A stretch of DNA of 33,434 nt. Origin: a virus. Below, piece after piece: positions 1 to 33,434 of this stretch. A program made the position numbers and the translations under genes. Location of the stretch: positions 1 to 33,434 of the IMG/VR virus record IMGVR_UViG_3300035034_000986. One strand, written 5' to 3'. Below the pieces are notes generated by a model. That model saw only the letters and a program-made list of their open reading frames with translations. It was not told the DNA's origin and did no database searches. Each line of letters begins with the position of its first letter. Positions within the stretch are counted from its first letter, which is position 1.

Positions 1-127
1 GATGATGTGGACGTTGAGAGTTCTGTTGAGAATCCAGACATAGTGGAAAAGAACTACAACAAAATTATGGGTGAGACAATCAGCGCACTTGATCCGCTAA
101 GAAGGAAGATAATATTCTTATGAAATA
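1..127. repeat. Terminal direct repeat, left copy (assembly overlap)
   Basis: Identical to 33308-33434. It lies inside terL, and the reading frame is continuous if one copy is removed. That indicates a circular contig whose overlap equals a 127-base k-mer. The unit length is 33,307 bp. Confidence 0.95.
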
Positions 128-870
128 CTATCAGAGAGGACGGAGTAGTGCCTAGGTTCAGAAAGAAATACAGAGATAGCAAGAGGCGGGACGTGTTCCA
201 TCAACCATTGATAGAGGACGGCGTCAATATACGACCTAGTGTATTTACAGATGATGTGGTTGCTACAATAAAGGATGATGGTGACATATCCTTCAATCAG
301 AACTACTTACTCATCCCATACAAAGGCGGTCAGTCTATAATATCAAGATCACAGATACAGATGACTGACAAAGTACCAGACTCAACGGACGAAATGAAGG
401 TGCAATACGTCATTGGTGTAGATCCTGCCTTTTCTCTCAAGACAAACAGCGATAGTGTGGGTATTGTTGTCTCTGCACATAGAGGCGAAGATTTGTATAT
501 TGTGCACGTTGTAGAGTTAGAAGGTCAACAGAAAGACGAAGAGAACATAAAAGAAACAGTGCGTAATCTATATAATAGGTACTCTGTAAGTATAGTGAAT
601 GTCGAGTGAAACAATTGAGGCGAGATCATATGCAGACAGCTACAAGACGCAGGCATAGCGGCTAACATACTAAGGTCAAGCAAAGATAAGGTAACAAGGC
701 TAATGGAGTATCAAGGTAAGTTCACTAGGTGACAGGTGTTCTTTTTGCCATGAACTGGAGAACTACAAGACCAGCTTCTATTATTCCCTAGTAGGGCGAA
801 GGATGATCTTGTTGACTCAATGGTGTTCTCCTTCCAGTGATTTTATTCTTTTGATATGGTGATATGATAG
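1..870 (+). CDS. terL: Terminase large subunit, C-terminal part (nuclease domain)
   Basis: This is the last 289 codons of terL. The first 169 codons lie at 32801-33307 and join across the circular end, giving 458 residues. It holds the RNase H-fold nuclease that cuts concatemeric DNA during packaging. Visible acidic sites are VIGVDPAF followed by SDSVGIVV, then IVNVEGNNGGEI, then DDLVDSM, the usual order in large terminases. The glycines in VEGNNGG, TRGQVFF and LPGTGEL are TGA codons at family-conserved positions. The gene ends ATA TGA TAG, and the ATG of the next gene lies inside this string. In a standard-code reading only 148-609 survives as an ORF. Confidence 0.95.
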
Positions 871-1079
871 GACTAATCAGACCAGACAGACCATGATATG
901 TACCCCTTGAGAAACGGATTAACCTTACTCACAAGGAACAAGACTATCTGTATATCATAACATTTGAAAAGAGGGTATGTAAGAAGGATCTAAAAAGGAT
1001 GCTATACTTCAAGAGTGACTGGGGTTTAGAAAAGTTCAGAAGAAAGCTGTTGTTAAAATTACATAGTGCAACTGAGTAG
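864..1079 (+). CDS. Small hypothetical protein overlapping the terL end
   Basis: 71 residues, one in-frame TGA (RPDRPGYVPL). The ATG overlaps the last seven bases of terL, so translation is probably coupled. The protein is basic, with a likely helical segment (KKDLKRMLYFK, then EKFRRKLLLKLH). I do not recognise the family. Its place between terminase and tail tube suggests a small morphogenesis or packaging accessory, but that is inference from position. A possible promoter (TTGCAT at 1080) follows its stop codon. Confidence 0.7.
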
Positions 1080-1107
1080 TTGCATCTATTCCACTATGCT
1101 ATATAAG
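1080..1107 (+). promoter_or_regulatory. Possible promoter for the structural genes
   Basis: TTGCAT at 1080-1085, then 16 bases and TATAAG at 1102-1107 (or 14 bases and TATATA at 1100). It lies in one of the few real gaps of the late region, just before the tail tube gene. It resembles the five better TTGCAW-N16 promoters elsewhere in this genome but has a weaker -10 and lacks the CTA before the -35. Confidence 0.35.
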
Positions 1108-1136
1108 CTGGTTACTGTTTATCTATAACATACAAC

Positions 1137-2114
1137 ATGGCAAAGTACATTTGAAGGCTTATAAATGTTTGAGTCGGTATTGAAAGCACAAGAGGGACAG
1201 CGGTTGCTGCTGCGAGCCGACAGAAGAAGACGGACTTCTCTTTTGAAGAAAAAGGTGAATACGTTGATGATGTCGCTTCAGTGGGGTCAATTATTGACGC
1301 TACAGATAGTCACTTAGTTAAGAAGTTTGCAGAGGGAGAGCTAGGATCTTATGTTAGCGTAAACGCTATAGGGTACTGGTTGTATTCATTGCTCGGTACT
1401 GTATCAGCTACAGAAGATAGCACAGGCGCTTACGCCCATGCGTTCACTCTACAAGAGACAAACCAATCACCGTCACTAACAATGGCTATTGATGATCCAG
1501 TACTTGGAGATCTAGCTTTCCCGCTTACGATGGTGGAGAGTATGACAATCTCAGTAGAAGAAGGTCAGATCGCTACATTCACCGTATCGCTCAAGTGACT
1601 CCCAGGAGAGTCAGCTACACATACAGTATCACACGCTGTTGACTACACATTACTAGCTAGAAGCTCAAGCCTCAGAACTGCTACCAACTTAGCGGGTCTT
1701 GATGCAGCGACTCCTTTCTGTTTCAAGTCTTTCGAGATAACATTTGAAAAGAACTTGATGGCTGATTATTGTGTCGGTAGCCTGACACCAGTTGACTACA
1801 TCAATACACAGTTCTCTGTATCTGGATCATTCAGCGTGTTATTTGAGAATGGGACATATAGAGACTCACACCTTGACGATGTGAAAAAGGCGGTAAGGTT
1901 TGAAATAGAGGACACAGCTACAACAATCGGCGCTACAAGCAACCCTAGGTTGACTGTAAACCTTGCTATGTGCTCGTTCAATGAGTTCTCTAGAACACAG
2001 GGTAACGACGAAGTAGTGACACAGACAGTTACATTCAAGGGTCTTAGATCTCAAGTTGATTGAGAGGCTGTTAATATGGAGTTGGTTAACACTATCGCAA
2101 GTTATACTGCATAA
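1137..2114 (+). CDS. Major tail tube protein
   Basis: 325 residues with four in-frame TGA codons (at 1152, 1170, 1596 and 2061). The N-terminus NVGVGIESTRGTAVAA matches the start typical of the phage tail-tube family whose members begin with a VGxE..YGT-like motif. The rest alternates short beta strands (YVSVNAIGYWL, PLTMVESMTISVEEGQ, YINTQFSVSGSFSV), as expected of a tube-forming beta barrel. It polymerises around the tape measure protein to form the tail. Its position before the capsid genes, not after the neck genes, is unusual for HK97-like phages. The start is the first ATG after terL, with TTTATC 19 nt upstream. Confidence 0.82.
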
Positions 2115-2122
2115 TTTTACAA

Positions 2123-2851
2123 ATGGCAATCACTATGTTATATACAAAAGAGCTAGAGCAGAACATCAAAGATAAGATAGCCCTCCTGACTGATGCTGTA
2201 AGCAAGGTTGAGGACGATAAGGAGTGGGCTTTTGATGTTATTGCTACAACGCAAGACGCCGACAGAGACAACGAAGTAATAAAGGTAAACGGACGGGACA
2301 CTAAGAACTGGGAAAAGAATCCAGTAGTCCTTGCCAACCATAACTACACAATAGAGTCAATCATCGGTAAAGGGACTAAGTTCTACACTAGCAAGGGCGT
2401 CAAGAGAATGAAGGGCGTCTTTTCAAAGACAAACCCGCTCGGTGTCCTTGCTAGGAATCTCTACAACGAGGGTATGTTAAAGACTGTATCAGTTTGATTC
2501 ATACCTCTCAAGAGAAACGAGCAAGACTACAAAATCATAGAGAGAGCAGAACTACTCGAAGTCTCTTTTGTTGCTGTGCCATGTAATCCAGGAGCTCTAA
2601 GTCTTGACGGTAAGTTATATGAAGAGGCTATTAGTAAAGGACTTATCATAAAAGAGCAAGCCGAGTTGACTATTAAGGATGTATACGCAGAACTGCAAGA
2701 GATCAAGAGTTTCATTAAGGGGTTGGCTGATGACAAAGTCGCCAATGAAGAACTTGAAGCTCAAGCACAAGAAGCACTTGATAAAAAGGCTCTACTGCAA
2801 GAGATCAACAAAGCGACAGCCTCAGCTTTGGAAAAACTAAAGAGGCTATAG
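2123..2851 (+). CDS. Prohead protease, HK97 type, with possible scaffold tail
   Basis: 242 residues, one in-frame TGA (2495). The protease domain is residues 1 to about 160. VLANHNYT carries the family's catalytic histidine region. ELLEVSFVAVPCNPGA matches the typical E(I/V)S.V..PANP.A block, with Cys replacing the usual Ala. The C-terminal 70 residues are charged and helical (IKDVYAELQEIKSF, ANEELEAQAQEALDKK) and could act as a fused scaffold or delta domain. It would cleave scaffold and capsid N-termini during head maturation. It lies directly upstream of the major capsid gene, the standard order. Confidence 0.88.
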
Positions 2852-2878
2852 TACTTTTATTTTATGTACTTATTTATA

Positions 2879-4060
2879 ATGGACAAAGCAGAACTATTGT
2901 CAGAGGTGAACAAAACAATCACCACTAATCTAGAAAAAAGCCTTCCAGAGATCGTAGACGCTTCTATCTCTCTCAAACTCTCAGCTATTGAAACTAAGAC
3001 AGTTGGAGAAATTGAAGACATCAAGAAAGAACTCAAAAAGCTTAGTGTTTCTTCTAAGAAGGTTGACACTGCTGCTCAAGGGATGATCGCTAAAACAGCT
3101 ATCGTCGAAGGATGGAAAGCTCTTGCAAAGGGTGGTAAATTTGAAGAGGCTGTAACTGCATCTATCAAGACTATGTCTGAAGGAACAGGAACAGAAGGAG
3201 CTGAATTAGTGTTTGACCAATTCGAGAGAGATGTTATCAGAGTTATCAACGCATATGATGTTGTAAGTCTTGTAAGATCATTCAATATCTTGAAAGGTGA
3301 CAAAGTTATCTTCCCATCAAAGGACGGATCAACTACAGCTGCATACGTAGGAGAGGGATCAACTATCTCTGAGTCAGAATTGACAACAGGGAACGTTGCT
3401 ATCGACATCTACAAAGTAGCTACACTCACAGGAGTCACTAACGAACTTCTAGACGACACTATGACAGTACCAGACCTCTACAACCTTATCGTTGAAGATG
3501 TTGCTGAACAAGTTGCTGCTCTACAAGAGGACGCTATCTTGGGAGGTACTGGGACAAACCAGCCTACAGGTATCACAAACGCATCAGGTATTATCGAAGT
3601 GGCTCTTGGTACTGCAGAAACAACTGCTGATATTGCTGACACTAATCTTGTTGACGTAATGACAAGAGCGGCTAAGAGGTACAAAAGAAATACTTCTTGG
3701 GTTATGTCACAATACACATGGGGTAAATTGATGTCACTAAAAACAACTGACGGATACCCATTGTATCCAGAATTGAGAAACATGACTAGCCCATCACTTC
3801 TAGGTAGACCAGTAGTTATATCAGATTCTTCAAAGATCGTACAAGACGCTGGGACAGATGTCGCAGACGCTGTATCGATTATCTTCGGAGACTTCGACTT
3901 CTACTACATGGCTAACAGAAAGGGTCTTTCTTTCGAGAAAGGACATCTTGCAAACGACTTCAGAGACGACAAAACAACTTTCAGATCTATCACTAGATTC
4001 GGAGGTAATGTTGCAATCCCTGCTGCGTTTACAGTATTGAAGAATGGAGTTGCTGCTTAG
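2879..4060 (+). CDS. Major capsid protein, HK97 fold
   Basis: 393 residues from this ATG. An in-frame ATG at 2864 would add five residues, but 2879 keeps the TTTAT box 23 nt upstream as at other genes. Residues 1-90 form a charged helical delta domain (LEKSLPEIVDASIS, EIEDIKKELKKLS) that the upstream protease would remove. The mature part shows HK97 features: VIFPSKDGSTTAAYVGEG, then IDIYKVATLTGVTNELL, then AILGGTGTNQPTGI, and a C-terminal RSITRFGGNVAIPAAF. All 30 glycines use GGN and none uses TGA, unlike its neighbours. A UUCG-loop terminator follows. Confidence 0.95.
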   Translation: MDKAELLSEVNKTITTNLEKSLPEIVDASISLKLSAIETKTVGEIEDIKKELKKLSVSSKKVDTAAQGMIAKTAIVEGWKALAKGGKFEEAVTASIKTMSEGTGTEGAELVFDQFERDVIRVINAYDVVSLVRSFNILKGDKVIFPSKDGSTTAAYVGEGSTISESELTTGNVAIDIYKVATLTGVTNELLDDTMTVPDLYNLIVEDVAEQVAALQEDAILGGTGTNQPTGITNASGIIEVALGTAETTADIADTNLVDVMTRAAKRYKRNTSWVMSQYTWGKLMSLKTTDGYPLYPELRNMTSPSLLGRPVVISDSSKIVQDAGTDVADAVSIIFGDFDFYYMANRKGLSFEKGHLANDFRDDKTTFRSITRFGGNVAIPAAFTVLKNGVAA

Positions 4061-4068
4061 TAACTCTT

Positions 4069-4095
4069 GGAGGGCTTCGGCTCTCCTCTTCTATT
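4069..4095 (+). terminator. Intrinsic terminator after the capsid gene
   Basis: A 7-bp stem (GGAGGGC / GCTCTCC, one G-T pair) closes a TTCG tetraloop at 4076-4079 and is followed by TCTTCTATT. It begins nine bases after the capsid stop codon. The tail is not a pure T run, so it may terminate partially and reduce expression of downstream neck genes relative to capsid, or it may protect the mRNA 3' end. Confidence 0.6.
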
Positions 4096-4150
4096 CTACA
4101 TAATGACACCATTGTGCAGAACAGAAGGATTTACTCTACATACTATGACC

Positions 4151-4339
4151 ATGGACAAAATAAAAGTTAAGTTCATTAGACCTGTCGGAATGTACAGGAC
4201 AGGAGAAACAGGATACTTGACACAAAAGCAAATAATCACACTAGGCTCTTTCGTTGAAGTAATGAAGGCTAAGAGAAAGCCAGCGAAGAAAGCTGCGAAC
4301 AAGTCAATGGCTAGCAACAAGACCGTAGAGACGAAGTAA
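4151..4339 (+). CDS. Small basic protein downstream of the capsid gene
   Basis: 62 residues with no TGA codon. The core KVKFIRPVGMYRTGETGYL resembles the short proteins often found between capsid and connector genes (a VKFL.P.G.Y..GE pattern), followed by a lysine- and alanine-rich tail (AKRKPAKKAANK). Function is unknown; a head-associated DNA-binding or cement role would be a guess. An in-frame ATG at 4145 is an alternative start. The TTTACT element 21 nt before 4151 favours the later one. Confidence 0.65.
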   Translation: MDKIKVKFIRPVGMYRTGETGYLTQKQIITLGSFVEVMKAKRKPAKKAANKSMASNKTVETK

Positions 4340-4359
4340 TTTACAAATAAAGACAAAAG

Positions 4360-4905
4360 ATGCTAATAACTGTTGACACACTCAAGACCTACCTTTGAAT
4401 ATCTTGATCTGATCAAGACTCTTTGTGTATGCTGATAGTTAAGAACGCTTCTACGATCATTGAGTCATACATCGGGAGGACTATCGCCGCTAGCGACTAC
4501 ACAGAGTTGCACGATGGGCTAGGTCAGACAAGTTTCCTGCTAAGGAATCTGCCTGTGAACACAGTGGCAAGCATAGAGACGAACATTTGAGGGCTTGACA
4601 CTCCAGCTTGGGAAGCAGTGTCAGAAGCTGAGTACTCTATTGACACAAACACATGAATCGTTAGGTTTACTTCCCGTATGGGCAGATGACTTGATGAGTA
4701 TAGAGTTTCATACAATGCTTGATATGATCCCATACCTTATGACTTGCAAGCTGTTTGTCTTGAGGTTGCTTCTGGCATGTACAACACAAGGGCAAGTAAT
4801 GGGGTAAAGATGGAAGAGGTGGCAGGTGATAGGATAGAGTATACATGATCAACAAACGCTAGTCTTTTTAGTGCTTTGGATAAATACAGGGATGTGAGCT
4901 TTTAG
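4360..4905 (+). CDS. Head-tail connector, HK97 gp6-like
   Basis: 181 residues with several in-frame TGA codons (for example LGISGSDQDS and SYNAGYDPIP). The opening LITVDTLKTYLGISGSDQD, then STIIESYIGRT, and the later SYNAGYDPIPYDLQAVCLEVA match the gp6-like DNA-packaging/connector family, whose members start with a short helix and end with a YxAGY.P.P.dl..A motif. It would form the adaptor ring below the portal. The end overlaps the next gene by 14 bases. Confidence 0.85.
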
Positions 4906-5206
4906 GAAGGACAACCAGTCAGCTACAGTAAAAAGGATGGCGTATAGCGACGACTCTTGATACAAAAAGAGCACCTATTCTGCTACGGGGAAATCTTACC
5001 AAGGACACCTCAAGGCTATAACGATAAAGGAAGGGGTTGATATCTCTAATTTCTGAAAAGAGTTCCTATTCCACACGCAGTATGACGCAGATATCAAGGA
5101 GAGTGACATACTCGCCATAGGTGGTGTTGAATATAGTGTCAAGGGGGTATCCAAGTTTGTAGGGATAACCTTCAGCCGTTTACAGGCTATTCTACAGATA
5201 TGATAG
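4892..5206 (+). CDS. Head closure / head-tail adaptor protein
   Basis: 104 residues. I chose ATG 4892 (ATG TGA GCT, read Met-Gly-Ala) over ATG 4937. The extra residues AFRKDNQSATVKR fit the start of head-tail adaptors, and the overlap with the connector fits a tight neck operon. The compact beta-rich sequence (SYQGHLKAITIKEG, DILAIGGVEYSVKGV) suits an SPP1 gp16-like stopper. It ends ATA TGA TAG with the next ATG inside, the same overlap as at the end of terL. Confidence 0.7.
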
Positions 5207-5553
5207 AGGTCAATATAGTCTGATCCTCTAGGTTAGCGAGGCAACTTGACTCACTTAATGTGCAGGACGCATTGAGTAAGGGTCTGCGTATCGCCATGAT
5301 AGGTATAGAGAGTAATGTGAAGAGGGAGACGCCAGTTGACACTGGGCTATTAAGGAACAGCTTTGAGACTAGATTTCCATCAAAGTTGACTGGGGTCTTG
5401 AATAACTTCAGAGATTATGCAATATATATACAGTACTGAACAAAGTATATCAAAGCTCGTGACTTCTTAGGTAAGTGAGTGGCGGCAAGTAAACTTTTAG
5501 TAGAGAATGTATTCAGTAAGCAGATAGATTTACTTCTGAGAACCTTAGACTAA
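5200..5553 (+). CDS. Neck / tail component, HK97 gp10-like
   Basis: 117 residues. Two diagnostic motifs are clear: RETPVDTGLLRNSF near residues 45-58, and IQYGTKYIKARDFLGKG near 80-97, with the glycines of YGT and GKG encoded by TGA. These define the HK97 gp10 family, which sits at the head-tail interface. The start overlaps the adaptor gene and the TAA overlaps the next ATG (TAATG), so the neck genes are translationally coupled. Confidence 0.93.
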
Positions 5554-5978
5554 TGATACAAACACTATCAGACAAGCTACTATCATTATTCAGTGCGTAC
5601 CAATGAGTCGGGAAGCCATTCGTGCAGGTGCTGGACTATCACACTTTGGAATCTACAGGATACCCATATCTGACGTTTGAGCCTATAGGTTTTGACGCAA
5701 TCGTTCTAGACACTTGCAATAATCAAAGGACATACAACTTCCAAATACTCATATTCCAAGAGATAACAGAGACTGGTTGAAGAAAGGAGGCGAAGGAGAT
5801 AATCAGTAAGGGTATATCAGACATCAAGTCAATAATAGATGAGAACTACACACTTGACGGCACTATCTCTATGATGCAGCCAGTAGGGGGGACAATAACA
5901 CCTGTTGAGCTAAATAGCGGGAAATGATTTGTTGCTGATCTTACAGTAGCTATAAAGGTTATAGAATTTATCTATTAA
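5553..5978 (+). CDS. Tail terminator / completion protein
   Basis: 141 residues. Assignment rests mainly on position (connector, adaptor, gp10-like, this gene) and on features of tail terminators: an N-terminal helix (QTLSDKLLSLFSAY), a YPYLTFEPIGFDA strand pair, the RTYNFQILIFQEI strand, and a helix EIISKGISDIKSIIDEN. In-frame TGA codons supply glycines in AYQGVGKP, TETGGRKE and NSGKGFVA. It probably caps the finished tail tube and joins it to the head. Confidence 0.68.
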
Positions 5979-5987
5979 GACAATACC

Positions 5988-7919
5988 ATGTGATTATTCA
6001 GCAGGATTAAGAGTATGTTTTCGAGTAAGTCTTACCCTAGCTCAGAGGGGCAATTCTATCCTGCAACAAGCACAAGTTACAGGGTCGCAAACCTCACAAG
6101 GTCGGACTATATCCAATTATACACAGGGTGGCAGTATCTATGTGTCTCTACGATAGCTAATAGCATGGCAGAGCTGAAGTATTCTCTGCAACGTAGTATT
6201 GATAGTGATAAGATTATAGACCATAAGCATATGGGGCTTATTACTTACGAGTTCCTACAGACAGCCGTGTCTAGTTTACAACTAACAGGGACTGCATACT
6301 TTCGTAAAGTGATGATAGGAACAAAAGTAGACGAACTACAGTACTTGAGGACAGATCTTGTTAATATAGAGGAGAACGCAGACGGTAGTATCAAGAGCTA
6401 CACATACACAGCAAATGGAGGCATGTTTAGATTCTCTCCTGATGATGTCATTGATTTCAGTCTATACTCTCCACTCAAGACACGACCACGTACAGTTAAG
6501 GGCGTATCACCGATGCAGGCGGTCGCTATTCAAGCAGAGATGGACCAGACGGCTACAAGATGGAATTGGAACTTCTTTAAGAACAACGCAAGCGTGGGTT
6601 GAGTACTTAAAACTGACAAGGCTATAGATAGAGACACAAAAACAAGAGCAATAAGATCATGGAAGGAACAGTTCCAAGGTGTGAACAATAGCAATAGTAT
6701 AGCATTTCTTGATAATGGCGTAAACTATGAAGAGACGAGAGTGTCACAGAAGGAACTAGATTTTGTTGAGTCAAGAAGGTTTACAAGGGATGAAGTGTTC
6801 GCTATATTCAAAGTACCAAAGGCTATCGTTGGTGTTACTGATGATGTAAACAGAGCAACAGCACAGACAGCAGAGTCTATATTCTACAGAATAACTATAA
6901 GCCCACTAGCGGCGATGCTGCAAGAAAAGCTCAACAATGAATTATTCGCTGGGATCGGCTATTTTTCCTTTACTAACGTCAAACCAGTAGATAAAGAAGA
7001 CTTGCTAGCTGAGTACAATAACGGGACTATAACACTCAATGAGTACAGAGTAGCTACAGGTAAACAGCCATTGAAAGACGGTGACACTATCAAACCAGTA
7101 GGCATGGCAATGTGAGAGCAAATACAGCAGCAAGAAGTAAAGAAAGACGTTGGAGGTGCGGTGATGAAGATATTGAATAAGTACACGAAGGGCACTACAG
7201 AGTATTTGAAAGAAAGGGAAGCCTACGGAGAGAAGTTACGGAAACAGAAAATACAACGTACAAATATGTATGAATCGGACTACATCAGAGAGGTCAATAA
7301 AATATTCAAGGAACAGTGAGAGAGTATAGCGAAGCAGATAAGACAACAGAAGAGCAAGAAGGTTTCGCAACCAAAACTCGACCTGTTCTCTTCTACTAGA
7401 TGGATAGTGTGACTCAAGTCTGTATATAGGACGATATTCCAAACAGAGGGGAACGAGTGATTCAGCCAGATTGGAGCGATATCTACCTTTGATGTTTGAG
7501 AGAACAAAGTAAACAACTGGATCAGAGACCAAATAACATTAACAAGCAAGCAAGTGAATAGCACAACGGAGAAAGCCATCAGTGTCATCATTAAGGAGTG
7601 AAACGATGCTTGACTTTGAGCCGATCAGATAGCAAGGAACATCAGCAGCCAGTTTGAAGAGTTCACAAAGAAGAGATCTGCTGTCATCGCTAGGACAGAG
7701 GTAACAAATGCAAGCACAGAAGCTTATATCCAGTCACGAGAGAGTTCTTGAGTGGTTACTGGCAAGGAATGGTACACAGCAATAGATGAAAGAGTCTGTC
7801 CAGAGTGCGATGCCTTGCATACAAAGAAAGTTTGACTAAGGGACACGTTCCCAGTATGACTTGATTGACCTACTGCGCACCCTAACTGCAGATGCACGGT
7901 TCTAGCTATAACAGAATAA
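5988..7919 (+). CDS. Portal protein fused to a MuF-like domain
   Basis: 643 residues. Residues 1 to about 385 are an HK97-type portal: YTGWQYLCVSTIANSMAEL, SSLQLTGTAYF, VIDFSLYSP, VESRRFTRDEVFAIFKVP and ISPLAAMLQEKLNNEL. After a charged linker the last 250 residues are a MuF (Mu gpF/SPP1 gp7-like) minor head domain: ISSQFEEF, AVIARTEVTNASTEAYIQ, a cysteine pair in DERVCPECDALH, then the end TAHPNCRCTVLAI. Portal and MuF are usually separate neighbours, though fusions are known. Fifteen or more in-frame TGA codons join the halves. Start ATG TGA TTA, with TTTATC 21 nt upstream. Confidence 0.92.
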
Positions 7920-7945
7920 ACCTTTATAATTAACATACAATTAAC

Positions 7946-8209
7946 ATGAAGAGCATCGTAATATGAGAGCATACTATTGAACTAGATCTTGGAGAGGAAC
8001 TACTAGTAAAAGATCTAAGGAAGATACAACCTATACTCAAAAGCCTACAAGAGGGGTGAAACGAAGTTGATGTGGTAGTTGACATTGTAAAAGCTTTTTG
8101 CACAAATAAGGATGTAGGTGATATCATCGACAACATGAATATAGCAGACTTCACGAAGCTATCAGAAGAGGTAACGTCACTAATAGACACTACTGAAAAA
8201 AAAGACTAG
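7946..8209 (+). CDS. Tail assembly chaperone, short (G-like) form
   Basis: 87 residues. It is the unshifted product of the gene just before the tape measure gene and ends GAA AAA AAA GAC TAG. The sequence (HTIELDLGEELLVKDLRKI, VDVVVDIVKAF, ISLI-type end SEEVTSLIDTTEKK) fits a lambda gpG-type chaperone that coats the tape measure protein during tail assembly. The start has TTTATA 23 nt upstream. The slippery A run before its stop makes the longer GT-type product. Confidence 0.82.
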
Positions 8210-8409
8210 CGGCGAGGGTCTTAGACGGCTATGCTGCACAGGTAGTCAAGAAGCGTAAGAGCGTGAGCGAGGAGATACTCATGGTTCATGTGATGGAGGA
8301 GATGGGACGGTCTTATACAGACTATGTAAACACACCACAGCGAGTTATAGACGTTATAATAGGCAAGAAGAATTTAGATAGTAAAGCCTCAGATGCAAAA
8401 AGAAGTTAG
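7946..8409 (+). CDS. Tail assembly chaperone, frameshifted GT-like form
   Basis: About 154 residues by a -1 shift after AAA AAA at 8198-8203. Reading resumes at 8203 and continues as KRLAARVLDGYAAQVV, then KSVSEEILMVHVMEEMG, to TAG at 8407. The downstream frame is open for 68 codons, has no start codon near its beginning and overlaps the tape measure start by 17 bases, the classic G/GT arrangement. In lambda the T part contacts the tail tube protein. The short and long forms would share the first 86 residues. Confidence 0.85.
8197..8203 (+). promoter_or_regulatory. Slippery heptamer for -1 ribosomal frameshift
   Basis: A AAA AAA in the X XXY YYZ register of the chaperone frame, inside a run of eight A residues, followed by GAC TAG. 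A stop codon one codon after the slip site and an open -1 frame are typical of tail chaperone frameshifting. I saw no strong stem-loop just downstream. Confidence 0.8.
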
Positions 8410-10195
8410 TGTATTCATCCGTATCAAAGACAAGCTCAGCTCCTGACTTTCTTGAGTATCAAAAAAATTAAATGACTTTGCAGCCAACAATAAAAAAGCG
8501 TTCAAATGAATGGCGAAATGGGGAGGGATAGCGACGAGCTGACTTCTAGCCTTGTGAACTGGTGCGGTTATGCAAGCAAGCAAGCTCCAAGATCTCCGTA
8601 TAGAGTTAGACACGCTAACGGGTAGCGCAGAGAACTGATTGAAGCTATTCCAGGACATACAAAAAGAGGCAGCAAAAACACCATTTGAATCTTCTGATCT
8701 AGTGCAAGCTACATCCACAATGCTACAATTTTGAGTAGCGCAAGAGAACGTAATGGACGACATGAGAATGTTGGGTGATATATCTGGAGGTAACGCTAAT
8801 AAGCTCAAAAGTCTAGCGTTAGTGTATGGGCAAGTGTCTAGTGCTGGTAAGTTGACGGGGCAAGATCTTCTGCAGATGATAAATTTGTGATTCAATCCAT
8901 TAAAGTCTATTGCAGACAAGACTGGCGAGAGTATGGCAAGCTTAAAGGATAAGATGTCAGATGGGGCTATAAGCTTCGAGATGGTTCAGGAGACCATGAG
9001 AGACGCAACTACTGAGGGTGGTTTGTTCTTCGGGATGATGGATAAGAAGAGTAAGACATTCTGAGGTGTTATGAGTACATTAAAGGATAACGTAGGGATA
9101 GCACTAGCCTCTCTTTGATGATTCGCAAACGGTGAGGTTGTAGAGTGATGACTACTTGATATATTAACAAAGGCTGTTGAAAAGGTGTTGCCTATGCTTG
9201 AAAGGATAACAGGGCGAGCAAACGACAATCCAGAAAAAGCAAAGAAGATATTCTTAGTAGTAGCCGCTGTTGCTGGTCTTATCACGACCATTTGACTATT
9301 GTGATTAGCAATCCCTACTATAGTTGCTTGATTGTGAGTACTTGGCACCGCTATCGCTGCGATGACGTGACCGATAGGGTTGATCATTATGGCTATTTGA
9401 GCGCTGGCATTATACATATATAAGAACTTTGATGAGATAAAAGCCTATTGGATAGCGATACGGGAGAGAGTAACGAACTACCTCAGTGAAGTATGGGATA
9501 ATATAGGCTGAGTTGTAACTACTGGAGTGAGAATACTTCTTGCATCTATGACACTTTGACTGTCTGAACTAGTGATTGCTGTGGTTAAGAATTGGGACAA
9601 GGTGAGTAAAACAATATCTGGCGTCCTTTCTGCCATATCTGGTGCTATAGGGGTATTCTTTGGTGGCGTCTCAGAAAGCCGAACAGCTTGACGGGAAGTT
9701 ATAAGATGAATAGGCCAGTCTATAGGTGCTGCCACAAGTGCGGTATTCACTAACGTATTCCAAGGGATAAAGGACACGGCGACTAGTGCAGTCAATCGGG
9801 TCATACAGAAGATAAATACCGTTATTGATGCGGTAAACAAAGTAGCCAGCAAGGTCGGTATAACTATACCGAATATCAAGAAGATGTGACAAGAAGCCGC
9901 AACGGCTAACCAGTTGAGATTGTGACAAACGCAGGGTATCTGACCAATAGCAGGGGCGAGGGCTTTCTGATGATGAGTACTTGCTAATAGTAGCTACCTG
10001 GTAGGTGAGAGGTGACCAGAGATATTCACGCCATGATCAAGTGGTATGGTCAGTAACGGATCAAGTTCTTGAGCTATCAACATCAACCTTTGAGGGGTGA
10101 CTATAAAGAACTCTGATGACGAACAGAGATTGGTATCCCTTATAGAGTCGACATTATACAAAGCACAACGTAATTTATCCCTAGGTATATCATAG
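8393..10195 (+). CDS. Tape measure protein
   Basis: 600 residues and about 33 in-frame TGA codons, the densest recoding of any long gene here. The N-terminal part is helical and alpha/beta (LRIELDTLTGSAENGLKLF, KTPFESSDLVQATSTML), as in phage tape-measure N-domains. A hydrophobic core at about 290-360 (FLVVAAVAGLITTIGLLGLA) is typical. The C-terminus has the family signature FGGGVLANSSYLVGERGPE followed by IFTPGSSG, where GGG is TGA TGA TGA. Length sets tail length; 600 residues implies a tail of roughly 90 nm by the usual 0.15 nm per residue. It overlaps the frameshifted chaperone. Confidence 0.93.
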
Positions 10196-11029
10196 ATGTT
10201 CTGAACTACTACTTTTTGAGCTTTGATATATTGAGCAGGTAAGAATATACTATGATCTGACTTTGGTGGTGTGTTTTCTTACAATGAGTATAGTTTTAAC
10301 TCATCAAATGTTGTAGTTAACAATACGCCAGATATAGATAATATGTGATCTATAGATAATCAGAAATATAAGACAGCAAGAGAGAACGGGCAAGGGTATA
10401 TATCACAGACGATAAACGAAAACATAGTGACAATAGAGTGATCATTGAGAGCGTCTAGCCCTGAGGAGCTAGAAAGCCTTATGGGAGGGATAAAAAGAAA
10501 ACTGTACGAGCCGCATAAGGAGCTAAGGATAAGGAGAGCGAACGGAGACGTACGGGTCAGTACAGCGTCTTGTATAAAGCTAAGCTTTGATAGACAGCAC
10601 TACACGAGGGACTGGGTGAAATTTTCTTTTGTATTCGAGGTAATAGATCCATTCTTTTACTGATCTGTAAGGAGAGAAGTTTCGTTTCTTTCTGCTACTG
10701 GATCTTTTGTGGACGAGGTGAATAACTTATACGGTGAACGCAAGGCGTCTCCTACGGTTAGGGTACAGTTTGGCACAGGGCTTTCTTCTGTAACTGTTGT
10801 GACTGTAAGTATAGGCAGTAGCGTAATATCCACTACGTGAACTTTCACTAACTCGGACATAGTGACTTTTGATTTCAAGGCGAAAAATGTACTACTTAAT
10901 AGTGAACCAGATCAAGACTATACTTGATGATTCGGGAGTTTAGAGATCTGATCAAACGCCATAGAAGTAGCCATAGACGGGACACGGACAGCAGATATTT
11001 ACTTTTCACGATCCCCAACATATGGATAG
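10196..11029 (+). CDS. Distal tail protein (Dit-like)
   Basis: 277 residues, with the ATG directly after the tape measure stop. The N-terminal half carries the Dit signature: VTIEGSLRASSPEELESLM followed by GGIKRKLYEPHKEL, then KFSFVFEVIDPFFY. The C-terminal half is a beta sandwich ending SNAIEVAIDGTRTADIYF. Dit forms the hexameric hub at the tail tip on which the Tal protein and fibres sit. The last eight bases overlap the next gene. Confidence 0.86.
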
Positions 11030-12164
11030 TAACTACATAATAAAGGTTTTTGATAAAGACGACGTATTCAAGAGGACTTTGTCACGGAAAGAGGTGAACG
11101 GAGATATTAGATTTAGTTCTGTATTGTGATCTTGATTCTCTGACCTTTCTTTAAGGGTACAAAACAAGGGTGAGACCACATTAAAGGAGACAACAGACAC
11201 TGGAGGAGGAGACTACTACCAGACAGTGTCATACTCATCAGGGTTAGGCATAGCGCATTGAGATATAGTAAGGGTGGTAGATCCTAACCAGAACATAATA
11301 GAGAGAATTGACACAGGTGGCGGTAACTTCTACAAGCAGGTGACAGACAAGCCTATCTATAGTGGGGTAGTCATTGAGATAACACACAGTATCCTTTCTA
11401 GTGGTGAATACCACGATATAGACATAATGGGCATACAATCAACGCTCAAAGATACTCTGTACACTAACTGATCGTCAAAGTCATTCACAAAGACAGCAGA
11501 CCCTGCGGTTATACTCAAAGAGATATTAGACCTAGTTGGTTACCTTTCATACACATGAACAAGTATAGAAACGTATTGATCAAATGTTTCAATAGAGTTT
11601 GATAACGTCTCTTGCATGGAGGCGGTAAAGTCTGTTGTTGAGTCTGTGGGTCGACTGGTATCGTATGATGCTGATGGAGTAGTTTACTTCTATGAAGAAG
11701 AGGAGACGCCAGCCATCGACCATAGGATGTCCTTCCTTAGTGAGATAATAGAGGTAAAGGACACCACAAAGTCCTTTGATATGGTGAATAGACTTGTGCT
11801 GCACTACAAGAACTGATGACCTTGACACGACACGCCCTTTAATGACTTAACTAGTCAGTGACTCTATGGAGTGAAGGAGAGGTATATTGAGAAACTGAAC
11901 ATAGAGAACAGCGAAACAGCCTCTATATTTGCAGCAGCATACCTAGCAAAATATTGATATCCCGTGCAAGAGCTTTCCGTTGTTGTTAGTGATAAATTCG
12001 ACGTGGGTATCATCAAAGTTGGTGACACTATCAAAATAAATTGATATTACAACGCAAATAAGACATACTATGTATACAGGATAGATTTCACACCATGAAA
12101 GGTGTTGCTACAACTAAACTCGCAACAATCAATAGAGAAAACGTTAAAGTCTTTACAATCATAA
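11022..12164 (+). CDS. Tail-tip protein (Tal / gp27-like)
   Basis: 380 residues with many in-frame TGA codons, including LHYKNGGPGHD. It follows Dit, as Tal or baseplate-hub proteins do. Visible segments are an N-terminal beta domain with a VRVVDPNQN turn, PAVILKEILDLVGY, VSCMEAVKSVVESVGRLVSY (a helix seen in gp27-like hubs), and a C-terminal VGIIKVGDTIKINGYY followed by YVYRIDFTPGKVLLQL. There is no clear peptidase or lysozyme domain, so it is a short hub rather than a long Tal with an enzymatic tail. Confidence 0.75.
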
Positions 12165-12173
12165 TGAACCAAA

Positions 12174-13154
12174 ATGACATTCGTAGACTATAAGACAGCA
12201 GATAACGCACAATCTACACTACTCGGGTCAATCTCTTCTAGTGCTACATCTCTACAGGTTGCGTCAGGTGCGGGGGCGATATTCCCTGCAACAGGTGAGT
12301 ATTTCCTCACTCTTGAGGAGGTGTCCTTGAATGAGTTTGAGACGGAGACAGTAACAAAAAAAGAGCAAGTAAAGGTAACGTCTAGATCTTCTGACACGTT
12401 TACTATCGTAAGAGCACAAAATGGGACAACTGCTGTACCGTTCAGCGAAGACGACAGGGTCAGTCTGTATCTAGTATCAAAGAACATGGAGGAGATCAAC
12501 GCAGAGGCGGTGAGACTAGAGACAGAAAAGCTTAATACTGACGGACAACTAAGAACAGGGAACGGTGCACGGAAGCAGGCATACACCAACTGAGACGGTG
12601 ACGAAGTAGAGTTGGCGCTATGATCTGCGGGGGAAGTAATGATGTCTAACTGACCAGCAGCAGCACCTACCTTCGGTACTCCTACAATATCAGCGGCGAC
12701 AATAAAAACACAATACGAGAGTAACGCAGACACAAACGCATTCACTGATGCAGAGAAGGCAAAATTAGCCATTGCAATTGGTGAGCCTAAGGTTTGAGCC
12801 GACCATGCAATAGAAGCAAATACTGAAAGGTCTTCTAACTCTACATCTTACGTCTTAGTGAAACAGATAACTATTGACAGGGCTTGAGACTACAGAGCCT
12901 CTTATGATCTGAATAAATCATCTTGACACGATGCCTACTGAGACATTAGGAAAAACTCTGTAAGCGTAACAGAGACAGTTATATCCTTCGGTTACACTAC
13001 TTATACCGAAGACTTTACAGGGCTAGAGGTAGGGGATGAGATAGCAATATACTATAGACAAACAAACCCAGTACAGACGGTCTTTGTGAGAAACTTCCAA
13101 TTACAGTTCTGAATCATAGACCCCAGTGACTTCGGTACAGTAGATACTGACTAA
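12174..13154 (+). CDS. Tail fibre / virion structural protein
   Basis: 326 residues. Residues 1-115 are beta-rich with a VTSRSSDTFTIVRAQNGTT segment that is common in phage tail proteins. The middle is helical (NMEEINAEAVRLETEKLN), then YESNADTNAFTDAEKAKL, a recurring motif in the stalks of phage fibres. The C-terminal 140 residues look like a beta sandwich (RNSVSVTETVISFGYTT, IAIYYRQTNPVQTVFVRNF). It probably forms a trimeric fibre attached to the tail tip. I chose ATG 12174; an ATG at 12164 lies in another frame and ends quickly. TTTACA lies 22 nt upstream of 12174. Confidence 0.72.
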
Positions 13155-13169
13155 TTTATCGTTAAGGCA

Positions 13170-13526
13170 ATGACAATGAAGATAACAAGATGAGACGTGT
13201 TCACAGACCTCAAGCCGATCCCAATAACAATATCAGATAGTAATGGTGTCGGTGTCGACATAACGGGGGCGACGGTATATTTTACGGTGAGAGATAATAA
13301 CGGGTTGGATGCTACGGATGACAATGATGTTATACTAAAAGTAGCCATCACTTCACACACAACACCAGCAAGCGGTATCACAAAGATGCTCCTTACTGCG
13401 ACTAACACAGATATAGTGCCAGGAGATTATTACTGGGAGTTACAAGTAGTGTTCACTGACGGGGCGGTACAAACGACAACGGCTAGCATACTGACGATTT
13501 TACCCGATCTAACGAAGGGTACGTAA
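13170..13526 (+). CDS. BppU N-domain-like baseplate or fibre attachment protein
   Basis: 118 residues and one TGA (Arg-Gly-Asp near residue 8). A single domain with an Ig-like pattern: LKPIPITISDSNGVGVDITG, ATVYFTVRDNNG, ILKVAITSH, GDYYWELQVVFTDG. This resembles the N-terminal domain of upper baseplate proteins that anchor receptor-binding proteins. An ATG at 13176 is an alternative start and keeps the TTTATC element 21 nt upstream, the more usual spacing here. The TAA overlaps the next ATG. Confidence 0.65.
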
Positions 13527-14356
13527 TGACAGATATATTTGTATCGGCAGAGACACCACAGATAAATGTATCGGCAGAGACACCACAGATAAATGTGACA
13601 GCAGAGACACCACAGATAAATGTATCAGCAGAGACACCACAGATAAATGTAACAGCAGAGACACCACAGATAAATGTATCGTTCACGTCGCCTTCTTGAC
13701 CAGCGTGACCCGAATGATCGCCATGACAATGAATCCCCACATGATGAACAACAGGGCAGTCGCTGGTTAAATCAAGCGCAACAGACTACGACACTGAGCG
13801 AGCTGATGGGGATAATGTAGTACAAGATACGAAAGCCAACATATTATCATCTACGCCAGATGTAGTAACCACAGGATTGTCTACAGACACCAACCAAATA
13901 TACCTGTTTGATGGGACTGTACGGAAAGCAATGCCGTGATACCGACAACCTACTCGTGGCGCTAAAGATATTGGCTTAGAGCAAGGGAGCGCCTTAGATG
14001 GGTACTGATTGGAGTACATAACCAACAAAAGGATCAGTAACTGTTCCATAGGGGAGAACTCAGACCCTGAGAGATGAAGCATAAGGGTAACAAATGCCGC
14101 AAGCTTAGATCAGGATATAGCACAATTCTACATCAATTGATGACGGAAGACTGCCTTGACAGGTGTTAATATACAGACAGACGACACAGAGAATCCAATA
14201 GACATAGAGTTTACAGACTTCAATCCTTATAACCTAAGCCTCATAACAGGTAACAGTGATGTTACTGATCCCGATTGAGTGCCAATGGTGCAGAACATGA
14301 AGATGGATATTGGGATATATCAGACACCTTTAGTTATATCATGATGAAAATTCTAA
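13526..14356 (+). CDS. Fibre with nonapeptide repeats and a collagen-like segment
   Basis: 276 residues. Residues 6-50 are five near-identical copies of a nine-residue unit (V-S/T-AETPQIN). Next comes a short collagen-like stretch, SGPAGPEGSPGQGIPTGG, continuing TTGQSLVKSSATDYDTE. A Gly-X-Y run followed by GGTTGQ.L.K.S..DYDT is a well-known phage tail fibre junction. Seven of the collagen and linker glycines are TGA codons at exactly every third position, which is strong proof of the code. The C-terminal 190 residues are an unrecognised beta-rich domain, probably host-binding. Confidence 0.75.
13541..13675 (+). repeat. Five tandem 27-bp coding repeats
   Basis: Five consecutive 27-bp units beginning 13541, 13568, 13595, 13622 and 13649 encode V-(S/T)-A-E-T-P-Q-I-N. 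Copies differ only at the second codon (TCG, TCA or ACA) and in GTA/GTG. Such low divergence points to recent expansion by slippage or recombination in a fibre stalk. Confidence 0.95.
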
Positions 14357-15237
14357 TGGCTACATTCTACCTAGATCCAGCAGGAAACGACAGCACAGGA
14401 GATTGATCGAGTGGGGCACCTTGGTTGAATTTGGTATATGCAGTCAATAATAGTGGTAATACGGACACTATAATAGTAAACGAGGGGACATTGGTGCAGA
14501 CAGTAGGAGGAGATAACCTAGACATGGGGGATAGAGTCGTCTACTCGGCAAACGGTAACGCAAAGCTCACCATATTAGACTACTCGGCTATCTCAATAGC
14601 AGGAACCAGTGGTGGGTCAAAAGGATCACTTGCAAATATCCAGTTTGCTAATAATTTTGCAGCAAGCACGAACAGATCTATGTTTTCTACTTTCAATGTA
14701 GCGTCGATAAACGATTGTATCTTCAGGGATTGCACTGCATGAGGTGATACATCAACAAGCGGTTCTAGGGGTGTGATCTTCCGAAACTCAAACACCACAT
14801 TAAACAGGTGTATTTTTCGGAACTGCAGATACAGATCTTGATCTGCAGGATGATCTATTATATGACATAGAGCCAATGGCGAGTATACTGCGACAGTAAA
14901 TAGTTGCGTATTCTATAACGATGGCACTGAGATAGCTGGGACACTAATACCAAAGTACATATTCTCGGTGACAACAGAGTGATCGTCTAGTAACTTAACC
15001 ATCACTATCAAGAACAGTATAGTGATGCTTGCATCAGGCACCTTAGTGGGTGGATACTCCAGCGAGATTGGTTGATCTGTTGATATAACAACAACATACT
15101 CATGCCTCAATAATGTATCATATACCGACGGAGAGATAGGAACAACGACGGTAGATCCATTGTTTGTTGACCCCAACAATTGAGACTTCCACTTAAAGCC
15201 TGCGAGTCCCATTATTTGAGTAGCAAGTGTTTCATAA
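14356..15237 (+). CDS. Beta-helix tailspike-like protein
   Basis: 293 residues. It opens YLDPAGNDSTGDGSSGAPW and ends VDPLFVDPNNGDFHLKPASP then IIGVAS, the start and end typical of right-handed parallel beta-helix proteins of the pectate-lyase-like type. Between them are repeating rungs with asparagines and cysteines (INDCIFRDCTAGG, TLNRCIFRNCRY, VNSCVFYNDG). It could bind or degrade a surface polysaccharide; no catalytic residues can be assigned. TGA encodes glycines in many turns. Coupled to both neighbours by TAATG overlaps. Confidence 0.78.
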
Positions 15238-15497
15238 TGAAAACACTCAATAACGTAGAATTCAAAATACTGCCTAAGTCGTGACTAGACGTAAACATAA
15301 ACACATTGGTAACGAATGCGATAGCGAGTGCGGGGGAGATTCACTACACAACGGACGCAAAGAATCTATACTTCAATAATGGAACATCGAACGTACAACT
15401 AGCAACTGTTTCGCTGATGGTGAGTCTGATGATATATTCTTTCATACACTACAACGGAGACCTTGTATCTTACTGAGGCAATCTTATACACTATTAA
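15237..15497 (+). CDS. Small tail-region hypothetical protein
   Basis: 86 residues, two TGA codons. The middle, ASAGEIHYTTDAKNLYFNNG followed by TSNVQLATV, matches the short motif in which phage fibre proteins end or join (G.i.Y.TD...LY.nng). The C-terminus is hydrophobic (VSLMVSLMIYSFIHY). It is probably a fibre accessory or foldon-like unit. Its ATG overlaps the stop of the tailspike-like gene. Confidence 0.6.
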
Positions 15498-15520
15498 GTA
15501 CTTTATATTAAAAATATACG

Positions 15521-16015
15521 ATGGCAATTACAGCAATACAAGATCTATCAAACAAAGCGACGCTAGTAGCTGGAGACTTAGTAGTTGTATGAGACAGTGC
15601 CGCCTCATTTGGAGCAAAAGAATACGACTTGTGAGCGGCCATGGTCTCTTTAATAAACAAAAAAGAGTGTTTTTCTGTTGCTATAGGCGACGAAACAACA
15701 GCGTTGACAACGGGAACAGCGAAAAAAACATTCAGAATGCCGTATGCGTTTACGGTAACGGAGGTCAGGGCGAGTGTGACAACCGCACCAACTTGAAGTG
15801 TTTTGACGTTCGACATAAACGAATGAGGGACTTCAATATTATCAACAAAAATAACTATTGACGCCACAGAGAAAACAAGCACAACGGCGGCAACTGCTCC
15901 AGTAATAAGTGATGGCGCACTTGCAGACGATGCAGAGATTACAATAGACATAGACACTATTGGAAGTACGATTGCAGGTGCAGGTGCAAAGATTTATATT
16001 ATATGACATCAATAG
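15521..16015 (+). CDS. Receptor-binding or tail fibre tip protein
   Basis: 164 residues. The C-terminal 95 residues form a jelly-roll-like domain widespread in phage structural proteins: FRMPYAFTVTEVRASVTTAP, VLTFDINEGGTSILST, KITIDATEKTST, then DDAEITIDIDTIGSTIAGAG. Glycines in TGSVLT and NEGGTS are TGA. It closes the fibre gene series and is probably the exposed receptor-binding tip. An antisense and a shifted-frame ORF over the same stretch are shadows. TTTATA lies 19 nt before the start. Confidence 0.75.
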
Positions 16016-16016
16016 A

Positions 16017-16316
16017 ATGGATGATATAATAAACAATGTAGTCGCTCAATGGTGAGTGTTTGGTGTTTTAATCATATGAATGTTCACTATAATAACTGTG
16101 TGATACAAATATGTGCTAGGCAGAGAGAAAGAGCATAAGACAGAAAGGGATGAGATGATCAACATGCACAGAAAAGAGAGGTCTGAACGACAAGACAGAG
16201 ACGACCAAAGACTTACTGTGTACCAAGGTCTGGCTAATATGCAAGCATCTGCATCACACTGACTAGAGAAAGCAATTGTAGAGATGCGTACTTTTATGCA
16301 GTCAAAGATCAGGTAG
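16017..16316 (+). CDS. BhlA/UviB-like small membrane protein, holin candidate
   Basis: 99 residues: one N-terminal membrane segment (about residues 11-32, WGVFGVLIIGMFTIITVGY), then a strongly charged coiled coil (EKEHKTERDEMINMHRKER). This layout is shared by BhlA/UviB-type holin-like proteins. It lies at the start of the lysis cassette, two genes before a three-helix holin candidate. Three in-frame TGA codons fall in or beside the membrane segment. The role is inferred from topology and context. Confidence 0.55.
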
Positions 16317-16317
16317 G

Positions 16318-16524
16318 ATGAACAAGCGACTATTTGCGATATACCACATACTATTCATAGCAATAGTCGCCTCAATATCCTATATAGTCTTGAGACCTAG
16401 AAATACATGGTCCACTTGAGTCAGCTCAAAGTCTTGCTACCATAGCCACCAGATACCAAAGACGATTAAGAGGGTCATTGCATTTGACTCTTATGGTGAT
16501 TGCATTAAATTCGTTAACAGCTAA
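16318..16524 (+). CDS. Small membrane-anchored protein in the lysis cassette
   Basis: 68 residues, one TGA. An N-terminal hydrophobic segment (FAIYHILFIAIVASISYIVL) is followed by a short polar domain with two cysteines (SKSCYHSH, DSYGDCIKF). It could be a signal-anchored periplasmic or surface protein. I do not recognise a family. Position between two holin candidates suggests a lysis accessory. Confidence 0.6.
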
Positions 16525-16548
16525 CATTTATATCTTCTTACATATACG

Positions 16549-16899
16549 ATGACAGGAGTAGAAACACTAGTAGCAGCAGACTACACAGAGACAATCGGGT
16601 ACATCATAGCACAAGCGAGCCAGTTTGTTATATTGTCTGGAGTGATTGTGTGATTAGTGAACCAACTAAAGTGAAACCTTCCTAGCGTCCTCAAACCTTT
16701 CATGTGGCTTCTTGCTATAGGCTTAGGGATATGATCATTGTTTATCGTAGATGCAGCCTTTGCAATGTGACTTGATACATACAAGACAATCTTCTTTGGT
16801 TTTGTTATGGGTATGTCTAGCGTTGGGTTATACGAGGCTTGACTAGGAAAGAAATGAAATAAAGTAGAAACGATAGAAGGTTTTGACCTTTCACAATAA
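16549..16899 (+). CDS. Holin candidate with three membrane helices
   Basis: 116 residues. Hydrophobic segments lie at about 24-42 (FVILSGVIVGLVNQL), 53-74 (MWLLAIGLGIGSLFIVDAAF) and 80-98 (IFFGFVMGMSSVGLY). It ends in a short charged tail. It sits immediately before the amidase gene, the usual place for a holin, which would open the membrane for the endolysin. Seven or so glycines are TGA, mostly in helices. TTTATA lies 22 nt before the start. Confidence 0.68.
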
Positions 16900-16903
16900 A
16901 CGC

Positions 16904-17524
16904 ATGAAAATCATACACGACTACAAAACAAATAAAATCAGTAGAGGACTCAACTCATGATCGTATATCATGCTACACCATACTTGACCCTGAGCTGATT
17001 TGAATCTCGTAAAGTACCTTGCTTGGTCTAGTGCACCCGTTTCTTGCCACTTTGTTGTGTGAAAAAAGGGCGATATATGGCAATTATCAGAGTTAGGCGC
17101 TAGGACATGGCACGCTTGAGTATCTAAGCGACAGTGACTGACTGAATTGAACCAACATGCTATAGGCATAGAAATATGCTCAAACTGAACGGACTTTAAT
17201 GACATTCAGAGGCAAGCGGTAAGAGAATTGACTAACTACCTCCTTTCAATGCTAAACCTTACTCCAGACAAGATAATCACCCATGCAGATGTTGCTGGAT
17301 TCAGAGGCAAGCGGGACGTGTGACCAAACTTCTGGAATAACAAGCATGCCAGTTGGGAAGAATACCAAAACAGCTACAAGAAAGAACCACTGACAGAGAA
17401 AGAGAGAAATAACTTAGAGCTATTAAAAAGATTGAACTCGTGGTTTTGGAATAAGTTTGAGTTTACGGAGTTGAGAAATGACTTGCACAAAACTAACAAA
17501 ACGATAGATTTAATATTAGAGTAA
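16904..17524 (+). CDS. N-acetylmuramoyl-L-alanine amidase (endolysin)
   Basis: 206 residues, amidase_2 / T7 lysozyme-like fold over residues 15-150. Zinc ligands and catalytic regions are visible: IMLHHTGPGAD (first His), ARTWHAGVSKR, HAIGIEICSNG, and ITHADVAGFRGKRDVGPNF with the second His and C-terminal zinc Asp. It cuts the amide bond between MurNAc and the stem peptide. The C-terminal 55 residues are charged and helical and may bind the wall or a holin partner. No signal peptide, so export would need the holin. At least nine TGA codons are in frame. Confidence 0.92.
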
Positions 17525-17545
17525 TACTTTATTATCTACTTATAT

Positions 17546-17872
17546 ATGATGAGTAACAGAAACACACCTGAATGACTAGCAGCTATCAAACTATTCCACT
17601 GAATGCTTGGGATCGCTTCGTTGCAATGAATGGAAGAGGCTGGGAAGAAAGTGACAGCTAAGCTAAAAGAACTAGGATACCTAGAAGCACATGAATCAAG
17701 GATCGACTGAAAAACTAGTGAATACAACTTCGATGCTAGAGAGAGAAAGTTTGCCCTAGAGGGTGAGCTGCTGGAAGAGAGAATGGATTTGCTGGACATC
17801 ACTTTCAATAGAGCGTACAGACTAATCCCAGAAGCAAGAGACGTTCTTGACGAGTACAAGAAATCGTTGTAG
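17546..17872 (+). CDS. Hypothetical helical protein ending the late operon
   Basis: 108 residues (107 if the second ATG at 17549 is used; that gives a 21-nt spacing to TTTATT). Largely charged and helical: AGKKVTAKLKELGYLEAHES, FALEGELLEERMDLLDI. Four TGA codons in frame. No family recognised. It is the last gene before the terminator, after the endolysin, so it may belong to the lysis or late-accessory set. Confidence 0.68.
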
Positions 17873-17896
17873 TCATGTGTATGGCATAAGAGAGAA

Positions 17897-17919
17897 GCCA
17901 CCTGCATGGGTGGTTTTTT
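17897..17919 (+). terminator. Intrinsic terminator of the late plus-strand operon
   Basis: Stem CCACC (17898-17902) and GGTGG (17909-17913) with a six-base loop, followed by six T residues. It lies 25 bases after the last late gene, where plus- and minus-strand operons converge. Confidence 0.82.
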
Positions 17920-17944
17920 CTATAGCAAATTTACGTAAGTTAGC

Positions 17945-17974
17945 TCAAGAAAGCCCCGTTCTTTCAAGGCGAGG
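17945..17974 (-). terminator. Probable terminator of the minus-strand operon
   Basis: On the minus strand CCTCG (17970-17974) pairs with CGGGG (17954-17958) around a CCTTGAAAGAA-type loop, with one G-U pair, followed by CTTTCTT. It begins 11 bases past the HNH-like gene. The plus-strand version has an A-C mismatch, so the minus direction is favoured. Confidence 0.5.
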
Positions 17975-17984
17975 TGTCTTTTTT

Positions 17985-18554
17985 CTATTTCTTTTTTTTA
18001 ATCTGTGCTCTCTTTCTTGCTTCTTGTGCGTCTCTTCTTCTTTCTTCTTTCCCTCAGTAGTATTCGCCTTGATGCGCCTTTGGTGTGAGTACATCGTTGT
18101 GCTTCTTAGGTGAAACAAATAAGAGATTCCATAACGCATGGACAGCACCCCCTTTCCATTTTGGTGTTCTATGGTGTAGGTGTGTCTTTTTCTGCCGTGC
18201 ATGGTCGTCTCATGTTCTTTGCGACTCATTGCAAGGCGGCATTTTTCACTTATCCATATCAAGTAATATCTTCTTGGCCTTCTCCCTTTCTGTAACTACA
18301 TCAACTCCGATTCAAGAAAAAAAGTCGCCTGAATCGACGACCTTTCTACGTAGCAACCCTGCTAACGCTTTCACTATTTTTCTTCTAGTCATACCCCAAC
18401 TGCTAGTGCCTTGGCCATCTAGCGCATCGGACAACTCTTTGCCTAACTTCGCAGCGTTACCATGCGTGCCTCTCCAGAACTTCCCTCCATTCTCTTTGTA
18501 TGATCTAGCGTTTGGGTCTCCTTGTATCCTTCATCATACTTTGTTTTTAGCCAT
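17985..18554 (-). CDS. HNH-like endonuclease candidate
   Basis: 189 residues with six or more TGA codons. The second half has THLHHRTPKWKGG, then HALWNLLFVSPKKHNDVL, an HH-(x)n-N-(x)n-H arrangement as in HNH/ENDO VII-type nucleases. The C-terminus is very basic (KEERRRDAQEARKRAQIKK). The N-terminal half (SYKENGGKFWRGTHGNAAKL, SWGMTRRKIVKALAGLL) could recognise a substrate. It is last in the minus-strand operon. HNH proteins near terminases assist packaging, but this one lies far from terL, so a free-standing endonuclease is also possible. Plus-strand ORFs across it are shadows. Confidence 0.6.
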
Positions 18555-18568
18555 AGGAAGCGGGTTGG

Positions 18569-18658
18569 TTAAATGTTATGCCTAATAGCTATTCACTCTA
18601 ATCTCTGTTTTATATCTTTATCTGACATTCATTTTGGTGTAGTTACTTTCGTTATCAT
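18569..18658 (-). CDS. Possible 29-residue peptide
   Basis: ATG to TAA on the minus strand gives MITKVTTPKGMSDKDIKQRL followed by EGIAIRHNI, with two TGA codons. It ends 14 bases before the HNH-like start, consistent with a tightly packed operon. It is too short for composition to prove coding, and no family is recognised. Apart from this, 18659-18715 holds nothing I can identify. Confidence 0.35.
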
Positions 18659-18715
18659 AGCACTGAATCATGTATAGAAAAGGACAGCTCTTTAGAAACA
18701 AAAACCAGTAAGTAA

Positions 18716-18742
18716 AGGCGCTTAAGTGGGGAAAAAGCACCT
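18716..18742 (-). terminator. Hairpin after the membrane-anchored gene
   Basis: Minus-strand AGGTGC pairs with GCGCCT (one G-U pair) around a 15-base loop, directly after the stop codon at 18748. The T-rich stretch that follows is interrupted. It may set this gene apart as its own unit. Confidence 0.4.
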
Positions 18743-18747
18743 ACTCT

Positions 18748-19515
18748 TTAGTTTTTAAGTAATACAACATCTGAGTTATATCACTCATAAGTGATTTTTA
18801 TGTCTTCAATGTATGTGAACTTCCGTCACTGAAGCTCGCTTACTGAAGAAAAAAATACTCAGATGCGAATTGGTGAGTTATCTTTTTTTATAATGTATTT
18901 CTGGGGATCGAAGTACTTATATTGATAACCTGGTCTAACTTCTGTGAAGTCTGTAGCGACTATAAATTTTTCATCTAATGGAATATGCCGTGTATATCAC
19001 CCTTTAATGTCGCTTGCAATCACTCGTCATGTTAGTCAAGACTTTACATCATTAGCAACTCAGCCATCAGTTTTTCTGAAGACATTAAAAAACCCTCCAT
19101 TATTTATAGAGTCAAAAAACACCTTTATGGAAAATCAGTATCAATCAGAGTTGGCATACCAAGGAAACTTTTCAACAAAGTCTGGAGAAAAATCTAAATC
19201 AATAACCATTTCAAGGTTTTTTGGCATTCTGTTGATGATAAATTGAGGGAATTTATTTGAATCAAACGATTCCCAAGAAGATAGATCGACTCAACTCATG
19301 ATAATTTTAGTATGTATTGATGCTTCCTCTGCTACTATGCCAGTGTTTATGTTTCATGTAATGGGAGGCACTGTATCTCCAGTTCATATAACCACAACTG
19401 GTGAAGTATTTGCTGTCGCACTTATCAATGCATATATTGTATAAAATAGAGTCAAAATGACAACTAGCAACGAGATAATGAAGATGTTATCTTTTTTTAA
19501 GAAATGGATGCTCAT
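18748..19515 (-). CDS. Membrane-anchored protein with secreted beta-rich domain
   Basis: 255 residues. An N-terminal membrane anchor (about 10-33, NIFIISLLVVILTLFYTIYA) precedes a 220-residue exported domain rich in aromatic and beta-forming residues (NLEMVIDLDFSPDFVEKF, FSIKVFFDSINNGGFFNVF, YQYKYFDPQKYIIKK, KFTYIEDIKITYEGY). The repeated VF...R.K and the closing IEDIKITYE suggest a sandwich fold like carbohydrate-binding modules, but this is weak. About 13 TGA codons in frame. The codon choice is more AT-rich (TTT, ATT, AAA) than in its neighbours, suggesting recent gain. A hairpin follows it. A surface-modifying or superinfection-blocking role is possible. Confidence 0.72.
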
Positions 19516-19572
19516 ACTGATTAAGGTTTTTAATTAAAGTTTTTCTGCTTTTTACTCTTCTGTATGCCCATC

Positions 19573-20367
19573 CTAGACGGATAGCTTAACCCAAGTCTCA
19601 CCGTTGATTATCATCTCATCTGCATTCTTTGTCTTTTCCTTCTGTGGTGTTATCTCGTAGTCTCATAAGACATACTGCGCTTCCCAGTAGTCAGATCAAG
19701 ATAACTCCTCCATTCTTGTTATTTTTCAACTATCATCTCATCAAATAAACCTTCACTTTGTGTAGTTGTTATTCGCACTTAACATCGCATTTCAGTAGAC
19801 TCTTGCATCTCAGGAGACCTCTGCATCTCAGGAGGCTCTTGCATTTCAGTAGACCTCTGCCTCTCAGGAGACCTCTGCATCTCAGTAGATACTTGCATTT
19901 CAGTAGACTCTTGCCTCTCAGGAGACCTCTGCATCTCAGTAGATACTTGCATTTCAGGAGACACTTGCATTTCAGGAGACACTTGCCTTTCAGTAGACCT
20001 CTGCCTCTCAGGAGACACTTGCCTTTCAGGAGATACTTGCATTTCAGTAGACTCGTGCCTTTCAGGAGACTCTTGCATCTCAGGAGACCTCTGCATCTCA
20101 GGAGACTCTTGCCTTTCAGGAGACTCTTGCCTCTCAGTAGACTCGTGCATTTCAGTAGACCTCTGCCTCTCAGGAGATACTTGCACTTCAGTAGACTCGT
20201 GCATTTCAGTAGACTCGTGCACACCCGCTTTGAGTCAGGTTGGATTCTTTTTCTATCCATCACCCAAGATCTCATCTGCTCACGTCAGAGAAGTCCTTTA
20301 ATGACTCGATCTGGTGTAGTGTCTTTCATTGATGATTCTTTGTGTTGTCAGTTAGTTTGTATTTCAT
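19573..20367 (-). CDS. Hexapeptide-repeat (left-handed beta-helix) phage protein
   Basis: 264 residues. The N-terminus YKLTDNTKNHQGKTLHQIES, then LKDFSDVSRGDLGGWIEKE and SNLTQ, is that of a widespread phage/prophage protein family whose members continue with tandem ARVYGNA-type units. Here 24 units of A-x-V-x-G-x follow, predicted to fold as a left-handed beta helix. The last 75 residues (NYTKGRFIGGDDSGKITR, YWEAQYVLGDYEITPQK) are not repeats. The repeat glycine is TGA in all 24 units. The biochemical role of the family is unknown to me. Standard-code tools break this gene and report large false antisense ORFs. The stop of the upstream gene lies two bases before its ATG. Confidence 0.88.
19789..20220 (-). 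repeat. 24 tandem 18-bp repeats, each with TGA as glycine
   Basis: Twenty-four exact 18-bp periods (432 bp). Each minus-strand unit reads GCA-(CGA/AGA/AGT/GAG)-(GTC/ATC)-(TAC/TCC)-TGA-(AAT/GAT/GAG/AAG/AGT); one unit has GCC at the third codon. The fifth codon is TGA without exception, and no unit uses GGN there. Variation is confined to alternating codons, so the array grew by recombination of a few unit types. Confidence 0.96.
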
Positions 20368-20369
20368 GG

Positions 20370-21059
20370 TTAGTTATTGTAATAAAAGTAGTTGACGTTT
20401 TTCAGTCGAGTTGCCGCATGGTCGTTTCCTGTTCGCTTTGCGGCTTTGTTTATGTTTGGGAATCCCTTATATCTTGTTGATCGTATATTCTTAAACGCTT
20501 CGTAGCTGTCTTCTGGTCTCTCATATATACACATCCTGTTTATCCCAACCTTCGGGCATGGTGCAGTATTTCAATTCTTGATGCCAAAACAGTTGTTATA
20601 TGATAGTCAATATCACTTTGTACAGTGGTTCGTTTCTGCTCACGCCACGCTCCATGCTAGGTGCTCTATATTGAATGGCTTTTGTCATTGTTGCACAATT
20701 GGTGCATTACCCACCTTAACTTCTCATGCTGAGCTATTACTAGCTTGTTCTAGCTGCTCTATTGCCATATCTCATTCTCAAGCCATTATCCTATTGTGCA
20801 TATCTAGTAGAGAGAACGCTAGAAGCTCTCTCCTCTCTCATTCTGCTGCTGATATCTCTAGAGCTTTTAGTGTGAAGTGTTTCACTTTGCTCTCGTGGTA
20901 TCTTACCTTTTGCTCTGCGTAGATCCTATGACCTTTTAGCTCTGACACTTCTTTCTCTATCCCGTCTATTTCACTTTGTAGATCTGTCAGAGACATAAAA
21001 GCGTATATCTGTCAGAATAGTATTGCAGGTATTGCAAGAATAGTGACTAAGTGCTTCAT
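20370..21059 (-). CDS. Secreted murein-hydrolase-like protein (lysozyme-superfamily candidate)
   Basis: 229 residues. An N-terminal hydrophobic segment (LVTILAIPAILFGQIYAFM) acts as signal or anchor. A coiled coil follows (LQSEIDGIEKEVSELK, EGERRELLAFSLLDM). The C-terminal 100 residues read LAWSVAGAETNHCTKGYGLS, NNCFGIKNGN, ERPEDSYEAFKNI, YKGFPNINKAAKRTGNDHA, then LKNVNYFYYN. This E..nC..g.s..NNcfGI pattern resembles lysozyme-like/glucosaminidase domains common in proteins of candidate-phyla bacteria; the Glu in GAETN is a plausible catalytic acid. It is separate from the amidase lysis cassette and is in an operon of membrane proteins. Confidence 0.7.
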
Positions 21060-21126
21060 AGGTTAGGATAGATCACTGTGACTAGCAGCTATAAAGATTT
21101 TATAGTCTAATAATACAATCAAACAT

Positions 21127-21750
21127 TTATACTCTCTTATATGTTACTCCATTGACTACTATAGTATCAGTATACTCTACTGTCTCTGTCTTTACTCAAA
21201 GCTTTTTCGTAAAGTCTGCTTCTGATATTCAGCTTAGCTCCTCGAACTTATCATAAGTAAAATGCGGTATTTCTAGCGTACTCTTGATGTCTCATAAGTC
21301 TTCACATCTATCAAATGCCAACCTCCAACAGTCTTTCATGTACTCATCTTTATTCTCTTTGTTTGATATTCTTTTAAGGTATCAATCCGTAGATCAATAT
21401 TCGGGGTTTAGTTTTTTCTCTGCGTCTGTCATTTCTCACTCACTCACCCAAACGAGTGTATCAAAATAGAACCGACCAGGGAATTCTATGCTTCATTGTT
21501 CTATATTTGTCTGAACTCAGAATATCCTGACCTTAGGTGTGTCTGTGTTTAGGTATCCTGTGTTGAAGTCTCCTGTATTTCGGTCTCCTGCGTTGCGGTG
21601 TCCTGCGTTGCGGTGTCCTGTGTTGCGGTCTCCTGCGTTTCGGTGTCCTGTGTTTCAGTCTCCTGTGTTGCGGTGTCCTGTATTTCGGTCTCCTGTGTTA
21701 CGGTCTCCTGTGTTTTTGTTTCCTGTGTTGCGGTTTCATGTGTTACCCAT
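21127..21750 (-). CDS. Pentapeptide-like (NTG) repeat protein
   Basis: 207 residues. Residues 2-72 are about 13 tandem five-residue units of the form N-T/A-G-D/H/N-R, an Asn-Gly-rich pentapeptide repeat seen in many phage and prophage proteins. A non-repeat domain follows: VRIFGVQTNIEQGSIEFPGR, FYFDTLVWVSEGEMTDAEKK, GYLKRISNKENKDEYMKD and the end TIVVNGVTYKRV. About nine TGA codons are in frame, but within the repeats only two glycines use TGA and the rest use GGA, unlike the neighbouring hexapeptide gene. Function unknown. Confidence 0.82.
21541..21735 (-). repeat. Thirteen tandem 15-bp coding repeats (NTG units)
   Basis: Period 15 bp. Most minus-strand units read AAC-ACA-GGA-GAC-CGC or close variants; CAC replaces GAC and GCA replaces ACA in some units. 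The plus-strand ORF over this array is a shadow. Confidence 0.9.
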
Positions 21751-21773
21751 CTATACTTAGTATATATTAAAAA

Positions 21774-22124
21774 TTAGTCATACAATCAAACGTCAACGTC
21801 TCATGTCATAGGCTCTATCTCTGCTGTAGGGATAGTCTCAGATGGCAAAGTGTGCGCCCATTCAAACGAATCCTTTATCAAGTCGTCTCACCTTGCGATA
21901 ACTTCTGCTCTCTCAGTTGATAGTTTTTGTAGTGTACTCTCAGCATCAGACATCTCTTGGTTTATCTCTTTAAGCCTTCACATAACCTGTGAGTACTCTA
22001 CTCCGTATATTTCTGACGCAGACTGGTGCACTTGCTTATTCTCTATCAATCAAAATCTAGCCAGTCAATAACCACATATAGCGACGATTACGATAAACAA
22101 TACAAGGTTTTTCACATATCACAT
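21774..22124 (-). CDS. Small membrane protein with coiled coil
   Basis: 116 residues. It starts ATG TGA TAT. One membrane segment (about 5-25, KNLVLFIVIVAICGYGLARF) is followed by a coiled coil (EYSQVMGRLKEINQEM, DAESTLQKLSTERAEVIA) and an acidic end. The layout resembles i-spanins or membrane-anchored phage exclusion proteins, but no family can be named. Its ATG overlaps the upstream TAA (TAATG), so it is coupled to the next gene. Confidence 0.68.
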
Positions 22125-22483
22125 TACAGTACAGTTAGAAGAATAAATCTTAGAGCGGCACATAGAATAAGCGATGACACAAATATATACCCTTTCGCTC
22201 GTTTGTTGTACTTACCCAATCAGTCGAAGTCAATTGTCAGTATAAATATCGTGCTTGCAACCACTATTATAAATGCTCCTAGAGTATGGCTCGATATATA
22301 AGCAAAATACAGTCACACTAATATGGCAAATTTATATGGCAACCGCCTTGCTTTTTCTATTGATCTACTCCCGTCTGGCACTCTAGGTAGTACGTATCAC
22401 TGGCTTTGTAGCTGCTCTGTTTTAGTGCGTAGTTCTCATTGCCTAAGCATTAGATGGGCATCTTCTTGTGTGAGTATTTGCAT
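22124..22483 (-). CDS. Multi-pass membrane protein
   Basis: 119 residues. A polar N-terminal 45 residues (LTQEDAHLMLRQGELRTKTE) is followed by three hydrophobic segments: about 52-66 (FAILVGLYFAYISS), 70-86 (LGAFIIVVASTIFIL) and 101-118 (YIFVSSLILCAALRFILL). Four TGA codons. No family recognised. Start and stop codons overlap both neighbours, so it is one part of a coupled run of small envelope proteins. Confidence 0.65.
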
Positions 22484-22578
22484 TATCCGTTACCGCTAGA
22501 GGATAAAGTGTCAGAAGCTACAAGCAGTACTAACATGACTCAATTGATTGTGACTATTCTTGTTTGCATTGTTATCAT
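22483..22578 (-). CDS. Possible 31-residue hydrophobic peptide
   Basis: Reads MITMQTRIVTINGVMLVLLV followed by ASDTLSSSGNG. It has a single hydrophobic stretch and ends TAATG, coupled to the membrane protein that follows. One TGA is in frame. It may be a small membrane peptide. Length limits certainty. Confidence 0.45.
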
Positions 22579-22597
22579 TACTTCTACACACAAGAGA

Positions 22598-22759
22598 TTA
22601 AAAGTTTTCCTCAAGATACAGTTCAAAGAGCTCACACATTTTCTTCTTTGCCTCCTCCCTGTCGACATCATCGAAGTCCTCCGACCACATATCGTCATTG
22701 TTGTAGATGAAGTCATCAGGGGTCATAGTAGGTACGAACCTCCATCAACTTATCGTCAT
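22598..22759 (-). CDS. Small acidic hypothetical protein
   Basis: 53 residues. It starts WRF-like (MTISGWRFVPTMTPDDFIYN) and continues with a very acidic stretch (DDMWSEDFDDVDREEAKK). One TGA. Its ATG overlaps the end of the upstream gene at an A-TGA string that is glycine in that gene. No family recognised. The charge suggests a protein- or DNA-mimic-like partner, which is only a guess. Confidence 0.6.
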
Positions 22760-22914
22760 CTTGCCATCTTCATCTCCTCTAAAATCTCTTCTGTGTAATA
22801 GAACTTCTGTTCTTCGATACTGAACGGGATCGTTGATAAGTGCTTTTCCCTCTCGGTATCCATTCCGTTGGTGATTTCGATAGGCTCTCCAGTCAATAGG
22901 TCTGTTACAAACAT
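22750..22914 (-). CDS. Small hypothetical protein, first gene of the membrane operon
   Basis: 54 residues (FVTDLLTGEPIEITNGMDTE, then EKHLSTIPFSIEEQKFYY). One TGA, one codon before the TAA. It is the first gene downstream of the minus-strand promoter at 22962-22989, with TTTATA 22 nt before its ATG. No family recognised. Confidence 0.62.
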
Positions 22915-22961
22915 GATAGATCAGGTAGAATATAAATGCATCCCTTACTTGAGATAATTAC

Positions 22962-22989
22962 ATTCTATAGATAAACATATGTTTTGCAA
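22962..22989 (-). promoter_or_regulatory. Promoter of the minus-strand accessory operon
   Basis: Minus-strand TTGCAA (22984-22989), 16 bases, TAGAAT (22962-22967), preceded by CTA. It has the same form as the promoters at 24623-24650, 28696-28723 and 29042-29069. It lies between the 74-residue protein gene and the accessory genes. Confidence 0.62.
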
Positions 22990-23012
22990 TAGATTTATAC
23001 ACTTTCTGATAA

Positions 23013-23237
23013 CTAATCGTTTTTTAGTGCTACAGTAGTATCAACTCAAGCAGCCTCGAGCTTGGAAATATAGTTCTTTCACATCTTACCGCTAGCATAA
23101 CAAGCGTACAATCGATTTTGGCTTATGTTGTTAAGCTTGAAAAACTCAGACATTAGCAACCTTCTCCCAAGCTTCTCCTCCATCTTGATAAGCGCAAGCC
23201 TTATCTGTGATCTCATCTTAAATTCATTTATATTCAT
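23013..23237 (-). CDS. Small helical protein, possible DNA-binding regulator
   Basis: 74 residues. The central part, RLLMSEFFKLNNISQNRLYA then SGKMGKNYISKLEAAGVDT, has the spacing of a helix-turn-helix (helix, turn at NNISQ, second helix) but no clear family match. It would be the best candidate in this genome for a regulator of the repeated operators at 28629-28898. Two TGA codons. Its 5' end overlaps the nuclease gene by 20 bases. Confidence 0.6.
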
Positions 23238-23868
23238 TATAGGTTTTAATAAGTTCTAAAACATCACCCTTGTGCATGTCCTCCATCTTCTTCTCAAAAG
23301 CTAGGGTCAAATTAAATGTGATCATATTGTGTTGAACGTCATACTTCTTGACAACCTTCTTGTAAACCTCCACAAAGTCACAACTCTCTGTGCCTGTTAG
23401 CTTCATGTATATATATGCTTGTAGTGCATACTCCTCGTAAGGTGTCATAGTAGATCACATCCTTGGCTTGTTCTCTGGCGTTGTCTTTGTTGCTGCTGTC
23501 TTGTAGTCAATACACTTGTCATTGTAGACACAGTCGACATATCAACAGAAGGTGACACCTCGGATCTCTCACTCAACATACTTCTCTCTTTCTGGAGGCC
23601 CAACTCACTCCTCTTCATATCACTCAGCGTTGCTAAATAGAGTCTCAAGGGTTTTCAGCATGTTTTTCTTCTCACTCTCATGCCATCCCGTGTCTTTTAT
23701 AAATCTTACTGCCTCCTCTTTCTCTCCTGTCTGCATGAACTTATGGAAGGCTGTTCCAAGGTCAAAGTATGTTTTTGGTGCTGAGTCTCTGAATCATAAC
23801 AGATAACGTCACCCCCAAGTGGCTTTGTCGTTCTTGTAGCATTTTAATTGTGATGCAGATAGCTTCAT
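23218..23868 (-). CDS. PD-(D/E)XK nuclease (Cas4/RecB-like)
   Basis: 216 residues. Standard decoding splits it into three fragments; code 25 restores one gene with eight TGA codons. Features of the PDDEXK_1 family: the opening LSASQLKCYKNDKATWGGRY, LGTAFHKFMQTG, EGEIRGVTFCGYVDCVYNDK then CIDYKTAAT (the catalytic D..DYKT core), and YEEYALQAYIYMKLTG (the QxxxY motif). No cluster of four cysteines is obvious, so an iron-sulphur centre is unlikely. It probably processes DNA ends during replication or recombination, together with the SSB-like protein just upstream. Confidence 0.88.
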
Positions 23869-23883
23869 GGTATTTTTTGACAT

Positions 23884-23902
23884 AAAAAAGCCCCGAAGGG
23901 CT
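23884..23902 (-). terminator. Intrinsic terminator after the SSB-like gene
   Basis: On the minus strand AGCCC (23898-23902), TTCG loop, GGGCT (23889-23893), then five T residues. It lies between the SSB-like stop and the nuclease ATG, so the nuclease depends on readthrough or a further promoter. Confidence 0.8.
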
Positions 23903-23906
23903 ATAA

Positions 23907-24557
23907 TTAGAACGGTAGATCTTCATCAGTGTCTGTGTCGTCCATTATACTTTTATCTGTGTGTGCTGTCTTAATATTGTTTCTGTATTCAATGAGGTCT
24001 CCTGCCGCTTCTACTGCTTGCTCTCATTCCTTCTTAGTAACTACCGATCAGATCTCAAACGATGGTAATCTGTAAGGACTCGCAGCGTCTGTCATTAGAA
24101 CGGACTCAATATACTTGATTTTATTTTGTGTCTGGTCAAGCTTCTTCATAAGCTCACTAAAGTTATAGTATGCCTTACCCTTCAAGAAGAACTGTATAAC
24201 CTCTCCTTTATGCAACACAGTCAGTGCAATGTGCAGTTTAGCACCTGCTGTCGATAGATCTGCCTTGATATCTTTGTACGCTCCTTTAGCGAATCTGCCG
24301 TTATTGAATATACTCACTGTCAGCTCCTCTGAGAAGTAGTCAATCTCGTTACTCCAGAATCATGCTTTGTGTGCTGCGCTGTATCACTTGATAGTGTAAC
24401 CAACCTTGAGCAACACAAACTCTCACAACTCAAATATGATGTTCTCTGACTTGTCACCGTCCCAGTATTCAAAGTGTCCAGCGTCTCAGCCACCCTTCCA
24501 TTTGAGGTACTTACTAACTGGCGATGCTGATTCTTTCTTCTCTCCATAAATAGGCAT
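23907..24557 (-). CDS. Single-stranded DNA-binding protein-like
   Basis: 216 residues with six TGA codons. The C-terminus SIMDDTDTDEDLPF is the acidic, phenylalanine-ended tail typical of SSB proteins, which recruits partner proteins. The body contains a probable OB-type beta region (ENIIFELGEFVLLKVGYTIK, ELTVSIFNNG, KLHIALTVLHKGEVIQFFLK) and a helix SELMKKLDQTQNKIKYIE. It would coat single-stranded DNA at the fork. It has its own promoter (24623-24650) and terminator, consistent with high expression. Confidence 0.78.
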
Positions 24558-24622
24558 GGTAATTATGATTTACTTATAAAACCATCGCTTTTAACGTCTT
24601 CGTGGGTTGGACGATTACTCAC

Positions 24623-24650
24623 ATAATACATTGTTTTATGTGTATTGCAA
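24623..24650 (-). promoter_or_regulatory. Promoter of the SSB-like gene
   Basis: Minus-strand TTGCAA (24645-24650), 16 bases, TATTAT (24623-24628), preceded by CTA. This is the best match to the repeated promoter form and is identical in both boxes to the plus-strand promoter at 29042-29069. It lies in the 100-bp gap between the VRR-NUC and SSB-like genes, which holds no gene. Confidence 0.68.
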
Positions 24651-24657
24651 TAGATTT

Positions 24658-24918
24658 TTATAGATTATTTACTCAATCCACACCTCTACAGACTTCCGCC
24701 CTGAATCAGTGGCTTTGTAGCTCCTCTATCCTGTACTCCTGTAGGTCTCTTAACTTTGTCTTGTCTCACTTTACCTCGATGAACCGTGGTGTCTCTCAGG
24801 CCTTGAGCGCTAGCAGATCAGGGATACCGTTCCTGTTGGTCTTCATCAGCTTTAATACATAGTATCACCTCGCTTCTAATTTCTTTATTAACTTCGCCTG
24901 TACCTTTGACTCTAGCAT
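24658..24918 (-). CDS. VRR-NUC domain nuclease
   Basis: 86 residues. A single VRR-NUC domain: LESKVQAKLIKKLEARGYYV, NGIPDLLALKAGETPRFIEV (the PD...EVK catalytic core), KGDKTKLRDLQEYRIEELQS and HGFRAEVCRGVD. Glycine before DKTK and in the SHGFRA turn are TGA. Stand-alone phage VRR-NUC proteins next to SF2 helicases are common; the pair probably resolves DNA structures in replication or recombination. The start overlaps the helicase stop. Confidence 0.9.
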
Positions 24919-26135
24919 CTCATAAAATGTGAATACGTAAAACTCTTCTTACCTAACACAGTCTTGTATACCTTACTCTCTACGCCTCACACCATGAACA
25001 GCCAATGCACAAGTGTCTCTCAACGGTCAATCGTTGTCAACCTGTCCCTCGCTTGTCGATAACTCGTTGCGCTGTAGTCGATACTGTAGAACACTATCTC
25101 GTCAGCCTCTTTGTAACTTACTCACTCTCTACCGTTCCTTACTTGCTTGATGATGCTCTTATTAGTAGACCTGAACTCTTGGAAGTCCTCAGTCACAAGG
25201 TCTCACAACACCTGCTTCAATATCTCTTTCTCCGCCTGATAATAATAGAATATCAACAACTTCTTGTCTCTAAAATTGTCCCTTATGTACTCAGCCTTAG
25301 ACAAATCAAGTATCGCCGTCTCTCAATTATCCATAATAACACTACCCCCGCACAACTGTCTGTACTTAGTCAGCTTTGTTGCAGCGCTATCCATCACCAC
25401 ATTGCCGTCTTTTAACCTCAAAACGTCTTGTTTCTTTACGCTCTTGAGTAACGTCAGAAGTTCTGGTGTTGGGCGGACATTGTGTACTGTCTCGGTTATT
25501 TTGTTGCTGAATCAGCTTTGTTTTTGGCTGAACGATATAATATACTCAGTGATCTTCTCGAATATCTTCTTTTTCTTTGCGTTACTATAATCGTTTATAT
25601 TGTATCAGTTGATTTTCTTCTGTGTTACCTTCACATAATCGCTCGCCCGTTTATAGAAGCTAGCATATTTCCTGAACGGTCAACGTCACGTCATCCAAAA
25701 TTGGTGGAACAACTGTGAGTAACTCTCTGGGCTAGGCGTTCAGCTCATCAATATCATATAATCACAATCTATTTTCCTTACAGCTTTTGCGTTTGCTGGT
25801 GGTTTTGGGAAAGATGAGAAGGTGTGTGCCTCGTCAACAATCACAACATCAAAGTGTCACTCCTGTTTCCCTATAGTCTTGTAGTTGTTTGTAGACAACA
25901 CTAGATCGAACTCTGCTCACATCAATTTGTAGTCGTCTACGATATTGCCATTGTCGATACAGAGTTTCTTTGTCACAAACAAGACCCTCTTCGCTCAAAG
26001 GCCTTTGGCTATACTCAATGAAGTGAGAGTTTTTCACGTCCTCACCTCCATCGCTAGATACAGTAGTCTTTTGTCTCTAAGGATATCCACCCCATCAGAG
26101 ACGATTCTTTCTTGGTACTCCCTTAGACTAAACAT
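24912..26135 (-). CDS. SF2 (SNF2-like) DNA helicase
   Basis: 407 residues with about 16 TGA codons. Walker A: YLAMEVRTGKTLTS (residues 27-40). DEAH box: VVIVDEAHTFSSF near 100. Motif III: ILMSGTPSPESYSQL. The C-terminal lobe has EIVFYSIDYSATSYRQARDR followed by LTTIDRGE, the motif V-VI block of phage SF2 helicases, where the usual TG or SG of motif VI is replaced by IDRGE. It probably remodels forks or branched DNA with the VRR-NUC protein. Its ATG overlaps the primase stop (TAATG). Confidence 0.9.
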
Positions 26136-28552
26136 TATGACCTTACCGATAGGAGGTCACTAACGTCAATTCCTTCATAGGCTCTAAACCTCTTGCCTCA
26201 GACCATCTTTTGCACTTCGTCAATCTTGAACCTCTCAAAGTGATACCTCATCCTCTTACAGATAGTGTTGTGCCCCCAAGGCTTGTGCCCTGTACCCCTT
26301 AGCCACCTATTGAAGTCGTCCGAGACGATATGCTTTAATGACATTACGCCATGCTGTATGTCTCACTGCTCCTCTTTCTCTATAAGGTACTGTAACACAA
26401 GGTCTTGCTCATCGATAAAGTCTTGCATGCCTCCCACAAGCTCAGTAGCCATTTTTATAGTCCCCCTCTCCAAAACTCTCATAAGTCATGAGATCATCCA
26501 GTTTAGTATCTGTGGTCACTCTTTCTCAACTAGTACTTGATCCATTCTCTCCACCTTCTCTACTGTCTCAATATCTCATAAACATTGCACAATAATCCCC
26601 CTACGTTTGATCGAGTTATCCTTGTCCTTTATCCATGGCTCTTTGTTTGTACACATAATCAACGAAGCCTTATTCTTGAACGGCACACGATCCCTGTACT
26701 TTCTGTTCATGTTTATCTCTTCTCAAGATATGAGCTTCTTGATAAGGTGGTCATCAAGTTGCACTTTCCCCATATCATAATCGATAGCCAATGTCTTTCC
26801 GATCATTCATGGTAAAGAGAAGTCCTCACCCATTTTGTTGGTTATTGTGAGTCCGACGGCTCTACTTCACATAATACCAGCGAGTGTCTTTGTGAATACA
26901 CCTTTACCATTACCACCTCATCATATCAATATCAACGCTCTCTCTCATGGGTTTCATCAAACTAGGCAGATACCACAGAACTCTTGTATTGTCTCCATAA
27001 CAGCCTCCTTGTCTGTGTACCCACACAACATCCGCTTGAGAAAGTCTAGCCATCTCTCTGGATCAGTAGAACCTAACACCTCGTTGTGGTCAATATCTAT
27101 AGTCCCAGATATGAAATCTTTTCTCGTTATGTCCGACACACTATAAGAGTCGCCTGTGATTGTTATTTTGTGGTGCTTCAATGGTATGACGTTGTCGTCT
27201 GGCTCGTGTAAAGTCCTAGTATTTCAGGATATATCAGTAGACTTTATCTTTATGAAAGTAAGCACCTCCACTACTTGCTTAGTGGTGACCTTGTCAAACT
27301 TGTTGTCAAGATGAGATAGTATAATATTCTTTAGTACATCCTCGTCTATTATGGAGTACAATGGTGAGTCACCTTTTGAAATGTAAACATCACCTCTATG
27401 ATACGCAAAAGTGTGTTCTAATAAGAAGAGCTTCGCTTCTTCTAGTGGGTTGAGTCTCTTCGCTAGGAACTTCTGATCCAATGGTTTGTTCTCTAGTAGT
27501 GATTCCCTTTTTCATTCTACTTTCTCTTTCTTTGGCTTCTCTGTAATAGCTCTCTCCTCTTTCATGCCTGCATCATATATGTGAGTAAACTTCTCTTTGA
27601 AGTAGTCAAACGTGTCCTTAGCGGAAAGTCACAGCTCTTTATTGACAAAAGAAAAGCAGTTGTATGCGTCCTCATCAGACGACAAATACTTAGATCAATC
27701 ACTTATTAGTAGGTTAGACCCCTTTACTATAAACAACGAACTGTTCTTGCCATCCTTTGGAGATAGCAAGTGTATGTAATTGGAAGACTCTTTATATCAA
27801 GCCATGCCTAACTCTTTACTAACAATGTCAGCAAAATCGGTGCTGCTTATATCACATATGAGATCGAAGACCTCACCGTCACCGTTACTATACTTCGTTT
27901 TCTTATGACTACTCACCACTTTAGATAAAGTCTCTTTTGCGTAACTGGAAAGGTCACTGAATATACTGCAGTTCTTGTCTTGCTCTTTCGCTACACTCAC
28001 AGTGAAGGCTTCACTTAGCCCATACCTCTCAGATCTCTTAGCGTTCACCGTTCATATACAACGGGTTATCCTTGAGATGTTCTTACATGAGTGGTCAGAC
28101 CTCATGGAGTCCGGGAGTAGCAAATCACTTTGGTTATAGAGCCATTGTGTTGCGTTCTTGTACTCGACTAGGTCAGTCTCGATAAGCTTTGGTGCTGTAT
28201 AGTATATGTGCAACCCGTTTCAAGAGTATACTATATACCTCCAGTCAGATAACACCTTGTGCTCCTTGTAAGCAGACACAATAAAAACAACAGCTTCCTC
28301 AATGACACTATCTGGTGTTTCACCACCTAGATTCGATCTAATATCAATATCGATAACCATGTATCACTTACTAGTCACATCCACATCCTTCGTGTATCTT
28401 CAAATCCTCACTCATCATCAAACAACAAAGTACAGATCAGTATGACCAGAAAGGTCTTTAGGTACACTCCTCAAAGACACAGGCTTTCAGTTAGGGAAGT
28501 GCCTGAACTCAATGTTCTTGCCATCACAACCAAGATTCTTTAGAAACGTCAT
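26135..28552 (-). CDS. Primase-helicase: AEP primase fused to SF3 helicase
   Basis: 805 residues and about 26 TGA codons. Residues 1-250 are an archaeo-eukaryotic type primase: GYMVIDIDIRSN has the catalytic D-x-D pair, and YSGNGLHIYYTAP has the S-G-x-G-x-H motif. A D5_N-like linker follows. The SF3 helicase occupies about 530-720: ALILIGGGGNGKGVFTKTL (Walker A, with glycines from TGA TGA GGT GGT), KTLAIDYDMG (Walker B-like), RVPFKNKASLIMCTNKEPW (motif C) and SIKRRGIIVQ (arginine finger). It would open the origin and prime synthesis. No DNA polymerase is encoded, so the host enzyme must extend. First gene of the minus-strand replication operon. Confidence 0.93.
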
Positions 28553-28564
28553 AATTTTTTACAT

Positions 28565-28622
28565 ACACATATAAAGACCCCTATGCTCACTTCCTTGCGT
28601 GCTTAGAGGTCTTTATATGTGT
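28565..28622. repeat. Long inverted repeat in the primase leader
   Basis: Arms 28565-28586 and 28601-28622. ACACATATAAAGACC pairs perfectly with GGTCTTTATATGTGT, and after one mismatch CTA/TAG, then after another GC/GC, continue the stem. The loop is 14 bases. It lies 13 bases upstream of the primase ATG, within its leader, and the arm supplies the TTTATA box 23 nt before the ATG. It may be a translational control hairpin or an origin element. Confidence 0.85.
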
Positions 28623-28628
28623 ATATGT

Positions 28629-28646
28629 GTCGACTGGCCAGTTGAC
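28629..28646. promoter_or_regulatory. 18-bp palindrome, operator candidate
   Basis: GTC-n-ACTGGCCAGT-n-GAC: perfect ten-base core with matching outer triplets and a single mismatched pair. It lies between the primase hairpin and the -10 of the minus-strand promoter, a position where a bound dimer would block transcription of the replication operon. Confidence 0.5.
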
Positions 28647-28695
28647 AATATAACAAAAAGGCGACTATATGCAAGGAAGTTTTTTAGGTATTTGC

Positions 28696-28723
28696 AGTAT
28701 AACAAGTTACACACTTAATGCAA
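28696..28723 (-). promoter_or_regulatory. Promoter of the replication operon
   Basis: Minus-strand TTGCAT (28718-28723), 16 bases, TATACT (28696-28701), preceded by CTA. It drives the primase, helicase and VRR-NUC genes. The leader of about 140 nt includes the palindrome and the long hairpin. Confidence 0.65.
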
Positions 28724-28740
28724 TAGCAAAGTGGTTCGTT

Positions 28741-28898
28741 ACCTGTGCATTACACAGGTTAGTGGTATTTACAGTGTAAACATTTGTTGCTTAATATATT
28801 TTTACACGTGTAGTACACAGATCGCTTTTTAGGTATATGTGAAATGAAAAACCAGTCATAGATTGAGAAATTGATGATTGCATGTGTTACACAGGTTA
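28741..28898. promoter_or_regulatory. Cluster of palindromic operator or iteron sites
   Basis: Sites: ACCTGTG-catta-CACAGGT (28741-28759), TTTACA-g-TGTAAA (28768-28780), TACACGTGTA (28803-28812) and TGTGT-t-ACACA (28883-28893). They share the half-site TACAC/GTGTA. A 12-mer TTACACAGGTTA occurs at 28750-28761 and again at 28887-28898, and TTTTTAGGTAT occurs at 28681-28691 and 28826-28836, so the region looks like an imperfect duplication of about 90 bp. The second 12-mer lies inside the spacer of the plus-strand promoter. Confidence 0.6.
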
Positions 28899-28905
28899 AT
28901 ATACT
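28878..28905 (+). promoter_or_regulatory. Plus-strand promoter overlapping an operator
   Basis: TTGCAT (28878-28883), 16 bases, TATACT (28900-28905), the same boxes and spacing as the divergent replication promoter. The spacer contains TTACACAGGTTA. No ORF starts in the 136 bases between it and the next promoter, so it gives either a long leader or a short non-coding RNA. Confidence 0.58.
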
Positions 28906-29041
28906 ATAAACTTCTTTAAATCAATATATATATAAAAACATAGAAGCGCTATATAGTGAAACTCTTTCTGGTTTTCAAGTTGTGAAACTGTGTAGTTGCA
29001 CTCTTCACAGAGAATGTAAAGTAGTATATTGCTATTGCCTA

Positions 29042-29069
29042 TTGCAATATAGGGGACTGGCAGTATTAT
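29042..29069 (+). promoter_or_regulatory. Promoter of the methyltransferase operon
   Basis: TTGCAA (29042-29047), 16 bases, TATTAT (29064-29069), preceded by CTA and inside the palindrome TATTGCAATA. It lies 35 bases before the ATG of the first plus-strand gene of this operon. Confidence 0.66.
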
Positions 29070-29104
29070 TGGTGTTAGTTATTTAGATGTAAATTGTTGT
29101 TGTT

Positions 29105-29710
29105 ATGAACGAAGAACAAAGACTATGATTCAGCTACGCCGTAAAGGAGCGAAATAAGGCAGTAGGGAACGGAGAAGGTATGCTATTCCCTAAGATAACA
29201 CACCCTAACGACGAGCTAGAAGTAAAGGCTCTACGAACTGGAGGGATAAATATCGTAGTAGAGGAGATAGTGGAGGGCATAGAGGCTCAGACTAATGTTC
29301 TTTTCTTAGACGCTATGATAGACACAGCCTTTGGAACTCTATGAGAACTACACAAGATGTGACACGAGTATCATCCAGAATTACAATACCAACAAGCAAA
29401 TAGAGATATAAGGGCTTCTAAGGTAAGCAAGGAATGATTGTTAGAGTACACAGACTACATAGAGAAGGAACTAAAGAACAAAACGATCAATTATGATCTT
29501 ATCAGCTCACACTATCACTATATCATACACGTTTCCTTGCTATTAGCTGAGTGATTAGTAGGAGACAGACTATTCGCTGCTTGCATGGAGGTATGCAGGT
29601 CCAACTTCGCCAAACTACCATACGAAAAAGACAGCAATGGAAAGGTAAGGAAGGGAGATTGATTTGTAGCACCGAGCCTAGGGCAATTCATCTCCAAGAA
29701 GACTTCATAA
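29105..29710 (+). CDS. Hypothetical protein heading the methyltransferase operon
   Basis: 201 residues with six TGA codons. Mostly helical and polar: NVLFLDAMIDTAFGTLGELH, VSKEGLLEYTDYIEKELKN, HYHYIIHVSLLLAEGLVGD. There are two cysteines in AACMEVCRSN. I do not recognise the family. Its TAA overlaps the ATG of the first methyltransferase (TAATG), so it may be a partner of that enzyme or an early regulatory protein. TTTAGA lies 23 nt upstream. Confidence 0.75.
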
Positions 29711-30888
29711 TGAAAGAAACTTTGTTGCATTGAGATTGTTTGGAGAAATTAAAGGAAATGGAGGACAACTCCATCGATAGTATGGTTACAGATCCCCCTT
29801 ACTGAATATCATTCATGGGTAAGAAACGAGATTATGACGTACCACAGAAAGAGGTACGAGAAGAATGCCTAAGGGTACTAAAACCATGAGGTCATGCTTT
29901 GATTGCTTGCTGAACAAGAACACAACACAGAATGGCAGTAAACCTGGAGGATTGAGGGTTTGAGATTAGAGATATTATTGCGTGGGTATATGGTAGTTGA
30001 TTTCCCAAATCACTCAATCTGGGAAAAAGCGTGGACAAGTTGCAGGGTAATGAAAGGGAGGTTATGTGAAAAACAATATATGCAGATTGAAGTAAATGAA
30101 GAAGAACAGCAAAACACTTTACAGGTGTTGATTTATGAGGTTCTAGCGTTAATACCAAATGAACATCACCACACGAATGACGAGGTACAGCTCTTAAACC
30201 TGCAATGGAACTCCGAACACTATGCAGAAAGCCACTATCAGAAAAGACTATTGCAAAGAATGTATTGAAGCATTGAACAGGTGGCATCAATATAGATGAG
30301 TGTAGGGTGGGAACTACTGATAAATTGGGAGGAGGTGCTGAAAAACGTGCAACTTTTGCTGGTAAAGAGGGGTGGGATAGACCACGAATGCACGATAAAG
30401 AGAAAGAAAAATCCCATTCTGATAAAATCAAACATAACGTAAAGCACGCAGAGGGTTTAGGCAGATTCCCTGCTAACTTAATACATGATTGAAGTGATGA
30501 GGTGGTTGGGTTGTTTCCAGATAGTAAAAGTGGTACAGTAAAAGGTATATATGGACATAAAGAATGATTTGCAAAAGGTGAGGTATATCAAGAACACAAA
30601 GGTAGTTCTTGATCTGCAGCTCGCTTCTTCTATTGCAGTAAGGCTTCAAAAAGCGAAAGGAATAAGGGGCTAGAGGGGCAATGTACACACCCAACGGTTA
30701 AGCCTATAAAGCTTATGCAATACCTATGCAGACTTATAACCCCCGTATGATGAACCATACTAGACCCTTATATGTGATCTGGTAGTACAGGTATATGAGC
30801 TAAGTTGTGAGGTTTTGATTTCATAGGTATAGAGAGAGAGGAAGAGTACATGGATATAGCGAGGGCAAGGATGAAAGCACGAGGCTAG
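29710..30888 (+). CDS. DNA methyltransferase 1 (N6-adenine or N4-cytosine, beta order)
   Basis: 392 residues. Motif IV DSMVTDPPYGISF is near the N-terminus and motif I TILDPYMGSGSTGIGAKLGG is near the C-terminus, the beta-class order, with the target-recognition region between. VLKPGGHALIACGTRT and FEIRDIIAWVYGSGFPKS are further catalytic-domain motifs. DPPY favours adenine-N6, but N4-cytosine cannot be excluded. No restriction endonuclease is seen nearby, so it probably protects phage DNA against host restriction. About 20 TGA codons in frame. It is closely paralogous to the next gene but differs in the central region. Confidence 0.92.
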
Positions 30889-30917
30889 TATGGCACAATT
30901 TATAACAACACTTCATA

Positions 30918-32153
30918 ATGAAAGAAATTTTGTTGCATTGAGAATGTTTGGAGAAATTAAAGGAAATGGAGGACAACTCCATCGATAGTATGGTTACAGA
31001 TCCCCCTTACTGAATATCGTTCATGGGTAAGAAATGGGATTATGATGTACCGCAGAAAGATGTATGGGCTGAGTGTCTAAGGGTATTGAAGCCATGAGGT
31101 CATGCACTGATCGCTTGCTGAACAAGAACGCAACACAGAATGGCAGTAAATCTAGAGGATTGAGGGTTCGAGATTAGAGATATTATTGCGTGGGTATATG
31201 GTAGTTGATTTCCCAAATCACTCAATCTGGGAAAAAGCGTGGACAAGTTGCAGGGTAATGAAAGGGAGGTTAATGATTATGTAGCACCAGATGGCAAAAA
31301 AAGGTGTGGTGGCAATAGTTTTTCTGTAGGAAAAGAGCCAGATGGTAGATGAATAAATAAATCAACCAAATGAACATCACCACACGAATGACGAGGCACT
31401 GCACTCAAGCCTGCAATGGAACTCCGAACACTATGCAGAAAGCCACTATCAGAAAAGACTATTGCAAAGAACGTATTGAAGCATTGAACAGGTGGTATCA
31501 ATATAGATGAGTGTAGGGTGGGTAGTGAAAAGATAAATGTCACTTGTCACTTGTGACAAGACTTAATGTGAGCCATGAAATGAAATCCTTGCGACAAAGA
31601 TACTACTTATACTACAACTAATACTTGAAGATTCCCTGCTAACTTAATCCACGATTGAAGTGATGAGGTTGTTAATCTGTTCCCAGAGACGAAACCAAGT
31701 AAACAAAACAAAATAAGTGATAAAAGAATAAATGATGGGAAATCAATGTTTATAGATGAAGTTCGTACACCTGAAAATAGTTATGCAGATAGAGGCTCTG
31801 CAGCTCGTTTCTTCTATTGCGCCAAGGCTTCAAGAAGCGAAAGGAATAAGGGGCTAGAGGGGTTTGAGAAAAAGCCAGGATGAAGTAATGCAAAATGATA
31901 CACTAGAGATGTGGCTAATTGAAACGATAGAAATAGACCAGTCGCAAATTATCACCCAACGGTTAAGCCCATTAAACTTATGCAATACTTAGTAAGACTT
32001 ATAACACCTAAGTGATGAACTATACTAGACCCTTATATGTGATCTGGTAGTACAGGTATATGAGCTAAGTTGTGAGGTTTTGATTTCATAGGTATAGAGA
32101 GAGAGGGAGAGTACATGGATATAGCGAGGGCCAGGATGAAAGCACGAGGCTAG
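30918..32153 (+). CDS. DNA methyltransferase 2, tandem paralogue
   Basis: 411 residues. Same motif order: DSMVTDPPYGISF and TILDPYMGSGSTGIGAKLGG. The first 118 residues and the last 67 are nearly identical to methyltransferase 1, as is a central block of about 50 residues (TSPHEGRGTALKPAMEL onward). Segments at about 119-148, 202-237 and 316-345 are unrelated. This one has HLGQDLMGAMKGNPCDKD and a longer linker before HPTVKPIKLMQYL. It probably has a different target sequence. Begins after a 29-bp spacer that is itself repeated before the TM2 gene. Confidence 0.92.
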
Positions 32154-32182
32154 TATGGCACAATTTATAACAACACTTCATA

Positions 32183-32374
32183 ATGAAAAACAAAACAACA
32201 GCGATACTTCTTGCACTATTCCTTTGAGGCATAGGAGCACACCAATTCTATTTATGAAACACAAAGAGAGGGTTCTTGTATATGGTATTCTGCTGGACAT
32301 TCATACCAGTACTTGTATCTATATTTGACATCCTTATGATCATGGGAGACAATACAGGTAAATTTACAGAATAA
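32183..32374 (+). CDS. TM2-domain membrane protein
   Basis: 63 residues. It is almost entirely a TM2 domain: TTAILLALFLGGIGAHQFYL (first helix with the GxxGxHxFYLG motif), GNTKRGFLYMVF, then WTFIPVLVSIFDILMIM (second helix with the D of the DxxxI motif). TM2 proteins are small two-helix membrane proteins found widely in bacteria and phages; role unclear. The glycines of FLGGIG and YLGN include TGA codons. Leader TTTATA is 19 nt upstream, copied from the methyltransferase spacer. Confidence 0.85.
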
Positions 32375-32383
32375 ACAACTTAG

Positions 32384-32797
32384 ATGGCAAGAGCTGACAA
32401 GAAGAAGAACGTGGCGAAAGTTGCGGAAATGCTAGTAAATAACCCACATGCTACAGAGAGAGAGATTGCAGGCTCTACATGAATGAGCAACTGAACAGCA
32501 CATAACTGTAAAAACGAACTTAAGCAAAACTGAGCAAAAGACGATACCATAGCGTATATCGTGCTGTCTGCAAAGAATAGACTAAGGAAGGTTAGTGCAG
32601 TATTTGATAGGTTTGTAGACGAGTCATGTGCAAAGGATGTGCTCAATAGAAGCGACGCCAGCCTAATAAAAGAAATAGCTAGGGACGATATGGCAAGGAT
32701 TAACGTCCTCTGATGATCTATCACAGACAGCAAGGGAGGCATAAGCCCTCTTAATAGTGACCAAGCAGCAGCATTGGACGCTTTACGTTCTCTGTAG
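32384..32797 (+). CDS. terS: Terminase small subunit candidate
   Basis: 137 residues. The N-terminal 60 residues hold a helix-turn-helix: NVAKVAEMLVNNPHATEREI then AGSTGMSNGTAHNCKNEL, as in small terminases that bind the pac site. A central helical region (VLSAKNRLRKVSAVFDRFVD) suits oligomerisation. It ends three bases before the terL ATG, the standard order. TGA glycines lie within the helix-turn-helix (STGMSNG) and at VLGGS. Confidence 0.82.
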
Positions 32798-32800
32798 TAG

Positions 32801-33434
32801 ATGACAAAACGGGACGCGTTAAACGATAAAGCGGTGAGGGTTGAGTACTTCAGAGACAACTTCCCTGCTTTCTTTGCGTACCATTTCTGACGACCATTCA
32901 CCAAGTTCCAAGTCGAGTGGATGAAGTCTGTGCAAAGTAGAAAGAATACTTTCATTGAGGCATTCAGAGCTAGTAGAAAGACTACTATGGTCAGATGATA
33001 TGTTGTGTGGTGTATATGTTACAAGGTCGAGCCGCACATAGTTGTCCAGTCATACGAGTCAAACCTTTCATCCGAGTGGGTAAGGAATGTTGCAAAGATG
33101 TTATTCAAGAGGTCAATAGTCAACGACTACGGGCTACTTTTCCCTTTGGAGACAAAAAAGGACGACCTCAAGAAGAAGTCATTACATAACTTTGACACAA
33201 CAAACGGCGTCAAGATCAATAGTAAGTCATTAAGGCAAGTCTTGAGGTGAGCTAATGAGTACGACATGGAAGACGATAAGAGTGCGAGACCCACTCTATT
33301 GGTTATGGATGATGTGGACGTTGAGAGTTCTGTTGAGAATCCAGACATAGTGGAAAAGAACTACAACAAAATTATGGGTGAGACAATCAGCGCACTTGAT
33401 CCGCTAAGAAGGAAGATAATATTCTTATGAAATA
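32801..33434 (+). CDS. terL: Terminase large subunit, N-terminal part (ATPase domain)
   Basis: Starts at 32801 and continues through the 127-bp repeat into position 128 of the window; the whole protein has 458 residues. Motor-domain features: adenine-binding KFQVEWMKSVQSRKNTFIEA, a P-loop AFRASRKTTMVRG that lacks the usual GxGK glycines, and Walker B TLLVMDDVDVE. It hydrolyses ATP to drive DNA into the head through the portal. The mature protein continues with the nuclease domain at 1-870. Three TGA codons are in this part. Confidence 0.94.
33308..33434. repeat. Terminal direct repeat, right copy (assembly overlap)
   Basis: Exact copy of positions 1-127, in the same orientation and the same terL reading frame. 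Confidence 0.95.

Follow-up and report, generated by a model that had tools for sequence, protein, structure and literature searches.

We report that a virus record of 33,434 nucleotides, analysed over its whole length (hereafter the window), carries five strong sites and one weak site in which a TTGCAA or TTGCAT -35 box is followed at a distance of 16 nt by a -10 box, and we propose that all six are very probably sigma70 (RpoD)-type core promoters that the unmodified holoenzyme of a genetic code 25 host would use in vivo. The strong five are four sites bearing CTA directly before the -35 box together with 28647-28674, and the weak one is 28878-28905. We file the sites as a sigma70 variant because the TTGACA hexamer is typical of that class but not required. 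They combine a TTG-containing -35 box and a TANNNT -10 box at the 16-18 nt spacing of the class with a position in gaps upstream of genes.

Judged from its sequence, the record is a tailed phage infecting a code 25 host. A perfect 127-base terminal repeat (1-127 = 33308-33434) indicates that it is a complete genome of ~33.3 kb, circular or circularly permuted. Its open reading frames are short under the standard code and long genes emerge under table 25 (TGA = glycine); TGA occurs at conserved glycines, as in the primase P-loop GGGGNGKG, and the TGA glycines of P-loops and other places in the phage point to code 25. Therefore, its host would be a Gracilibacteria/Absconditabacteria-type bacterium. 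A search for that host by DNA match among 353 genomes of the class gave short matches only, with no clear spacer or prophage. Capsid relatives were short contigs without the control region, primase and helicase searches returned no relatives, and a capsid profile search of the genomes returned none. The identified genes encode a primase/helicase, a DEAD-type helicase, a VRR nuclease and a PD-(D/E)XK exonuclease, as well as two N6/N4 methyltransferases, terminase, capsid, portal, tape measure and amidase. Among the ~40 phage proteins scanned, which cover all but a few small ORFs, neither an RNA polymerase nor a sigma gene was recognised, and a phage-encoded polymerase or sigma factor was thus rejected as the reader of these promoters.

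All six matches to TTGCAW-N16-TAKNNT fall in three gaps (22942-23012, 24558-24657 and 28553-29104), which persist under the code 25 reading and make up ~2% of the genome. The leftmost predicted promoter, 22962-22989 (minus strand; TTGCAA-N16-TAGAAT with CTA), faces the gene 22750-22941 (-) and, beyond it, genes for two small membrane-type proteins, a pentapeptide-repeat protein and a glucosaminidase-like lysis protein. The second, 24623-24650 (-; TTGCAA-N16-TATTAT with CTA), faces 23907-24557 (-), which is phrog_6706 of unknown function, the PD-(D/E)XK exonuclease gene 23218-23883 (-), and 23013-23237 (-). The third gap holds four sites and is a control region from which two operons diverge, the replication operon to the left and the packaging/structural operon to the right. 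On the minus strand, 28696-28723 (TTGCAT-N16-TATACT with CTA) has TG immediately 5' of its -10 box (TGTTATACT) and faces the primase/helicase/VRR-nuclease operon 24658-28552 (-); 28647-28674 (TTGCAT-N16-TATATT) lies in tandem with it, downstream, and faces the same operon. On the plus strand, 29042-29069 (TTGCAA-N16-TATTAT with CTA) faces the rightward operon from 29105 onwards, which includes two methyltransferase, terminase, capsid and tail genes and crosses the circular junction, and the weak candidate 28878-28905 (TTGCAT-N16-TATACT, lacking CTA) stands 199 nt ahead of the start codon at 29105.

An initial annotation, made from the letters of this DNA, had listed five of these sites as a repeated phage promoter. 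Its five -35/-10 pairs were located correctly on both strands with a spacer of exactly 16 nt in each, and CTA directly precedes the -35 box at four of the five, as claimed; the list was real but incomplete, since it omitted 28647-28674 (-). The -10 motif TAnnaT in its title fits only three of the five, as 28696 (-) and 28878 (+) carry TATACT, and its strict pattern gives four matches in the window versus 0.94 expected, one of which, 16500-16527 (+), lies mostly within a gene. The placement in intergenic gaps ahead of operons was borne out for all six matches with gaps defined under code 25, and so was the departure of the -35 box from the sigma70 consensus, with TTGCAA or TTGCAT at six of six sites and TTGACA at none. 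The comparison with shuffled sequence, set beforehand as the refuting test, came out in favour of the promoters: TTGCAW-N16-TAKNNT has 6 matches in the whole window versus 0.59 expected, with at least 6 in 0 of 100 dinucleotide shuffles, and CTATTGCAW-N16-TANNNT has 4 versus 0.01 expected. CTATTGCAW also occurs three times inside genes without a -10 box (12805 (-), 30248 (+) and 31459 (+)), and CTA plus TTGCAW without a -10 box is therefore not a promoter mark.

The promoters of code 25 bacteria show the same design. Code 25 genomes were located with a DNA pattern encoding HVDHGKTT, a motif of EF-Tu/IF2, in which TGA stands for glycine, and in seven of them TTGCAW-N15..17-TANNAT occurs 53-108 times per genome, versus 1-21 times for the reversed pattern. 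For promoter modelling, ~2.2 Mb of code 25 host DNA was used and the genomes were split in two by primary sigma type, namely group A (e.g. G001, G065 and G097) and group B (e.g. G002, G004, G006, G048, G077 and G102). The model was a two-box expectation-maximisation on 465-714 upstream regions seeded with TTG and TATAAT only; TTG and TATAAT are therefore assumed, while the spacer, the preferences at -32 to -29 and the lineage differences were learned. From promoters that were predicted, not mapped, group B gave cTTG-[A.65/C.22]-[A.54/T.25/C.20]-W-W followed by TAtaat, with a spacer of 16 nt (~0.83-0.85) or 17 nt (0.14), and group A gave tTTG-[A/C]-N-W-W with a spacer of 15-17 nt centred on 16. 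Because an E. coli control failed, its 126 upstream regions being too few and the model drifting to another signal, two code 11 Patescibacteria served as the control, and the same procedure gave them a TTGACA-like box, TGnTATAAT and a spacer of 17 nt. The share of spacers at 16 nt was 0.82 and 0.62 in the two code 25 groups, and the share at 17 nt was 0.64 and 0.69 in the code 11 genomes G161 and G191; the 16-nt spacer of the phage sites fits the code 25 class and differs from the 17 nt of the code 11 Patescibacteria.

Within the -35 box, code 25 hosts use TTGACA and TTGCAW roughly equally. Whole-genome counts of TTGCAW (N15-17) and TTGACA (N16-18) are biased by unequal spacer windows, and in group A further by repeats and coding matches, and we therefore relied on upstream-only counts. 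Among 96 upstream sites of group B with TTG-NN-W-N16/17-TATAAT, the pair AC occurs 29 times (7.0 expected) and CA 24 times (7.9 expected), while AA occurs 11 times (16.2 expected) and CC is outside the ten commonest pairs; the expected counts were drawn from all TTG-NN-W in the same upstream regions. On these counts, TTGACA and TTGCAW look like alternative boxes rather than independent positions, and sense upstream DNA holds the exact TTGCAW-N16/17-TATAAT at ~40 times the density seen elsewhere. We lean, with some reservation, towards the view that Gracilibacteria-type code 25 bacteria and their phages share a lineage-specific grammar of mutually exclusive TTGACW and TTGCAW -35 boxes and a 16-nt spacer, which a primary sigma factor with unchanged DNA-contact residues would read.

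The host model then singles out the phage sites blindly. Trained on no phage sequence, the group B model scored every phage position, strand and spacer, and over the whole phage it placed 28696 (-) first, 24623 (-) second, 29042 (+) third and 28647 (-) fourth, with 22962 (-) at rank 5-6 and 28878 (+) at rank 19-20. Four gap sites reach 15 bits, a level at which dinucleotide-shuffled gaps give 0.17 sites, and 0 of 300 shuffles attained the observed count. A second, independent code 25 phage fragment of 13.5 kb (L165) has TTGCAA-N16-TATAAT, TATAGT or TATATT in three gaps, with two of these sites flanking its divergent region, and 5 of its sites score at least 16.5 bits, compared with 0.07 in shuffles. 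The pattern was nevertheless picked after the fact, and over this part of the window a generic sigma70 scan gave 41 hits, hardly more than the 35.9 in shuffles, as would be expected if the likeness had merely arisen in AT-rich gaps and been selected by eye. Such an origin is extremely improbable, as the observed motif and gap-site counts were attained by no shuffle, the ranking was made blindly by a model from other genomes, and L165 replicates the finding. For the five strong sites, the shuffles and the blind ranking refute chance as the full explanation; for 28878-28905 (+), a chance origin is possible.

The CTA extension is the feature that the host model does not hold, as that model prefers C or T directly 5' of TTG, and it may be specific to the phage. 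It could be taken to mean that CTATTGCAW is a site at the -35 position where a phage or host regulator binds to activate or repress, with the likeness to TTG being secondary, and the joint occurrence of CTATTGCAW and a -10 box at four sites, far above the expected count given above, the perfect palindrome TATTGCAATA at two of them (24643-24652 and 29040-29049) and the lack of CTA at the L165 sites would suit such a regulator. However, only two of the four sites are palindromic, CTATTGCAW also stands in both methyltransferase genes (the copies at 30248 and 31459) and at one further coding position, the host model gives the sites top scores although it contains no CTA, and no recognised DNA-binding domain marks any of the scanned phage proteins as a regulator; we consider a regulator site unlikely. 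The strongest phage sites are all CAW while code 25 hosts mix ACA and CAW, and a phage-specific contribution at CTATTGCAW is therefore possible.

The recognition helix of the code 25 primary sigma keeps TRER(I/V)RQ, that is, R584, E585, R588 and Q589, and the group B helix differs by I587V and A592Q, with I590V as well in G048. Altered sigma contacts were rejected, as region 4.2 has no substitution at these four residues, and therefore neither an altered contact residue nor an activator need be invoked. The initial annotation had offered a host-specific sigma preference or an activator for the unusual -35 box: the preference holds for the promoter grammar, as seen in the code 25 genomes, where both TTGCAW and TTGACA serve as -35 boxes and the spacer is 16 nt, and in the blind model, but not for the contact residues, and nothing found requires an activator, though one is possible. 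Its "repeated phage promoter" is likewise well supported and better worded as a phage-borne promoter of host type. In E. coli sigma, R584 touches -31 and E585 touches -33, and the R584A mutant prefers A:T at -31 (PMC2613000); promoter grammar varies among other phyla without change in these residues (PMC8407463). When CA sits one base further upstream, the C:G pair falls at -32 in place of -31; the template G at that position might nonetheless remain within range of R584 if this residue is flexible. Besides the primary sigma, most of the code 25 genomes examined (G001-G006, G065, G077 and others) have a second match, which extends over sigma region 4 only.

This short, region-4-like protein, together with the coexistence of TTGCAW and TTGACA, which could reflect two promoter classes, would accord with promoters that belong to an alternative host sigma instead of the primary one. 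But TTG, a 16/17-nt spacer and TATAAT are common to both boxes, which is the pattern that a single sigma should give, the second hit in G005, the sole one read, carries the same TRERVRQIE recognition helix, and in the profile the short hits extend over region 4 alone; we regard an alternative sigma as very unlikely.

We propose that the primary sigma factor would act on the phage in the following way. Sigma region 4 would bind TTG and tolerate more than one 3' half of the -35 box, ACA or CAW in these hosts. Sigma region 2 would melt the TAtaaT-like -10 box 16 nt downstream, near which transcripts would start. The phage would thereby set host-type promoters ahead of its leftward replication operon (a tandem pair), the nuclease/phrog_6706 block, the lysis-side block and the long rightward packaging/structural operon. 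As one promoter type precedes functionally different gene sets, timing would have to come from elsewhere, such as operators, leader structures or promoter strength, and within 28553-29104 the candidates are the repeat TTACACAGGTTA, the palindrome CCTGTGcattaCACAGG and a hairpin in the primase-operon leader. The repeat occurs twice, at 28750 and at 28887, the latter copy between the -35 and -10 boxes of the weak promoter 28878, and the palindrome lies at 28742-28758. The leader hairpin (28563-28624 (-)) has 24 bp with 92% complementarity and a folding z-score of -7.0, matches no Rfam family and ends ~10 nt 5' of the start codon, and translational or attenuation control is possible there. The operator-like repeats of this region lie at 28739-28761, 28802-28820 and 28887-28898, comprising the two copies of TTACACAGGTTA, TTACCTGTGCATTACACAG / TTACACGTGTAGTACACAG and the palindrome CCTGTGcattaCACAGG.

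These promoters resemble the bacterial sigma70 (RpoD) promoter TTGACA-N17-TATAAT in the TTG triad, the TATAAT-like -10 box, the near-standard spacing, the position upstream of operons and the recognition helix retained by the hosts' primary sigma. However, -32/-31 is CA as well as AC, the spacer is 16 instead of 17 nt, and code 25 promoters have no general TGn element. The variants of Alphaproteobacteria, Actinobacteria and Betaproteobacteria (PMC8407463) also combine taxon-dependent grammar with conserved R584, E585 and Q589, but they lose TTG or the -7 T, whereas the present promoters have a very strong TTG and differ in -32/-31 and in spacer length; neither "Candidate" nor "Patescibacteria" occurs in that paper. 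Phages without their own polymerase, such as 7-11, likewise carry repeated host-type promoters ahead of gene clusters, and one of the predicted sigma70 promoters of 7-11 is TTGCAA-17-TAATAT, but that phage has TTGCAA as one variant among many (PMC4331800), whereas here TTGCAW is nearly the sole -35 box. Known code 25 Gracilibacteria/Absconditabacteria phages (PMC10746230) agree in genetic code and host type; that work covers codes and hosts, and "promoter", "transcription" and "sigma" are absent from its text.

Code 25 bacteria have few or no cultures, and the literature searched on their promoters and sigma recognition contained no description of promoters or other transcription signals; the promoter grammar of these hosts thus appears undescribed so far. 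A promoter model transferable from host genomes to phages would help operon annotation in both, and could aid phage-host pairing where a CRISPR spacer match is absent. The case adds to those of changed promoter grammar with constant sigma contact residues, and if the mutually exclusive boxes are real, promoter specificity would have moved without changes in the known contacts.

Some further features of the phage genome were observed. The major capsid gene 2864-4060 (+) has no TGA among its 30 glycine codons, where GGA and GGT dominate, while TGA is a leading glycine codon in the neighbouring genes; the capsid relative in L001 also has no TGA glycine codons and several other relatives have few, a pattern suggesting that glycine decoding is under selection in such a highly expressed gene. 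Two closely similar DNA methyltransferase genes stand in tandem at 29710-32153 (+), with repeat units of 66-300 nt that are 83-96% identical, and are apparently a recent duplication. In the lysis-side block, 19715-20286 (-) holds ~20 copies of an in-frame 18-nt tandem repeat in a beta-solenoid/bactofilin-like protein, and 21528-21759 (-) holds ~10 copies of an in-frame 15-nt tandem repeat encoding pentapeptide repeats.

Follow-up and report, generated by a model that had tools for sequence, protein, structure and literature searches.

A predicted divergent promoter-operator region with a hairpin in the primase leader, in a phage that reads UGA as glycine

The window analyzed here is the whole 33,434-nucleotide viral record IMGVR_UViG_3300035034_000986. 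With TGA translated as glycine (table 25) it can be read as one clean gene map in which in-frame TGA codons are numerous. The standard code breaks the window into short frames, and long continuous frames need TGA as a residue; recoding of TAG was rejected, as it gives no clean gene map of the window. Positions 1-127 are identical to 33308-33434, a direct terminal repeat of 127 bp, so the phage genome is probably circular and complete in this record, at about 33,307 bp. The terminase gene spans the contig ends. The rightward gene block runs from 29105 via the contig ends to 17872 and encodes a pyrophosphohydrolase-like protein, two methyltransferases, an HTH protein in the small-terminase position, the terminase, structural proteins and an amidase (the names of TerL and the structural genes were assigned partly from gene order and by eye). 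The leftward block, from 28552 to 17985, encodes the primase-helicase, a SNF2-type helicase, a VRR nuclease, a PD-(D/E)XK protein and others. Three features of the map may be recorded in passing: the tandem DNA methyltransferase genes (29710-30888 and 30918-32153) are 74% identical and apparently duplicated, gene 13526-14356 has an in-frame tandem repeat with a 27-bp period near its start (13540-13670), and the leftward operon includes beta-solenoid/bactofilin-like and pentapeptide-repeat proteins at 19573-20367 and 21127-21750.

The locus under study and its two flanking genes are as follows.

28553..29104, no strand: divergent non-coding control region, from the gene map under table 25
26135..28552, minus strand: primase-helicase gene (SF3, D5/P4 type), first of the leftward operon
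29105..29710, plus strand: nucleotide pyrophosphohydrolase-like gene (phrog_671), first of the rightward operon

The gap is 552 bp long, the sole divergent gap in the map and the longest of the 11 gaps of at least 60 bp. A first-pass annotation, made from the sequence alone, had placed it between the replication and methyltransferase operons; this holds, with the correction that the first rightward gene is pyrophosphohydrolase-like and the methyltransferases come after it. An 80-aa frame within the gap (28759-29001, minus strand, GTG start), which covers the palindromes described below, was rejected as a gene by eye.

The primase-helicase has a D5-type SF3 helicase domain, and the SaPI5 primase-helicase is among its nearest solved structures. 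SF3 helicases of the D5 type belong to the class that melts origins. An AEP primase domain is a tentative assignment: its motifs I and II can be aligned with 10 of 13 relatives and motif III with none, in a part that has no Pfam match and is modeled with pLDDT below 50. For a winged-helix C-terminal domain there is likewise no Pfam match, and alignments extending past the helicase have an rmsd near 20. The model of the whole protein (mean pLDDT 43.5) is usable from about residue 490 onward. At its 3' end the primase gene is overlapped by the next gene by one base.

The gap contains four of the five copies of a candidate promoter class.

28696..28723, minus strand: promoter PL1, TTGCAT-N16-TATACT, with GTGTA within the spacer
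28647..28674, minus strand: promoter PL2, TTGCAT-N16-TATATT
28878..28905, plus strand: promoter PR1, TTGCAT-N16-TATACT, containing the palindrome TGTGTTACACA
29042..29069, plus strand: promoter PR2, TTGCAA-N16-TATTAT
24623..24650, minus strand: fifth promoter of the class, with TACACA in the spacer, in the gap upstream of gene 23907-24557

The pattern TTGCAW-N15..17-TATNNT was written from two sites that fit the description in the first-pass annotation. It matches five times in the genome where 0.70 matches are expected by chance, a number reached in none of 100 shuffles, and all five matches have a 16-base spacer and point toward the next gene. At the other 14 spacings (10 to 24) there are four matches in total, one of them a second reading of PL2. 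Since two sites defined the pattern, three of the five are independent evidence, and two of those three lie in the gap, which has two copies in each direction. A general sigma-70 scan is not enriched (5 matches against 3.3 expected), and its consensus may not be that of the host. Three of the five spacers (PL1, PR1 and the fifth promoter) contain TACAC or GTGTA; neither word is present in the spacers of PL2 and PR2. The two genome copies of TTGCTATTGC adjoin the -35 boxes of PL1 and PR2, ACTGGCCAGT follows PL2 and ACTGGCAGT lies inside PR2, each of the latter two occurring at that place alone. We read the gap as holding two matched pairs of divergent predicted promoters. The matching divergent promoters proposed earlier are thus borne out as sequence matches, with their number in the gap doubled from two to four.

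Around and within these promoters lies a set of short palindromes.

28768-28780, no strand: palindromic site TTTACAGTGTAAA, carrying the TACAC/GTGTA word
28803..28818, no strand: overlapping palindromic sites TACACGTGTA (28803-28812) and GTGTAGTACAC (28808-28818), with the TACAC/GTGTA word
28883-28893, no strand: palindrome TGTGTTACACA, with the TACAC/GTGTA word, inside promoter PR1
28741-28759, no strand: fifth palindromic site, ACCTGTG-CATTA-CACAGGT
28628..28647, no strand: 20-bp palindrome TGTCGACTGGCCAGTTGACA with one mismatched pair, directly downstream of the PL2 -10 box

The number of copies of the word in the gap is non-random. TACAC or GTGTA occurs 10 times in the 552-bp gap and 66 times in the remaining 32.7 kb, and none of 1000 shuffles reaches 10; elsewhere the mean is 1.07 per 552-bp block and the maximum in any other block is 3. 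At least four palindromes built on this word had been claimed for the gap, and four were located (arms of at least 5, spacer of at most 1), a count not reached in any of 1000 shuffles or in any of 229 other blocks. Perfect inverted repeats in general (arms of at least 6, spacer of at most 8) are not enriched as a class, with 3 against a mean of 1.9 and as many in 93 of 300 shuffles. The longer word TTACAC is found at 9 places genome-wide, 5 of them within 28707-28892, and is rarer in the whole window than in its shuffles (9 against 20.9). By eye, the plus-strand TTACAC copies are spaced by 43, 52 and 85, near whole helical turns. The duplicated 12-mer TTACACAGGTTA is present as described, in exact copies at 28750 and 28887; other 12-mers repeated within 200 bp are found elsewhere in the genome too. 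The palindrome noted near the minus-strand -10 box is also there, at 20 bp and not 18, and has no further match in the window at up to three mismatches.

These elements point to a divergent promoter-operator hub of the phage, a full explanation to which we give a probability of roughly 0.7. From the pattern matches we infer active promoters and a regulator that acts on them with one sign or the other. On the left, the replication operon would be transcribed from two promoters of one class; on the right, two more of that class would serve the operon for methyltransferases, packaging and structural proteins. TACAC/GTGTA would be the recognition word of a single DNA-binding protein, which would bind it in the spacers of PL1 and PR1 and at several palindromes located between these two promoters; from its place between the -35 and -10 boxes, and perhaps by bridging sites, this protein would switch PL1 and PR1 on or off jointly. 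The same protein probably acts also at the fifth promoter, at 24.6 kb, and PL2 and PR2, which lack the word in their spacers, are probably under other control. That one regulator could set both directions had been suggested before, and the suggestion is well supported, at the level of sequence, by a single promoter class on both sides and by the word shared among the spacers of PL1, PR1 and the fifth promoter. The gene behind the fifth promoter (23907-24557) belongs to phrog_6706, of unknown function, and lies 4 kb from the gap, whose regulator may act there.

The earlier candidate for this regulator is a small protein.

23013..23237, minus strand: 74-residue protein

The frame exists under table 25. 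It has no Pfam or PHROG match, and its single-sequence model (mean pLDDT 70, helical) has no structural match at E 0.001; what the structural listing does contain, at E 3 or worse, consists largely of entries for sigma factors or RNA polymerase. Among the proteins scanned, none matched a repressor or integrase family.

The same gap may also serve in replication, and the first-pass annotation had noted origin features in it. One of these is a single segment.

28896..28955, no strand: 60-bp segment with the highest AT content in the genome (17% GC), possibly an unwinding element

That the gap is a replication origin we hold as a tentative reading, at somewhat under an even chance. If the gap is primarily an origin, the TTACAC copies would be iterons of an initiator, either the adjacent primase-helicase or another protein, unwinding would take place at 28896-28955, and the hairpin described below would act in single-stranded form as a place of priming or assembly, a role proposed for pRN1. 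The clustering of TTACAC in the gap is consistent with this, although the repeats sit in promoter spacers, as fits operators. The AT-rich stretch touches the second copy of TTACACAGGTTA, yet it is also where PR1 transcripts would begin. The minima of GC skew (28594 locally, 28807 on the rotated circle) and of purine skew (28830) fall within 28594-28830, with the maxima near 17.9 kb; however, skew tracks gene direction throughout, its minima and maxima coinciding with the changes of direction, so that skew cannot separate replication from transcription. Origin features (AT-rich stretch, repeats, adjacent helicase gene and skew minimum) do coincide here, and of these the skew is not decisive. 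An origin of the DnaA-box type was rejected, and the lack of any DnaA-box match in the gap speaks against the origin reading more generally.

The neighboring gene bears on the question. It encodes an SF3 helicase domain of the D5 type along with the two aligned AEP motifs, and relatives of the primase have a non-coding gap adjoining their gene. A distant primase alignment, useful for gene order alone, comprises the best 80 of 382 loci, with identities of 23-30%. We surveyed gap positions in 16 distant relatives, 13 of them non-redundant full-length ones from these 80 loci and the others L012-L014; L011 was left out because its gene is split. A gap of at least 100 bp lies 3' of the primase in 13 of the 15 that have a value, and on the 5' side the gap is at most 35 bp in 14 of 15 that have one, whereas in this phage the order is reversed and the gap is 5', which argues against the origin. 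A stem-loop origin is present in pRN1 and has been proposed in phage BIP-1 (PMC4234260, in the part available), which favors it. The origin reading allows for promoters in the gap and is compatible with the promoter-operator hub; the two functions are possibly combined, with origin function plausible rather than demonstrated.

To return to the promoter-operator hub, its leftward arm includes an RNA structure, and the flanking gene starts share a short motif.

28563..28624, minus strand: hairpin in the primase leader, arms 28563-28586 and 28601-28624, 62 bp, 3' arm holding TTTA
28589..28598, no strand: hairpin loop segment, with a 10-nt complement at 28671-28680
29082..29085, plus strand: TTTA, start signal for the rightward operon, 23 nt before its ATG

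A hairpin had been noted here as 58 bp long; the structure stands, with a full length of 62 bp. Its fold has a z score of -6.15, and the window containing it has the lowest 100-nt folding energy in the genome (-43.3 against a mean of -16.4, sd 5.1). It is placed in the leader of any primase transcript from predicted PL1 or PL2. An intrinsic terminator was rejected for want of a U run after the stem, and Rfam has no match within the window.

Shine-Dalgarno sequences are nearly absent from the phage genes. TTTA starts 16-27 nt upstream of 27 of 41 gene starts, compared with 6% of positions (binomial P 1e-23); the 41 are all gene starts as first listed, and the count is 27 of 36 when five doubtful starts are left out. 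Ten of the 14 exceptions have a later in-frame ATG with TTTA 18-27 nt upstream, a count that includes ATGs in doubtful genes and is biased because it chooses among starts. Of the relatives, L008 shows the signal clearly (7 of 12 starts, P 4e-6) and L005 weakly (3 of 26, P 0.04); the counts for L009 (3 of 12), L004 (1 of 1) and L006 (0 of 2) are not significant. At PR2, PL1, PL2 and the fifth promoter, TTTA comes after the -10 box and so would be transcribed if these promoters are real, which favors a role in RNA. The same position contradicts TTTA as a -10 box for each gene, a possibility rejected also because no second strongly conserved element stands upstream. Folding lends the RNA role no support: gene-start TTTA sites are no more accessible than other TTTA sites (30 against 89 sites, P 0.56). 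The place of Shine-Dalgarno sequences seems to be taken in the phage by TTTA about 20 nt upstream, apparently a start signal common to this phage group. Two Absconditabacteria genomes are Shine-Dalgarno-scarce and without CCUCC according to the available text of PMC10783764. In the literature on these lineages, including the accessible portions of PMC6851277 and PMC10783764, we found no Shine-Dalgarno substitute that matches the TTTA motif.

Under the promoter-operator hub, every leftward transcript would contain the hairpin, with the primase TTTA paired in its stem, and primase output would probably be lowered post-transcriptionally; we infer this effect from the fold and from the place of the motif in it. 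A more elaborate proposal, which we consider unlikely, is an RNA lock in which the primase mRNA has its TTTA hidden by the hairpin, a state that would be altered in PL1 transcripts when the loop pairs with 28671-28680. The frequency of TTTA at gene starts and the near absence of Shine-Dalgarno sequences are in keeping with it, as is the absence of CCUCC reported for Absconditabacteria (PMC10783764, available text). The primase TTTA, in the 3' arm, is the least accessible of 28 gene-start TTTA sites, although gene-start sites as a group are not more accessible than others. The 10-nt complement of the loop arises in 1 of 2000 shuffled flanks and would be carried by PL1 transcripts alone, but it shares sequence with the PL2 -35 box, and it is sterically doubtful that a 14-base loop could form ten pairs. 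Less likely still is the widest form of the idea: that in the phage and its relatives UUUA about 20 nt upstream, and not a Shine-Dalgarno sequence, marks starts, that the hairpin buries the UUUA of the initiator and pairs, through its loop, with one of two alternative leaders at the 5' end, and that this RNA switch, based on the start signal of a recoded bacterial lineage, shares 552 bp with the common promoter switch and the origin. That the 20-bp palindrome and the hairpin are functionless leftovers or chance structure in AT-rich DNA is very improbable: inverted repeats with arms of at least 6 are indeed not enriched as a class, but the hairpin is more stable than all its shuffles and every other 100-nt window of the genome, and the palindrome stands alone in the window within three mismatches.

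No locus with this control region was found in any collection scanned, from which near-identical records may be left out. Single-protein scans of viral contigs with the primase, the second helicase and TerL gave no relatives, and neither did the scan of genome contigs. A portal scan gave 5 loci (6 in the alignment), with structural modules only, and the upstream ends of L008 and L009, when inspected, had no comparable control region. A methyltransferase scan gave 66 loci, none matching the replication or control part of the phage, and one for the 20-bp palindrome gave 0 matches. Among phage records there was no near match to 14001-33434, and the gap itself had two chance-level matches. One locus, L096, has a 45% identical helicase, yet matches the primase weakly. 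Contigs L003, L004, L005, L008 and L009 have portal genes that are 40-52% identical, and L004, L008 and L009 read far better under code 25.

To our knowledge, little is known of gene control in phages of code-25 bacteria. The region described here is of an ordinary kind in an unusual setting, a phage reading UGA as glycine. Its promoter class, operator word and start signal can now be searched for in other code-25 phage genomes and tested cell-free. If it is true that the hairpin hides a start signal of a non-Shine-Dalgarno kind, it would offer a handle on translation start in a lineage with two genomes reported as Shine-Dalgarno-scarce and devoid of CCUCC (PMC10783764, available text).

As sequence matches, the gap combines outward-facing promoters with palindromes that overlap them, as promoter-operator switches do. 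Switches of the lambda OR/OL type are divergent phage promoter-operator switches. The predicted arrangement here resembles them in its divergent promoters and its several palindromic sites built on one word, some of them inside spacers. It differs in that no repressor gene was recognized adjacent to it and no lysogeny gene in the phage, in having two promoters of one class per side, and in the non-standard code of the phage. Phages of Absconditabacteria and Gracilibacteria that use code 25 read TGA as glycine and have many in-frame TGA codons (PMC10746230, in the portion available, which describes no promoters, start signals or origins); the present phage is like them in its many TGA glycine codons. 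The iteron origins of SaPIs and the putative ones of SCCmec lie downstream of the helicase gene (PMC7581432, available text). The phage gap is like these in having direct and inverted repeats next to an initiator helicase gene, and unlike them in lying upstream of that gene and in being mixed with promoters. In pRN1, and by proposal in phage BIP-1, a large stem-loop origin lies next to the replication-protein gene, 3' of it in pRN1 (PMC4234260, in the part available). The phage stem-loop is 5' of the gene, in its leader, with short repeats also present; it shares with that of pRN1 its large size and its place in non-coding DNA adjoining a gene with an SF3 helicase and, putatively in the phage, AEP motifs.
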